From: a virus
Reading direction: 5' to 3' (one strand)
Virus record (IMG/VR): IMGVR_UViG_3300034166_000764
Coordinates: 1 to 52,192 of that record
DNA: 52,192 nucleotides
Below, piece after piece: positions 1 through 52,192 of this stretch. How positions within the stretch are numbered: position 1 is the stretch's first letter; every line of letters begins with the position of its first letter. The notes beneath the pieces are model-generated. The model was not told the origin of the DNA and ran no database searches. It was given only the letters and a program-made list of their open reading frames with translations. Both the position numbers and the translations under genes were made by a program.

Positions 1-193
1 AGTTATCCTAATGTTGAGTTTGGATAAAAAATTCTCGAATGTGATCTGGCTTTTTATATCATTAAATAACTTCATTCATGTAACCCTCGTCATAAAACTG
101 TATGAGCCTTTCCTCAAACTTAGCAAAATTCTCTGCTATCTCTTCAGGAGTAAACAAATAACTTTTAAACTCATCTTTAGGTAAGGCTACAGT
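1..193. repeat. Terminal repeat, left copy (circular overlap)
   Basis: These bases recur at 52000-52192 with one difference, A at 128 versus G at 52127. The repeat lies inside coding sequence: the first 25 codons of the primase (75 down to 1) and the last codons of the exonuclease. The difference is silent (Asn AAT/AAC in the exonuclease). The genome unit is therefore 51,999 bp and both genes are intact across the junction. An assembly overlap of a circular or permuted genome is more likely than a T7-type terminal repeat, because it cuts through two genes. Confidence 0.9.
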
Positions 194-748
194 CTTCTCA
201 TGTGAAACAAAATTAACTCTAGCACCTTCCACCACTATACCGCTCTCTTTTAATAGTTTAGCATAAGCAGCTATCTGAAGTTTATTGTTAGCCATACGAC
301 TAGAAGCTTTAGACATTACACCTATACTCTTATGATCTATAACCTCTAACTTAGCTGGTACAGTAGACTCACTTTGAACATAAGCTATCAAGTCTATAGT
401 ACCACAATATCTTAAACCATTAGCTAACTCTACTTTATAGAACTGTTCTATGCCAATAGGTTTAATGTAGTTACTTTTTAAGAATCTTCTGTTATATCTC
501 TCAAACATTCTCACTGCTTTAACAGTGTAGTCTTTAGTATCTGGAAACTCATAATCATTCTTCAAGTAGTATTCTAATAACTCATGTAGCTTAGTACCAT
601 CACTGGAAGCTTCATTAGGATCTAGTCCTTGTGCTAACTGCTCATTCTTCCACTTCTCTAATGCTTCTTTCTTAAACCTACTATCAGTAGCAGATAACAC
701 TGTGGTTACTGAAGGGTATAATTTACCATCTATCTCTCTAATTCTCAT
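62..748 (-). CDS. PD-(D/E)XK exonuclease, RecB/Cas4-like
   Basis: A 228-residue nuclease. Visible are an early GTKLHELLE helix (His55), the core with Asp119 in GTIDL, the Asp138-His139-Lys140 catalytic (D/E)XK triad, and a QxxxY motif (Gln158-Tyr162), the arrangement of RecB-family and phage recombination or host-DNA-degrading exonucleases. It sits between DNA polymerase and, across the circle junction, the primase, whose start overlaps its stop by 14 nt. This places it in the replication and recombination operon. Its substrate (double-strand ends or host DNA) cannot be told from sequence. The single base difference between the two terminal copies is silent here. Confidence 0.85.
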   Translation of the reverse strand: MRIREIDGKLYPSVTTVLSATDSRFKKEALEKWKNEQLAQGLDPNEASSDGTKLHELLEYYLKNDYEFPDTKDYTVKAVRMFERYNRRFLKSNYIKPIGIEQFYKVELANGLRYCGTIDLIAYVQSESTVPAKLEVIDHKSIGVMSKASSRMANNKLQIAAYAKLLKESGIVVEGARVNFVSHEKTVALPKDEFKSYLFTPEEIAENFAKFEERLIQFYDEGYMNEVI

Positions 749-775
749 CTATATGTGTTTCCTTTATTTCTAATC

Positions 776-1255
776 TCAATTCATCACCTCGTCAAACTTC
801 TTTTTAAGTTCTGCTGGGTAGTTTTCGTGTAGCCAAATGAACATTTCATAAATAGAGCTACTGCTAAAAATTACAGCATTTGACTCCAGCTCATTAACTC
901 CTGCCTCAAAAACTTCAAACTCTTCAGGTGAGTATTCAGTCTCATAAAACTTTCTAAAATAACGAGCATCAATGCCAACTTTGAAAGGCAAGCACGCCTC
1001 TAAAGCAGCTTTTGGGATGATTGGAACTGTAAACAATCCCATCTTATGAGATTCGCACCAGTTACGCAGCCCGTTGTAGTTTATATAATCAATCTCGGTG
1101 TCGCACTCTATGACTAAGCAATCATCAAGTCTTACAAAGAATTTAGACAAACCCATGTAATCCCGCAATTCAAATTTACAACAGAGTTTATTGAAGTTAT
1201 AGCCCAATTCAAGAATCTTTTTAGACTCTTCATAAGTTAAATTTAGTTCAATCAT
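776..1255 (-). CDS. Hypothetical protein between polymerase and exonuclease
   Basis: A 159-residue protein, mildly acidic, with no domain I recognise. Its ATG overlaps the polymerase stop in an ATGA junction (1252-1255), so it is probably translationally coupled to the polymerase. By eye its codon use is less biased to AGA, CTA and TCT codons than the flanking replication genes, which hints at a later acquisition. It lacks an obvious signal peptide or membrane segment. Confidence 0.75.
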   Translation of the reverse strand: MIELNLTYEESKKILELGYNFNKLCCKFELRDYMGLSKFFVRLDDCLVIECDTEIDYINYNGLRNWCESHKMGLFTVPIIPKAALEACLPFKVGIDARYFRKFYETEYSPEEFEVFEAGVNELESNAVIFSSSSIYEMFIWLHENYPAELKKKFDEVMN

Positions 1256-3210
1256 TTTGCCTCCCAGTAATTTTTACCATAGTTTAAATCAACTTTAAGT
1301 GGTACTATCAGTGTACCACATTTAGGTAAGTTAATATCAGACATTATCACATTAATTTTATTTAAGAAATCATCTATCTTATCTAGTCTACATATACCAG
1401 CTAATTCATCATGTATAGACATCTGTAACTTAGCACCATAAGCAGGATTAGACTTACAGAAGTTATTTACTTTAACCATAGCCACTCTCATAATATCAGC
1501 AGCAGTACCTTGTATAAGAGTATTAAATGCTTCTCTTTCAGCAGCAGCTCTTAGTCTAGGTGAGTTAGAGTTAATATCTGGTAAGTATCTCTTTCTACCT
1601 GATAGTGTTAGAACATACCCACGCTCTCTAGTCAGTGCTAAACAATCTTCCTTAGCTTTGTTTAGGTTAGGGTAAGTTTCATAATACTTGTCAATAAAGG
1701 CTTGCCCCTCTTCTTTAGATACTTTAAGATCCTCTGCTACATTAGCTGCTGACCGTCCATAAGCAATTCCGAAGTTAAGAGTTTTTCCAATACGCCTTTC
1801 TAGACTGTCTTTCCCCACTTCCTCATAAGGTATGTTAAACATAGCTGAAGCTACAGCACTGTGAGCATCATGTCCGTTAAGAAAGGCTTTAACCATGTTT
1901 TCATCTTGCATTAGATGAACCATAATCCTAATCTCTATTTGAGAATAGTCACCAGCCCAGAAGACGTAGCCTTCAGGTGGAATAATACCTTCTCTAGCTT
2001 TAGCACCTAATCCTGTAGCTGGTAACTGTTGAATATTACTAGATAATCTTCCAGTAGCAGTCTGTGTAGCTAGGAAGTAAGGGTGAAATCTATCTGTTTG
2101 AGGATGTTTCTTTTCTATTAAAGAAGCATAGGTACCATCAATCTTTAGCATATTTCTATAGTTCTTTAGATAGTGTAGTATCTTATGATCCTCACCGTCA
2201 GCTATGAGCTTAGTAATAACATCAGCACCTACAGAGAGTTTCTTAGATTCTTTGCTATAGCAATACTTTCTAGGTTTAACACCTAACTCTTCATAGATAA
2301 GCTTACATAGTTGGACTGGAGAAGCTAGATTAATCTCTCTACCTAAAGTCTTGTAGATAACAGATTCTATCCTCTTTGATCTTAACTTACATCTTCTAGA
2401 CAAGTTCTCAAACACTGGTGTGTCTAAATAAACACCATTATTCGACATATCCATGCAAACTACAGAAGCTTCATGGTCTAGTTTAACTATCTCTTTATCT
2501 ACTTTATCTTTTAAATCTTGGTATATCTTCATAGTGAAGTAGACATCAGCACCACAGTATTGAGCTTGCTCATCTAAAGGCACTTCAGTGAACGGCTTTT
2601 CTTTCTTACCAGTACCAACTAACTCTTTATAAGTAGTCATCTTAAGACCATACCTAGCAAATACTATATCTTTTAATCCAGATTTACCACAATCAGCACT
2701 TACATAGCTATATACCATACTGTCCAAGTAGTATTTAGGTGTAATGTTCAACCTATCAAATATAGACTTCTCAAATGCTAAGTTATGAACTAAGAAGAAG
2801 TTATGTTTAGCTAACTCTCTTAGATCATTTAATCCTTGCTCTACATTAACAGTATAGAACACTTCATTATATACAGTGCAGATACCTATACCAAGCACTT
2901 CACAAGTGAACACATCAGTAGAAGTAGTCTCTAGATCCACTGCAAAGATGTTATTAGTAATGTTCTTTAGATTAGAGAAGGATTCTACTATTTTTACATC
3001 TAATCTATCTAGTGGTTTACTAACAGTCTGCACTTTAGCTGGAGTTTTAAACACAATCTTTCTAGCACTGTATAACTTCTTTAGCTCATCTTTATCAACC
3101 TTCTCTTTCATAAAAGAGTATTGTTTTGGTATATACACAGTAAGCATTTTAAGCTCTTGGTGATACTCAGTAGTAATGCCAAAAGCTTTAAACTTTGATT
3201 CATAATCCAT
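1252..3210 (-). CDS. polA: DNA polymerase, family A, with 3'-5' exonuclease domain
   Basis: A 652-residue replicative polymerase. The DEDD proofreading domain shows Exo I (Asp92-x-Glu94 in VDLETT), Exo II (HNLAFE, with Glu147 where Asp is usual) and Exo III (Tyr218, Asp222 in YCGAD). The polymerase domain shows motif A (Asp421 in GDYSQIEIR), motif B (Arg473, Lys476, Phe480, Tyr484) and motif C (His600-Asp601-Glu602). The residue matching E. coli Pol I Phe762 is Phe480. There is no 5'-nuclease domain, as is usual for phage polymerases. It lies 3 nt downstream of a small ORF in a tight operon with DUF3310 and nrdA. Confidence 0.97.
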   Translation of the reverse strand: MDYESKFKAFGITTEYHQELKMLTVYIPKQYSFMKEKVDKDELKKLYSARKIVFKTPAKVQTVSKPLDRLDVKIVESFSNLKNITNNIFAVDLETTSTDVFTCEVLGIGICTVYNEVFYTVNVEQGLNDLRELAKHNFFLVHNLAFEKSIFDRLNITPKYYLDSMVYSYVSADCGKSGLKDIVFARYGLKMTTYKELVGTGKKEKPFTEVPLDEQAQYCGADVYFTMKIYQDLKDKVDKEIVKLDHEASVVCMDMSNNGVYLDTPVFENLSRRCKLRSKRIESVIYKTLGREINLASPVQLCKLIYEELGVKPRKYCYSKESKKLSVGADVITKLIADGEDHKILHYLKNYRNMLKIDGTYASLIEKKHPQTDRFHPYFLATQTATGRLSSNIQQLPATGLGAKAREGIIPPEGYVFWAGDYSQIEIRIMVHLMQDENMVKAFLNGHDAHSAVASAMFNIPYEEVGKDSLERRIGKTLNFGIAYGRSAANVAEDLKVSKEEGQAFIDKYYETYPNLNKAKEDCLALTRERGYVLTLSGRKRYLPDINSNSPRLRAAAEREAFNTLIQGTAADIMRVAMVKVNNFCKSNPAYGAKLQMSIHDELAGICRLDKIDDFLNKINVIMSDINLPKCGTLIVPLKVDLNYGKNYWEAK

Positions 3211-3213
3211 TAA

Positions 3214-3477
3214 TTAGTCCTCGTCTACTCCACCCTCATCAATAAAAGTAGGGAAGATATACTTATCTATAGTGTAGTTTAGTGTATCTATCTCAGAAGT
3301 AACAGCAGCATCTACAACGTAAGCTCTCTCCACATAAGGAGTGAATAGTTTATTTATAAGTTCAAACTGAGTCTTAGACAACCCAGCAGAGTTTAACTCT
3401 TTAAGTATCTCTTCTAAACCAATATCATCTAGGACACCTTCTAGTTTAACTAATACTCTCTTTTCCCATCTAGCCAT
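3214..3477 (-). CDS. Hypothetical protein
   Basis: An 87-residue acidic, helical-looking protein ending in a run of acidic residues. It overlaps the end of the DUF3310 gene by 8 nt and lies 3 nt before the polymerase start, so it is part of the same transcript. I do not recognise a family. Confidence 0.75.
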   Translation of the reverse strand: MARWEKRVLVKLEGVLDDIGLEEILKELNSAGLSKTQFELINKLFTPYVERAYVVDAAVTSEIDTLNYTIDKYIFPTFIDEGGVDED

Positions 3478-3739
3478 CTCTAAACTCTCCTTCTAATGCT
3501 TTAGTTAAATAGTTAATTGCTTTCTTTAACTCTAGTTTAACATCATCTTTATTACCAGCTCTACATAAGTGTTTAAGAGCATAAGTAACCCAAACACTTG
3601 ACTTGTAAGCTTTATCATCTGATCCTAAAGCCTTAAATACATTATACCCTATTTCTTCCTGAACATCACTCACCTTAAAACTATTTTTATAATAGTGGTC
3701 TGGTTTGTATGTGTCTGGTTCTGGTGCTTCTACTGGCAT
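3470..3739 (-). CDS. DUF3310-family protein
   Basis: About 89 residues with the DUF3310 layout common in phage nucleotide-metabolism regions: a PDHY motif near the N-terminus, then a helix with YALKHLCRAGNK and a final helix with LKKAINYLTKAL. I chose the ATG at 3737-3739, which has AGGAGG ten bases upstream; a TTG at 3748 is possible but leaves only one base after that ribosome-binding site. It overlaps the 3' end of nrdA. The biochemical function of the family is unknown. Confidence 0.8.
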   Translation of the reverse strand: MPVEAPEPDTYKPDHYYKNSFKVSDVQEEIGYNVFKALGSDDKAYKSSVWVTYALKHLCRAGNKDDVKLELKKAINYLTKALEGEFRDG

Positions 3740-6600
3740 GACTGACAATCCTCCTGCATGTTAATTCTACTAGCTTTCTCTGATCTTAGATAATATAAAG
3801 TCTTAACATCACTAGCCCAAGCCATATGATGAACTTCTTTTAAATAATTACCATCTACATTACCACTTTCATCTAAAGCAAAGAATAAGTTTAAAGATTG
3901 TGACTGACATAGGTATTCTTGTCTAGCAGCAGCTTGTCTAATTATCACTCTTTGATCTATCTCATAAGCAGTGGCAAACAACCTCTTCTGTTCAGGTGTT
4001 AAGAAATCTAGATGTTGTACTGAGCCTTTATTTACAGTAATATCAGTCCACACAGCTATAGTATTCTTACCTAAAGACTCTAATAACTTCTCTAAGTATT
4101 TATTTTTAACAATAAAACTACCACTTAATGTTTTCTGTAAATACGCATTACCAACTATAGGCTCTATACAAGGTGTGCAATTACCTGCAATAATAGATAT
4201 ATTAGCTGTAGGTGCTATAGCAGTCATGTAGCTGTTTCTGTAACCTGGGTTGTATTCACAATCACCTAACTCAGCAGCTAGCCAAGTAGTAGCAATTATA
4301 GCAGAGTCTTTAATTCTTTTCTGAATACTCTTAGCTAAACCGATAGCAGAAGGTGAGTCAAAAGGTATCTCATTCTTCATCAGGTAACCGTGCCAACCCA
4401 TTAAACCTAAACCAATAGACCTTTCCTTCATAGCTGATCTTCTAGCCTTCTCGTAACCTACAACACCGTCAGTATCATGGATAAAGTGAGTTAAGTTCTG
4501 GTCTAGTGCTTGTACTGCTAGTCCTGTAACATATTCTATCTCATCATCTTCTATCTGTTCTAGGTTGATAGACCCAAGATCGCAAACTGCGGTATGCTGA
4601 GAGTCAGTCGGCAAGAGGATTTCAGATTGTCCTGTGTAAACACCATTAAATATAGCAGTGTGGTTTTTAGGTTCGTTGAAACAATAAGTAGGTTCTCTAA
4701 ACCCAGTGTATTCAACACTTTTAACAGTTACGAAGTGTTTAGCATCTCTATTTATAACGTGATTGTTAAAAACTAACCTATTAGTTTTAAGCCCTAAATT
4801 TAACAGTTGTTTTACTCCAGCACCACTAATTATAAGTCTACTAGAAGGTTTGCATAAGTAGTCTTTCTTACCACCTTTACCATCAGGCATTGACTTATAA
4901 CCACCACTTTGACCATGAACTACTTTAGCGTGAACTCCTAGTGTACTTAGCATATATTTAATATCAATCAGGAAGTCGTTGTTGATACTAGATACTTGAA
5001 TAGATGAAGCTCCTTTATTGTCAGTAACACAACCATCAGAGTCTAACAATCCTGCAAACCATTCAAGTCTAGAAGCTACACTGTTGTTTAAAGGAACTTC
5101 AAATTTAACGTAATTACTATCTACTCTAAATCTAATTCTATCTTGATTAGTATTATACTCACCTATTTGAGATCCTTTTAAATGTTCTGCTAATAACATC
5201 TTCTCGCCATACAAGTCAATATGATTTTTACCTTTATAATTACAACCATCTCCACTAAACATACCTTGTGTATAAGCGTCTGGCATCTCCACACCAAAGT
5301 AGACTACAGGTAAGTTGTGTTTCTGTAGTTTATCCCCCACCATCAGGTCTTTAGTTTCTACTACTTCTAAAGATAGCTTATCTTTACCACTACCTTTATT
5401 ATAACCTTTTTGAATGTGGAACTTGTGGTTATTTGAACATCTTAAAACACTACCGTCAGAGAAAGTTACTAGGTAAATATCTTTATCTCCAGTGTATTGT
5501 GGTTGTACTGTAGACCACTCGTGACCATTCCAAGCATGTATAGGAGCGTCTAGCAACTGATCTATAGGTAAATGTCCTTTATCAGTTAATACTAAAGTAT
5601 CTCCAGAAATGCAGCAAAGGTTTGTTTGATTGATCTGTAACCCCCTCTCCTTGTGGCTTTGAAGAGCATATCTATTAACTGTATCTATGTAAGTAATATA
5701 AGGCTCTCCAGTCTCAAAGCGGTTCTTAAGAATCTTAATCCATAAATCATGTGCATCTATAGTCTTAGTTACTTCTCCAGTTCTAGGACACACTAGATCA
5801 ATAGTAGTTCTGTCTTTAACTGCTTTCATAAAAGAGTCAGTAATATTAACACCGTGATGTAGGTTTAAACATCTACGGTTATCATCTCCGCCAGTAGGTC
5901 TTCTGATATTAATAAACTCTTCTATATCAGGGTGAGTAACATCTAGGAAAGTAGCAGCACTAGCTCTTCTAATACCCCCTTGGGAGATAGCTAAAGTAGA
6001 ACTGTCTAGAGTTTTCATAAAAGGTATAGTTCCAGTAGACTTACCAGTACCATTAATAGTAGCATTTAAACCTCTTACTTTAGAGAAGTTTACACCTAGT
6101 CCACCACCACCTTTAGATAATACAGCACACTCTTTAAAAGAATCAAAGATACCTACAATACTGTCTTCTACTTCAGTTAGATAACAAGAGATGGTTAAAC
6201 CTCTGTTAGTACCAGCATTAGCTAGAATAGGAGTAGCAGGCATGAACTTAAGAGTGGATATGATATCGTATAAATTCTGAGCATCCTCATTAGCTGAATC
6301 ACTTTCTGTATCCACTAATCCAGCAGCTACCCTAGCAAAGAAATCTTGTGGTGCTTCACATATCTTACCTTCTAGTGTTTTAAGAAAGTATCTATCTCTT
6401 AATGTCTCTAAACCAAAGTATGTTAATAGTTTATCATTGTGCAGATTTTGCACAATGCTTTTTTGTACCTGATAGATTTTATAATCATAATTAGGTGAGT
6501 GTTCACTCCAATTATCACCAACCTCAGCATAAATCTCATCTAATATAAGATCCCTTGCTCTACTTAAATCACCTTTATCTAATGCTTCTAATATACTCAT
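3730..6600 (-). CDS. nrdA: Ribonucleotide reductase class I large subunit, intein-containing
   Basis: A 956-residue precursor: 627 residues of NrdA interrupted by a 329-residue intein (residues 330-658). NrdA reduces ribonucleotides to deoxyribonucleotides together with NrdB (9159-10100). Recognisable residues are Cys139 (E. coli Cys225 equivalent), the thiyl-radical Cys329 in NLC, Glu660 just after the intein, the partner Cys in AVCDLGSINL, the tandem tyrosines of the radical path (TLYYLRSE) and a C-terminal Cys-x-x-Cys tail. There is no N-terminal ATP-cone, which explains the short extein. The start overlaps the previous gene in ATGA and follows an AAGGAA ribosome-binding site. Splicing is required, because the intein splits the active site. 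Confidence 0.95.
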   Translation of the reverse strand: MSILEALDKGDLSRARDLILDEIYAEVGDNWSEHSPNYDYKIYQVQKSIVQNLHNDKLLTYFGLETLRDRYFLKTLEGKICEAPQDFFARVAAGLVDTESDSANEDAQNLYDIISTLKFMPATPILANAGTNRGLTISCYLTEVEDSIVGIFDSFKECAVLSKGGGGLGVNFSKVRGLNATINGTGKSTGTIPFMKTLDSSTLAISQGGIRRASAATFLDVTHPDIEEFINIRRPTGGDDNRRCLNLHHGVNITDSFMKAVKDRTTIDLVCPRTGEVTKTIDAHDLWIKILKNRFETGEPYITYIDTVNRYALQSHKERGLQINQTNLCCISGDTLVLTDKGHLPIDQLLDAPIHAWNGHEWSTVQPQYTGDKDIYLVTFSDGSVLRCSNNHKFHIQKGYNKGSGKDKLSLEVVETKDLMVGDKLQKHNLPVVYFGVEMPDAYTQGMFSGDGCNYKGKNHIDLYGEKMLLAEHLKGSQIGEYNTNQDRIRFRVDSNYVKFEVPLNNSVASRLEWFAGLLDSDGCVTDNKGASSIQVSSINNDFLIDIKYMLSTLGVHAKVVHGQSGGYKSMPDGKGGKKDYLCKPSSRLIISGAGVKQLLNLGLKTNRLVFNNHVINRDAKHFVTVKSVEYTGFREPTYCFNEPKNHTAIFNGVYTGQSEILLPTDSQHTAVCDLGSINLEQIEDDEIEYVTGLAVQALDQNLTHFIHDTDGVVGYEKARRSAMKERSIGLGLMGWHGYLMKNEIPFDSPSAIGLAKSIQKRIKDSAIIATTWLAAELGDCEYNPGYRNSYMTAIAPTANISIIAGNCTPCIEPIVGNAYLQKTLSGSFIVKNKYLEKLLESLGKNTIAVWTDITVNKGSVQHLDFLTPEQKRLFATAYEIDQRVIIRQAAARQEYLCQSQSLNLFFALDESGNVDGNYLKEVHHMAWASDVKTLYYLRSEKASRINMQEDCQSCQ
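4627..5613 (-). other. Intein with LAGLIDADG homing endonuclease inside NrdA
   Basis: Intein residues 330-658 of the precursor. It begins with Cys330 in CISGDT and ends GVYTGQ before Ser659. Two dodecapeptide motifs, YTQGMFSGDG (about 443) and WFAGLLDSDG (about 514), mark a full homing endonuclease. The C-terminal residue is Gln and the penultimate residue is Gly, instead of the usual His-Asn; Gln-ending inteins are known, for example in an iridovirus ribonucleotide reductase. Joining NLC to SEILLP restores the normal NrdA sequence. Confidence 0.92.
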
Positions 6601-6782
6601 TTAAGTTCCTTTTTTATAATTTCCTTTTTCAACCTCAGCCTAATACTTATTCTGTTTCTGCATGTCCACGAGCTTCTATACTTATAGTTGCCTAGATTGT
6701 ACCCTAGTAAAGACATTGCTTTAACAACATCTTCAGGACTTAATATGATCTCAATTTCATCTGGTTCTCTTTTATCTGTCAT
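6597..6782 (-). CDS. Small basic hypothetical protein
   Basis: Sixty-one residues, with a lysine-rich C-terminal half. It is translationally coupled to nrdA through an ATGA overlap and preceded by GGAG-type sequence. I do not recognise a family. Its place suggests an accessory of nucleotide metabolism, but nothing in the sequence proves this. Confidence 0.65.
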   Translation of the reverse strand: MTDKREPDEIEIILSPEDVVKAMSLLGYNLGNYKYRSSWTCRNRISIRLRLKKEIIKKELK

Positions 6783-6799
6783 TTATTCTCCTTCTTACT

Positions 6800-7081
6800 C
6801 TATTCCCAACTATCTTCTTCTTTAACAGGTCTAAGTGCAAAATCTACACCATCTAGAAAAGCTTTTAACTTGACTTGTGACTCTGCTAAATCTTTAGCAT
6901 ATTCGTATAATTCCTCTCTTACAATACCCTCTATCGAAGAGATGACCTCTGCAATGTCATCATCAGAAATTGCTTGATTAAGCTCTTTCTTAGCAGCAGC
7001 TTCTAACCCTCCATATTTAAACCAACCTTTCATCAAGTTAGAAAATTCTATATCATCTAATCCTCTAATATACGGTCTCAT
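6800..7081 (-). CDS. Hypothetical protein
   Basis: Ninety-three residues, acidic and predicted mostly helical. Its start overlaps the preceding ORF (ATGA at 7078-7081) and a GGAG ribosome-binding site precedes the next gene. No recognisable domain. Confidence 0.7.
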   Translation of the reverse strand: MRPYIRGLDDIEFSNLMKGWFKYGGLEAAAKKELNQAISDDDIAEVISSIEGIVREELYEYAKDLAESQVKLKAFLDGVDFALRPVKEEDSWE

Positions 7082-7392
7082 TTATTCTCCTTTTTTATTT
7101 TTGTACTTTTTAACTGATTAGTAAGTTTTACCATTACTTCCTCTGCTTCTTGTACTACAGATCCTAGAACTTGCTCTTCTGAAAGTAACTCTTTAATAGA
7201 CTTAACCATTGTTTCTTCTGCATAATCTCCAGATAAAAACCACTCCACATCGTGCAATACCTCAGCTACTTTAATAAGATGATCCTTAAATGCTTTTAGT
7301 TCTGGTATTTTATTAGTGTAAGGTTCTTTTGCTATATCATAAGCTGCACTTTCTACCTTGAAATAAACGTAATCTAAACTTCCACCGCTCAT
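7078..7392 (-). CDS. Hypothetical protein with MSGGSLDY N-terminus
   Basis: A 104-residue helical acidic protein. The N-terminal MSGGS(L/Y)(D/N)Y sequence is one I associate with a widespread small phage protein of unknown function. Coupled to the following ORF by a 4-nt overlap and preceded by an AGGAG-type site. No catalytic motif is visible. Confidence 0.72.
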   Translation of the reverse strand: MSGGSLDYVYFKVESAAYDIAKEPYTNKIPELKAFKDHLIKVAEVLHDVEWFLSGDYAEETMVKSIKELLSEEQVLGSVVQEAEEVMVKLTNQLKSTKIKKENK

Positions 7393-7406
7393 TATTTTCT
7401 CTCCTA

Positions 7407-8267
7407 TTAAAACTCTAAGTTTAAAATCCTATCCTTATCAAAATTTATAATTCTTTTCCCCCTGAAGTATCTAATCTTAGAGTAGGTAGACGGCTTAGGG
7501 AATAAGTTTATAATCCCTGCTTCGGTCGTTACAGGCGTAACATTTATGTAGTATCTGCCCTTCTTAAGTCTCTTGATCTCATACTCTGTTTTTTCTTCAA
7601 AGGAATAACTTGGTACGATTTGAGCTGAGTCTTTTGGACTGTCTACATTAACGAAGTTTAACACCATACCTTCAAGAACTGGAATGGTTCCGCTTACGGT
7701 TACAGTGTCGGTTAAAAACTCTTCTCTTAAAGTCTCAGATAAGGCTCTTAAATCGTCATGCTGAAAACCTAAATTCGGCTTAAAGCTAACCATTAATCCC
7801 CTTGGCTGTGCTGACCCTTCGCCTGCTCTAAATGGCTGTGTATGATCTATCCCGATGGAGTGCAATATTTCGTGAATGATAATCCATGCTAACCTTTCTG
7901 TACTGGAAGCGGTACCAGCGACACACAACCCACGATTAACACCCCCACTTGGTAATCTATAAGCTAAAGCTAAAAATGCAGCTCCCGTATTGTTGTAGAT
8001 ACTTGCATAAGCAACTGCTACCTCATTGACAGCAGGAACATAAGCTAAATCAATATTTTTCCTTTCTTTTAAAACAAGCGGGTATGGCTTTAATATCTCA
8101 AATACCCTATTAATAACCTCTTGTGGGTATTCGGTATCAATCACTAGCTGAACTGGCTTAGTTCCAGCCCAATGAGCTTTCTTTCCTTCTGACCAATTAT
8201 AGACTGCCGCTTGAGCTTGATTGATTCCTATTGATAGTAATATAATTAATAATGTTAGTTTTTTCAT
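7407..8267 (-). CDS. Secreted metzincin-type zinc metalloprotease
   Basis: A 286-residue protein with a clear signal peptide (MKKLTLLIILLSIG, cleavage after about AQA, residue 20). The zinc motif HExxHxxGxxH is complete: His132, Glu133, His136, His142. A downstream Met159 in GLMV fits the metzincin Met-turn. The fold before it is matrixin-like, and a beta-rich C-terminal domain of about 110 residues follows. It should act in the periplasm or outside the cell. Its substrate is unknown; envelope proteins of the host or competing phage or host factors are possible. It overlaps the S4-domain gene by 4 nt. By eye its codon use looks less AT-biased than its neighbours. Confidence 0.85.
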   Translation of the reverse strand: MKKLTLLIILLSIGINQAQAAVYNWSEGKKAHWAGTKPVQLVIDTEYPQEVINRVFEILKPYPLVLKERKNIDLAYVPAVNEVAVAYASIYNNTGAAFLALAYRLPSGGVNRGLCVAGTASSTERLAWIIIHEILHSIGIDHTQPFRAGEGSAQPRGLMVSFKPNLGFQHDDLRALSETLREEFLTDTVTVSGTIPVLEGMVLNFVNVDSPKDSAQIVPSYSFEEKTEYEIKRLKKGRYYINVTPVTTEAGIINLFPKPSTYSKIRYFRGKRIINFDKDRILNLEF

Positions 8268-8572
8268 TTATAATCCTCTCTTTTTATATATAACATAACT
8301 TTCTTTTCACCAACAGTTAAAAAAGCTAATAAGTAATCATCTACTTGGTAGTCACTAATACGACCTGTTAGGATCTTGTAGGTGTTAGTTATCACCTCTC
8401 CGTTAAGAGTTACAGCACCACCTACAACTAATCTTTTAGCTTCAGCTACAGTATCTACAAGCTTTACCCATACTAACAGATCAGTTATTGTGGTTCTAAA
8501 ACTAAAATAACCCAGCCCCATACCTAGCTTACCTAAATCATATCCTTTTAATGTCAGCTCTTCTAGTTCCAT
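8264..8572 (-). CDS. Stand-alone S4-like RNA-binding domain protein
   Basis: A 102-residue protein. Residues of about 28-60 match the S4 pattern seen at the C-terminus of tyrosyl-tRNA synthetase and in ribosomal S4: an LLVWVKL helix, then EAKRLVVGGAVTLNGEVI. No catalytic domain is attached. S4 domains bind structured RNA, so this may bind a tRNA-like or other folded RNA. It is coupled at both ends, overlapping the metalloprotease start by 4 nt and sharing one base with the upstream gene. Confidence 0.65.
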   Translation of the reverse strand: MELEELTLKGYDLGKLGMGLGYFSFRTTITDLLVWVKLVDTVAEAKRLVVGGAVTLNGEVITNTYKILTGRISDYQVDDYLLAFLTVGEKKVMLYIKREDYK

Positions 8573-8874
8573 TAGAACTGCTCCTTATCTAAATCATTTT
8601 GAGCTTCTATTTTTGGATCTATCTCATCCTTATGCTCTAACATATATAAATATTCTAATTCTATAGACATTTGAGTAAATTTATCTCTGTTTACCATCTC
8701 CCTGATAAACTGATCCTTAATGTTGTCACCAGTAACAAAAATACATACTCCGTATTTATCCACTGTCATACTTGCATAGAAAGAATCACTTTCTTGATTA
8801 TACTCTGTAACTTTTCTAAACAAATATTCTATATCTGCTATTTGGTGTGAGTTTGGTTTAAATTTTTCTATCAT
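8572..8874 (-). CDS. Hypothetical protein
   Basis: About 100 residues. I prefer the ATG at 8872-8874, which follows AGGAG with seven bases of spacing; an in-frame GTG at 8901 would put that site inside the gene. The protein is acidic with a central beta-type segment and no recognised domain. Confidence 0.7.
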   Translation of the reverse strand: MIEKFKPNSHQIADIEYLFRKVTEYNQESDSFYASMTVDKYGVCIFVTGDNIKDQFIREMVNRDKFTQMSIELEYLYMLEHKDEIDPKIEAQNDLDKEQF

Positions 8875-8920
8875 TTTATTTCTCCTGTATTTATTGTACA
8901 CATAATTTTAAATTTATATA

Positions 8921-9106
8921 TTAATTATTTTTAATTTTCTTTTTAACTTCTTTCTTTTTCTGCACTTCCCAGTAATACTCACACTCTTCACCTTCTTTAA
9001 AGAAATTAGCATAAGATTGCCTCATTCCTTCAGGAGCAGTGTGTCTATAACAAGTATCTTTTTTTAAACAGTTTTCACTATTAAAACATTTTGAAATGTC
9101 AGCCAT
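8921..9106 (-). CDS. Small cysteine-rich protein (DISKC family)
   Basis: Sixty-one residues starting MADISKC, with cysteines at 7, 13, 19 and 42 and the segment CYRHTAPEG. The cysteine spacing suggests metal binding. I have seen similar short proteins in many phages and prophages, all of unknown function. The longer reading frame upstream (to 9286) overlaps nrdB and is not used. Lies 52 bases after the nrdB stop. Confidence 0.7.
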   Translation of the reverse strand: MADISKCFNSENCLKKDTCYRHTAPEGMRQSYANFFKEGEECEYYWEVQKKKEVKKKIKNN

Positions 9107-9158
9107 AATATTTATATTCCCATATTTTAGTAAAGTAATTGTTAAGAAAAAATAAAAT

Positions 9159-10100
9159 TTACCAATTAATAGCACCTTTAGCGTATTCAGTAGCTCTGTT
9201 TTCAAAGAAATTAGTATGTTCCTTAGCTGATAGCATAGTATCCATGTATGGTAAAGGGTTTTCAGACACCTTAAATAATGGTTCATAGCCTAGACCTCTA
9301 AGTCTCATGTCAGCTAGGTACTCTATGTATTTACAAGTATCTTCTAGCTTCAATCCTACCACATCACCGTCAGCAAAGCAGAGTTTTAAGAACTCTTTTT
9401 CAGCATTTACTATGTCTATACAAGCTGTATATACTCTATCTGCTAATACTTCTAAATTAATGTTAGACTCTTGTACTAGAGTTTTAAAGAGTGTTGAGAC
9501 ACCTAAAGAGTGAATACTCTCATCTTCAGCACTCCAAGCAACTATTTGACCTACGCCTTTCATTAACCCTCTTCTGGAAAAGTTTAACAATACAGCAAAT
9601 GAGCCGAACAGGCTCACACCTTCAATAAAACCACCGAATACGGCTAGGTTAAGAGCTAGTGCCATATCTGATACACTAGCACCAGTGGAATAGTAGTGCA
9701 TTTTATCTATCTTTTTCCTCATCTCTTCATACTCTAGAAACTTACTATATTCGTTTTCAGGCAATCCTAATGTATCATTAAGGTGAGAATAAGCCCATAC
9801 GTGGATATTCTCACGTGAAGCAAAAGAAGATAACATCATAGTGATCTCAGGCAGTTGGAAATTATGTATCAGTTGCGTATTATAATTATTTTGTACTTCT
9901 AAATCCCCTTGAGTAAAGAACCTAAGTATCTGTATTAACAGATTCTTTTCACCATTTGTTAATCTGGTGTTGTAGTCTCTGATATCATCTGCCATAGGTA
10001 CTTCTGTAGGTAGCCAGTGCATTTTCTCATGCTTTTCAAATAAGTTATATGCCCATCCGTAGTGAATAGGCTTGTAGTGTTTTCTTGTTCCTAAAATCAT
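9159..10100 (-). CDS. nrdB: Ribonucleotide reductase class I small subunit
   Basis: A 313-residue diiron protein. Ligands Asp66, Glu97 and His100 are present, and Tyr104 occupies the radical-tyrosine position (ENIHVWAY, matching E. coli Glu115, His118, Tyr122). A later EDESIH supplies the second Glu and His ligands. So it is a tyrosyl-radical enzyme, partner of the NrdA at 3730-6600. It has its own sigma-70-type promoter immediately upstream, and the predicted 5' leader is only about five bases with no ribosome-binding site. Confidence 0.96.
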   Translation of the reverse strand: MILGTRKHYKPIHYGWAYNLFEKHEKMHWLPTEVPMADDIRDYNTRLTNGEKNLLIQILRFFTQGDLEVQNNYNTQLIHNFQLPEITMMLSSFASRENIHVWAYSHLNDTLGLPENEYSKFLEYEEMRKKIDKMHYYSTGASVSDMALALNLAVFGGFIEGVSLFGSFAVLLNFSRRGLMKGVGQIVAWSAEDESIHSLGVSTLFKTLVQESNINLEVLADRVYTACIDIVNAEKEFLKLCFADGDVVGLKLEDTCKYIEYLADMRLRGLGYEPLFKVSENPLPYMDTMLSAKEHTNFFENRATEYAKGAINW

Positions 10101-10111
10101 AGTGCGTATAT

Positions 10112-10140
10112 ATTATAGTATCCCTTTTTCTTGTTTTCAA
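10112..10140 (-). promoter_or_regulatory. Sigma-70-type promoter of nrdB
   Basis: On the minus strand, TTGAAA (10135-10140), a 17-base spacer and TATAAT (10112-10117). The -10 element ends 11 bases before the nrdB ATG, so the transcript should start about 4-5 bases before the start codon. Confidence 0.75.
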
Positions 10141-10286
10141 TCATTAAGATTCTTAATCTTTAATATTTTGTAAGTCTTATCTTTAGTTACTAGCTTACTT
10201 CCAACTACTGGAAGTAGAATATCTTTAAGAAGAGCAATAATCTTAGCTTTTTCTCTCTCTTCTTTTCTTACCTTTTTGCTCTTCAT
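10137..10286 (-). CDS. Small lysine-rich hypothetical protein
   Basis: Forty-nine residues beginning MKSKKVRKEE, basic at the N-terminus with a hydrophobic IIALLKDILLP stretch. It begins 5 nt after the stop of the next upstream ORF and ends within the -35 element of the nrdB promoter. Only weak ribosome-binding sequence is present. Confidence 0.5.
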   Translation of the reverse strand: MKSKKVRKEEREKAKIIALLKDILLPVVGSKLVTKDKTYKILKIKNLND

Positions 10287-10291
10287 AATTA

Positions 10292-10489
10292 CTAATTCTC
10301 TATCTGTGAGCAGTCTATTAAACTAATATCTACACTAGAATCAAAATCACTAAAGTAATGAATATTAGCTATACTATAATCTGGATGTATAGAGTAGCCA
10401 TAGCTGTTTAATAAGTTAATCAGCTCTAGTTCTGGTATTCTTAGTTCTATTTTAAGCGGTTTTTTATTTTCTGTTTTCCTTGTTTTCAT
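10292..10489 (-). CDS. Hypothetical protein
   Basis: Sixty-five residues with a basic N-terminus and an IPELELINLLNSYGY segment. No family recognised. Part of the tightly packed run of small early ORFs, with short spacing (11 bases) from its upstream neighbour. Confidence 0.6.
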   Translation of the reverse strand: MKTRKTENKKPLKIELRIPELELINLLNSYGYSIHPDYSIANIHYFSDFDSSVDISLIDCSQIEN

Positions 10490-10500
10490 ATCCTATCCTT

Positions 10501-10713
10501 TTATGAGTTTACTTCCCCTAACATTACTGAACTATCATCCAGTACCCAAAATATAATCTTCTTAGACGGTTTAAGTAGTTCTAATGACTTAATCATATTT
10601 TGAGTGTTATTAGTTTTAAGTACATGCTTAATATGTATAGCATGTTTATCAGTTGGTGTTTCAACTGTGAAATGCTCAAATTCTCTCAGTTCTTTTAATA
10701 TATTATCTAACAT
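10501..10713 (-). CDS. Hypothetical protein
   Basis: Seventy residues; a helical start followed by a probable beta-hairpin near the C-terminus. Its start overlaps the end of the 47-residue membrane peptide gene by 11 nt. Function unknown. Confidence 0.6.
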   Translation of the reverse strand: MLDNILKELREFEHFTVETPTDKHAIHIKHVLKTNNTQNMIKSLELLKPSKKIIFWVLDDSSVMLGEVNS

Positions 10714-10846
10714 TCTTAGTCATCCAAGTATTTTTAACTACACTACATACATTAATCACTATATCAGCAAGCACTATAAATACTGCTATCGGTATAAAGA
10801 TTAATACACAAGCTACTAATCCTATTATTAAATCTATTATTATCAT
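10703..10846 (-). CDS. 47-residue single-span membrane protein
   Basis: Starts MIIIDLIIGLVACVLIFIP, one long hydrophobic segment covering about residues 2-36, then a short basic tail ending in KNTWMTKNVR. Its ATG overlaps the previous stop in TAATG, and GAGGAAG lies just upstream, so translation is coupled. It could be a small inner-membrane effector or holin-like peptide, but early position argues against a lysis role. Confidence 0.65.
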   Translation of the reverse strand: MIIIDLIIGLVACVLIFIPIAVFIVLADIVINVCSVVKNTWMTKNVR

Positions 10847-11058
10847 TATTTCACTTCCTCATAATCTTCACTAAGATACTCTTTAAACCTATCTATACTC
10901 TTTATTATCACTTCACTAGCTGGATAACCTTGCATGATTAATAAATTAGCATCATCAGCTATCGTATATAGGTATGAGTTGATATTATCTGATTCGTAAA
11001 TCTCGTTATCATCTAATACCTTTCTCAGTTCTATTAATAAATCTGATACTTTAGTCAT
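10846..11058 (-). CDS. Hypothetical acidic protein
   Basis: Seventy residues, acidic and helical. It ends in TAATG shared with the small membrane protein. No domain recognised. Confidence 0.62.
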   Translation of the reverse strand: MTKVSDLLIELRKVLDDNEIYESDNINSYLYTIADDANLLIMQGYPASEVIIKSIDRFKEYLSEDYEEVK

Positions 11059-11079
11059 TTTCTTAACCCTCTTTTATTT

Positions 11080-11304
11080 TTAACGTAATATTTTACGCAT
11101 CTCATTAGGCGTGTAATTATGTTGTAGCCTGCGAGGTGTTACATCGTTCAATAATCCCCTAGCAGTTCTATTTACTTCATAGTGAAACTCTATCCTAAGT
11201 TCTAGGGTTCTTACTCTCTTTAACTTTTTTCTGAGCCTATCGACAGCATCACATCCATGACTTAAGGCACTCATTACTTGAGAATTTATTTCTTGATTAG
11301 TCAT
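11080..11304 (-). CDS. Small basic protein, possibly nucleic-acid binding
   Basis: Seventy-four residues, arginine-rich (LRKKLKRVRTLELR and TARGLLNDVTPRRL). The charge pattern would suit DNA or RNA binding but no fold is recognised. Overlaps the upstream ORF by 4 nt. Confidence 0.62.
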   Translation of the reverse strand: MTNQEINSQVMSALSHGCDAVDRLRKKLKRVRTLELRIEFHYEVNRTARGLLNDVTPRRLQHNYTPNEMRKILR

Positions 11305-11639
11305 TGTTTACCTACCTTTAATTCACTAATAACACTAGAAAGCCCTTTATTAGATAACTCTAAATAGTTTATAGTAGCTCTATAATCTCGGTTAGTAGCT
11401 GCTACATAAGCTATCATTTCTGCTTTCATGCCTTCACTAAAAACAGCATAATAGTATATTGCATAATCTAATAAACTGCTGCCCTCTGGAAGAGGTAATA
11501 ATCGCTTAAGTTCTTTATAGTAAGTATTGAACTTTTTAGTTTTAAGTTTAGGTATTTTATTATATTTAATCATATGCTCATAGTGTTCTAATTCCTCTGG
11601 TAACATATAAAATACGCTTTTTAAAGTGTGGTTATTCAT
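11301..11639 (-). CDS. Hypothetical protein
   Basis: A 112-residue helical protein with a tyrosine-rich middle (LLDYAIYYYAVF). Coupled at both ends by short overlaps. No family recognised. Confidence 0.65.
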   Translation of the reverse strand: MNNHTLKSVFYMLPEELEHYEHMIKYNKIPKLKTKKFNTYYKELKRLLPLPEGSSLLDYAIYYYAVFSEGMKAEMIAYVAATNRDYRATINYLELSNKGLSSVISELKVGKQ

Positions 11640-11787
11640 GGTCTATTACCTCACCTACTATTCTTTTAATTAATTCGCTAGCCTCTTCTATAGCCTCACT
11701 AGCCTCTATTTCTCTGATTATGTACTCTTCATCCATACCAATATCTATTTTAGATATTAGTTTCTTTATGTTATTGTAATTGTTCAT
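11632..11787 (-). CDS. Small acidic helical protein
   Basis: Fifty-one residues (MNNYNNIKKL to VIDHE), strongly acidic and helical with repeated EA and EE pairs. A good GAGAGG ribosome-binding site lies seven bases before the ATG, and the stop overlaps the next start by 8 nt. Confidence 0.62.
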   Translation of the reverse strand: MNNYNNIKKLISKIDIGMDEEYIIREIEASEAIEEASELIKRIVGEVIDHE

Positions 11788-11810
11788 ATTTTTACCTCTC
11801 TTTTTTGTTA

Positions 11811-12545
11811 TTAAATCCTATCTATTATCCATGTATCACTGTCCTTAGTCCAGCTTATTTTACGCATATTTAAACCTAATTTTTTTAATATAGATTCGTG
11901 ATAGCTAATTCCCACGCCCCCATCAAATTTAGGTAAATTTAACCCGTATTGACTTATCCCGTAATTAATGGATTCTCTCAGTTCTAAATTATTCTTACTT
12001 ACTAAGCCCTTGATCTCATTAGCATTTCTATTAATACATAATAATTTTTCTATTTTATTAAGAATTAACTTTTTAATAACTACTGATTGATTTAATAAAT
12101 CAGCCGTACTCGTTGATTCTTTGCAATATCCACACCCGCTAATTTTATAAGAATTCTCATAAAATTCTAGCGAATAGCCTTTAGTATGAAATACTGTTAA
12201 TTTTCCCCTTGGATTACTGCCCCAAGTAGCTGACTTTTTCCAGTCTGTATGTATTGACATATCTCTAAAATCTTCTAAATTAAAAGATTCGATTTTATCT
12301 AAATCAGCTAAGAGCTTATTATATTTTTTATCTAGATCTTTTAACTCTTTTTTAGCTTTTTTAGGGTCTTCTGTTTCTTTATTTTTTGTTTCTCTTTTAT
12401 CATAATCGGGATTCTCAGCTATAAAAGTTTCTAATGCTTTTAAAGCATTTTCGAGATCTTGCGAATATTCAGCTTTTTTAGCTTCATATAGATTTTTATA
12501 AAAATCTCTTAATAGTTCATATTTTGTTGGTGCTGTATTTTCCAT
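11811..12545 (-). CDS. Hypothetical coiled-coil protein with C-terminal globular domain
   Basis: A 244-residue protein. Residues of about 8-95 are charged and helical, likely coiled coil. A globular part follows, with a SGCGYCKEST segment and a C-terminal WTKDSDTWIIDRI strand. I recall the GCGYxKxST element from uncharacterised phage proteins. No enzymatic motif is evident. Confidence 0.7.
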   Translation of the reverse strand: MENTAPTKYELLRDFYKNLYEAKKAEYSQDLENALKALETFIAENPDYDKRETKNKETEDPKKAKKELKDLDKKYNKLLADLDKIESFNLEDFRDMSIHTDWKKSATWGSNPRGKLTVFHTKGYSLEFYENSYKISGCGYCKESTSTADLLNQSVVIKKLILNKIEKLLCINRNANEIKGLVSKNNLELRESINYGISQYGLNLPKFDGGVGISYHESILKKLGLNMRKISWTKDSDTWIIDRI

Positions 12546-12562
12546 TTTGTTTATTTTTCCTT

Positions 12563-12934
12563 TTATTTTAAAATTATATTTTCTAACCTTTCATTTTTAT
12601 ACTTGTCATAAGCTTGTAGATACTTTTCTTTTCTAGTATCATCATCTAGAAGTTTATTATCTTTTAAAGTTTTTAGTAATTCCTTTTTAATCCATTTGGG
12701 GGTTTTACGCCATTCGTTAACAAGATAATACCCATCTATTGAATAATTACATTTTTCAAAATGCCCTAATTTGCGTAAAAATAAGGTGTCGGTATACCCG
12801 AGACAGTTCTCTGGAGTCTCAATATATACATACGTATCAAATTCATTAACACCATATTCTTTAAATGTATAATAGATAGTGTCTACATGTATCACGTACT
12901 CTAACCCTTCAAATTTTCTACTTTTTAGTTTCAT
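12563..12934 (-). CDS. Hypothetical protein
   Basis: A 123-residue protein with a beta-rich first half and a basic helical second half (KTLKDNKLLDDDTRKEKY). A GGAATAAATA leader before the ATG resembles those of the next three upstream genes. Function unknown. Confidence 0.65.
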   Translation of the reverse strand: MKLKSRKFEGLEYVIHVDTIYYTFKEYGVNEFDTYVYIETPENCLGYTDTLFLRKLGHFEKCNYSIDGYYLVNEWRKTPKWIKKELLKTLKDNKLLDDDTRKEKYLQAYDKYKNERLENIILK

Positions 12935-13042
12935 TATTTATTCCTTTAATAGTTTTAATTTGTTCATCTGTTAGTTACACCTACTATATGATTCTCTTTT
13001 ACTAACTCATAATATTTCATTTTTATATATTCCCTTTATTTT

Positions 13043-13324
13043 TTAAATAAAATTGTAATTACTAGCTAATTTAGCTTGTTCTGTCCATATTCCATAATTA
13101 TTTGACCAGTTTCGGTCCCTTATAGCATACTCTTTACCTTTAATTTTAAAGGTTAAATAATCATAAAATTTTGACGTTACAGGATTATAAGTTAGTTTTT
13201 CTTTAACTAATAAAATTTCATTCTCATTAAATTCTGAAAAGTATTGCTCAGCTCTGAGCACTTCTAAGCCATTTATTTTTAAGCTAGAATTTCTAGCTAT
13301 AGTACATTCTATTGTTATTTTCAT
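13043..13324 (-). CDS. Hypothetical protein
   Basis: Ninety-three residues, predicted beta-rich. Starts 3 bases after the stop of the next upstream ORF. Unrecognised. Confidence 0.62.
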   Translation of the reverse strand: MKITIECTIARNSSLKINGLEVLRAEQYFSEFNENEILLVKEKLTYNPVTSKFYDYLTFKIKGKEYAIRDRNWSNNYGIWTEQAKLASNYNFI

Positions 13325-13327
13325 AAT

Positions 13328-13561
13328 TTATTTATTCCTTATTATATTCTCAATACTATTCCTATCATAGATGTAATACCCATCTATCATTTGCCCATCT
13401 TCATCAAATATATAATCTGGTAAATCATTAACTAACTCAATAGTTAGAACATGCCCTGTATTAAATATTGATAAATCAGCTATTATATATATTTTATCAC
13501 TATCTAAAATAATTTCTAGATCGTTAGTATTTAATAGTTCTATTAGTTCTGTTTCTGTCAT
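13328..13561 (-). CDS. Hypothetical acidic protein
   Basis: Seventy-seven residues, acidic and beta-rich, beginning MTETEL. It is preceded by a GGAATAAATAATT leader and by the second copy of the hairpin element (13575-13608). Shares the MTET start and leader with the gene at 13619-13882, so the two leaders may be related by duplication. Confidence 0.62.
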   Translation of the reverse strand: MTETELIELLNTNDLEIILDSDKIYIIADLSIFNTGHVLTIELVNDLPDYIFDEDGQMIDGYYIYDRNSIENIIRNK

Positions 13562-13574
13562 AATTATTTATTCC

Positions 13575-13608
13575 AAGCAGTTTTTTGACTTGCTTAAGTC
13601 TTGGTTAC
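13575..13608 (-). promoter_or_regulatory. Leader hairpin element, copy 2
   Basis: The minus strand reads GACTTAAGCAAGTC, a perfect 5-bp hairpin with a four-base loop, followed by AAACTGCTT next to the ribosome-binding region of the 13328-13561 gene. The TGCTT can pair instead with the AAGCA of the loop. Related to copy 1 at 14145-14176. Confidence 0.55.
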
Positions 13609-13618
13609 TAATTAACTT

Positions 13619-13882
13619 CTATTCCTTATCCCATATGATATTTTCTAAAAAGTTTCTAATATTCTCTTGTATTATATCGTCAAGATAAACAAAGTAAACT
13701 TCTTGCTCAGTACATATCATCACTTCCCTTGACTCTATCTCGCTTAAATGAAGTTCAACTATCTCGCCTAGTTGCGGGCAGTGAACAGTAGTCCATCCGT
13801 CACAATACACACTATCATTTGATAGCTTGTTTATAAGCTCTAGCGCTTTCAAAATCTTCTTATTATATGCTGTTTCTGTCAT
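13619..13882 (-). CDS. Hypothetical acidic protein
   Basis: Eighty-seven residues starting MTETAY, helical N-terminus, a central CDGWTTVHCPQLG segment and a beta part. GGAATAAATAATT leader as in its neighbour. No family recognised. Confidence 0.62.
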   Translation of the reverse strand: MTETAYNKKILKALELINKLSNDSVYCDGWTTVHCPQLGEIVELHLSEIESREVMICTEQEVYFVYLDDIIQENIRNFLENIIWDKE

Positions 13883-13927
13883 AATTATTTATTCCTTATT
13901 ATATTTTTTCTTTTTCCTTAACTAGCG

Positions 13928-14128
13928 TTACAGTTCCAATATTTTTTTAATGGCAGAACTGCTGCCGAGATAAAACTCTTTATTATTTATTTCTAGTAAC
14001 CCCTTAAAAAAATTAAGGTTTACTGTCGGCTCTTCTAATTTTTCAAGAAAATTTTTAATTTCCTGTGAAGTGTTGATTTTCACAAGTTTTAGTCTCAAAA
14101 CTTTTTTGTTGAATTTATAATTTTTCAT
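13928..14128 (-). CDS. Small basic hypothetical protein
   Basis: Sixty-six residues with a lysine-rich N-terminus. An AAGGAG site followed by a run of A precedes the ATG, directly downstream of hairpin element copy 1. Unrecognised. Confidence 0.6.
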   Translation of the reverse strand: MKNYKFNKKVLRLKLVKINTSQEIKNFLEKLEEPTVNLNFFKGLLEINNKEFYLGSSSAIKKILEL

Positions 14129-14144
14129 TTTTTTTTTTCTCCTT

Positions 14145-14176
14145 AAGCAGTTTACGACTTGCTTAGGTCGTTGCTA
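14145..14176 (-). promoter_or_regulatory. Leader hairpin element, copy 1
   Basis: The minus strand carries ACGACCTAAGCAAGTCGT, a 7-bp hairpin with one G-T pair, then AAACTGCTT directly before AAGGAG. The AAGCA/TGCTT pairing is an alternative fold near the ribosome-binding site. Compared with copy 2 the stem bases differ but the pairing is kept. Confidence 0.55.
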
Positions 14177-14185
14177 ATTTAATTC

Positions 14186-14227
14186 AAAAAAAATAGAGAC
14201 AGCTAATTTAATAACTGTCTCTATTTT
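14186..14227. terminator. Strong bidirectional terminator
   Basis: A perfect inverted repeat, AATAGAGACAG and CTGTCTCTATT, with an 11-base loop, flanked by A runs on the left and T runs on the right so it can work on both strands. It begins directly after the stop of the 14228-14530 gene. It should separate that gene from the rest of the early operon unless read through. Confidence 0.85.
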
Positions 14228-14530
14228 TTATCTTATTGCCTCAAGCAAGCTATTAACTTGCTCTTGCGATAGAGAAGTATCTCTACCTCTGTAACTTAAG
14301 CTAGCTGGGCTAGCTGGCTCAGTGATGTTACCATCCCAAGCCTCTTTTATAGTCCAGTTACCTGAACTATAAAATGTGGCATGGTGAACATAGCTGTTCA
14401 CCCACCCTGTTTCTTTATCCCAATGACGGGATAAAGGATTTTCTAAAATACTAGGCAACTGCCTAGCAATTTTAGATTCTATTTCACGCTCTTCTTGAGC
14501 GTATTTTGATTTTAATTCTTCGTTTCTCAT
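14228..14530 (-). CDS. First early gene, hypothetical, leaderless
   Basis: A 100-residue protein, acidic helical N-terminus, then a tryptophan-containing region (HWDKETGWVNSY) and a C-terminal SLSQEQVNSLLEAIR helix. It is the first minus-strand gene after the divergence zone, with its own promoter and its own strong terminator, as expected of an immediate-early protein. There is no ribosome-binding site; the -10 element ends six bases before the ATG. Function unknown; a host-takeover protein is a reasonable guess from position only. Confidence 0.75.
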   Translation of the reverse strand: MRNEELKSKYAQEEREIESKIARQLPSILENPLSRHWDKETGWVNSYVHHATFYSSGNWTIKEAWDGNITEPASPASLSYRGRDTSLSQEQVNSLLEAIR

Positions 14531-14536
14531 ACTATT

Positions 14537-14565
14537 AATATAGCAAAGTTAGATTAAGAAATCAA
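14537..14565 (-). promoter_or_regulatory. Early sigma-70 promoter
   Basis: Minus strand TTGATT (14560-14565), 17-base spacer, TATATT (14537-14542), then six bases and ATG. A good host-type promoter predicted to make a leaderless or near-leaderless mRNA. Confidence 0.8.
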
Positions 14566-14643
14566 TAAGAACTTTCAATATTTAGATTAACTTTCTTTAA
14601 TACAACTAATAAATATTTATGCTATAATGCCCATAATTCTAAT

Positions 14644-14658
14644 TGTTATAAAGTAACA
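14644..14658. repeat. Dyad repeat TGTTATAAAGTAACA, copy 1
   Basis: Fifteen bases with dyad symmetry (TGTTA / TAACA), repeated exactly at 14914-14928. The size and symmetry resemble a repressor or replication-protein binding site. Confidence 0.6.
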
Positions 14659-14913
14659 TTAAAATGTAATAGATATTACTCAGCTAGAATCATTTGAGTA
14701 ATAATCATTTGAACTCAAATTATTAGTATAGTTATTATATGCCTTGCAATTATTACAGTTCTAATAATTAGTATGCTGATTATACTTATAGATATAATAT
14801 CTATACCCTTACACTTATAGGTATATACATAAGTTGAGGCGGAAAATGACCCACTCCTCACACATAATGTCAAGTTAATTATATTTAATATTCAAATTAG
14901 GGTTATGCCTAAA

Positions 14914-14928
14914 TGTTATAAAGTAACA
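14914..14928. repeat. Dyad repeat TGTTATAAAGTAACA, copy 2
   Basis: Exact second copy, 270 bp from the first and two bases before the 14931-14953 repeat. Confidence 0.6.
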
Positions 14929-14930
14929 AT

Positions 14931-14953
14931 TAGATATAAAATGCTTATCGGCA
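14931..14953. repeat. 23-bp direct repeat, copy 1
   Basis: The 23 bases from TAGATATAAAATG to TCGGCA recur exactly at 15044-15066. Confidence 0.7.
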
Positions 14954-15043
14954 CTCAAATTTAAATTGATACCCCCATACTTATACCTCAATTAAGCTAA
15001 AATCGCTTGCCTGCTGATAAGCAACATAAACAAGCTAAAATAT

Positions 15044-15066
15044 TAGATATAAAATGCTTATCGGCA
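15044..15066. repeat. 23-bp direct repeat, copy 2, part of inverted repeat
   Basis: Second copy. Its last 12 bases (15055-15066, TGCTTATCGGCA) can pair with TGCTGATAAGCA at 15012-15023, a 12-bp stem with one G-U pair in RNA. Confidence 0.65.
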
Positions 15067-15254
15067 TACCCGCTAATGCTGCTGATAACATAAAATAACG
15101 TTAAACATTAGTATAGTATCAAGATAACACTATATTATCTTAAATAGAAACGTGATTCTAGAGCCATTTCTTAATTAAAATACTAAAATTGGGGGATTAT
15201 CTTAATCATATAATTATTTAATAATTGATTTAACCAATTCATAACTAAATGGTG

Positions 15255-15260
15255 TATAAT
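15255..15260 (+). promoter_or_regulatory. -10 element of the 39-residue ORF
   Basis: TATAAT followed by six bases and ATGAGA, the same geometry as the early promoter at 14537. No convincing -35 at 17 bases. Confidence 0.5.
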
Positions 15261-15266
15261 ATAAGT

Positions 15267-15386
15267 ATGAGAGACCAAGATAAACAGTTTATTAAGATTA
15301 TGATAGGCTTTGCGGTATGCATAGCTCTATGGCATACCATAGAAACTAACTGCTTAGTACCGCCACTAGCAACTATCCCCTTCTAA
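15267..15386 (+). CDS. 39-residue leaderless ORF
   Basis: Begins MRDQDKQFIKIMIGFAVCIA, a short hydrophobic segment after a charged start, and ends VPPLATIPF. It has no ribosome-binding site, but a perfect TATAAT six bases before the ATG and a G/C-rich hairpin just after the stop. The -10, spacing and first codons match the early gene at 14530. Probably a small membrane peptide; function unknown. Confidence 0.5.
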   Translation: MRDQDKQFIKIMIGFAVCIALWHTIETNCLVPPLATIPF

Positions 15387-15390
15387 CTAC

Positions 15391-15431
15391 ATTGGGGGTA
15401 AGATAACATCAAGCCCCCTAATCCCCCCAAT
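15391..15431 (+). terminator. Hairpin after the 39-residue ORF
   Basis: Inverted repeat ATTGGGGG (15391-15398) and CCCCCAAT (15424-15431) starting four bases after the stop, followed by CTTTA. A plausible but imperfect terminator. Confidence 0.5.
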
Positions 15432-15538
15432 CTTTAGCAGGCAAATATATTCCATGCCTTGTTAAACTTAACATGCCTTATTCATGAAAATAAGAGATAT
15501 ATTATATCATCCTTATTCCTCCTAGCATCTCATCGAAT

Positions 15539-15563
15539 GGGGAAAGGGTGGGGTTTGGTTGGG
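15539..15563 (+). other. Potential G-quadruplex
   Basis: Runs GGGG, GGG, GGGG and GGG separated by 3, 1 and 7 bases, which fits the canonical G-quadruplex pattern and stands out in AT-rich DNA. Confidence 0.55.
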
Positions 15564-15728
15564 CTGGAAACGTCATAAAAACAGAGTGTACGTGATGCTA
15601 ACCCCTCAAATAATAAAAGTCTCTAAAAATACGCACTCACGTTATGTTTTAAGTTATTTTATGTCTCAAATTTATACTTTATTTGCGACAAACTTGTCTA
15701 GCTTAACCAGTAAAAAAAGAGGCTACGC

Positions 15729-15745
15729 GTAGTTTAAAAAACTAC
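15729..15745. repeat. Perfect short hairpin
   Basis: GTAGTTT-AAA-AAACTAC, a 7-bp stem with a three-base loop, two bases before the covarying hairpin at 15747. Confidence 0.5.
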
Positions 15746-15746
15746 T

Positions 15747-15774
15747 GTATTTAAAAATCTTTGATTTTTGAAAC
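15747..15774. repeat. Covarying hairpin element, copy A
   Basis: GTATTTA then AAAATC-TTT-GATTTT and GAAAC. Its partner at 16151-16180 keeps flanks and loop but changes stem bases on both sides, so pairing is preserved. Confidence 0.55.
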
Positions 15775-15793
15775 GTAATGTCCACCTCGTGTG

Positions 15794-15830
15794 GTTTACT
15801 TTGTATGGTGGAAGTCCACAAAAAGTAAAC
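15794..15830. repeat. Long inverted repeat
   Basis: GTTTACTTT (15794-15802) and AAAGTAAAC (15822-15830) flank an inner GTGGA/TCCAC hairpin, giving one extended stem. Just upstream CCAC-CTCGT-GTGG can form another small hairpin. Possibly part of a structured RNA. Confidence 0.5.
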
Positions 15831-15906
15831 TTAGTAGCTATAAAATATACTTCCAATGTCTAGTTTTTGGTGTTAAAAACAAGCAATTTCTAAAAAATAA
15901 ACTCTA

Positions 15907-16053
15907 TTATGATATTTCTTTTTCATGCTCAACATCTAAAATTGGTATAGATGAGCAGTATTTATCACTAACTAAATTATAAAAATAATCTGTTATCTTT
16001 TGGTCATTATTAAACTCAAGAAACTTTATATCAAATAATTCATCTTCTTCCAT
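15907..16053 (-). CDS. Candidate 48-residue acidic protein
   Basis: An open frame from MEEDELFDIKFLEF to DVEHEKEIS, acidic and protein-like in composition, on the early strand. No ribosome-binding site is seen; a TATAAT lies about 25-30 bases upstream on the minus strand. Its composition is the main argument for it, and it overlaps a less convincing plus-strand frame. Confidence 0.4.
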   Translation of the reverse strand: MEEDELFDIKFLEFNNDQKITDYFYNLVSDKYCSSIPILDVEHEKEIS

Positions 16054-16150
16054 AGTTCAATAACATTATTCCCATTATTTCAGTATTATAACATTAAATT
16101 TTATTAATATTTACATTAGGGTTTTGCCTGTTATTTTATTTAAAATAATT

Positions 16151-16180
16151 GTATTTAAGAAATCTTTGATTTCTTGAAAC
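16151..16180. repeat. Covarying hairpin element, copy B
   Basis: GTATTTA, then AGAAATC-TTT-GATTTCT and TGAAAC. See copy A at 15747. Confidence 0.55.
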
Positions 16181-16323
16181 CCTAAACTTATTTAATTTAA
16201 TTATGTCTATACTACTAGTGGCTAGAATCCTCTAGAATCGATTTATTTTAATTAAACCTCTCAATATAGCCAACTGCTATTTTAAATTGATTGTAGAGGC
16301 ACACAGACCCCTTAGAATTAATC

Positions 16324-16412
16324 TATGGAGGGGAGGTGACCTGCCGTGCCGCAGCCATCGTGGCGGGAGGGGGGGCAAGCTGGCAGGGGGGGGGCTGCGG
16401 AACTGGGGGGTG
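16324..16412. other. GC-rich island with long G runs
   Basis: An abrupt 90-bp G-rich island with runs of 7, 9 and 6 G on the plus strand. An 8-bp inverted repeat, CCGCAGCC (16349-16356) and GGCTGCGG (16393-16400), brackets the longest runs. No coding frame. It lies about 0.8 kb upstream of the terminase genes, so origin or packaging roles are both possible. Confidence 0.65.
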
Positions 16413-16531
16413 AGCTTTACCACCGATAGGGTATAATCCTGCTAGTTTTATGGTGTTTTATACCTGATAGGGGATAGTTGGAGCTAAAGCCGATAGTTAG
16501 CATAAGTTTAATACCGCTATTTGAAAGAAGA

Positions 16532-16607
16532 TAAGTAAATATATATTACTCCGAACGTTATCCGCCAAAGCGGATAGCGGCTTAACAGTTAAGTAAATAC
16601 ATATACT
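16532..16607. repeat. Hairpin flanked by direct repeats
   Basis: A perfect hairpin TATCCGC-CAAA-GCGGATA (16559-16576) is flanked by near-identical repeats beginning TAAGTAAATA at 16532 and 16590. Confidence 0.5.
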
Positions 16608-16720
16608 CTTTTTTTTTATATATAAATATAATATATAACATAATACGTATAGCAGTATTATATATTATACAGTATTATATATTAATAATTAATATAAATA
16701 TATTAATTATATATTTACTA

Positions 16721-16800
16721 TAGCTATATTATATATTAGCTATATTATATATTAGTTATATTATATATTAGTTATATTATATATTAGTTATATTATATAT
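16721..16800. repeat. Five 16-bp AT-rich tandem repeats
   Basis: Five consecutive units TAG(C/T)TATATTATATAT at 16721, 16737, 16753, 16769 and 16785. The first two have C and the last three T at the fourth position. They lie inside an almost pure A/T tract (16611-16866) that also has several CAGTATTATATATTA copies. This resembles a DNA-unwinding element of an origin. Confidence 0.8.
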
Positions 16801-17055
16801 AACAGTATTATATATTATATATATTATATATATTAGTATTATATATTATAGTAGTATTAAATATAAAACCCCGATCCGCATGCTGCTTATAGTATGCCAT
16901 TTTTCAAAAAACGTAGCCACTATTTTAAAAATTTAATAATTTCTTAATAATTCATTAACATTTCAGTATAGTTTAAGTTTAGGTATCTGAAGTAGAAAGT
17001 AAACATCAATTCTAAGAGGTCTACAAGGTCATAGAATCAAAGTAAAGTATCTGTT

Positions 17056-17064
17056 TGCTATAAT
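17056..17064 (+). promoter_or_regulatory. Extended -10 promoter toward late genes
   Basis: TGCTATAAT is a perfect extended -10 element. No strong -35. It could give host-polymerase transcription into the late arm. Confidence 0.5.
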
Positions 17065-17154
17065 GTGACCTTTTTATATTTTAAATTGATTGTAGGGGAT
17101 TCTAGAGGGGTATGGTGAAATATTAAAAATAAATATAAAAATATTTGTTTTCAA

Positions 17155-17182
17155 GTAACAGAATTGTAACTCTTGAAATACT
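17155..17182 (+). promoter_or_regulatory. Late-type promoter P1
   Basis: GTAACA (17155-17160), 16-base spacer, AATACT (17177-17182). The ATG at 17192 follows nine bases later, so the mRNA would be leaderless. Confidence 0.65.
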
Positions 17183-17191
17183 ATGATTCTT

Positions 17192-17395
17192 ATGAGTGAT
17201 TACATAGTTCAACGTATAGACAAGTTAGATGAAAAGCTCAGTAATAAAATATCTGAATTAACAGAAAGACTGCACGTTTCTCAGATGGAGCATGTAACTA
17301 AAAAAGAGTCTAATCTTAAGTTTTTTATTTTAATAATAATTAATTTTATTTCTATAGGGGTTTTAAAGCTAAGAGATTTACTGACATTTTTATGA
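17192..17395 (+). CDS. XhlA-like membrane protein, possible holin component
   Basis: About 67 residues. The N-terminal half is a charged heptad-like coiled coil (VQRIDKLDEKLSNKISEL). One membrane span follows (FFILIIINFISIGVL) with a short tail. This is the layout of XhlA-type holin-associated proteins. I chose ATG 17192 because ATG 17183 would lie upstream of the expected transcript start. It is the first late gene and overlaps the next by 4 nt. A holin role is inferred from topology and position next to terminase, as in T7-like phages. Confidence 0.65.
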   Translation: MSDYIVQRIDKLDEKLSNKISELTERLHVSQMEHVTKKESNLKFFILIIINFISIGVLKLRDLLTFL

Positions 17396-18171
17396 GTAAG
17401 AAAGTTAAATTTGAAAAAGCAGAGTTAGTTAAGTTAGATACTGACCTGTCTTATGATAGAATTAAAGCTTCTCTAGCTGCTGATAAGTCTAAAGAGAAGA
17501 TAATGGCTATTTATAACACTACCAATGATGGGGAGTGTAAGCAGTTAATTATGAATGATATACTGCTTTTAGAATCTAGAGAATTAGGGATAACCCCATT
17601 CAAAAGTTATGGTGCTAAAACTAACGCAGTAAATAAAATGTTAGAAGTTTATCCTTGCTGTCAGAAAACAGCATATTTAGTTTATGATGATGCTATGAAG
17701 AGAATAGTATCACTAATTAATGTTTCTAAGATAATTAAGAAATCTTTTGATGTTAGTGCTGATATTATCCAGAGGATTTATCAAGACTTAGGTTATATCG
17801 ATGATATGATCCAAGAAGAGAAGAGTTTAGAAGAACCAAACAGTAATAAGATATTGAGACTGATTGCTAACAAGCAAAGATACTATGACCAGTTACTTGT
17901 CTATGTCAAGATTTGCGGTGTTGATTTGTATAGTAAAACTTCTAGTAATTACATTGAGAAAGAGAAAGTAGAAGTAATGAAAGAGAAGGTAATGGCAGAT
18001 AGTAAATACCAACAAGCTGATATCGCTATTAGAGCTGAGAATCTAGTAGATACTGTTAATGACCTAGCTCAAGCTATTATGAGTGATAGAACTATGCTTA
18101 ATGCTCTAGAAGCTCATTACACTGTGTTAGAGGGGAATAATGGACAAAGAGACGTTAGTAGCGATACTTGA
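17392..18171 (+). CDS. Hypothetical protein, candidate small terminase subunit
   Basis: A 259-residue helical protein directly upstream of and overlapping the large terminase gene by 32 nt. No helix-turn-helix is obvious by eye, and the size is large for a small terminase, so the role is inferred only from position. Confidence 0.6.
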   Translation: MSKKVKFEKAELVKLDTDLSYDRIKASLAADKSKEKIMAIYNTTNDGECKQLIMNDILLLESRELGITPFKSYGAKTNAVNKMLEVYPCCQKTAYLVYDDAMKRIVSLINVSKIIKKSFDVSADIIQRIYQDLGYIDDMIQEEKSLEEPNSNKILRLIANKQRYYDQLLVYVKICGVDLYSKTSSNYIEKEKVEVMKEKVMADSKYQQADIAIRAENLVDTVNDLAQAIMSDRTMLNALEAHYTVLEGNNGQRDVSSDT

Positions 18172-19813
18172 CAATCTAGCTAAAACTGATCCTCTTAAAT
18201 ATCAACAGATACTAAATACTACGAATGATGTAAGAGAGGCTAAACAAGTTAATAAACTGTTAAGGTTTGAGAAAACTAGAAAAGAACAGTTAGAGTTTAT
18301 CTATTCTGAATTTGATATTAACATAGCTCTATGTGGGAATCAGTGGGGTAAGACCACTTCTATGATGTTTCTACTAGCTGAGACTGCTACTGGGAATAAC
18401 CCTAAGGCTAGACATCAACCAGACCCTTCTAGGGATATGATGGTTTGGGTAATAGCTGAATCATGGGAAGTTATAACTAACACAGTACAGAAAGACTTGT
18501 TTACTTTCTTAGATCAGAAGTATATCTGTGAGAAAACTAGACCTGGTGTATTCACCACTGCTCTTAAGATAAAAGCACCTAATGGGGGTATTACCTCTGT
18601 TCAGTTTAAGACTATATCAGAGTCTAAGAAAGAAGAATCACAAGGTTTTGAGGGTAACAGGGTTCACTATGTATTTGTTGATGAAGGTATTAGACCTGAA
18701 CTGTTCCAAGATATACTTATCAGGATTGGTTCTTGTGATGGTCAGTTCTTCCAAGCGTTCACTAGACTTGCTAAGAACTACCACATGGCTTATCATCTAA
18801 TAGATTTAGAGAGAGGTAAAGGTGACTTTGCTCACTTGATAGCTGCTGGTAAAGTAAAGATAGTTAGAGGTTCTACTTTAGATAACATTTTCCTCTCCAA
18901 AAAACAGTTAGAGAATATGCAAGCTGCTGCTGGTATGGATATAACTACTGGTAAGATAGTTAATGAGCATTTATATAAAGCTAGAATACTTGGAGAATTA
19001 GACAGACCTGCAGGCTGTGTATTCAACTTTAGAGAAGAAGTTGATGGACAACCTTATAACACTATATCCTTCACTGAAATGGCTGGTATATGGGCTACTG
19101 AGAATGGTAGATGGGATCTACTACATGACTATGCTCAAGCTACTTATGCTTCATGGGTACTTATTTGGACTAGCCTTAAGACTGGTACTACTTATTTTAT
19201 TGATGAAGTTTATGCTAAGAATATGAGTTTACAAGAATCAGCAGAGAGATGTAACCAAATGCTGAACAGATGGGAAGCTTATAACAAGGTTAAGATATGC
19301 TTTGCTGATAGACAGATAACTAATCAAGGTATTAAAGAAAATAGAGTAGATGTTGATGTTACTATATTAAGTCAATACCTGTCTAAGAGTATGCCTAATG
19401 GTGAACCATGCTTCCACCCACACATGAGATGGCACTGTAGGCAATCAGATAAAAATAACATAGAACATACAGTTACCCTAATGCAAGAGCTTCTAGAGGA
19501 AGAGAACCCCCTCACACCTGGTAAATCATACCTTAGATATACCTGCAAAGCTGACCACTGTCAAAGAGAGATTAAATCATTAAGATGGGCTATTACCGAC
19601 AGCACTTCTAAATCAGATAAATCTTCTATGTATATAGGTGAAGATCACACGATTGACCCTACTAGATATTTTATAAATAACAAAGTTAATAAAACTATAT
19701 GGAAGAACAGATTTAAAATCTTTAATGATTCTAGAGAACAGTTTAAAGAAAATGAGTTAGCTTATTTAGCTGGTGCTAATGCTAACCCTTTATTTACTAA
19801 TTTAGGTTTATAA
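18140..19813 (+). CDS. Terminase large subunit
   Basis: A 557-residue packaging motor. The ATPase domain has Walker A GNQWGKTT (residues 66-73) and Walker B YVFVDEG (Asp181, Glu182). The C-terminal part contains a YFIDEVYAK strand and CFADRQ typical of the RNase H-like nuclease that cuts concatemers. Start ATG with AGAGGGG upstream, within the end of the preceding gene. Followed by a tRNA-like element on the opposite strand. Confidence 0.94.
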   Translation: MDKETLVAILDNLAKTDPLKYQQILNTTNDVREAKQVNKLLRFEKTRKEQLEFIYSEFDINIALCGNQWGKTTSMMFLLAETATGNNPKARHQPDPSRDMMVWVIAESWEVITNTVQKDLFTFLDQKYICEKTRPGVFTTALKIKAPNGGITSVQFKTISESKKEESQGFEGNRVHYVFVDEGIRPELFQDILIRIGSCDGQFFQAFTRLAKNYHMAYHLIDLERGKGDFAHLIAAGKVKIVRGSTLDNIFLSKKQLENMQAAAGMDITTGKIVNEHLYKARILGELDRPAGCVFNFREEVDGQPYNTISFTEMAGIWATENGRWDLLHDYAQATYASWVLIWTSLKTGTTYFIDEVYAKNMSLQESAERCNQMLNRWEAYNKVKICFADRQITNQGIKENRVDVDVTILSQYLSKSMPNGEPCFHPHMRWHCRQSDKNNIEHTVTLMQELLEEENPLTPGKSYLRYTCKADHCQREIKSLRWAITDSTSKSDKSSMYIGEDHTIDPTRYFINNKVNKTIWKNRFKIFNDSREQFKENELAYLAGANANPLFTNLGL

Positions 19814-19816
19814 TTT

Positions 19817-19884
19817 TGTTGGTGGAGGGGGTTGAACCCTCGTACGTCTCACGTTAAGACACTTTACCATTAAGCTACACCAAC
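19817..19884 (-). tRNA. Shortened tRNA-like element, anticodon uncertain
   Basis: Sixty-eight bases on the minus strand with a perfect 7-bp acceptor stem (GTTGGTG/CACCAAC, discriminator A), TA at 8-9, a D-arm containing GCTTAATGGTAAAGT, and a T-arm GAGGG-TTCAACC-CCCTC. The anticodon arm is abnormal. GTCT/AGAC can pair around TAACGTG, but this loop lacks U33; an alternative fold gives anticodon AAC with one mismatch. It is about four bases shorter than a normal tRNA. It lies between terminase and portal against the direction of late genes. Confidence 0.5.
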
Positions 19885-19969
19885 ACATTAATTATACCAC
19901 GATATTTAGATTTATAATAAATATCTTTAAAAAGAAACATTAAATTTTTTTCATCTCCATGTAACTTGT

Positions 19970-19984
19970 TATACTATATATAAT
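19970..19984 (+). promoter_or_regulatory. Portal promoter, TATACT type
   Basis: TATACTATATATAAT directly before the GTG start, the same -10 and downstream block as the late promoters, but without GTAACA at 16 bases (TTTTCA instead). Confidence 0.55.
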
Positions 19985-21901
19985 GTGGAAGATAAAAATA
20001 CTAAAAAGGAAGATGCAGCTATAAAAGCTATCTCTTCTTGTATAGATTTCACGGCTCAGTATTACCAAGACAGACTAGACTGCTACCGCAGATACGAAGG
20101 CGTACGTGAAGAACGCAAGACAGATACTAGAGACCAAGAATCAGATCATGTATATATCTCCCATGAACCAGCAAAACTAACAGAACAGCTTGTGTCTTTT
20201 TACACACAGGCTTTATTAAACGAGAACAATGAGAAAGTTTTTGATATTGCTCCTTACAACAATGTAGAGGCAGCAGCACAAGCCGAGGCAGTAGCTCTTC
20301 TCCTTAACTACTACTTAAGCAACATGAACACCCACGAGATACTAAGAAGTACGTTATTTGAAAGCGTACTTCTAGGAACAGGTATCTTAGAAGTATGTCA
20401 TAAGAAAATATATATTACAGAGATAGATAACAGTAAACCAGAGTTTATATCTGCTTTTGATGAAACTGGTAAACTAACTCAAAAACCTAACAATAGAGAA
20501 GTGCAGAAAGAGTGGTTATCTCAACCTTTTTTACAACACATTAGTTTAAATAACTTCTTTGTTGATAGTACAGCTACTAGCATGAATGATCTGCAAATAG
20601 CTTGTGTTAGAGAAATAATGAATTATAAAGACGTAGAAGCAATGAAAGATGCTTATGGTTTTAAGAACCTAGCTAAAGCCAAAGAAAGTGAGATTCCAGT
20701 TAGAACTAAGATGAATGGTTACTGGAACTATAACGGTACTAGAAAAAGAATAGGTACATACGATATAGACACATTATTAGACTATAATAAAAAAGACCTT
20801 AATAAAAAGAATCCTAAAGTAGAGTTAATAAAGATATACAGACCTGGTACTGTTCAGTTTGTTTTAAACAATGTAGTTATCTCTGATGAGGTTACTATCT
20901 ATCCTGGTGTTAGATTTCCATTCGTTATCTTTAAAAATGATCCTAAACCTAGAGAGTTCTTTGGTAGATCATCTATTGAATTAATTAAAAGAGATATTGA
21001 GTTCCATGAGGAGCTTATTGAATTAATGCATAAGTCTTATCTATTGCATTTAAAACCTACAATCTTTGCTGATGTTGGTGTAATGAATAAAGAGGCTATA
21101 GAATTATATAAAAACGGTAAGGGTGGAGAGATGATTAGCGTTCCGCTAGGCAATTCACCAATATTAGAAGTAAGAGGTGAAGCTCCTCAATCATCTGCTT
21201 TTGATTTTGCTAACAATTACGTTAAAAATGCTAAAGAAGCATTATCTATTAACCCTTTAATGGAAGGCTCAGGGCAAGATTTAGGCTCTGGTGTCCGTAC
21301 TGAAGGAAGCTTTGAATTACTATCTAGGATAGGATCTACTAGACTCCAATCACAACTAGCCATGTTTGTTAAAAACTTTGAGGATGTTGGTAGAATCCTT
21401 CTCCAGATAGCTAAGATATTTGCTGATAAGATGGTTTACATAACCTCTACTGGCGTATTAGGCGACACAGTAGAAAGATTTATTGATCCTGCTTCTGTGG
21501 ACACTAGAATTAAGTTTAAAGTAACTCTAGGATCTATAGCTGACCCTAGCAAAGCTTCTAAGACAATGCAAAGAATACAGTTATTAGACACTATTTCTAA
21601 GCTAGACAAGTTCCAGATATTTAGATCAGAGAAAGCACTAGCTGAAACTGCCATTAAGGCAGGTTTATTTGAAGATCCAGTAGGATTATGGGAAACTGAC
21701 CCAGAAGTCATACAAAATAAAGCTCAATATGCAGCTAGTTTAGCTGGTGTAGATAAAGCAGTAGTATCAGGCTTACCATCACCAAGTATGATGCAACAGT
21801 CAATGCAGGAAGGTCAAGAGGGGCAGGAACCACCACAACCTGAAGAGCCTCAACCAACACCGCAGGCTAGTAGTTTACCAAGACCAAACGAAGGAGTGTA
21901 A
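19985..21901 (+). CDS. Portal protein
   Basis: A 638-residue podovirus-type portal, forming the dodecameric ring at the capsid vertex. The order after terminase and before scaffold and capsid, the size, and segments such as SKTMQRIQLLDTISKLDKF and a proline/glutamine-rich tail support this. It starts with GTG, with no ribosome-binding site, nine bases after TATACT, so a leaderless message is predicted. The stop overlaps the next ATG (TAATG). Confidence 0.88.
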   Translation: MEDKNTKKEDAAIKAISSCIDFTAQYYQDRLDCYRRYEGVREERKTDTRDQESDHVYISHEPAKLTEQLVSFYTQALLNENNEKVFDIAPYNNVEAAAQAEAVALLLNYYLSNMNTHEILRSTLFESVLLGTGILEVCHKKIYITEIDNSKPEFISAFDETGKLTQKPNNREVQKEWLSQPFLQHISLNNFFVDSTATSMNDLQIACVREIMNYKDVEAMKDAYGFKNLAKAKESEIPVRTKMNGYWNYNGTRKRIGTYDIDTLLDYNKKDLNKKNPKVELIKIYRPGTVQFVLNNVVISDEVTIYPGVRFPFVIFKNDPKPREFFGRSSIELIKRDIEFHEELIELMHKSYLLHLKPTIFADVGVMNKEAIELYKNGKGGEMISVPLGNSPILEVRGEAPQSSAFDFANNYVKNAKEALSINPLMEGSGQDLGSGVRTEGSFELLSRIGSTRLQSQLAMFVKNFEDVGRILLQIAKIFADKMVYITSTGVLGDTVERFIDPASVDTRIKFKVTLGSIADPSKASKTMQRIQLLDTISKLDKFQIFRSEKALAETAIKAGLFEDPVGLWETDPEVIQNKAQYAASLAGVDKAVVSGLPSPSMMQQSMQEGQEGQEPPQPEEPQPTPQASSLPRPNEGV

Positions 21902-22224
21902 TGATGATAGGGGATGATTCATTAAGACTACATAAACTAAAGCAGATAGTAACACTATTTGATAATGATATGTTTTTAGTTTTAATAGGTTTACTTAAGG
22001 ACGAGTTAGCTAAATTTGATGCTAACTATGAACAAAAGAATAAAGGTTTACTTCACTGTAATGTAAGTAATTTTTTTGAAGTAAAAATAGAACAGGTTAA
22101 AGCTTTGGGGGGGTTCGAAGCTTTAAATTTAGTTCTAGATAGATACTTCGATTTAGATGCTGTACTAAATAGTATAGACAAATTAGAGAGAGAAAGAGAA
22201 AGGGGAAACAATGCAAGGGCCTAG
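21901..22224 (+). CDS. Hypothetical protein
   Basis: A 107-residue helical protein between portal and the GroES-like gene, overlapping both neighbours. Two adjacent ATG codons are possible starts. A charged RERERG C-terminus. Function unknown; probably a head-assembly accessory by position. Confidence 0.7.
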   Translation: MMIGDDSLRLHKLKQIVTLFDNDMFLVLIGLLKDELAKFDANYEQKNKGLLHCNVSNFFEVKIEQVKALGGFEALNLVLDRYFDLDAVLNSIDKLERERERGNNARA

Positions 22225-22591
22225 AAATAAGGAAACAAGAAGAAAAATAGAGGAAGCTCAACCACAGGTAAGTATGGCAGCTATCAAATCAGTACCATTT
22301 ACACCAGTAGGAAACAATATAGTTATTAAAAGAGTAACACAAATAGTCCTAGCTAGTGGAATCATCTTACCTAATGCAACTAGCAGTAGTCAGGTTTATC
22401 AGAACTACTATGTGCATGAGATATCAGATGAACTAAAAGAATGGGCTGATAAAATTGGTTTAAAACCAGAGATGGAAATAGACTTCTTTTCTCATGTTCA
22501 GTCTGTAGATTTTGCAGGGCATGAGACAGAAACTGTAGCAACTAGATATTTTTATGCAGAACCGCATAATATTTTAGGAATTAAAAAATAA
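22211..22591 (+). CDS. GroES-like co-chaperonin
   Basis: A 126-residue protein. After a 25-residue charged leader comes VPFTPVGNNIVIKRV, the GroES first strand, then a mobile-loop-like segment ending ASGIILP (residues 48-54), where GroES has GGIVLP. The rest fits a GroES barrel. By analogy with T4 gp31 it may cap host GroEL so that the capsid protein, encoded 0.8 kb downstream, can fold. Divergence is high, so this rests on motif order and context. Confidence 0.72.
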   Translation: MQGPRNKETRRKIEEAQPQVSMAAIKSVPFTPVGNNIVIKRVTQIVLASGIILPNATSSSQVYQNYYVHEISDELKEWADKIGLKPEMEIDFFSHVQSVDFAGHETETVATRYFYAEPHNILGIKK

Positions 22592-22603
22592 TTTCAATTT
22601 TAA

Positions 22604-22631
22604 GTAACAAAATGTAGCAAAGTGAAACACT
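22604..22631 (+). promoter_or_regulatory. Late-type promoter P2 (scaffold)
   Basis: GTAACA (22604-22609), 16 bases, AACACT (22626-22631). Unlike the others this leader is 18 bases after the -10 and contains AAGGAAG before the ATG. Confidence 0.6.
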
Positions 22632-22649
22632 ATAAAAGGAAGAACGAAC

Positions 22650-23381
22650 ATGCGTTTTAAACATACTAGATACACAATAAATAACGAAGAACTATCAGAT
22701 GTAGGAGATGTTGGAGGTGGTGACGTATCTGCACCAGCAGAATCAGCAGCACCAGCTCAAGCAGCACCACAATATGACAGTGCAGCTATTATGTCATTGG
22801 TACAAGATAGCCTAAAGCCATACGAACAGAAGTTTAGTACAATGGATAAGCTAGCAAGCTTGTTTAATCCAGAAGCACAAAAGCCTGCCGATCCGTACCA
22901 GACTATTGACTATAATAATGCTTTACCAGCGATTCAAGATTTAAGAAATCAACTACCTAACTATCAATCAGAAGTAGAAGCTTTAAGACAGCAAGTACAA
23001 GATGCTCAAGCTATGGCTGGAAGGTATCAAACTGAACAGATAGTAAATCAGTTAGAGAATTATTTTGAAGAAAGGCATGTTGAAAAAGGCACTGTTCTTA
23101 AAGCAGCAGAGTTTTTAGTTCAACAAGATGCTCAAGCTCAGCAGTTCTTTAACAGATATGGTTACTACGATAATAACACTTTAATAAGAGCAGCTAACAC
23201 GATCAAAGATCAATTATTAGATTCTTTATCAGATCCTAATAGAATAGCTGATATTCAAAAACAATTAGCAAGAAAACAAGCTTTGGCTACTAACAGTATG
23301 CCTAGCTCAAATACGCAAAGCGTTGGCGGAAACTCGCCACAATTAGATGGGTTTCAGGATGGATATTCTGAGTACCTATAA
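22650..23381 (+). CDS. Scaffolding protein
   Basis: A 243-residue acidic, glutamine-rich helical protein with an Ala/Pro/Gln-rich N-terminal linker and long coiled coil (residues of about 95-150), directly before the major capsid gene. Composition, size and place fit a scaffold. Has its own late promoter and ribosome-binding site, suggesting high expression. Confidence 0.8.
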   Translation: MRFKHTRYTINNEELSDVGDVGGGDVSAPAESAAPAQAAPQYDSAAIMSLVQDSLKPYEQKFSTMDKLASLFNPEAQKPADPYQTIDYNNALPAIQDLRNQLPNYQSEVEALRQQVQDAQAMAGRYQTEQIVNQLENYFEERHVEKGTVLKAAEFLVQQDAQAQQFFNRYGYYDNNTLIRAANTIKDQLLDSLSDPNRIADIQKQLARKQALATNSMPSSNTQSVGGNSPQLDGFQDGYSEYL

Positions 23382-23394
23382 CAAGGAGAAATAA

Positions 23395-24789
23395 ATGGCA
23401 GTAACAGAAACCACAGGTTTAGGTCAGCTTAATTTTAAGGGTGATGTAAGACACTCTAATATTATCATACCTAGCTTGGAAAATTCAATAAAAAAAGAAA
23501 ACTCTCCACTAGTATTAGTTAGGCAACTAGCTATTAATGGTGGTTCATACGCAAACAAACTAGCAAAGGATGAAAATTACGATGCTAGACCTTCAGTAAA
23601 ACTACCTGGTATCACTACTAAAGATCCAATCGTAAGTTGGACAGAGTTTGCATTACGCAGACCTCTATCTTTCGTAACTACTTCAGGTATCAACAACTCA
23701 ACTGACACTACTTTCACAATGGCAGATGCTAGTGTGTTAAGAAAAGAGCAAATCCTGTTCTTCCCAGTAGGAAAAGAGTGGATGAAAGTAACAGACATCA
23801 ACACTGGTACAAACACTGTAACAGTAGCTAGAAATCTAGGTGTAACCCAAAACACACCAAGAACTTTAGTTCCAGGTGGTGTAACAGCTAAATCTAAACA
23901 AACACACGCTTCTGGAGCTACTTTCCTTCCTTTAGCTACAGGTGTTGTGCATGGTAGTGTTTTTGGTGATACTCGTAAATATCAAGGTATTGAAGAGAGA
24001 GTAACAGCTACTCAAAACATCAGAAGCAATATGTCTATCAACAATGTTAGATATATTCAACAACAAAAAGACAGATCAAAACATACTCAGTGGCAATCTA
24101 GACAAGAGCAAGAAGTGTACTACATGGCTGAAGAGCTTGAAGCTACATTATTGTTTGGTGCAACTCACTATGATTCATTAGCTAGAGTAGGTGCTACAAC
24201 TGGTGCTTTATCAACTGGTACTGAAGATGCAGCTTTCACTTTAAGTGATGGTTTATTCAATGCTATTGAGACTTATGCTTCAGGTAACGTAATCACAGCT
24301 ACTTCTTTAGGTGGCCCAGTGTTAAGTTACGATGTAATCTCTGAATACATCAGAACTATTGATGCAGCTATTGGTACAAGTGAAAACACACTTCACATGT
24401 GTGGTTATAACACTTTCAAATCAATAGGTAGAATTGATAGCACTCTTAACAACATCAAATACGACCTTAAGTTTGACAAAGGTATGGAAGAGCAACGTAG
24501 AGGAACTAAAATCAGAACTATCGATACTCAGTTCGGTTCAGCTACATTCTACATTCACCCAATGTTCGACACAGCAGGTACAACTTATGCTAACAGAATC
24601 CTAACGATTCAGAAAGATAGGTTGAACATAGCAGCTCTAGAAGGTATGGAGTTCAAATGGTCTAAGGATTCAGGAGATCACGATTACAACGGTTACTCTG
24701 GTATTAAAAAATACTGTGAGGCTAACTTAGGTCTTCTACTTGCTTATGCTGATGAGCATTTCATTCTAGACGGTATCACACAACTGTAA
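23395..24789 (+). CDS. Major capsid protein
   Basis: A 464-residue protein, probably HK97-fold of the SU10/DUF5309-like type, with the features SLENSIKKENSPL near the start and ELEATLLFGATHYDS in the middle. Strong AAGGAGA ribosome-binding site. Sits between scaffold and head-completion genes and is followed by a GC-rich hairpin, consistent with a very abundant transcript. Confidence 0.88.
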   Translation: MAVTETTGLGQLNFKGDVRHSNIIIPSLENSIKKENSPLVLVRQLAINGGSYANKLAKDENYDARPSVKLPGITTKDPIVSWTEFALRRPLSFVTTSGINNSTDTTFTMADASVLRKEQILFFPVGKEWMKVTDINTGTNTVTVARNLGVTQNTPRTLVPGGVTAKSKQTHASGATFLPLATGVVHGSVFGDTRKYQGIEERVTATQNIRSNMSINNVRYIQQQKDRSKHTQWQSRQEQEVYYMAEELEATLLFGATHYDSLARVGATTGALSTGTEDAAFTLSDGLFNAIETYASGNVITATSLGGPVLSYDVISEYIRTIDAAIGTSENTLHMCGYNTFKSIGRIDSTLNNIKYDLKFDKGMEEQRRGTKIRTIDTQFGSATFYIHPMFDTAGTTYANRILTIQKDRLNIAALEGMEFKWSKDSGDHDYNGYSGIKKYCEANLGLLLAYADEHFILDGITQL

Positions 24790-24805
24790 TTTAGTAAAGA
24801 TTAAA

Positions 24806-24834
24806 GGGGGCTGACTGCGGAGCGGGAAGCCTCC
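24806..24834 (+). terminator. Hairpin after capsid gene
   Basis: GGGGGCT (24806-24812) pairs with AGCCTCC (24828-24834), 7 bp with one G-U. No U run, so partial termination or mRNA end protection is likelier than full termination. Confidence 0.45.
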
Positions 24835-24857
24835 TCCAATTAAAGGGGATAATTAAA

Positions 24858-25454
24858 ATGGCAAAACTAACAAAATTTAAAGTAACTACACCGTTTCCAT
24901 TAGTGGCAGCTTGTGTAGTAGGATTATTTGAGTACCAAAGAGAGTACGAGAATATATGGAAAAGAACTAAAGAGATTGATTTTAAAGTAGACTGTAAGAA
25001 AACTACTTTATCTAATGAACTATTAAGAACTGTAGCTAACAAACCGTGGAATATTCACGAGTATGCTTTTGATTTAACTAAGATAAGCAGAAATGACGCT
25101 AAGAATCCAAACCCAGTAACACTATTTGATGTATTAGATTGGATGGTAACTAACTATGACGGTTACTTTAAATCTGGTGAAATTAGATTCGTACTTGACT
25201 TAGATGAGAATGGCAAGCCTACAGATAAAGAGTTAATTAAAGAATTAAAGATCCTACAAGATGATGAGCGTATCTCTTCTAGTAACTTCATTAGTTCAGA
25301 AATATTAATCAAGATCAAGAGTGCTGCACCTATCAGCTTAAGCATAGGTAACATTGATGATTCTCAAGTGGATTCACTGCAAGACATCAAAGATCAAATT
25401 CAAACTAACGTAGGCAATAAGAAAGACAAACTAGCAGTATCTATCGATGGCTAA
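24858..25454 (+). CDS. Structural protein of unknown role
   Basis: A 198-residue protein after the capsid gene with AAAGGGGAT upstream. It overlaps the next gene by 8 nt. Position suggests a head decoration or connector protein; I recognise no motif. Confidence 0.7.
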   Translation: MAKLTKFKVTTPFPLVAACVVGLFEYQREYENIWKRTKEIDFKVDCKKTTLSNELLRTVANKPWNIHEYAFDLTKISRNDAKNPNPVTLFDVLDWMVTNYDGYFKSGEIRFVLDLDENGKPTDKELIKELKILQDDERISSSNFISSEILIKIKSAAPISLSIGNIDDSQVDSLQDIKDQIQTNVGNKKDKLAVSIDG

Positions 25455-26151
25455 TATAAGAGAAAATGATTTCAAGAATAAAGTAGCTTTAGCTTTAAGA
25501 CTAAGGGGTGAGGAAGACTCATCCCTAGTTGAATTAATCATAGAGTTAGCTGTTAAAGACATTTTTAGAGAACTTGGCAGTGATATAGGTACTAGAACTG
25601 TCTATAACCTATCTATAACTAATGAAGATAATAGCGGATACACATTCTCTAGGATTTATTTACCTGAAGATGCTTTATTCCTAAGATCACTTTTTATCAA
25701 TGATGAAGAGCTAATCTGTATAGACCAGAGAGAAGGATTAAAACAAAAGCTTAATATAACATCTACTGCTGGTAAGTTTGTAGGAACTATTCACACTTCC
25801 GAAACAGGTAGATTATATGTAGAACTAACAACTACTTATACTGTAGATGAAGCAGAGCCACCAGTTATATCATGTATTTACAGAGTAAACTATAAAGATA
25901 TTACTTACATACCAGAAGCTTATTTTGATAACTTGCTATATGCTTGTGTATATCACTACAGATGTTTATATGAGTATTCAGACCTAGACTCTTTCAAGAT
26001 ATCTAAAGCTAACTACGATAAAAGACTAAATGATTTAAGAAGTTTAACTAATAATGCTACAGGTGCAGATAAGAATAAATTTCCTTATGAAGTGCTGTGG
26101 CAACAAAACACAGAGTGGTTATACGCTGGTAACAGAGGCGAACACTACTAA
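25447..26151 (+). CDS. Probable head-tail adaptor
   Basis: A 234-residue protein with a helical start (DFKNKVALALRLRG), a beta-rich middle and a helical tyrosine-rich end (LYACVYHYRCLYEYS). Size and place after capsid match adaptor proteins such as P22 gp4 in function, but similarity is not clear by eye. Confidence 0.65.
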   Translation: MANIRENDFKNKVALALRLRGEEDSSLVELIIELAVKDIFRELGSDIGTRTVYNLSITNEDNSGYTFSRIYLPEDALFLRSLFINDEELICIDQREGLKQKLNITSTAGKFVGTIHTSETGRLYVELTTTYTVDEAEPPVISCIYRVNYKDITYIPEAYFDNLLYACVYHYRCLYEYSDLDSFKISKANYDKRLNDLRSLTNNATGADKNKFPYEVLWQQNTEWLYAGNRGEHY

Positions 26152-26163
26152 AAGGAATGAACC

Positions 26164-26628
26164 ATGAAATTAAGCGAGCAAGGGGAAACACTTTTACACA
26201 CAAGGGAGATCTCCAGATCACCAAACCTAACAGCTTACAAAGACACTGTAGGAGTGTGGACGATAGCGTATGGAAACACATTCTACGCAAACGGTACTCC
26301 TGTCAAGGCAGGGGATAAGATAACTAAAGCTGAAGCCGATAAGCTGTTTAAAGATATTTTATCACAGTTTGAAGGTAAAGTCAAGAAACTAATAGACGTT
26401 ACTAAATTAAATCAGAATCAATATGATGCACTTATCAGTTTAGTATATAACATTGGTACAGGTGCTTTTGGTACTTCTACGCTAAGAAAGTTAATTAATG
26501 ATGGCAAGCTTGTAGAAGCTTCTATAGAGTTTTTAAGATGGAGATTTCCTAATGAGATATTTTCTAGAAGACTAGCGGAAGCTAGACAGTTCGCAGGAGT
26601 AGGTTTTACAGCTAGGTATGGTGCATAA
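26164..26628 (+). CDS. Endolysin, GH24 phage lysozyme (first copy)
   Basis: A 154-residue muramidase. Catalytic Glu15, Asp27 and Thr33 (VWTIAYG) are in place; the gap between Glu and Asp is three residues longer than in typical E-x8-D lysozymes. Later signatures are LNQNQYDALISLVYNIGTG and RRLAEARQF. There is no signal peptide, so holin-dependent export is expected. It overlaps the DUF1353 gene in ATG sharing and is on the late strand, unlike the second lysozyme at 39834-40286. Confidence 0.9.
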   Translation: MKLSEQGETLLHTREISRSPNLTAYKDTVGVWTIAYGNTFYANGTPVKAGDKITKAEADKLFKDILSQFEGKVKKLIDVTKLNQNQYDALISLVYNIGTGAFGTSTLRKLINDGKLVEASIEFLRWRFPNEIFSRRLAEARQFAGVGFTARYGA

Positions 26629-27038
26629 TGAAAGTTGAGATGATTGGTTTTGATATGAACACTGACTTAGATGTCACCTTTGCCGATAAGCAAATGTTTT
26701 TATTACTAACTAAATCAATCATGGTTAGAGTTACTGACACTAAACAACCTTCTCTACACTCATTTAGCTTTAGAATACCTAAAGGTACAGCATCAGACGG
26801 TGCTAGCAGACCTTTATGGTCAGCGTGGTTAATAGGTGAGAAAACTAAACAACATTACATAAGAGCTGCATTAGTACATGATTTCCTGTGTAGAGAAAAG
26901 ACTTTGCCTCAAAGATTAACTCACGGTATATTCAAAGAACTGCTTAAACAAGATGGTGTAAACCTAGTAACTAGAAATCTAATGTACGCAGCAGTAGTAG
27001 CTTACAACAAAGTAGGGAACTTGTCATGGAAGTGGTAA
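26628..27038 (+). CDS. DUF1353 protein
   Basis: A 136-residue protein with the DUF1353 pattern: FRIPKGTASDGASRPLW, then YIRAALVHDFLCR with a conserved His-Asp. The family often sits beside phage lysozymes, as here, and its function is unknown; a peptidoglycan-related role is only suggested by that association. Confidence 0.82.
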   Translation: MKVEMIGFDMNTDLDVTFADKQMFLLLTKSIMVRVTDTKQPSLHSFSFRIPKGTASDGASRPLWSAWLIGEKTKQHYIRAALVHDFLCREKTLPQRLTHGIFKELLKQDGVNLVTRNLMYAAVVAYNKVGNLSWKW

Positions 27039-27062
27039 CAGCAGACACTAAAGTGTTATACT
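27035..27062 (+). promoter_or_regulatory. Late-type promoter P3
   Basis: GTAACA (27035-27040) overlaps the DUF1353 stop; 16 bases; TATACT (27057-27062). The next ATG is 12 bases downstream without a ribosome-binding site. Confidence 0.75.
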
Positions 27063-27074
27063 ATATACATTAAG

Positions 27075-27230
27075 ATGTCTTCTTCAGGTGTAGAACTTAA
27101 ACTAGATTTAATGATAGAGCAAAAAGCTGTAACAGGTGGCATCCCATCGGACAGTTTTTACATTCTTCAAGAAGACAATTTTAAAATTCTTCAAGAAGAT
27201 AGTTTTGGGATATTAACAGAAAATGCCTGA
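27075..27230 (+). CDS. Small tail-region protein with ILQED repeats
   Basis: Fifty-one residues. The C-terminal half repeats FYILQED / FKILQED / FGILTE, a short-repeat design I associate with phage virion proteins. Directly behind promoter P3 and overlapping the next gene by 8 nt. Predicted leaderless. Confidence 0.6.
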   Translation: MSSSGVELKLDLMIEQKAVTGGIPSDSFYILQEDNFKILQEDSFGILTENA

Positions 27231-27420
27231 TTCAAAAATATCTGGATTAACAGAGGGAACAGTTGTAGATCCAGCTAATGACTGGTTTGTTTATGTAGAC
27301 ACATCAGACACTACTCAAGATTTACTGACGGGGAGTACCAAAAAGTTACGTCCTAGTAATATACCAGCAAGCAGTAAAGCAATAGAAGAAATGAAAAGGA
27401 TAAGTTTCATCAGATCGTGA
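27223..27420 (+). CDS. Small tail-fibre-type protein
   Basis: Sixty-five residues starting MPDSKISGLTEGT, followed by DWFVYVDTSD. The SKISGLTE(A/G)T start is common at N-termini of phage tail and baseplate fibres. It may be a stand-alone attachment domain. GTGA overlap with the next gene. Confidence 0.65.
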   Translation: MPDSKISGLTEGTVVDPANDWFVYVDTSDTTQDLLTGSTKKLRPSNIPASSKAIEEMKRISFIRS

Positions 27421-28259
27421 TTATTCTTAACGATGCTACGAATTTAACGATAGAGCTTGGTACGACTGTAACCACTAACCAACTACCTTTTTATTGCTCA
27501 TATAGGGATTGTGCGGTAGGAGAGCTAACACCCTCCTTCACTTCAGGAGACACAAATAATACTAGCGTAATAAACCTAGCACCAGCAGCAGCTTCGGGTA
27601 AGACTAGAATTATTGATTTCTTTAATGTTTTTAATTTAGATACAACTGCGAAGACAGTCATAATTAAAGTAGGAACTAGAAGATTGTTTTCGGTTGTACT
27701 TTCTTCCAGCGAAACTTTGCAGTACACTGATTCACAGGGATTTCAAGTATTGACCACGGCTGGCAGCGTGAAGCAATCTATCAATCAAGGGTCAAATGCT
27801 GCGAATTCGGGATTTGAAATATCAGTTCTGAGTTCAGATGTAACAAACAATAACGCTACAGCTAATACGATGCAAGATGTTACGGGATTGAATTTCCCTG
27901 TTTTGAGTGGAAAGCTTTATGAATTTGAATTTAACATCCAGTATACGGCAGCGGCGACTACCACTGGCTCTAGATGGGGTGTTAGTGCTTCGGCTGGTGC
28001 AGCGACAAACTTGTCTTTAACAAGCGAATATTCTTTAACAGCTACAACAACAACGAGAAATGCTTTAATTCAGGCTTTTGATTCACCAGCAGCGAGTAAC
28101 GCAACATCAGCAACGACAGGTAACAATTGGGCGAATATTAAAGGTGTAATAAGAGCAACAGCGGATGCTACTTTAACAGCAAGATTCGCTTCGGAGGTAG
28201 CTTCGAGTGCTATAGTGGCGAAAGTTGGTTCCACAGTAAAATGGAGGCAAATTGATTAA
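27417..28259 (+). CDS. Tail or appendage protein
   Basis: A 280-residue protein rich in Ser, Thr, Ala and Asn with predicted beta structure and few lysines, typical of fibre domains. GTG start overlapping the previous stop. By eye it has a more balanced codon use than the replication genes, consistent with exchange of host-range modules. Confidence 0.65.
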   Translation: MIILNDATNLTIELGTTVTTNQLPFYCSYRDCAVGELTPSFTSGDTNNTSVINLAPAAASGKTRIIDFFNVFNLDTTAKTVIIKVGTRRLFSVVLSSSETLQYTDSQGFQVLTTAGSVKQSINQGSNAANSGFEISVLSSDVTNNNATANTMQDVTGLNFPVLSGKLYEFEFNIQYTAAATTTGSRWGVSASAGAATNLSLTSEYSLTATTTTRNALIQAFDSPAASNATSATTGNNWANIKGVIRATADATLTARFASEVASSAIVAKVGSTVKWRQID

Positions 28260-28479
28260 TTATTTTTCTTTAGCTGAAAATAACACGCAACTAGAGTTAA
28301 TTACAACTTTTTTTATACCTTTAGCGAATGAACCTTTAGAAGTTCAATCAGAAGACCTTGCATTGTGGACTTTACATCTAGCTAATGTTGAAAACGCAGC
28401 AGATGGAAGATCGTTTACTTTAGATGAAGAAGAGAAAAATCATATTTCGGCTTTTTTAAGGATACACAATTTAATATAA
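28252..28479 (+). CDS. Hypothetical protein, TTG start
   Basis: Seventy-five acidic residues. TTG start overlapping the previous stop, with GGAGG five bases upstream. Possibly a fibre chaperone, since it lies between two fibre-type genes; no domain recognised. Confidence 0.6.
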   Translation: MINYFSLAENNTQLELITTFFIPLANEPLEVQSEDLALWTLHLANVENAADGRSFTLDEEEKNHISAFLRIHNLI

Positions 28480-28491
28480 GGATACATAATT

Positions 28492-29340
28492 ATGATAGGC
28501 GGATCAGGTAGAGTAGAAATAACAAATAAATTAGTCCAAATAGGCGAGCTGTTTAGTGAAGAATTTAAAGAGCCTTTAAAAGAAAGGGTTTTAGAAGTTT
28601 TTAACCAAGAAATCGAAAAGCTATTAGCTAAAAAAGTAGATAAGCTTAAAGGTCAAAAAGGCGATATTGGAGATCCAGGACAGGATGGTAAAGATGGTGC
28701 TAATGGACTTGATGGTGCTAATGGTAAAGACGGATTAAATGGAGCTGACGGCAAGGATGGAGCTAACGGAAAAGATGGTCTAAATGGTAAAGACGGACTT
28801 GATGGGGCTGATGGTAAAGATGGTGTAGATGGAAAAGATGGTCTAAATGGTACGAATGGTTTAGATGGTAAAGACGGAAAGAACGCAGAGTTTGATTATG
28901 TTTTTGTTAAAAAAGAATTAGCTAACTTGTTTGATCTTTGGAAAAACACTCTAGGAGATTTGACTGGTAAGCAAGGAGAGCAAGGAGAGCAAGGTACACC
29001 AGGTAAGAACGGTTCAGAGTACCCTACTTACGAGAAGCAGTTACTTTCAGATGACATGGTTTCAGTAGTACATCATCAATTACCTATGACTAACGCTGTA
29101 ATGATAGTTTCTGTTGTAGGTATCTCTAATCTTAGTAATTTTATTCGCTTCGAGGAAGAAATAATATTTCAAAATGTAGCTGGTCAAGGTAAATTATTAA
29201 GTAAAGGTTATTTCGTAAATGGTTCTCCAAAGAACAAACCTAACTTAACCTACTCAATCGATATAGTTGATGGTTTCCTTGATTTTTCAATGAAAGGTAA
29301 AACAGACGAAATCTTCGATATTACTGTAGTATTAAAATAA
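28492..29340 (+). CDS. Collagen-like fibre protein
   Basis: A 282-residue protein. An N-terminal helical oligomerisation region (to about 55) is followed by roughly 24 Gly-X-Y triplets (GDIGDPGQDGKDG and on, many KDG, NG and LDG units). Then come a short helix, a second small collagen block (GKQGEQGEQGTPG) and a C-terminal beta domain of about 100 residues. Collagen triplets form trimeric fibres, so this is likely a host-contact appendage. Confidence 0.88.
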   Translation: MIGGSGRVEITNKLVQIGELFSEEFKEPLKERVLEVFNQEIEKLLAKKVDKLKGQKGDIGDPGQDGKDGANGLDGANGKDGLNGADGKDGANGKDGLNGKDGLDGADGKDGVDGKDGLNGTNGLDGKDGKNAEFDYVFVKKELANLFDLWKNTLGDLTGKQGEQGEQGTPGKNGSEYPTYEKQLLSDDMVSVVHHQLPMTNAVMIVSVVGISNLSNFIRFEEEIIFQNVAGQGKLLSKGYFVNGSPKNKPNLTYSIDIVDGFLDFSMKGKTDEIFDITVVLK

Positions 29341-29418
29341 CTAACCAATTAGTAACGTTCACTGTCAAAGTGTTATACTATATATAGTATGGACTTTAAT
29401 ACTATGATCTCTCAAGCT
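29332..29418. repeat. 87-bp promoter repeat, copy 1
   Basis: Matches 30479-30565 with four mismatches in 87. It includes the last codons of the collagen gene, a late promoter and the first ten codons (MDFNTMISQA) of the following gene. The two copies flank an accessory cassette. Confidence 0.92.
29352..29379 (+). promoter_or_regulatory. Late-type promoter P4
   Basis: GTAACG, 16 bases, TATACT (29374-29379), then ATATATAGT and ATG. Duplicate of P5. Confidence 0.75.
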
Positions 29419-29581
29419 TCGAGTGAAGGACAATCACATATATCTGCAAAAAGTGGGAATAGCATTACTTATGTAAGCGACAAAAAACCTTTGAAAAAAA
29501 AATATAACAGTTGATGAAAATTTATTAAACAACTCACCTTTTAAGATTATAAGTTCTTTATTCGAGATATTTAAACTATGA
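29389..29581 (+). pseudogene. Frame-disrupted first gene of cassette
   Basis: Starts MDFNTMISQA exactly like the gene at 30536, then diverges. The frame stops at 29514 after 41 residues, just past a run of nine A (29484-29492). Skipping one A lets the frame continue NITVDENLLNNSPFKII and end at 29581, overlapping the next ATG in ATGA. So it is either a sequencing or indel error, or a slippage site. The full product would be about 63 residues. Function unknown. Confidence 0.55.
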
Positions 29582-30066
29582 CAATATTACCTTTTATCGT
29601 TGGACTATTGATATGCTTATGTTTTTTGCTTTCTGGTGAAATTAGTGTAAATAATTTGGATACATTGATAAAAGATCACTATATAACGGTTTTCACGACT
29701 ATACTTGCCATAAATACAGCGTCAGTAGCTAATCTATTAGTACATTTAAAAGATATAGAAATAAGGGAACATCAAGGAAAAGAAGTATACAAAAAGACTC
29801 GTAAAGAAATGTACGATAATTTGAAGTTCTGTGTAGTAGGGTTAGGTATTTATTTTTTGCTTTTAGCTACATATCCACAAACAAAGATGAAAGTGTTTTA
29901 TTCTTTATTTTCTAGCCCCCTGAGCTTAGAAATAGTTGGTGCATTTCTTTGGTTTGTAGTGGCAAGAGCTTTATGTTTAGCATTATTTATGTATTATCTA
30001 TACGCTACTTATGAAATAGCTGTTAAATTTACAGAGGCAATAAATGGACAAAAAACTAACCCTTAA
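29578..30066 (+). CDS. Multi-span membrane protein in accessory cassette
   Basis: A 162-residue protein with probably four membrane spans (about 3-20, 37-56, 84-102, 115-145) and a charged cytoplasmic loop in the middle (KDIEIREHQGKEVYKKTRKE). Position in a flanked accessory cassette suggests a superinfection-exclusion or host-modifying role, which is inference. Overlaps the next ORF by 23 nt. Confidence 0.7.
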   Translation: MTILPFIVGLLICLCFLLSGEISVNNLDTLIKDHYITVFTTILAINTASVANLLVHLKDIEIREHQGKEVYKKTRKEMYDNLKFCVVGLGIYFLLLATYPQTKMKVFYSLFSSPLSLEIVGAFLWFVVARALCLALFMYYLYATYEIAVKFTEAINGQKTNP

Positions 30067-30232
30067 ACAAGCCCAAGAGCAAAACAAGCTAGAAGAATTT
30101 ATCCAGCAACAAGAAGATTCAAGCACTGGTGATGAAGAGCTTTTTGATAATACGCTCAAATCTATGCTTGAAAATAAAAACGTAAAAGGAAAAGAAGTTA
30201 AAGAAAATACATCTAAATTAGAGAATATTTGA
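30044..30232 (+). CDS. Small acidic accessory protein
   Basis: Sixty-two residues, starting MDKKLTLKQAQEQNKLEEFI, with an acidic middle and FDNTLKSML. I recall bacterial accessory-genome proteins of this kind (LxLxxAxxxxKLxxFI) that lie next to the basic MSKK protein found here at 30299. The recall is not verified. Confidence 0.6.
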   Translation: MDKKLTLKQAQEQNKLEEFIQQQEDSSTGDEELFDNTLKSMLENKNVKGKEVKENTSKLENI

Positions 30233-30249
30233 TTTTTCTTTTAATATAT

Positions 30250-30282
30250 AAGTGAGCTGGTACGGGAAATACCAACTCACTT
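30250..30282. terminator. Hairpin between convergent cassette genes
   Basis: A 13-bp stem with one mismatch (AAGTGAGCTGGTA / TACCAACTCACTT) and a seven-base loop. It lies between the convergent ends of the 30044 and 30299 genes, so it may stop both. Confidence 0.6.
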
Positions 30283-30298
30283 ATGAATGTTCAAGCAG

Positions 30299-30430
30299 TT
30301 ACTTCTTCTTTCCTTGTGCTTGAGCAACTGCACTAGCAGCTATAGTTTTGCTCGTTCTTGTAGATTTAGGGCTTCTAAGAACTTTTGCAGCAACTTTAGC
30401 TACCTTTCGGCTTGTTTGCTTTTTGCTCAT
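30299..30430 (-). CDS. Small basic protein of bacterial accessory type
   Basis: Forty-three residues, MSKKQTSRKVAKVAAKVLRS to AQAQGKKK, very basic. It resembles a short protein family (MSKKxTSxKVAxxAxxxL...SxTAKxxAASAL) I associate with proteobacterial mobile and accessory DNA. It is the only minus-strand gene here, with its own promoter six bases upstream of the ATG and no ribosome-binding site. Function unknown. Confidence 0.65.
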   Translation of the reverse strand: MSKKQTSRKVAKVAAKVLRSPKSTRTSKTIAASAVAQAQGKKK

Positions 30431-30436
30431 ACTTAA

Positions 30437-30465
30437 AGTATCGCAAAATTATTAACGTATGTTAA
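30437..30465 (-). promoter_or_regulatory. Promoter of the small basic protein
   Basis: Minus strand TTAACA (30460-30465), 17 bases, GATACT (30437-30442) with TG three bases upstream (extended -10), six bases, ATG. A self-contained promoter of the early, not late, type. Confidence 0.65.
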
Positions 30466-30478
30466 GGGGATAAGCGTG

Positions 30479-30565
30479 TTAAAATAACCAACCAATTAGT
30501 AACATTCACTACCAAAGTGTTATACTATATATAGTATGGACTTTAATACTATGATCTCTCAAGCT
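30479..30565. repeat. 87-bp promoter repeat, copy 2
   Basis: Second copy of 29332-29418, offset by 1,147 bp. The segment matching the end of the collagen gene is non-coding here, so this copy marks the right junction of the insertion. Confidence 0.92.
30499..30526 (+). promoter_or_regulatory. Late-type promoter P5
   Basis: GTAACA (30499-30504), 16 bases, TATACT (30521-30526), then ATATATAGT and ATG. Drives the ejection and tail protein operon. Confidence 0.8.
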
Positions 30566-30844
30566 ACAGGTGGTTTTGGTGGTCAGACACCTGCAATAAA
30601 CTATAAAAACACTGCTGCTGGTTTTGAGTTTGATAAGAAAGGTAGGATTAAAAGAGATCCATCAACTGGTCTTTTAATAGATCCAAGAGAAAGAAGAACT
30701 TTAAAACAATATAATAGAAACCCATTTGGACAGACAGTAGGTAACACTTTAAACTGGAATATACCAAATGTTCTAACAGGAGCTAACATACCTTCAGGTG
30801 GTTATGCTGGTATTCTATCAGGATTACAAGGATTAGGTCAATAG
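30536..30844 (+). CDS. Virion protein, unknown
   Basis: A 102-residue glycine- and asparagine-rich protein. No ribosome-binding site; predicted leaderless start from P5. First of five closely packed genes for ejection and tail proteins, so likely structural. Confidence 0.65.
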   Translation: MDFNTMISQATGGFGGQTPAINYKNTAAGFEFDKKGRIKRDPSTGLLIDPRERRTLKQYNRNPFGQTVGNTLNWNIPNVLTGANIPSGGYAGILSGLQGLGQ

Positions 30845-31261
30845 ATGAGTAAAAAGAACGATAATTTAGAATTTGCTAAGATACTAGCTCAGTTAATCCC
30901 TTCTGTGATGAAGAATCAACCTACACTAGAACCCGTTTTAAGTATGCCAAAAAAAGCAATAAAAAATATGCTATACAGAACATCACCAGATTATAGAAAA
31001 GATGCAAAAGAGAATACCGCTCTTATGACATATCAGAGAGGTCTTGAGTATGAGCCTTTAGCTAGGAACTGGGATAGAGAAAACGAGGTTGCAAAAGAAT
31101 ATACTTATGGGGGATCTCCTAATGATGCTGATAATACACTGTATCCTAATGCTTATGCAGCTTACAGAGAATTTGTAGAACCCCGCAATGGGTCTCAACA
31201 TGGTTTAAGTGCCGCAGAAATGTTAGCTAGAGCTAAGTTCTCAAATAAGAGAGGTCAATAG
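30845..31261 (+). CDS. Virion protein, unknown
   Basis: A 138-residue protein starting one base after its neighbour. Mixed charge, with YRTSPDYRKDAKENTALM. No recognised fold. Probably part of the internal or tail complex by operon membership. Confidence 0.65.
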   Translation: MSKKNDNLEFAKILAQLIPSVMKNQPTLEPVLSMPKKAIKNMLYRTSPDYRKDAKENTALMTYQRGLEYEPLARNWDRENEVAKEYTYGGSPNDADNTLYPNAYAAYREFVEPRNGSQHGLSAAEMLARAKFSNKRGQ

Positions 31262-32416
31262 ATGGCAAGAACAGTGTCAGGAAAAGCAGCACCAGCTAGT
31301 CCAGCAACACCTCAATTCGTACCAGCACCATCTAAACCGATGGGCGGACAATTTATCAAAACAGGAGTCGTAACAGATGCTTTCAGGAACGCAGTCAATG
31401 CAACAGGTGAATACAATGGAGTCCAAGACTACCTCGAAAAAAACCCCGAAGTTAAAGACCTTAGAGGCACAGGAAAAGCCAACGATGCAAATAAATCACT
31501 TATTGGGAACAGCCTTTATAAAAGCACTGGAAGTGGCACTGACGGATCGCAGCCCACTACGCCCACAACTGACCCAAATGCACCGTTACCCGTTGATCAA
31601 CAAATCGTTAAAAGTGGTGTAGACTTAACTAACATTGGCTCTGGTATACTAAAGAGTCCAAATGAGCAAGCTAACACCTTAATGAATCAAGGGAATCAAA
31701 CTTATGGACAAGGTTTCTCAGACATTGGAGCTACTTATGGACTTGCTAACTCAGCTAGGGGTTATGGAGATCTTATCCAAGATCTAATTAATAGCAATCA
31801 GCAAGCAGCTCAACAAGACGTAAGTAATTACTATAATGCACAACCACTAGATACACTAAGATCAAACATATCTAACCTTAATGCTAACCTAGCTAACACA
31901 GGTGGCTACTCTTCTCGTTCAGGTAACAACATGAGAGCTAACTTAGAAAGAGGTTTAATCAGAGATCAAGCTGAAGCTAACCTAGCTGTTAATGAAAGAG
32001 CTAGAGCAGCACAAGAAGCTGAGTTAGCTAATCAGCGTAGTACAGATACAGGACTAGCTGGTCTATTCTCAGGACAAGGACAAAACTTACTTAACACAAG
32101 TGCTAACCAGTTACAAGCTTCAGGTAATTTACAAGATCAACGTACTAGCTTAGGTTCTAATATCTACAATCAAGGATTCCAGAACATTATGCAAGCTCTA
32201 GGCTTTAATAATGACATAGTTACACAAGCATTTGATAGAGAGAACGCTTTAAGAACTCAGAACTTAGCTAACATACAAGGTGATAAGAATAATCAATTCT
32301 CTAAAGGAATCCAAAGAAGACAAATGGATTTAGCAGAAAAAGCTCAAGCTCAGAAGTTATGGACTGATATTTTAGCTGCTGCTTCTGGTACAGCCTCTAA
32401 GGCTGCTGGAGCTTAA
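31262..32416 (+). CDS. Probable internal (ejection) virion protein
   Basis: A 384-residue protein with a Pro/Thr/Ser-rich N-terminal part and a long helical, Gln/Asn/Ala-rich region from about residue 145. This matches ejection proteins that form a trans-envelope channel (compare T7 gp14), a similarity of composition and position only. Confidence 0.65.
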   Translation: MARTVSGKAAPASPATPQFVPAPSKPMGGQFIKTGVVTDAFRNAVNATGEYNGVQDYLEKNPEVKDLRGTGKANDANKSLIGNSLYKSTGSGTDGSQPTTPTTDPNAPLPVDQQIVKSGVDLTNIGSGILKSPNEQANTLMNQGNQTYGQGFSDIGATYGLANSARGYGDLIQDLINSNQQAAQQDVSNYYNAQPLDTLRSNISNLNANLANTGGYSSRSGNNMRANLERGLIRDQAEANLAVNERARAAQEAELANQRSTDTGLAGLFSGQGQNLLNTSANQLQASGNLQDQRTSLGSNIYNQGFQNIMQALGFNNDIVTQAFDRENALRTQNLANIQGDKNNQFSKGIQRRQMDLAEKAQAQKLWTDILAAASGTASKAAGA

Positions 32417-32428
32417 ACAAAGGACTAC

Positions 32429-34006
32429 ATGGGTAAAGACTACATAGCACCACCAGACTTATCAGCAGAAGCTGGATTCACAGTAATGAATCCTCAAGAA
32501 TCTGTTAATAACTTCTTGAGTAATTCTATATCTGCTGCTAACAACAGTAGAACTAACTTCCAATCTGGTATCAATCAAGCTATAGCAGCAGCTAACTCAG
32601 CTAGAATAGCTGAACAGAATAGACAAAATGCTTTAACACTACAAACTCAAAGAGCAGCAGCACAGGCAGATAGATTAAAAATAGCAGATCAAATTAAAAG
32701 AAAGTTTGAATATGAGGATATAAATAATTTTGTAAATTTTAAGCAAGATTTACTCAAGTCAGGCATGTCACCAGAACAGGCGGAAGCATCAACTAAAGCT
32801 TTAGCAAACACTAGGTTAATGTACTTAGACGAAGGCTCACCAGCATACAACCTATACTCTAAATATGTAGGGCAAACATCACAACCACAGCAACCAAGCA
32901 ACACAGAGCTTACACCAGAAGATTTAGCTATCACAGGCGGAGCAACTGTAGATAACACACAACCAATGCAAGCTGGTGCAGTAGCACAAGAGTATGTACC
33001 AGAACCGCAAGCACCGAGTGTAGACTTCTTAGCTCAAGATCGTGAAGCTCAAAAAATAGCACAGGGAGCTTTGCAGGCAGAGCAACGTGCTAAAATATAT
33101 GACACTGATGCTAAAGCAGTAGAAGCTCAAGGAAGATTAGGTATACAAGAGGTTAAAGATAAAAAAATAGATGAGTTTGCTGATATGTATGCTAGAAATG
33201 ATGTAGAGAGATCATTTATTAGATCAATAAAGAATGATATTAGCTTAACTGCTGAAGGTCAGAAAAATTGGGAGAAGGGTAGAGACTCATTTAATGCCTC
33301 TGAGGACAATATAACAGATGCTACACAGAAAACTAAACAGTTAATAGATGTTTATAAGAAGATGCAAGCTAGAGGTTTAACTATCTCTGATTCTGGTACT
33401 TCAATGTTAAGGGCAGTTCAAGGTAAAGCTTTATCCAATGACAGTTCATCAGGAACTATTTATGACGAGAAGATTAAAGCTGAAACATTAATTCCAGAAG
33501 ATGTAGAATTGTCTAGAGAGCTTTATGGTGTGTTAAGTAGTTTAGAACCTAACTTCATAAGTATTAACCGAGCATTAGGGAACGTAGGTACTCAAACAGA
33601 GAATGACTTTACCCGTGCATTAAAGCTTGTATTCTCTCCTGGTCTTACAGATCCACAATCACTTATTAAAAATGCTGAAGATGGTTTTGGCTTCTTAATG
33701 GCTAGCAATGTTAAAAATGGTGTTAAGTATGGTAATGAAAGAGCTGCAAGCAACGCCATGATTGAGCTTAATAATAGAAATCTAGTATTAAACGCAGCAG
33801 GTAGAGCTATTCCAGGAGATCCATTCCGTAATCAGCCAATATCTACTCAAGCACCAGCAGTACAGCAACCTTCAATAGTCCAACAACCTGTTGCACAAAT
33901 AGCAGCACCTAAACCTAGTAGTGTCAGCACGTCAAGAGGTTATAAAACTTATAATGTAAAACCTAGCAGTTTCGAGGATGAGTTAAATTACTTTAACAGT
34001 TTGTAA
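32429..34006 (+). CDS. Probable internal (ejection) virion protein
   Basis: A 525-residue Gln/Ala-rich helical protein with a Pro/Gln linker at about 150-195 and at the C-terminus. Second of three large ejection-type proteins. It abuts the SleB-like protein gene (one base gap). Confidence 0.65.
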   Translation: MGKDYIAPPDLSAEAGFTVMNPQESVNNFLSNSISAANNSRTNFQSGINQAIAAANSARIAEQNRQNALTLQTQRAAAQADRLKIADQIKRKFEYEDINNFVNFKQDLLKSGMSPEQAEASTKALANTRLMYLDEGSPAYNLYSKYVGQTSQPQQPSNTELTPEDLAITGGATVDNTQPMQAGAVAQEYVPEPQAPSVDFLAQDREAQKIAQGALQAEQRAKIYDTDAKAVEAQGRLGIQEVKDKKIDEFADMYARNDVERSFIRSIKNDISLTAEGQKNWEKGRDSFNASEDNITDATQKTKQLIDVYKKMQARGLTISDSGTSMLRAVQGKALSNDSSSGTIYDEKIKAETLIPEDVELSRELYGVLSSLEPNFISINRALGNVGTQTENDFTRALKLVFSPGLTDPQSLIKNAEDGFGFLMASNVKNGVKYGNERAASNAMIELNNRNLVLNAAGRAIPGDPFRNQPISTQAPAVQQPSIVQQPVAQIAAPKPSSVSTSRGYKTYNVKPSSFEDELNYFNSL

Positions 34007-34007
34007 G

Positions 34008-36860
34008 ATGAGTCAGAGTCAAGAAATATTTTTAAGATTAATAAATGCTGAGTCAGGCAATCAACCACTTTTAGGTAGAGCTTTAGTAGCTAGAGCAGTG
34101 CTGAACAGGCATTGGCTCATTGCTCAAGGTGTTGTACCTCCAAGTAAGTTCAATTCTAAAAGTGCAGATATATTAGATATAGTCTCAGCTCCTAGACAAT
34201 TCCAACCTTATGATGAAGGTAAATTAAACAAACCTCTTTCTACAGAAGAGAGAGATAAAGCTATGTTAGCAGTTAAGCTTGCTCTAGATGCTGATAAGCT
34301 AAAGAAAGTTATAGTTAATGACCTTAAAGTAGATGAGACAGAAGCTAACAAAATGCTTGCTGTAACAGGGTTCTCTACACATGATGCTACTCCAGACAGA
34401 TCACAGACAGCTAATACTTTTGGTTTAGCAGGACATAAGTTTACTACTGCTGGTAATGATAATACTCTAGTTCTTAACTCTAAAGGTGTTGTACCAATAA
34501 CAGGAGCAACAACTAACACTGATAGTGGTGCTTTTCCATACCCAGCACCAGAACAGAGTAGTTTAATACCACAAAGTCAAACACTAACACCAGATGAGTT
34601 GTATCTAACGCATTCAAAAGCCAACAATGACCTAATGCTAGGTTTACAGTATGGTCTAGCAGCACAAGGAAAGATGTCAGATAAGTTAGCTGCTGAGAAA
34701 GGAGCTAACACTAAATCAGATTCTTATAAGCTAGGTAGAAACTTAGCTAAAGGCGGTAAACTACTTACTGAAACTGGTTTAAACACAGCACTAATGTACT
34801 TAACAGGTGGGCTAGGAACAGTAGGGCCACTAGCTAAAACAGCTACACAGTTAGCTAAAGCTAAACCTATAACTAGAGATATAGCTAGAACTGCTATTGG
34901 TTTTGCTACAGCAGGAGGCTCTAACCTAATTACCAATGTAGGAGGTAGCTTATTTGCCCCTCAGAACAAGGAAAATATTAAAAACAATTTAACTCAAGCA
35001 GCTATTACAGGTGGTATAGGTGGTGTAACAAATGCAGTGCTAGGTAGGATTGTAGATGCTAACACTGCTAAAGCTGGTGCTGAAGCTGTATTAGGTAAAG
35101 TAAGAACCTATGCACAATCTACAGGTAAGTCTATAGAAGAGTTAGCTAAAGGTGGAGATCAAGAAGTTATCAATATCTTTAAAAGCATAGCTGATGACTA
35201 CACACAGTTAGTTAAGCCATTTGATGATGTTATTAAAAGTGGTGTAGATACTAAGAAACTATCTAAAGAAGCATACAAAGAACTTGTAGATCAAGTAAGT
35301 AATGCAACTAAACCAATCATAGATAATATGAAAGCTGCTGGTGGGCAGGTTATAGCTAACCAAACAAAGAAAGTAAAATTACCAGAAGGATTAATAGATA
35401 CTTTAAAACTAATACAGAAAAATGCTGTTTTTACTAGAGGTGATAGTAAAGGGCCAAAGAAGCTAGCTGAACAGATAGACTCTATTATAAGTAGTGCTGG
35501 ATTAGACAGTAAAGACAGAGTTGTAGAAAAAATATCTACTGATTTACCTGAGTGGAAAATGATTCCAACGAAAACTACACAAATAGTAGTTAAACCTCCT
35601 AAAGCAACAGAAGCTAATGCAGAAGCTATAGTAAACAGTATTAAAGAGATTAAAGCTTTAATGAAAGATGTTCCAGCAGCTAAGAAGTTTGCAGACCTAC
35701 TAGATCCTTATGTAGACACTATAACTGATTCAGTACCTTCTTTAAAGTTTGCTAAAGATGTAGATAAAGTTTACAGCGATGTTCTTAAAGGCTTTGGCAT
35801 AGATCCTACTGATGTTGAACTATCAACAATGGCTAAGATAGTTAAAAAGAGTGTGGCAGACCCTAGCTACATACCAAGTGCTGACAAGTTAGTATCTTTA
35901 ATGGATAATCCTAAACTAAGAATAACTACTAAAGGTACACCATTAGAAGGTAAAATATCTATATTAAATCCTGAGATACAAGCTCAGAGAGTTAAAGAAG
36001 CACAAGCAGCTAAAGAGTTAGTACAATACCAATTTGGTAAGGGTAAGCCTGGTGCTACCACAATGTTTAACTTAATAGAAGGTTTTAATAAATCTAATGA
36101 AATACCGCAGATAGATAAAATAACTAAAGCCTTTTTAGACTCTGATGTAGGTTCTTTAATAGGTAATACAGTAAAGAATCAGAAGGTAAAACCTGAACAA
36201 GTAGAAAAAGCTTATATGTTCTCCTTTGCTAAAAACGCTAAGAAAGTAGAAGGATTAACTAAGCAAGCTGAAGCAAGATTCGCTAATCCAAAAACAGCCT
36301 TAGACACTAAAGCTTTACTATCAGGTGAAAATGATGTCGCTAATTTAGCTACAGATGAAGGTGTGATAGCTGCTAAGAACTTACCAAATAACCCAATATC
36401 TGGAGCTGCAAACTTCTTTAGCGGTAAACAATACACTCCAGTAAGAACTAACACTGATGTACTATACCCTTCCCCAAGAGATGTAGTTAAACAAGCTGTA
36501 AACTCTGAGGATGCTATTAGAAATGCTTTAGGAAATAACTTCACGCAGACTCCTATGTTAGGTGCTGCTGTAACAGAGAGATTAGCACCAGCTAGATTAG
36601 ATGCTTTAGCAAGTGAAGCTAACAATCTAATGAGAGGTAGAAACGTCACCACTATGATAGATCAAGGTAAGGGGTTTATTTCTGGTGCTTCTGATGCTCC
36701 TGTCAATGTTACTAATACAGGAAACTTAATTCAAGAAGCAGCCTTCTACAACTCTCTAAGACCAGTCGCAGCACCGTTTATTCATGGTGGGCCTGGAGGG
36801 TTTGAAAGTATTATAGCACCCTTATACAAAGGAAACGCAACAATAAATGAAAGAAGATAG
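34008..36860 (+). CDS. Ejection protein with SleB-like cell wall hydrolase domain
   Basis: A 950-residue protein. Residues 1-160 follow the SleB/Hydrolase_2 pattern: a catalytic-type Glu14 in NAESG, LVARAVLNRHW, then a QF in PRQFQPY and a late FSTHDATPD. The middle (about 235-330) is glycine/alanine-rich and could insert in a membrane. The rest is helical. It likely cuts a local hole in peptidoglycan during DNA entry, like the lytic domain of T7 gp16. The next gene overlaps by 14 nt. Confidence 0.75.
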   Translation: MSQSQEIFLRLINAESGNQPLLGRALVARAVLNRHWLIAQGVVPPSKFNSKSADILDIVSAPRQFQPYDEGKLNKPLSTEERDKAMLAVKLALDADKLKKVIVNDLKVDETEANKMLAVTGFSTHDATPDRSQTANTFGLAGHKFTTAGNDNTLVLNSKGVVPITGATTNTDSGAFPYPAPEQSSLIPQSQTLTPDELYLTHSKANNDLMLGLQYGLAAQGKMSDKLAAEKGANTKSDSYKLGRNLAKGGKLLTETGLNTALMYLTGGLGTVGPLAKTATQLAKAKPITRDIARTAIGFATAGGSNLITNVGGSLFAPQNKENIKNNLTQAAITGGIGGVTNAVLGRIVDANTAKAGAEAVLGKVRTYAQSTGKSIEELAKGGDQEVINIFKSIADDYTQLVKPFDDVIKSGVDTKKLSKEAYKELVDQVSNATKPIIDNMKAAGGQVIANQTKKVKLPEGLIDTLKLIQKNAVFTRGDSKGPKKLAEQIDSIISSAGLDSKDRVVEKISTDLPEWKMIPTKTTQIVVKPPKATEANAEAIVNSIKEIKALMKDVPAAKKFADLLDPYVDTITDSVPSLKFAKDVDKVYSDVLKGFGIDPTDVELSTMAKIVKKSVADPSYIPSADKLVSLMDNPKLRITTKGTPLEGKISILNPEIQAQRVKEAQAAKELVQYQFGKGKPGATTMFNLIEGFNKSNEIPQIDKITKAFLDSDVGSLIGNTVKNQKVKPEQVEKAYMFSFAKNAKKVEGLTKQAEARFANPKTALDTKALLSGENDVANLATDEGVIAAKNLPNNPISGAANFFSGKQYTPVRTNTDVLYPSPRDVVKQAVNSEDAIRNALGNNFTQTPMLGAAVTERLAPARLDALASEANNLMRGRNVTTMIDQGKGFISGASDAPVNVTNTGNLIQEAAFYNSLRPVAAPFIHGGPGGFESIIAPLYKGNATINERR

Positions 36861-38841
36861 AGTATTAGCAGAGAAAGCTACAGGCTTCGTAAGCTTAAAC
36901 ACTAATTCTAATCCACGTAAACTAGAAGCTGATGAGCTATCCAGTCTAGTAAATATGCGTTACGGTACTGATGGTACTATAGAGAAACGTAAAGGATCTA
37001 AACTATTTAAGAATAACTCTCAATGGGGTGAAGTAGCTGTAATAGAAGGGATAGGTTATGAACTAGGTGAGACTGGTGCGGAGATGGCAGCTATACTAGC
37101 TAACGGTAAACTATTCTATGCTAAAGTAGCAAATATCTCAGCATTGCCTAGATCAACCTTTAACCCAGCTTATACTTGGACTGAGATAACACAAGCCTCA
37201 GCAGCACCAGCTATAACAGTTACAGACAAGAATAAAGTATTTATTAAATGTATAAATAATCATGTATATATATGTTCAGGTACTAACTATATAACCTACT
37301 TTGGTTCTGACCATGTACTAAGATCAGTTCCAGATCCTATAGATTTTGAAATCACTATGACAGTAAGTGCAGCAGTAGCAGCTACATTAGACACTACATA
37401 CACTGATGCTGATGGTAGAGAGTATGCTGTATCAGTAACTAAAGCAACTACTGTAGGTACTAGCCTAATATTAAGACAGACTGGTTCAGTTAATCTATCT
37501 CTTCTACCAGCTAGAAAGACAGGTGCTTTTACTTTAACTAAGACTGGTTCAGGTGCTGGAGATGCTTCCATATCTGTGACAGCAGTGACAGGATATTCTG
37601 ACAATTATATCTGTTTAACACAGAGACAAGGTAGATTAGAAGCTATCACAGATGCAGGCAGTTACTTCGTATCAGAGCCTAACACTGGATTTGATTTCAG
37701 CTCACCGCAATCAGATAGATATGATCTAGGTAAAGAGAATGGTCTATCACCTACTTATGCTTTCCCTGTATTTAAAAGCACTATTATATCACTAACTAAT
37801 GAGGAACTACAACAGTTTAGTTCAGCTTCCTTTCAAGGTACTATAGTTCCAGATCCTAATATTATAGCTCAACAAGAGACTAACGACTTCTTTAGAGTAG
37901 TAAGACAATCTAAGAGAATAGCTGTACTTGGCAGATCAGGTGAGGAAGTGGACTCAGGCTTTGTAGGCTTATCTAGAGATGGTTTTATTTATACTTCTTT
38001 TGTTTCTTCTGATAGAGAGCTAGGTTTAAATGTAAGAGATAAGATAGGTTCAGTAATCTCTAACTATACTCAATCTATTAACTACTCTGCTATGAACAAT
38101 GTAAGGGCTTGTATGAATGAGGAAGACAATACTTACCTATGTGCTGTTCCTTTAGACACTAGCACTAACAACAGTTTAGTGTTTATGTATGATGTAGATA
38201 AGTCTACCTTTGCTGTAGCTAATCAGAAAGCTATTGATAAATGGGCTACTTATGTTTATAATTTTGGTGATGCTAGCATAGTTAGCATGTTTACAGTCTT
38301 TGGTGTACCACACTTCGGACTAACAGATGGAAGTATCGTTCAAACGGAGGTTGATAATGTCTATACGGATATTGGCAGTAATTACTATAGTAGCTTTACT
38401 ACTAAGGCACTTGATTTTGGGATAAGAAGTTACTTTAAAACAATTAAAACATTCTTAGTAGACTTGACAGTAACAGCTACAGAAGCAGACCCACTTAGAT
38501 TAAACACTATTATAAAAGCAGATGGTAAAGTAATTCTATATGATATTAAAGGTAAGAAGTATAAAGAAGTAGATGTAGCTAGCTATCCTACTGAAGATGT
38601 GTGGACTACTGCACCTAGTGATGTGTGGACTACAGATCCTTTTGATGTATGGGGTGAAGGCTTAGTAGGTACTTATAGCTTAGTAAGCGGTATATCCTAT
38701 CCTAGATTTCAAGAAGTGTCTATCACTATAGATGATGGCAGTTCAGATAAACTATGGGGTGCTGCTGGCTTTGAAGCAATAGCTGAAAGAGAAGCCGAGT
38801 ATGCAGACTTTAGAAATATAAGAACTAGACCAAGAGATTAA
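36847..38841 (+). CDS. Tail hub / stabilisation protein (P22 gp10-like)
   Basis: A 664-residue beta-rich protein. The N-terminal SLVNMRYGTDGTIEKRKGS and the C-terminal WGAAGFEAIAEREAEYADF motifs resemble podovirus packaged-DNA stabilisation or tail-tube proteins. Mid-protein repeats are Thr/Ser/Gly-rich. Last gene of the P5 operon; a hairpin follows. Confidence 0.72.
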   Translation: MKEDRVLAEKATGFVSLNTNSNPRKLEADELSSLVNMRYGTDGTIEKRKGSKLFKNNSQWGEVAVIEGIGYELGETGAEMAAILANGKLFYAKVANISALPRSTFNPAYTWTEITQASAAPAITVTDKNKVFIKCINNHVYICSGTNYITYFGSDHVLRSVPDPIDFEITMTVSAAVAATLDTTYTDADGREYAVSVTKATTVGTSLILRQTGSVNLSLLPARKTGAFTLTKTGSGAGDASISVTAVTGYSDNYICLTQRQGRLEAITDAGSYFVSEPNTGFDFSSPQSDRYDLGKENGLSPTYAFPVFKSTIISLTNEELQQFSSASFQGTIVPDPNIIAQQETNDFFRVVRQSKRIAVLGRSGEEVDSGFVGLSRDGFIYTSFVSSDRELGLNVRDKIGSVISNYTQSINYSAMNNVRACMNEEDNTYLCAVPLDTSTNNSLVFMYDVDKSTFAVANQKAIDKWATYVYNFGDASIVSMFTVFGVPHFGLTDGSIVQTEVDNVYTDIGSNYYSSFTTKALDFGIRSYFKTIKTFLVDLTVTATEADPLRLNTIIKADGKVILYDIKGKKYKEVDVASYPTEDVWTTAPSDVWTTDPFDVWGEGLVGTYSLVSGISYPRFQEVSITIDDGSSDKLWGAAGFEAIAEREAEYADFRNIRTRPRD

Positions 38842-38848
38842 AATAAAA

Positions 38849-38883
38849 CCCTACACTCCAAGCCGTGGGGGCTTGTGGTAGGG
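38849..38883 (+). terminator. Hairpin ending the tail operon
   Basis: Two-part stem: CCCTAC/GTAGGG outer and CAAGCC/GGCTTG inner. No T run. It lies eight bases after the stop, before a 215-bp gap and a convergent gene. The rest of the gap (to 39055) shows no gene. Confidence 0.55.
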
Positions 38884-39055
38884 GTGCTAAGGAATCTAAT
38901 AACATCAATCTAGAATCAGTTACTAGCAGAACTTAGCATTGAACTACTCTATTTGAGCATATCTGTAAACAGACATAGGCTAGGTAGTTACTGATAATAT
39001 CTATATACCCGTTATTTTGAATTATTAACTATATTCCAGTAAATATTCTGCAATA

Positions 39056-39832
39056 TTAATCATCTACAAAACATCCACATCCGCCGAAATCATTTTTTTC
39101 TATTTCATTTAATTCTAAGTGCTTCTCCCTAAAAGCCTTTAAAGATAGATATTCTATTTTTTTATTAATTGTTTTTTTTAAAAAAGGTTTATCTAATTTA
39201 GGATTTTTTTTAATTAAATCTTCTTGCTCCTGTTCGTGCCTTAAATAAACTTCTGGTAATTTTTCGTAAAGGTTTTTGAAGTGTGCAAGTCCAGCCCTGA
39301 CACAAAAACCACCGCAATTATTATGAGAAAAACCTAAGTCATATAATCTAGGTTTTTCGATTCCATAACTGCTTAATATTTTTTCTTTATCTTCTGGGAA
39401 AATAAAAGGTTTATCGCAAAGTGGTGCTATAACTTCATAGGGATTATTTATTTTGGCTCTTTCTAGTCTTTCCGATTCCTCCCAGCCGATACCCAAGCAA
39501 ACAACAAAATCACCATTAGGGTAATTTTCTTTAATCCATTTATTGAAAGTTTCTCTTTTAAGGATTTTAGAACATGGTGCTATTCGAGAATTACCTTGAA
39601 GCTTAACATCCTCGAAAACTTGCCACGGGGTTCTTCCATCGGCTATTTCGATTAATTCTAAATTCAAAGCTTGAGCTGATTCCCTTAAAAATCTATATAG
39701 GTCGGGGTCTTCGATCAAAGTGTCCGTAAAGACTAATTTGATTTCCGTTTCTGGATATTTGATTTTGCACAGGTGAGCAGCATAAAAGCTACCTAATCCA
39801 CCCGAATAACTAACTATGATTGTTTTTGGCAT
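39056..39832 (-). CDS. PAPS-reductase-like ATP pyrophosphatase
   Basis: About 258 residues. The PP-loop SYSGGLGS is at residues 8-15 of the ATG-started protein, then VFTDTLIEDPDLY. Near the C-terminus HNNCGGFCVRAG and GGCGC supply cysteines for metal or iron-sulfur binding. The family includes PAPS reductase and DndC-type enzymes, which activate nucleotides or transfer sulfur. I chose ATG 39832 because AGGAG lies about ten bases upstream; a GTG at 39856 overlaps the previous gene. Last gene of an inverted three-gene cassette. Confidence 0.75.
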   Translation of the reverse strand: MPKTIIVSYSGGLGSFYAAHLCKIKYPETEIKLVFTDTLIEDPDLYRFLRESAQALNLELIEIADGRTPWQVFEDVKLQGNSRIAPCSKILKRETFNKWIKENYPNGDFVVCLGIGWEESERLERAKINNPYEVIAPLCDKPFIFPEDKEKILSSYGIEKPRLYDLGFSHNNCGGFCVRAGLAHFKNLYEKLPEVYLRHEQEQEDLIKKNPKLDKPFLKKTINKKIEYLSLKAFREKHLELNEIEKNDFGGCGCFVDD

Positions 39833-39833
39833 T

Positions 39834-40286
39834 TTAACTATACTCCTGGTAAACACAAGTAAGTTTTTTCTTCTGATCTTCTTTAGTTAGTAGAGCTACT
39901 TCTGCCACTCTTCTTTTCTTAAGTCCTGACTCAGAAGCTAGACCTTTATTAATCTTATTCTTCATAACCCACGCAGCAGCAGGTTTATTACCGCTAGCAG
40001 CTAACTTAACTGCTTTAGTACAGCCGTATCTACCGGCATTATAACAATAGCTAACTAAAGCATCATGCTCATTCTTAGTAGCATTTTTAAATATTGATAA
40101 TACGTATTTAGAATCTAACTCCAAGTGTTTAACCATTCTAGACTTAGCTTCTGTCTTGCCTATACATTCCCATTTGCTATTAGCTTTAGTACCGTAGCCG
40201 TTAGAGTATTGAGATAAGTCATGGTAAGCACAACTAGAGAAGCCTTCCAACCCAATTATAAAAGTTAATAAAGACTCTGTAATCAT
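39834..40286 (-). CDS. Second GH24-type lysozyme
   Basis: A 150-residue protein with Glu14, Asp23 (E-x8-D) and SNGYG where TIGYG is usual, so the catalytic Thr is replaced by Ser. NEHDALVSYCYNAGRYG and KKRRVAEVALL match later lysozyme motifs. It differs strongly from the lysozyme at 26164-26628. No signal peptide. Overlaps the signal-peptide protein gene by 4 nt, so the cassette looks like a separate lysis module. Confidence 0.82.
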   Translation of the reverse strand: MITESLLTFIIGLEGFSSCAYHDLSQYSNGYGTKANSKWECIGKTEAKSRMVKHLELDSKYVLSIFKNATKNEHDALVSYCYNAGRYGCTKAVKLAASGNKPAAAWVMKNKINKGLASESGLKKRRVAEVALLTKEDQKKKLTCVYQEYS

Positions 40287-40612
40287 CTACCTACCATCCT
40301 GATACCAGTACCAGCAGCTCTAGGCTCATGTACATAAGTAGCACCTATTCTAACGTGAGAATCTTCGCTAGTAACAGCAGCCTGTCTTGACAACTCTTCA
40401 GCTTCCTCATAATACTTAACAGCTTTTATTGATGTAGCTAAAAGCTTGTTTGCTGTTAGATAGTTAATCTTACTTCTTCTATACTCAGCCTCAGCATACC
40501 TTTGGTTCTCTCTTCTAACCTCTAGCTCATCTCTTGCTATCTTTAATTGTGGTGTATCCGCTAATGCAGCTTGACCAACTAAAACTATTCCTAATAATAT
40601 TAATTTTTTCAT
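40283..40612 (-). CDS. Exported coiled-coil protein, spanin-like candidate
   Basis: A 109-residue protein with a signal peptide (MKKLILLGIVLVGQAALA) and then a charged helix (about 20-75). No lipobox. Size, export and lysozyme coupling suggest a spanin-type or other periplasmic lysis accessory, which is inference. Strong GGGAG site upstream. Confidence 0.65.
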   Translation of the reverse strand: MKKLILLGIVLVGQAALADTPQLKIARDELEVRRENQRYAEAEYRRSKINYLTANKLLATSIKAVKYYEEAEELSRQAAVTSEDSHVRIGATYVHEPRAAGTGIRMVGR

Positions 40613-40718
40613 AAAAACTCTCCCTTACCTATTGTACCCAAAATTAGGATTAGTATTATTAATTATCTCTAATGTTCAAGTAACAAGACAATCCCCACTG
40701 TAATACTATATATAATAG
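40613..40718. promoter_or_regulatory. Divergent promoter region
   Basis: Separates the inverted lysis cassette from the appendage genes. The plus strand holds late promoter P6. The minus strand has a possible TACAAT about 17 bases before the ATG, without a good -35. Confidence 0.5.
40680..40707 (+). promoter_or_regulatory. Late-type promoter P6
   Basis: GTAACA (40680-40685), 16 bases, AATACT (40702-40707), then 11 bases and ATG. Confidence 0.7.
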
Positions 40719-41357
40719 ATGTCCTTCTCATTCATTAAACCTCTGCCGTTGAACAACAACCAGAGAAACGCAAAAGAAATAGCAGATGCTATAACAGAGC
40801 TGCGTGATGGTTTAACTACTTTTAATCCAGATGATCTAATCCTACCAAGTAAGGTAGGTGGTGCTAACAAAGCATTAAGTTTAAATGCAGGTGAAACAGC
40901 TTTAGTATATAACACTGTAGCTAGAACAGACGCTTCTAGTTTTATTAGTCAAGATATTTTAGTACATGATGGTAGTTTATTTACTAGATTAGGTAAAGGT
41001 GCAGAAGGTCAATTACTTGGCGTAACTTCTGGCAATTTAGCTTATAGGACTGTAGCTACTGATTTAACTGATTGGGAAATTAAAACATCTAACTTTAATG
41101 CTACTGATAAAGGTCAATATTCCATTAATACAGGTTTAAATGTTCAACTACCTCCACCGACTGCAACGATTAATATAGTAGTCAAACCAGCAATAGGACA
41201 GGATTTTACAGTAACTCCATCAACTTTAGTTAGGGCTGGTTCTGAAAAGATAGCTAATGACGCTGCTAGTTACACAATGGATATAAATGCAGAGTACAAG
41301 ATTACAAGTAATGGTACAGATTATGATGTATCCGTTACACCAATAGGGAGAGTTTAA
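40719..41357 (+). CDS. Tail appendage protein
   Basis: A 212-residue protein: a helical N-terminus (about 1-35, including NQRNAKEIADAITELRDG) then beta-rich sequence. Fits an N-terminal adaptor or fibre. Predicted leaderless start from P6. Confidence 0.65.
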   Translation: MSFSFIKPLPLNNNQRNAKEIADAITELRDGLTTFNPDDLILPSKVGGANKALSLNAGETALVYNTVARTDASSFISQDILVHDGSLFTRLGKGAEGQLLGVTSGNLAYRTVATDLTDWEIKTSNFNATDKGQYSINTGLNVQLPPPTATINIVVKPAIGQDFTVTPSTLVRAGSEKIANDAASYTMDINAEYKITSNGTDYDVSVTPIGRV

Positions 41358-41359
41358 TT

Positions 41360-42985
41360 ATGGCAAGTGCAGGAGATTTATTTGGTGGCGGTGGTGTATC
41401 AGAACTAGACTTAGTAGCTGGAGAAAACTTAACAGTTGGAGATCTAGTGTCTTTAGGCATTGATGGGAAAGCTTATAAATCTATAGGGCTTTCAAATAAT
41501 TCAAGTGTAGCTAGTCCTTTGCCTTTAGCTACAACTACAAGGTATTTACTTGATACAGTAGCAAGTAAAATAATTGCTTTGGGAGTAAGCACTGTTACTA
41601 ATACTGCTTTATACACTTCCGTGGGGAATGTATCGGCTTCTGGTGCTTTAACTTGGGGTGCTGTAACTACGCATACGATGGGTTCAACCATTGGAATTTC
41701 TACTGCATCTTGGGATGCGATAAGACAATCTAATAATCAATTAATGCTTGTATATACAGATAATTCTTTGCCACCTTATATTAGAGCTAGAATTATACAA
41801 TACTCAGGGACTACTACTACAGTAGGTACGGAAGTAACAACAACAGCAACTAATGTTACAAATAATCCAGTAATTAATCTTGTGGCAGACTCAACGGGAA
41901 GAGTTTTAATAGCTTGGTTCAGAAATACCTCTAATTTTACTTTATGGGGTGCAAGAGCCACTGTATCAGGAACTACTATTACTTTGGGGGCAGAAACGCA
42001 AATAACACTAACTAGTGCGCCCGCCTCTAATACGAATCAGCGACTAGAAATGCTTTACGATGCAACCCAAGACAGGGCTGTCATATTTGCGAATTACCAG
42101 TATGCAAGTACGTCTTACGGTACAGATTTAGTATCAGTTAATTTTTCATCTACAGTGTCTACAGTATCTACTTCTGCTCAAGGAAATTTTGCGTCTCCCT
42201 CAGGAAATTTGCGAGGAGCTTTATCTAGGGTTTCTGGCACATCATCTTATTTAGTTAGAAGGTGTCTAAGTAATACTACTACTAGCGCAAGAATTGTCAC
42301 AATAACTACAACAGCGTTTACACTTGGCATAGAAGTAACTTTAAGTCAAAATGCTAATGGGATAGACAATGCTAACTGGGTAGAAGATACTGTAAATAAT
42401 AAAATTATTTTCGGTTATGATTCAAACGGCTGTCAAGTTTTCACTAGATCAGGTACTACATTAACTTTAGAAAAAACAGATACAGATATAGACTTTACCT
42501 CCAGCATTATGAATTTTTTTAGCCCTTACGTTGTAGGAGCATTTAGTTCTTTGCAACAGATATATGATTTTTCAGGTGCAATTCCAAGAGCAGTGGGAAC
42601 TTTAGATATAAATACAACGGCTTTAACAAGTCAGGCAAGATTACTAACTGCAACAAGCGGTATAACTTATTCTATTGAAAGAGAAGCAGGAGCAAAGCTA
42701 GGAAGCAGTATCCAAAGACATCTTATAGCAAGAAAATTAACAAACGAAAACCAGATAGGAGTATCTACTCAAACAGTATCAGCAGCAGCTACGGTTAGGG
42801 TAAGACTTAGATTTAACAAAACGACCCCAGCTAAAATAGTTACTGGGCTATCTGGATTAACTCCAGGTGTTCATTACTATACATCAACATCGGGGGCTAG
42901 AGATGTAGCAGGTGTAACTTATCTAGGTTATGCTAAATCTGCTACAGAATTAGTATTAGCTAATCCTGATGGAGCAGAGACATAA
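41360..42985 (+). CDS. Tail fibre or receptor-binding protein candidate
   Basis: A 541-residue protein, rich in Thr, Ser and Asn, with repeated beta-strand segments around 115-400 (for example RARIIQYSGTTTTVGTE and WGARATVSGTTITLGAE) that look like propeller or beta-repeat units. The N-terminal GGGGVSELDLVAGENL and late LTPGVHYYTSTSG are typical of phage tail spikes and fibres. Starts two bases after its neighbour's stop. Confidence 0.68.
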   Translation: MASAGDLFGGGGVSELDLVAGENLTVGDLVSLGIDGKAYKSIGLSNNSSVASPLPLATTTRYLLDTVASKIIALGVSTVTNTALYTSVGNVSASGALTWGAVTTHTMGSTIGISTASWDAIRQSNNQLMLVYTDNSLPPYIRARIIQYSGTTTTVGTEVTTTATNVTNNPVINLVADSTGRVLIAWFRNTSNFTLWGARATVSGTTITLGAETQITLTSAPASNTNQRLEMLYDATQDRAVIFANYQYASTSYGTDLVSVNFSSTVSTVSTSAQGNFASPSGNLRGALSRVSGTSSYLVRRCLSNTTTSARIVTITTTAFTLGIEVTLSQNANGIDNANWVEDTVNNKIIFGYDSNGCQVFTRSGTTLTLEKTDTDIDFTSSIMNFFSPYVVGAFSSLQQIYDFSGAIPRAVGTLDINTTALTSQARLLTATSGITYSIEREAGAKLGSSIQRHLIARKLTNENQIGVSTQTVSAAATVRVRLRFNKTTPAKIVTGLSGLTPGVHYYTSTSGARDVAGVTYLGYAKSATELVLANPDGAET

Positions 42986-43023
42986 AAAGGACTTATTAAA
43001 ATAAGAAAACAAGGAGAAAAAAC

Positions 43024-43401
43024 ATGGCACAAATAAAAACATACAATGAAATAGCGAACCCAACAGGAACAGGAGCGATAGGATTAGTTCAAGTACAACC
43101 AGCAGGTAGTACACTAACAGACGGTGTTATTGCTCTATCTAACGTAGACAGTATAGGTATTCAGTTAGTAGGAACATTCACTGCTACAGTTCAATTTGAA
43201 GCATCTAACAATGGTACTACTTGGGTAGCTTGTAAAGGTGAAGCAGCAGCTAACAACACAGCAGTAACTACAGCTACAGCAGCAGGCTTATTTAGAGTAC
43301 AAAGAGATGATTTATCTGCTTATAAATTCTTTAGATTAAACGTATCTGCATTTACATCAGTAACATCATTTGATCTAACACTAACTACTAGAAAGGAGTA
43401 A
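43024..43401 (+). CDS. Small virion or appendage protein
   Basis: A 125-residue beta-rich protein with VQFEASNNGTTWVACKG, like a small jelly-roll head or tail decoration domain. AAGGAGAA ribosome-binding site. Function inferred only from the operon. Confidence 0.65.
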   Translation: MAQIKTYNEIANPTGTGAIGLVQVQPAGSTLTDGVIALSNVDSIGIQLVGTFTATVQFEASNNGTTWVACKGEAAANNTAVTTATAAGLFRVQRDDLSAYKFFRLNVSAFTSVTSFDLTLTTRKE

Positions 43402-43404
43402 TTA

Positions 43405-43476
43405 ATGAAAAATAAAAAAATGACACCTAGTAAATCAGGTAAAGGTACAGGAAGTAAAGGTAAAGGCAAATGCTAA
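43405..43476 (+). CDS. 23-residue Lys/Gly-rich peptide
   Basis: MKNKKMTPSKSGKGTGSKGK followed by GKC. It has one of the better ribosome-binding sites of the region (AAAGGAGTAATTA before ATG) and its stop overlaps the next ATG (ATGCTAA), so it is very likely translated. A short basic peptide could bind DNA or serve only to couple translation. Confidence 0.6.
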   Translation: MKNKKMTPSKSGKGTGSKGKGKC

Positions 43477-43793
43477 TAACAAATAGTACAAACGGTACTG
43501 GGATTCAAACATTCTGTGCTGATGGTAGTGGTGAAGTAATAGCTGGTGATGGTACTGTAAAATATACAGCAGCAGCATTAACCTGCACTCATGTAATGTT
43601 ATTCGCTGACGGTGCTGACACTCCAATAGTGTTCAGTGCTTTAGGTTCTGGAGTATCTATTACAGCAGCAACACACCCATTAATAGTTAAGAATGGTGAA
43701 AGACTAATCCTAACAGTACCACCATCTGAAAGATTCCTAGCTTCTAAAGGTGCTTCTGGTACTCTTAGAATAGCTTATGGAGTTAATAACTAA
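43470..43793 (+). CDS. Small virion or appendage protein
   Basis: A 107-residue beta-rich protein, translationally coupled to the 23-residue peptide. No family recognised. Confidence 0.65.
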   Translation: MLITNSTNGTGIQTFCADGSGEVIAGDGTVKYTAAALTCTHVMLFADGADTPIVFSALGSGVSITAATHPLIVKNGERLILTVPPSERFLASKGASGTLRIAYGVNN

Positions 43794-43805
43794 GGGATAT
43801 AAATT

Positions 43806-44153
43806 TTGGCTACACCTACAGACTCATTAAAAGTTAATATAACTGTAAAACTAGATGGTGAAAAATCCCCTAACTCGTCTAGTTCGTTTAGGTTTGAAGG
43901 AGTAGCCACAACTTTTTTTAATATAACAGTTCCTGCTAGTAGCACTTATGTTTTTAATCAAACATTTATTGGTTCTATAGAAAGGATATTTATAAAGAAT
44001 AATAGTGGTAAGAACTTAGCATATAAGCTAGGTGCTGGTACTACAGAGTATGATCTTAAGAAAGTAGCTATACTATCTTTTGATACTGACATTACCTTTG
44101 TAAATGCTAACACGTCAGCAGTAACAATATCAGTACAGGTACTAACAACATGA
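43806..44153 (+). CDS. Small virion or appendage protein, TTG start
   Basis: A 115-residue beta-rich protein. TTG start preceded by AAGGGAT. Similar in size and composition to the neighbours at 43024 and 44150, so the three may be related domains. Overlaps the next gene by 4 nt. Confidence 0.62.
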   Translation: MATPTDSLKVNITVKLDGEKSPNSSSSFRFEGVATTFFNITVPASSTYVFNQTFIGSIERIFIKNNSGKNLAYKLGAGTTEYDLKKVAILSFDTDITFVNANTSAVTISVQVLTT

Positions 44154-44533
44154 GAATAAGTATAGACAATGAAGTGTCAATAGATAGAGAACTACATAAA
44201 GTACATAGCAGTTATATCACTATTGATGATAAGAGTGCAGATCTAACTGAACAAATACTTATTATACCAGCTAGCACATCTTATACAACAGCAGCACTAT
44301 CACTAGCTACTGCACCTATACTAACTTATATCACTGTTAAAGACAAGTCTAATAACACTGGACTTAACATTAGGTTCAATGGAGCTACAGATACTAGCTT
44401 TAAACTAGATCCAGACCTTCTATTAGAAGAAGTAATCACTAGCGTTAGTATTAATAATACCAGCTCTGATGATAAAGTAGTTATATTCTTACAAGCAACT
44501 GGTTCAGTTGATTATAAGCTAACAGTTAATTAA
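44150..44533 (+). CDS. Small virion or appendage protein, last late gene
   Basis: A 127-residue beta-rich acidic protein. Its TAA overlaps the stop codon of the convergent MazG-like gene, leaving no room for a terminator. Confidence 0.65.
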   Translation: MRISIDNEVSIDRELHKVHSSYITIDDKSADLTEQILIIPASTSYTTAALSLATAPILTYITVKDKSNNTGLNIRFNGATDTSFKLDPDLLLEEVITSVSINNTSSDDKVVIFLQATGSVDYKLTVN

Positions 44534-45009
44534 CCTAATAAGTCTTCTAAATGGTCTATTAAATACATACTGTAACTCTGTGGTTGTTTATAATTACCAG
44601 ATAGTATCTCTTTTATCTTTGGTTTAAAATAGTCTTTACCTTTACCAACTTTACCGTCTTCTCTAAATACTGGTTTACCATTCTCTAGTTTAGATAGGTT
44701 AGAGTCTTTAACTTCCTCAAAACATCTCTCTAGTACCTCTACAGCTCTGTCTCCATAGCCTGCATCCTCTAATACTTGAAGTCCTATGTTAAAAGCTACA
44801 AAGGCTACATCACATACACCGTCTATAGTTTCTACTACACTATCATTACCGTGTATAGTATCCTTCATAACCCAAGAATAAGAAAGAAGTCCTTGTCTCA
44901 GCTCCTCAACCTCTTCATCTAAATACTTTAAATGATCTATAGCTGACTGCAAAGGATCTGGATTACCAGCTCTTACTATTTTATCTATAAACTGTTTAAT
45001 CTTTTTCAT
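44530..45009 (-). CDS. MazG-like nucleoside triphosphate pyrophosphohydrolase
   Basis: A 159-residue protein of the PRA-PH/MazG-like fold. Acidic helix DEEVEELRQG, then TIDGVCDVAFVAFN supply the Mg-binding acidic residues. The later SNLSKLENGKPVFREDGK is typical of phage MazG-like enzymes. It may adjust nucleotide pools for DNA synthesis or lower alarmone levels. Last gene of the replication arm. Confidence 0.82.
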   Translation of the reverse strand: MKKIKQFIDKIVRAGNPDPLQSAIDHLKYLDEEVEELRQGLLSYSWVMKDTIHGNDSVVETIDGVCDVAFVAFNIGLQVLEDAGYGDRAVEVLERCFEEVKDSNLSKLENGKPVFREDGKVGKGKDYFKPKIKEILSGNYKQPQSYSMYLIDHLEDLLG

Positions 45010-45395
45010 TAACTACTTATCTCCCTACAAAATCTCCACCCAAGTTCATACTTATCTTGCATAAGCTGTAGGAAGTATTCAGCATCAACTACTGCTAATG
45101 GTGCTTTCCTATTCCTTTTCAGTATTAATACTGGTTCTACTAATATAGGATTAGGAACATGAGTAGCTTTAGTTATCTTCTTATTCTCTAACTTAGCACC
45201 TTCACATGCCTGCTCATAAGCAGCCCAGATACTAACACTTTCTTGAGCTTTACACTCTATTGCTAAAGGTATCTTACCTTGTGCTAGTGGAGATAGTTGT
45301 ATATCTGTACCAGTAACACCCATAGGTGTGGATTTAATATCATTAACTAACTCTGGAAATAGCTTAATAATCTGATCTCTAACCCAGTTCTGCAA
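45009..45395 (-). CDS. PD-(D/E)XK endonuclease-like protein
   Basis: A 128-residue nuclease. Core residues: Asp31 in GVTGTDIQL, Glu47 and Lys49 in IECKAQE, and Gln62 in YEQA. Holliday-junction or structure-specific nuclease activity is plausible for a phage. TTG is the only available start, since an in-frame stop lies just upstream. Confidence 0.75.
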   Translation of the reverse strand: MQNWVRDQIIKLFPELVNDIKSTPMGVTGTDIQLSPLAQGKIPLAIECKAQESVSIWAAYEQACEGAKLENKKITKATHVPNPILVEPVLILKRNRKAPLAVVDAEYFLQLMQDKYELGWRFCREISS

Positions 45396-45426
45396 ATTGC
45401 GGCCCTTTGCCTTACACGATTTTGTA

Positions 45427-45846
45427 TTAATGATTAGCCTCCCTCTCTGTCTCTAGTATAACACCAGCCTTACCAATATGTCTAGGGTATTCTCTACCTC
45501 TCATAATTAATTGATGTTCATATTTAGTAGGCTTAAATATCTCAACTAACTTAGCTACAGCATTATCTACATCAAACTCTTTACAGCTAAATATATCTAC
45601 TGTTAAGAAGTTATCCTGATCTGGGAAAGTGTGGAAGGCTATATGACTCTCTGCTATTAGCACAACACCACTTAGACCCCACTCTTCCTCTACTTTACCT
45701 TTATACTTAAATACATATGGTGGCATTATCTTAGTCATACCCAGAATACTAGGTAAATTATCCAATACTTCAGTAAGTTTATCTATGCTAGTTAGTGTGG
45801 AAGGCTCACAACCGTAAGCCTCCAATATAAGGTGTGGCCCAAACAT
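45427..45846 (-). CDS. speD: S-adenosylmethionine decarboxylase
   Basis: A 139-residue AdoMet decarboxylase of the short prokaryotic type. The proenzyme self-cleaves between Glu66 and Ser67 in AESHIAFHTFP, making the pyruvoyl cofactor from Ser67; His68 and Cys88 (DIFSCKE) are the conserved processing and catalytic residues. It makes decarboxylated AdoMet for spermidine synthesis. Polyamines could help DNA packaging or host growth. No spermidine synthase is present, so the host must supply it. Confidence 0.92.
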   Translation of the reverse strand: MFGPHLILEAYGCEPSTLTSIDKLTEVLDNLPSILGMTKIMPPYVFKYKGKVEEEWGLSGVVLIAESHIAFHTFPDQDNFLTVDIFSCKEFDVDNAVAKLVEIFKPTKYEHQLIMRGREYPRHIGKAGVILETEREANH

Positions 45847-46088
45847 TAATTATCAGCTCCTAAGATTGGTTGTTGTAAGTTATCTGTATCTACAATAAAC
45901 AGATGTAAGTTACCACCTAGTTTTTGTTGTAGTACAGCGTATGCTACATTGATAGCACTCTCCACCACTGTAGAAGCTGTAAGGTTAGTTAAATGTGGGC
46001 TTAGATCCCTCACTACCTTCTCAGCTCTCTCAATGAACTCAGTACCTATTCTTAATGTTTTTACTTCTTTATCTTCTTCTTTTACCAT
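45846..46088 (-). CDS. Small protein, possible ribbon-helix-helix regulator
   Basis: About 80 residues from ATG 46088, which has AAGGAGG six bases upstream; an earlier in-frame start overlaps the next gene too far. The KTLRIGTEFIERAEKVV strand-helix start and a second helix (ASTVVESAINVAYAVLQ) fit a ribbon-helix-helix fold. It could be a DNA-binding regulator, but this is a weak inference. Confidence 0.6.
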   Translation of the reverse strand: MVKEEDKEVKTLRIGTEFIERAEKVVRDLSPHLTNLTASTVVESAINVAYAVLQQKLGGNLHLFIVDTDNLQQPILGADN

Positions 46089-46098
46089 TATATCCTCC

Positions 46099-46836
46099 TT
46101 ATCTATTGTCAAATGCCTGTCTTGATAGCTTATCAAAGTTATCATTGAATGTGTCAAAGTATGCAAAGTCCTTAGCTAGATGAGGTAATATCTCTCTATC
46201 TAGGTTAGGGAATAGCAGTTCATAATCCACACCAGTACCATTTGAGATGTCTTGCTTCTTCTTTAGCATCTCAGTAAGCAATGTACCATTGATTGTATCC
46301 ATTGGATTCTGAGAGAAGTCAAAGTTAGCTTTATTATCTATCTTTAAAGTAAGTATCTCTACATCATTACCAAAGTTATTTTTTTCTTCAGGATTATTAA
46401 CATAACCTCTCATAGCATAGTAGTTACCAAAGAAAGCAGTTAGTTTATTTAAGTATACTGATTTGTTATCAGCACCTTTAACACCTAAAGTACAAGACTT
46501 AGATTTAACTGATACGTTTGGTTTGCCAGATTTAGTTTCACCTTCAAAGATATTAAAGTTAGAAGTCTCACCTAGCTTAGTTGATTCTTTCTGATCTCCT
46601 AAGTATCTACTGATGTAGAACCCTTTAGGGGTAAACTTCTTATTATCTATCTTAGATAATATAGGTAACTCTTTAGACTTGTCTCTGTAACCTTTGTAGA
46701 AAGCTACTGGATATTCCTTACCATCTTCTAACAACACTCCATAACCTCTATAAGTATCTAGTATACTATCAGGCTTACCGTCCTTACCTTTAAACACTAC
46801 ATCTTTAGCTATTTCTAACCTAATTTCTAATTCCAT
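46099..46836 (-). CDS. Hypothetical protein, candidate single-strand DNA-binding protein
   Basis: About 245 residues from ATG 46836 (AGAGGAA upstream; TAATG overlap with the previous gene). Beta-rich with many Lys, Gly and aromatic residues (YISRYLGDQKES, FFGNYYAMRGYV). A replication operon of this type needs a single-strand binding protein and none is otherwise evident. It lacks the acidic C-terminus usual for that role. Confidence 0.55.
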   Translation of the reverse strand: MELEIRLEIAKDVVFKGKDGKPDSILDTYRGYGVLLEDGKEYPVAFYKGYRDKSKELPILSKIDNKKFTPKGFYISRYLGDQKESTKLGETSNFNIFEGETKSGKPNVSVKSKSCTLGVKGADNKSVYLNKLTAFFGNYYAMRGYVNNPEEKNNFGNDVEILTLKIDNKANFDFSQNPMDTINGTLLTEMLKKKQDISNGTGVDYELLFPNLDREILPHLAKDFAYFDTFNDNFDKLSRQAFDNR

Positions 46837-47012
46837 TATTTTTTCCTCTTTCTTTCTATCCATTCATCTACAGCTTTTATAGTAAATCCTTCTGTTCTTT
46901 GGTTAATATCTACACATTTCTCAATAGCAGCAAATATTCCATCAGCAGGTTTAACTACATTCAATAAGTCTTTTTCATTAGACTCATTTAAAGCATTTAT
47001 ATTATGTCTCAC
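46836..47012 (-). CDS. Small hypothetical protein, GTG start
   Basis: About 58 residues. Only GTG codons are available as starts (47012 or 47021); 47012 has GGTG at suitable distance. Basic C-terminus. Unrecognised. Confidence 0.55.
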   Translation of the reverse strand: MRHNINALNESNEKDLLNVVKPADGIFAAIEKCVDINQRTEGFTIKAVDEWIERKRKK

Positions 47013-47232
47013 TACTATCACCTACATTCTTCAAATCATCACCTATTCTATTTAAAGTATCAATGTCTTTAGAATCTACTATAGCATTAACAGCTAGCTC
47101 AGCTATCTTACACAACTTATCTTTATCCCAATGAGGATTAAAAGCTATAGCTAGTGTAAATACACCATCATGTAATCCATAAGTAGCTTCATCTAAAGCT
47201 ATGTAGTATCTATTAGTTAATTTATCGTTCAT
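47002..47232 (-). CDS. Small hypothetical protein
   Basis: Seventy-six acidic residues, with YIALDEATYGLHDG. Overlaps both neighbours by a few bases. Unrecognised. Confidence 0.65.
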   Translation of the reverse strand: MNDKLTNRYYIALDEATYGLHDGVFTLAIAFNPHWDKDKLCKIAELAVNAIVDSKDIDTLNRIGDDLKNVGDSSET

Positions 47233-48401
47233 AAATATACTGGGAAATACTTATAAAAGTTAGTTTCCCTTCTCCCTTTACTATCTATATAATAGCTTAT
47301 AGCTTGTGAAGCTTTGCTATTAAACCCTAACGTATCAGCGTATCCATCTTGTCCACAGAGAGAACCATTAGTAACTATCTTTCCATCCATATAAGAATTA
47401 CTCTCATGGTAATGACCCATTCTAAAGAAGTCTATATTCTTTTTTAACTGAACTGATCTATTAGCAATGTGAGTAAGGATAGATTTAGGATTGTTACTCT
47501 TAATCATATCTCCATGTTCATATACTATAGTATTACCATAAAGCTCTACTACACTATAATTGACTTCTGAAATATCCCATACTACATTATTGTACCCAGA
47601 TTTATTACTTAGTAACATTAAGATATTATAAATAATCCAGGTAACATTATTCTTAGCAGCATGACTAAATGATTTATGTTCTTGAGTCCTATCATGGTTT
47701 CCAGTAACCCCAACAACCTTTACATTAATCCCCTTAGAGGCAGCATACGCAAAGACAGGACTCAAGATATCTTCAAACAGTGATATGGTAGAATAAGTTA
47801 TTTGTTCACTGTTTCCAAACTCACAACCTACAGCAGACTCTAAGCCGTGCATAGTGTATGATTCTATAATATCACCCATAAGAGCTATGATTACATTCTC
47901 TACATTAAAGATTTTAGATTCATTCTCTATCTCTTTTATAAGAACATCAGCAAGCTCTACTAGCCTAGCTCTAGCTACCTCAAGATTGAATGTAGCAGTC
48001 TTCTTACCAAAGTGCAGATCGCTAAGAAGCAACTCAATAGACATACTATGTTTGTTATTAACTTTCTTTTCATTATGTTTGACAGTCCTCGGCTTTATCT
48101 TATCTACTATGTCATTAACAGCTATCAGTATATCATCTAATAATAGATGTTTCTCTGCTATGTTGTTAAGGTTCTTAGCTACTTCTCTATTCCTAGCAGT
48201 TAGTCTAACATTAGTTTTAATTACATTGATCTGGTTCTTATCAGATACATAGTAACCATATCTAGAGTAAGCCACAGATAAAGCACTACAGCTTTTATCG
48301 TCACTGAATTTTTTATTATATTTATCTTTAATTACATCCCAATCTAAACCTTGTAGTTTAAGATCGTGTATAAATAGTATATGTTCTTCTTGATAACTCA
48401 T
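47229..48401 (-). CDS. Calcineurin-like metallophosphoesterase with N-terminal helical domain
   Basis: A 390-residue protein. The first 55 residues look like a small helix-turn-helix-like domain. The phosphoesterase core is complete: Asp128-x-His130 (SDLHFG), Asp177 (GDIIE), Asn235-His236 (GNHDR), His296 (EHGD) and His330-x-His332 (GHYHE). This matches phage metallophosphatases related to SbcD/Mre11 nucleases, so a DNA-end nuclease or nucleotide phosphatase role is likely. Coupled to the sigma-like gene by an ATGA overlap. Confidence 0.85.
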   Translation of the reverse strand: MSYQEEHILFIHDLKLQGLDWDVIKDKYNKKFSDDKSCSALSVAYSRYGYYVSDKNQINVIKTNVRLTARNREVAKNLNNIAEKHLLLDDILIAVNDIVDKIKPRTVKHNEKKVNNKHSMSIELLLSDLHFGKKTATFNLEVARARLVELADVLIKEIENESKIFNVENVIIALMGDIIESYTMHGLESAVGCEFGNSEQITYSTISLFEDILSPVFAYAASKGINVKVVGVTGNHDRTQEHKSFSHAAKNNVTWIIYNILMLLSNKSGYNNVVWDISEVNYSVVELYGNTIVYEHGDMIKSNNPKSILTHIANRSVQLKKNIDFFRMGHYHESNSYMDGKIVTNGSLCGQDGYADTLGFNSKASQAISYYIDSKGRRETNFYKYFPVYL

Positions 48402-49561
48402 ACATACTCCCTTAGAAGGTCTTTGAAATCAGGATTCTTTAAAGCTCTCAATGCTCTAGATACTACCCCTTTACCAAACTCTTCAATCAAACTTCTCTTA
48501 CTTGTTTTAGTATAACCAAACAATCCAAATAGTCTACAGATAACTAACTCATTAATTTCACCTAAAGTAGATAAAGCTCTTTTAAGATCAATAAGATAGT
48601 CGTTATCCTCTGTAACGCTTGTTTTATCATGCTTTACGATAGATACTGAGTTAGTATATTTAGTAATATATTTTAAGTCTTTCTTAGTTAAGTTAGTCAT
48701 CTTCTCATCATTGAGAGAAGTACCATCAAAATTACTTCTAGTAGCTTTCATAATGTTAGTAACTCTCTTAACTGGAACTATAGTGTTGTAAGTAACTACC
48801 TCATTGACTAAAGCTTGAGCATATACGTTTCTAAAAGCATAATGTATATTATCATAATTTGAATAGTGTTTAACTAACTGTAGCACTGCTGCATTAAAAC
48901 AAGACTCTGCTACATTAGGATCTTGTGTGTATCTTGTAGCAAAGTTAGACTTATAACTCTTCAACTGTTCACAAAGTCTAACTATCCATCCAGAATGTTC
49001 ATCACCAGAGCTGGTAGCTGCTTTAGTAACCAACTCTTTCAATGACATCTTTCTGGACTTTCCCACACTAGCAGTGTTACCACTAACTAGAATACCCTTT
49101 AACTTCTTTAACATCTCATACTTACTACCTTCTAAGTTAAACTTAGCTATACACTCCTTAAGAGAAGGGTACTTAAAGTTACCACTAGCATTAGGTATAG
49201 CTACATGATCTCTAGCTAGTTCTAGTAGATCAACAAGAACTATAGCTGGAGTAGGTCTATTAACTTTAAAGTATAAACTAGCTAACATAGTATCTTGGAA
49301 GTCTTTGTTAATAGTATAGGTGCTAAACCCTTCTGAACCATCATTAAGAATGTCGGTTATTTCTTTAATAGTGTAGCCTTTAGCAAGCTTCTCATCAGTA
49401 ATACCGTTGATAGCAGTGATATGAGCTGGTACTGTGTAACCTTCTGCTTGTTTAATGTAGTGTGTATTATCATCAATCACAACCGCTAGCACGTTAGGTG
49501 TGCTAGGGTCTTTATAGTTATGGGTTTTTAACAGCCCATCTGTTTCAAAGTATAGTATCAT
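48398..49561 (-). CDS. Sigma-70-like protein fused to degenerate DnaQ-like domain
   Basis: A 387-residue two-part protein. Residues 1-155 follow the DnaQ/DEDD order: ILYFETDGL (where DnaQ has DTETTGL), AINGITDEKL, TINKDFQDTML, then VDLLELARDHVAIP and YPSLKECIAKFNL. But the first catalytic Asp is Tyr4, and the Exo III His and Asp are absent, so it is probably inactive. Residues 215-275 resemble sigma region 2 and 3.0 (CFNAAVLQLVKHYSNYD, FRNVYAQALVNEV, IVPVKRVTNIMKATR). Residues 322-387 resemble region 4 (LKRALSTLGEINELVICRLF to ALRALKNPDFKDLLREY). It is the only candidate transcription factor for the late promoters. Confidence 0.6.
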   Translation of the reverse strand: MILYFETDGLLKTHNYKDPSTPNVLAVVIDDNTHYIKQAEGYTVPAHITAINGITDEKLAKGYTIKEITDILNDGSEGFSTYTINKDFQDTMLASLYFKVNRPTPAIVLVDLLELARDHVAIPNASGNFKYPSLKECIAKFNLEGSKYEMLKKLKGILVSGNTASVGKSRKMSLKELVTKAATSSGDEHSGWIVRLCEQLKSYKSNFATRYTQDPNVAESCFNAAVLQLVKHYSNYDNIHYAFRNVYAQALVNEVVTYNTIVPVKRVTNIMKATRSNFDGTSLNDEKMTNLTKKDLKYITKYTNSVSIVKHDKTSVTEDNDYLIDLKRALSTLGEINELVICRLFGLFGYTKTSKRSLIEEFGKGVVSRALRALKNPDFKDLLREYV

Positions 49562-49562
49562 A

Positions 49563-49823
49563 CTAGAATCCTTTTTTAGTTTTAGGTTTAGCTACTGCTT
49601 TAGTCTTAGGTAAGTTCTTTTGAATCACTGCTGACAGTGCTACTAAAGCTTTATCATAATCTAGGTTACCTGTTAGCTCGTAGTCAAATTCAGTTTTAAC
49701 TCTTTTAACAAAACCTTCAGCTAACCTATTACCAACTTCTTCAAACACTTCTGTATCCCACAGTAAATCATTTAATACTCTGTCTATAATTGGTGTCACT
49801 AAGTTTGATATAAATATTTTCAT
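49563..49823 (-). CDS. Small hypothetical protein
   Basis: An 86-residue protein with a helical core and a Lys/Ala/Pro tail (KAVAKPKTKKGF). One base from the sigma-like gene and 36 from the helicase, GGAG upstream. Unrecognised. Confidence 0.68.
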   Translation of the reverse strand: MKIFISNLVTPIIDRVLNDLLWDTEVFEEVGNRLAEGFVKRVKTEFDYELTGNLDYDKALVALSAVIQKNLPKTKAVAKPKTKKGF

Positions 49824-49859
49824 TTTAATAATTCTCCTATTGTTGTTATACCCGATTTC

Positions 49860-51104
49860 TTAATAATTATAACCTACCACCTCATTAAATACTTGTCCAT
49901 TAATATTAGTAAATGGCATCAGTGTACTCTCATTCATACCACCACCAAACTCATGTCTATTTTTTAAGCATTGTAGATCCACTCTGTTACGTTCCTCAGT
50001 CTTAGTTATAGTAATGATTTGACTAGCAGCATCTTTAGTCTGCCCTGAACCTTTAATGTCATCATAAGACTTAATAGTCTTAGAACTGCTGCCACTATCT
50101 ACAGAGGACTTTCTTAGCTGTGCTAAGCAGATAGCTATAGCACCTTCATCTATACAATACTTCTTTAGACCTAATACAAACTCATCAAACTTAGCTATGT
50201 CTGTATTACCAGTAACCATGTTAAGATGATCTACAAAGATAAACTTATACTTCTTCTTGTAAAGCATTGGTAAGAAGTCATCTATGTTAGGGTGACAGCC
50301 AAAGTCAATATCCATATCATACACAGAGTCTTGTAAGTCATTAATGATAGCTATATCATCCCTGTTGGGGCTTTCCACTGACTTCATATTAAATGTTAAT
50401 CTACCTTTCCTTGTAGCCAACTGTACTAAAAGCTTTCTCATTAATACATTAGAATCCATCTCTAAACTGTTATAGAAGCAAGGGTAGTGTCTACTAAAGT
50501 CTTCTAGTAGATTAAGAGCAAAGGTAGTCTTACCACAACCAGTACCAGCAGTCAATACCAGTATATCATTCTCTCTCAGCCCACCACCAAAGCATCTATT
50601 TAAAGAATCATATCTAGTAGGGTAGATGATAGATTTACCAGTCTCTAAGTAGTCTACAGCCTGCTCTAACACCTTATCAAATGCTTGCTTAACACTCTTA
50701 GGTTCATCTATTCTAGGTAGTCTAGCTATGTTCTTATTCAGTACAGCAAGGTGTTTATCAAACTTCTCTGGTGAGTCTAGAACTGCTTGGTTAAACACTT
50801 CTAAGAATCCAGTAGTCTTTAGTTTCTTATAATTATCTAAGCTACCTTTAAGATATATTACTTTCTGCTCTTGAGGTAAGTTTTTAAACAACTGATATTC
50901 TTCTGATGTGGTTAGTTCAGCTACATAAGTAAGCTCACTATCAGTAAGTGATTGCATACCTTGACCATCTTGTATACTCTTAAGTATGTTCACCGACATA
51001 GTGTCATCAAAGAAGTCTAAAGGAAGAGTAGATACCTTCTTAGATATATACTGATCCATAGTACCATCTAATGGTGTTATAGCTAACAGTTCTTTATTAT
51101 ACAT
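49860..51104 (-). CDS. DnaB-like replicative DNA helicase
   Basis: A 414-residue helicase. The N-terminal helical part (1-150) precedes a RecA-like core with Walker A GTGCGKTT (187-194), Walker B FIFVDHLNM, AQLRK and a late QTKDAASQI segment. It unwinds the fork, and pairs with the primase encoded immediately upstream (8-nt overlap). Confidence 0.93.
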   Translation of the reverse strand: MYNKELLAITPLDGTMDQYISKKVSTLPLDFFDDTMSVNILKSIQDGQGMQSLTDSELTYVAELTTSEEYQLFKNLPQEQKVIYLKGSLDNYKKLKTTGFLEVFNQAVLDSPEKFDKHLAVLNKNIARLPRIDEPKSVKQAFDKVLEQAVDYLETGKSIIYPTRYDSLNRCFGGGLRENDILVLTAGTGCGKTTFALNLLEDFSRHYPCFYNSLEMDSNVLMRKLLVQLATRKGRLTFNMKSVESPNRDDIAIINDLQDSVYDMDIDFGCHPNIDDFLPMLYKKKYKFIFVDHLNMVTGNTDIAKFDEFVLGLKKYCIDEGAIAICLAQLRKSSVDSGSSSKTIKSYDDIKGSGQTKDAASQIITITKTEERNRVDLQCLKNRHEFGGGMNESTLMPFTNINGQVFNEVVGYNY

Positions 51105-52074
51105 TGTTTACATCCTTCTCTATCTCTCTAACACTCATAGACCTGATCTGAGCTAGGTCTAAACTCATCTGCTTTCTATGTAACATAAATTTACATGACC
51201 TTATCAATCTAATAATATCTAAATCATTATACCCATGATTAAGCATCCACATAACTACTCCTATCTTAACATAGTTATTATCATTATACAAACACTCACC
51301 AAAATCTTTACCAGAATAATCATAACAATACACTGGAACTCCTACAGCTATTAGTTTCTTTAACAGCTCATATTGTGCCTGTAAACCTGATTTATCATTA
51401 TCAAGAGCTAATATAATATCTCTTCCTAAGTCTTTTAACTGTTTAATCTGCTGCTCACTAGCAACACAACCACCTAAAGCTACACAATCTAAATCTTCTT
51501 GTTTAGCTAAGATAGAATCAATGTAAGACTCTACCACTACTACAGGTGCTTGTCTATTAGTGATGTTGTCTAATCCCATCAGCACCTCTGACTTACCACC
51601 ATCACTACTATACCTATACTCTTTTCTGTAAATGTCTCTAGTCATATGGAACTTATACTTTTTATTTTTAGATATTGGAAATACTATAGCAGATCCAAGT
51701 GCAGCAAGCCTATAGTCATCTATAGAGTCATCAGTAATACCTCTAGAATAGAGGAACTTCTTATGTGCTTCAGTTAATGGTTCAAACTCTGGTGATTCCT
51801 CTAACTCTATTTTATCATACTTTATCTCAAACATATCAGCTATTTCTTTAGCTGCTTGAGTGTAGTTTAAGTCATTTAGTTGAGAATAGTATCTAATAAT
51901 GTCTGACCTTTCACCACAAGCAAAGCAGAAAGCAAAGTCATCATTCACTATCATAGAGGGAATCGTATCATTATGAAACGGACATCGTATCATTTTCTTA
52001 GTTATCCTAATGTTGAGTTTGGATAAAAAATTCTCGAATGTGATCTGGCTTTTTATATCATTAAATAACTTCAT
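51097..52074 (-). CDS. DnaG-type primase with CHC2 zinc finger and Toprim
   Basis: A 325-residue primase. Zinc finger Cys31, His34, Cys50, Cys53; Toprim with Glu182 (VVVESYID) and Asp225-x-Asp227 (LALDNDKSG). The short C-terminus probably contacts the helicase. Its start lies in the terminal repeat, so on the circle it continues across the junction and overlaps the exonuclease stop by 14 nt. Confidence 0.93.
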   Translation of the reverse strand: MKLFNDIKSQITFENFLSKLNIRITKKMIRCPFHNDTIPSMIVNDDFAFCFACGERSDIIRYYSQLNDLNYTQAAKEIADMFEIKYDKIELEESPEFEPLTEAHKKFLYSRGITDDSIDDYRLAALGSAIVFPISKNKKYKFHMTRDIYRKEYRYSSDGGKSEVLMGLDNITNRQAPVVVVESYIDSILAKQEDLDCVALGGCVASEQQIKQLKDLGRDIILALDNDKSGLQAQYELLKKLIAVGVPVYCYDYSGKDFGECLYNDNNYVKIGVVMWMLNHGYNDLDIIRLIRSCKFMLHRKQMSLDLAQIRSMSVREIEKDVNNV

Positions 52075-52192
52075 TCATGTAACCCTCGTCATAAAACTGT
52101 ATGAGCCTTTCCTCAAACTTAGCAAAGTTCTCTGCTATCTCTTCAGGAGTAAACAAATAACTTTTAAACTCATCTTTAGGTAAGGCTACAGT
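52000..52192. repeat. Terminal repeat, right copy
   Basis: This is the second copy of bases 1-193. It contains the primase start (ATG at 52072-52074) and the 3' end of the exonuclease gene (from 52061 upward), which duplicates the start of the window and should be annotated once. Confidence 0.9.

Follow-up and report, generated by a model that had tools for sequence, protein, structure and literature searches.

Genome context and architecture of the fusion gene

The minus-strand gene at positions 48398–49561 of virus record IMGVR_UViG_3300034166_000764 encodes a protein with a DnaQ-like N-terminal half and a sigma-like C-terminal half. The window, that is, the whole stretch of DNA that was analysed, comprises all 52,192 bases of the record. 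The ends of the record share a 193-bp direct repeat (192 of 193 positions identical), and it is therefore probably a complete genome. The virus infects bacteria, and its genome has a G+C content of 29–37%. The minus strand carries two gene sets that become contiguous once the genome ends are joined. The left-end set contains RNR, PolA and a Cas4-like exonuclease, and the right-end set contains, in order, a primase, a DnaB helicase, an 86-aa ORF, the sigma/DnaQ gene and an Mre11-like phosphoesterase. The virion genes (terminase, portal and others) are located on the plus strand. The replication genes referred to below have the following positions.

1252–3210, minus strand: family A DNA polymerase with its own exonuclease domain
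47229–48401, minus strand: Mre11/SbcD-like metallophosphoesterase, with a 4-nt overlap with the end of the sigma/DnaQ gene
48398–49561, minus strand: two-domain sigma/DnaQ gene, 387 aa, single open frame
49563–49823, minus strand: 86-aa ORF, function unassigned, directly upstream of the sigma/DnaQ gene
49860–51104, minus strand: DnaB-type helicase
51097–52074, minus strand: DnaG-type primase (zinc ribbon and Toprim)

The first-pass annotation placed the gene within a replication operon, in agreement with this arrangement, in which the helicase and the Mre11-like phosphoesterase flank the gene and the 86-aa ORF lies on the helicase side. The same annotation saw no phage RNA polymerase, which fits the gene content. 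A search of the genome with the PF00940 HMM also gave no phage RNA polymerase match, but this test carries little weight because the control genomes were likewise blank.

Other features were observed elsewhere in the genome. The gene of the RNR large subunit (3730–6600, minus strand) is interrupted by a LAGLIDADG-type (intein-like) insertion, and the homologue in the related viral contig L020 (15387–17054) apparently contains an insertion too. In the same contig, at least six small ORFs (9064–13770) encode otherwise different proteins that end in a common peptide, RPxAVRxALRxDLL(K), resembling a repeated C-terminal tag. The window also encodes an S-adenosylmethionine decarboxylase (45427–45846, minus strand; PF02675, E 3e-27), possibly a host-metabolism gene, and a PAPS-reductase-like protein (39056–39856, minus strand). 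An A+T-rich array of ∼16-bp units (GTTATATTATATATTA) at 16723–16836 occupies the long intergenic stretch from which the early and late genes diverge and is possibly a replication origin. A tRNA candidate at 19817–19884 (minus strand), antisense between the terminase and portal genes, is recognized by Rfam (RF00005, 51.7 bits) with no ARAGORN call and has an unusual anticodon loop.

The sigma/DnaQ gene occupies exactly the interval first assigned to it, as one intact frame of 387 codons, and is preceded by an AAGGA ribosome-binding site 8–9 nt upstream of the ATG. The encoded protein is divided into the following segments.

49097–49561, minus strand: DnaQ-like domain, residues 1–155
49004–49096, minus strand: linker rich in S, G and K, residues 156–186
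48797–48988, minus strand: sigma region 2, residues 192–255 (VRLCEQLKSYKSNFATRYTQDPNVAESCFNAAVLQLVKHYSNYDNIHYAFRNVYAQALVNEV)
48734–48784, minus strand: sigma region 3.0, residues 260–276 (TIVPVKRVTNIMKATRS), with VPVKR at residues 262–266
48638–48691, minus strand: sigma region 3.1, residues 291–308 (LTKKDLKYITKYTNSVSI)
48401–48595, minus strand: sigma region 4, residues 323–387, with a C-terminus like ALRKLRHPSRSKKLKDYL

The C-terminus of the fusion protein reads ALRALKNPDFKDLLREYV. Within the linker, M172 is an in-frame ATG preceded by a weak site of the GGGAAAG type, and initiation at this codon could yield a sigma-only product.

The sigma-like half

Pfam, NCBIfam and PHROGs all label one stretch of the fusion protein as sigma (TIGR02937, E 0.0019; Sigma70_r2, E 0.069; PHROG 1740, E 0.051). 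In a six-frame search of the whole window, this gene is the sole sigma match (TIGR02937, E 8e-5; PF04542, E 0.007). The E-value of TIGR02937 was not relied upon, as this model also gives weak matches to short HTH segments across many phage records. The scores are lower than the curated HMM cut-offs (17.8 versus 42.9 bits for TIGR02937 and 13.4 versus 24 bits for PF04542), which are detection thresholds and not biological properties; the protein is therefore called a divergent sigma-70 variant and not an ordinary member of the family.

With HMMER, a profile built only from primary sigmas did not match the fusion protein significantly. A broader profile of 28 sequences, composed of primary, alternative, ECF and phage sigmas, was used with hhalign and checked on decoys as a guard against the choice of a favourable method. 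The sigma-like half aligns with this profile over 198 columns (198 of 202 residues) with a score of 40.9, compared with a maximum of 23.5 among 150 shuffles and of 25.3 among the other ORFs of the window. Among 994 phage ORFs, scores at or near 40.9 are obtained only by true sigmas (three that are in the profile or identical to its members, and one annotated sigma at 40.0), and the remainder score 30.1 or less. On the same profile, gp47 of phage 7-11, an experimentally proven phage sigma, reaches only 22.3.

Regions 2, 3.0, 3.1 and 4 are arranged collinearly with those of sigma-70 in one chain, as observed with both hhalign and MAFFT. Region 3.1 aligns with sequences such as LTPEKVREILKIAQEPVSL, and the C-terminal RALRALKNPDFKDLLREYV matches primary-sigma endings such as KTLRKLRHPSRSKKLKDYLE. 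Region 4.2 is ∼6 residues shorter than in primary sigmas, and region 2.2 and the aromatic residues typical of primary sigmas (DLIQEG; YATWW stretch) are not conserved. The fusion protein thus shares with RpoD/SigA the collinear regions 2 to 4, a VPVxR-type region 3.0 and region 3.1, and its KALRKLRHPSRSKKLKDYL resembles RALRALKNP..LLREY of these proteins. It differs from them in its low identity (17–24%), the absence of region 1, shorter regions 3.2 and 4.2, changes in the aromatic residues that read the −10 element, and the additional N-terminal DnaQ-like domain. The original description of the C-terminal half as a divergent sigma-70 is upheld by the 198-column collinear alignment, which scores above shuffles and non-sigma decoys.

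An AlphaFold2 model built on the single sequence was discarded (pLDDT 35). For residues 186–387, AlphaFold2 was seeded with an alignment of 33 primary sigmas, and the resulting model, which is not independent of its seed, has a mean pLDDT of 64.7, with ∼90 in region 4. Foldseek searches of the PDB and viral libraries with this model retrieve mostly sigma factors, with probabilities up to 0.99; the whole-chain TM values are low because the interdomain arrangement is undefined. In VIA-align, the first domain of the seeded model (residues 1–71) superimposes on region 2 of SigR (1h3l_B) with a Z-score of 9.8 and a deviation of 1.7 Å over 70 residues. The last domain superimposes on region 4 of SigA (7kuf_B) with a Z-score of 8.1 and a deviation of 2.5 Å over 65 residues, within a range of 2.4–3.0 Å against SigA region 4 for this sigma-seeded model. 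An ECF region 2 is among the best matches and its class is absent from the seed, which is mildly reassuring for a model of this kind. The seeded model is taken as supporting, non-independent evidence for sigma folds.

The DnaQ-like half and its relatives

The DnaQ signal extends over residues 29–146 (PHROG 192, E 2.5e-7). Pfam RNase_T matches the same half with an E-value of 9.6e-5, just under its cut-off, and several DEDD-exonuclease and PolC models of NCBIfam match as well. In hhalign against a small DnaQ profile, this half scores 35.8, and 200 shuffles score at most 22.6; the single ORF among 500 decoys that outscored it is itself a DnaQ-type exonuclease (RNase_T, E 2.8e-5). The sequence signature of the DnaQ/DEDDh family is recognisable, and the three libraries and hhalign agree on the DnaQ-like nature first proposed for this half. 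When compared separately with profiles, as the first-pass annotation had suggested, the DnaQ-like (35.8) and sigma-like (40.9) halves both score above shuffles.

The catalytic residues were aligned with those of the active-looking proteins of DSS3_MAL1 and L291–L294 and of E. coli DnaQ. In the ExoI motif, the first Asp is replaced by Tyr4 and Glu6 is retained. The Asp of ExoII is lost (Tyr97, or Gln89 in an alternative alignment), and the His and Asp of ExoIII are replaced by Lys147 and Lys152. The Tyr4 substitution and the missing ExoIII residues had been recognized at the outset, and the loss of the ExoII Asp is additional. Of the catalytic D-E-D-H-D set, on which DEDD exonuclease activity relies, only Glu6 is left; with four of the five residues lost, nuclease activity is very unlikely for the DnaQ-like half.

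By sequence, the nearest relatives of this half are phage DnaQ-like proofreading subunits (PHROG 192; DSS3_MAL1 QGH74860 and L291–L294), with which it shares the signature around GITDE..AKGY and AIPNASGNFKYPSLKECI. The DSS3_MAL1 and L291–L294 proteins are standalone, consist of 202–207 residues and keep the D-x-E, HNxxFD and H..D motifs, whereas the fusion protein, unlike the PHROG 192 proteins, combines an attached sigma with a DnaQ-like half depleted of these catalytic residues. The phage PolA itself contains an exonuclease domain (PF01612, E 3e-13; ExoI motif present as VDLET); the DnaQ-like half is therefore not needed for proofreading.

Searches by tblastn in phages, and searches of viral contigs (with the full protein and the DnaQ half), species-genome contigs and 34 related viral records, yielded no homologue of the fusion, and the claim therefore rests on one orphan sequence. 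Retrieval based on the neighbouring genes (phosphoesterase, helicase, polymerase and primase) led to distant phages without an orthologue. The human-gut 'phage' scaffolds matched by PolA are seemingly bacterial and were dropped. The nearest phosphoesterases (34–41% identity) belong to large phages that carry a separate DnaQ gene with intact-looking motifs 1–2 kb from the phosphoesterase gene, and several of these phages have a DNA polymerase III alpha gene at the same distance. A DnaQ gene in such a neighbourhood is thus ordinary, and what is new is the inactivation of DnaQ and its fusion to a sigma. In the simplest history that we infer, the DnaQ subunit became free once PolA brought an exonuclease domain itself, and it was later put to a new use. 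The initial statement that no described sigma is known to carry a dead DnaQ-like domain is matched by a limited open-access literature search, which found no relevant report of a sigma–exonuclease or sigma–DnaQ fusion.

Sigma-like ORFs were also observed in phages with related phosphoesterases. L002 (15147–15689) and L003 (14955–15497) carry a small sigma (180 aa) that has no near counterpart in named phages. In L191 (1486–2544; record of L030), a 105-kb phage with a closely related phosphoesterase, a 352-aa ORF shows a weak sigma region 2 match.

Late promoters and proposed function

The sequence GTTATACTATATA is found four times exactly and GTAATACTATATA once, all ahead of plus-strand genes. 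The pattern GTAACN{14,19}ATACTAT has exactly five matches in the window, every one of them a plus-strand site with an 18-bp spacer. Shuffling gives an expectation of 0.10, and none of 100 shuffles reaches five matches, a significance that is somewhat inflated because the pattern was written after four sites had been seen. The predicted late promoters, and a further −10 block, are listed below.

17155–17184, plus strand: predicted late promoter GTAAC-N18-ATACTAT; ATG at 17192, 14 bp past the start of ATACTAT
27035–27064, plus strand: predicted late promoter GTAAC-N18-ATACTAT; ATG at 27075
29352–29381, plus strand: predicted late promoter GTAAC-N18-ATACTAT; ATG at 29389
30499–30528, plus strand: predicted late promoter GTAAC-N18-ATACTAT; ATG at 30536
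40680–40709, plus strand: predicted late promoter GTAAC-N18-ATACTAT; ATG at 40719
19968–19980, plus strand: GTTATACTATATA −10 block before the portal gene (GTG at 19985), with GTAAC at the wrong spacing

At all six −10 blocks, the start codon lies 14–17 bp beyond the start of ATACTAT; if transcription starts ∼7 bp after TATACT, the late mRNAs would be nearly leaderless. At 29389 and 30536 (plus strand), the late promoter and the gene start (MDFNTMISQA...) are duplicated, and the products are a 41-aa peptide and then a 102-aa protein. The GTAACA promoters first proposed are real as part of the bipartite motif GTAAC-N18-ATACTAT, but the GTAACA hexamer alone, with 53 sites, is not diagnostic and was rejected as a promoter mark. 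The pattern GTAACN{12,21}TANNAT was also rejected, as its matches are not above chance.

Two minus-strand sites are candidates for host-type early promoters.

10112–10140, minus strand: candidate early promoter TTGAAA-N17-TATAAT, before the RNR small subunit gene
14537–14565, minus strand: candidate early promoter TTGATT-N17-TATATT, before the ORF at 14228–14530

Promoter scans of this A+T-rich genome give matches as frequently as in shuffles, and these two candidates are therefore based on their position and not on the scan. Their −35 elements are host-like, unlike the GTAAC of the late promoters. The late promoters are thus phage-specific, bipartite and distinct from the early promoters, which are candidates only.

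Phage-encoded late sigma factors are already known. In vitro, the sigma gp47 of Salmonella phage 7-11 directs host RNA polymerase to late promoters of the form GTAAtg-(16)-aCTA, and the early genes of this phage use host sigma-70 (PMC8948821). Both phages have a sigma with region 4, bipartite late promoters with GTAA at −35 and aCTA at −10, and early promoters of the host sigma-70 type, which are candidates here; use of the host core is a fact for 7-11 and a proposal for the fusion protein. The promoter spacing differs (GTAACN-(19)-ACTA here), and gp47, a 185-aa protein annotated as similar to ECF sigma, has no extra domain and no detectable close sequence relation to the fusion protein. The DnaQ-like exonuclease of 7-11 (gp82) is encoded by a separate gene, whereas here it is fused.

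The first-pass annotation had drawn its analogy with T4 gp55, which consists of a sigma-region-2 homology domain, a helix-loop-helix and a C-terminal clamp-binding motif (PMC7892883, PMC2988020). The analogy holds for the sigma-region-2 homology and, as proposed here, for production before late expression and a role as late-promoter specificity factor. It is only partial. The fusion protein keeps regions 3 and 4 and so departs from the gp55 pattern of region 2 without region 4, its C-terminus aligns with that of primary sigmas where gp55 has the clamp-binding motif, and its extra domain is N-terminal and DnaQ-like. A link to replication has been shown for gp55 and the gp45 clamp and is only proposed for the fusion protein. 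The better functional precedent of the two is gp47 of 7-11.

Domain assignments, loss of catalytic residues, and the promoter set with its strand bias are direct outcomes of the computation. The gene probably encodes a sigma-70-family phage sigma (residues ∼186–387) joined by a flexible linker to a catalytically dead DnaQ-like domain, a judgement that includes the late-promoter role. The earlier nomination of this protein for late promoter choice is considerably strengthened by the five-site promoter set, and it is likely that the protein is a late sigma working with the host RNA polymerase core. It would be made early, from the replication operon; its sigma half would bind the host core and, we infer, recognize GTAAC-N18-ATACTAT, steering the bound core to late promoters on the opposite strand, from which the near-leaderless late mRNAs would start. 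The dead DnaQ-like domain probably descends from a proofreading subunit associated with a polymerase. Its role is probably one of docking or regulation, and it would most likely contact DNA, the phage polymerase or the replisome.

The first-pass annotation had linked late transcription to replication forks. That the fused dead exonuclease domain tethers a late sigma to the replisome, and so couples the two processes in a way that owes nothing to the clamp–sigma contact of T4, is plausible but rather less likely than not. A role of this half as a lid, in regulation or in nucleic-acid binding is at least as likely as fork docking. The odds are slightly short of even that it is a generic regulatory or nucleic-acid-binding domain (a region 1.1-like lid, or a binder of 3' ends or ssDNA) with no replication link, the protein then being an odd late sigma; this reading opposes fork docking only and leaves the sigma assignment intact. 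It is favoured by the exonuclease domain of the phage's own polymerase and by gene proximity, which alone would explain the fusion, given the DnaQ genes close by in the phages with the nearest phosphoesterases. The evidence against it is circumstantial: subunits of the DnaQ type act in replication, and the gene is located between the helicase and the Mre11-like gene.

The late promoters might also be read by host sigma-70 unaided, since TATACT is one change from TATAAT. An unlikely alternative is that the host sigma-70 holoenzyme reads them with a further phage activator, while the sigma-like half only binds the core (anti-sigma/core appropriation) and shuts off host transcription. The −10 and −35 elements agree with the host consensus at five of six (TATAAT) and, for GTAACA, four of six (TTGACA) positions, and the core- and −10-contact residues of region 2 are divergent and region 4.2 is short. 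However, five identical bipartite late sites with a −35 element unlike that of the early candidates suggest a dedicated factor, and regions 2, 3 and 4 are kept collinear. It is highly improbable that the C-terminal half resembles sigma by chance only and belongs to some other class of DNA-binding protein rich in helices, as the HTH tail of a DnaQ-like gene: the HMM matches are all weak (E 0.002–0.07) and TIGR02937 is prone to HTH matches, but the alignment covers 198 collinear columns and not one HTH, and no shuffle or non-sigma decoy scores as high. That a decayed dnaQ and an independent sigma gene were merged by misassembly or a frameshift is barely plausible, as the single contig without relatives and the in-frame M172 codon in the linker are set against one uninterrupted open frame that keeps its phase, M1 as the only start with a good ribosome-binding site, the 4-nt downstream gene overlap and terminal repeats that point to a clean, complete assembly.

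For the preferred reading of a late sigma with a dead DnaQ-like domain, the promoter set makes the sigma function directly testable in vitro, and near-leaderless late messages that all start from promoters of a single fixed geometry are interesting in their own right. The switch to late genes may be tied to DNA copying. To our knowledge, the coupling of late transcription to replication has so far rested on T4 and its relatives. If the DnaQ-like domain does dock to the replisome, the fusion protein would represent a second, independent solution to this coupling, in which a proofreading subunit was converted into a targeting domain.
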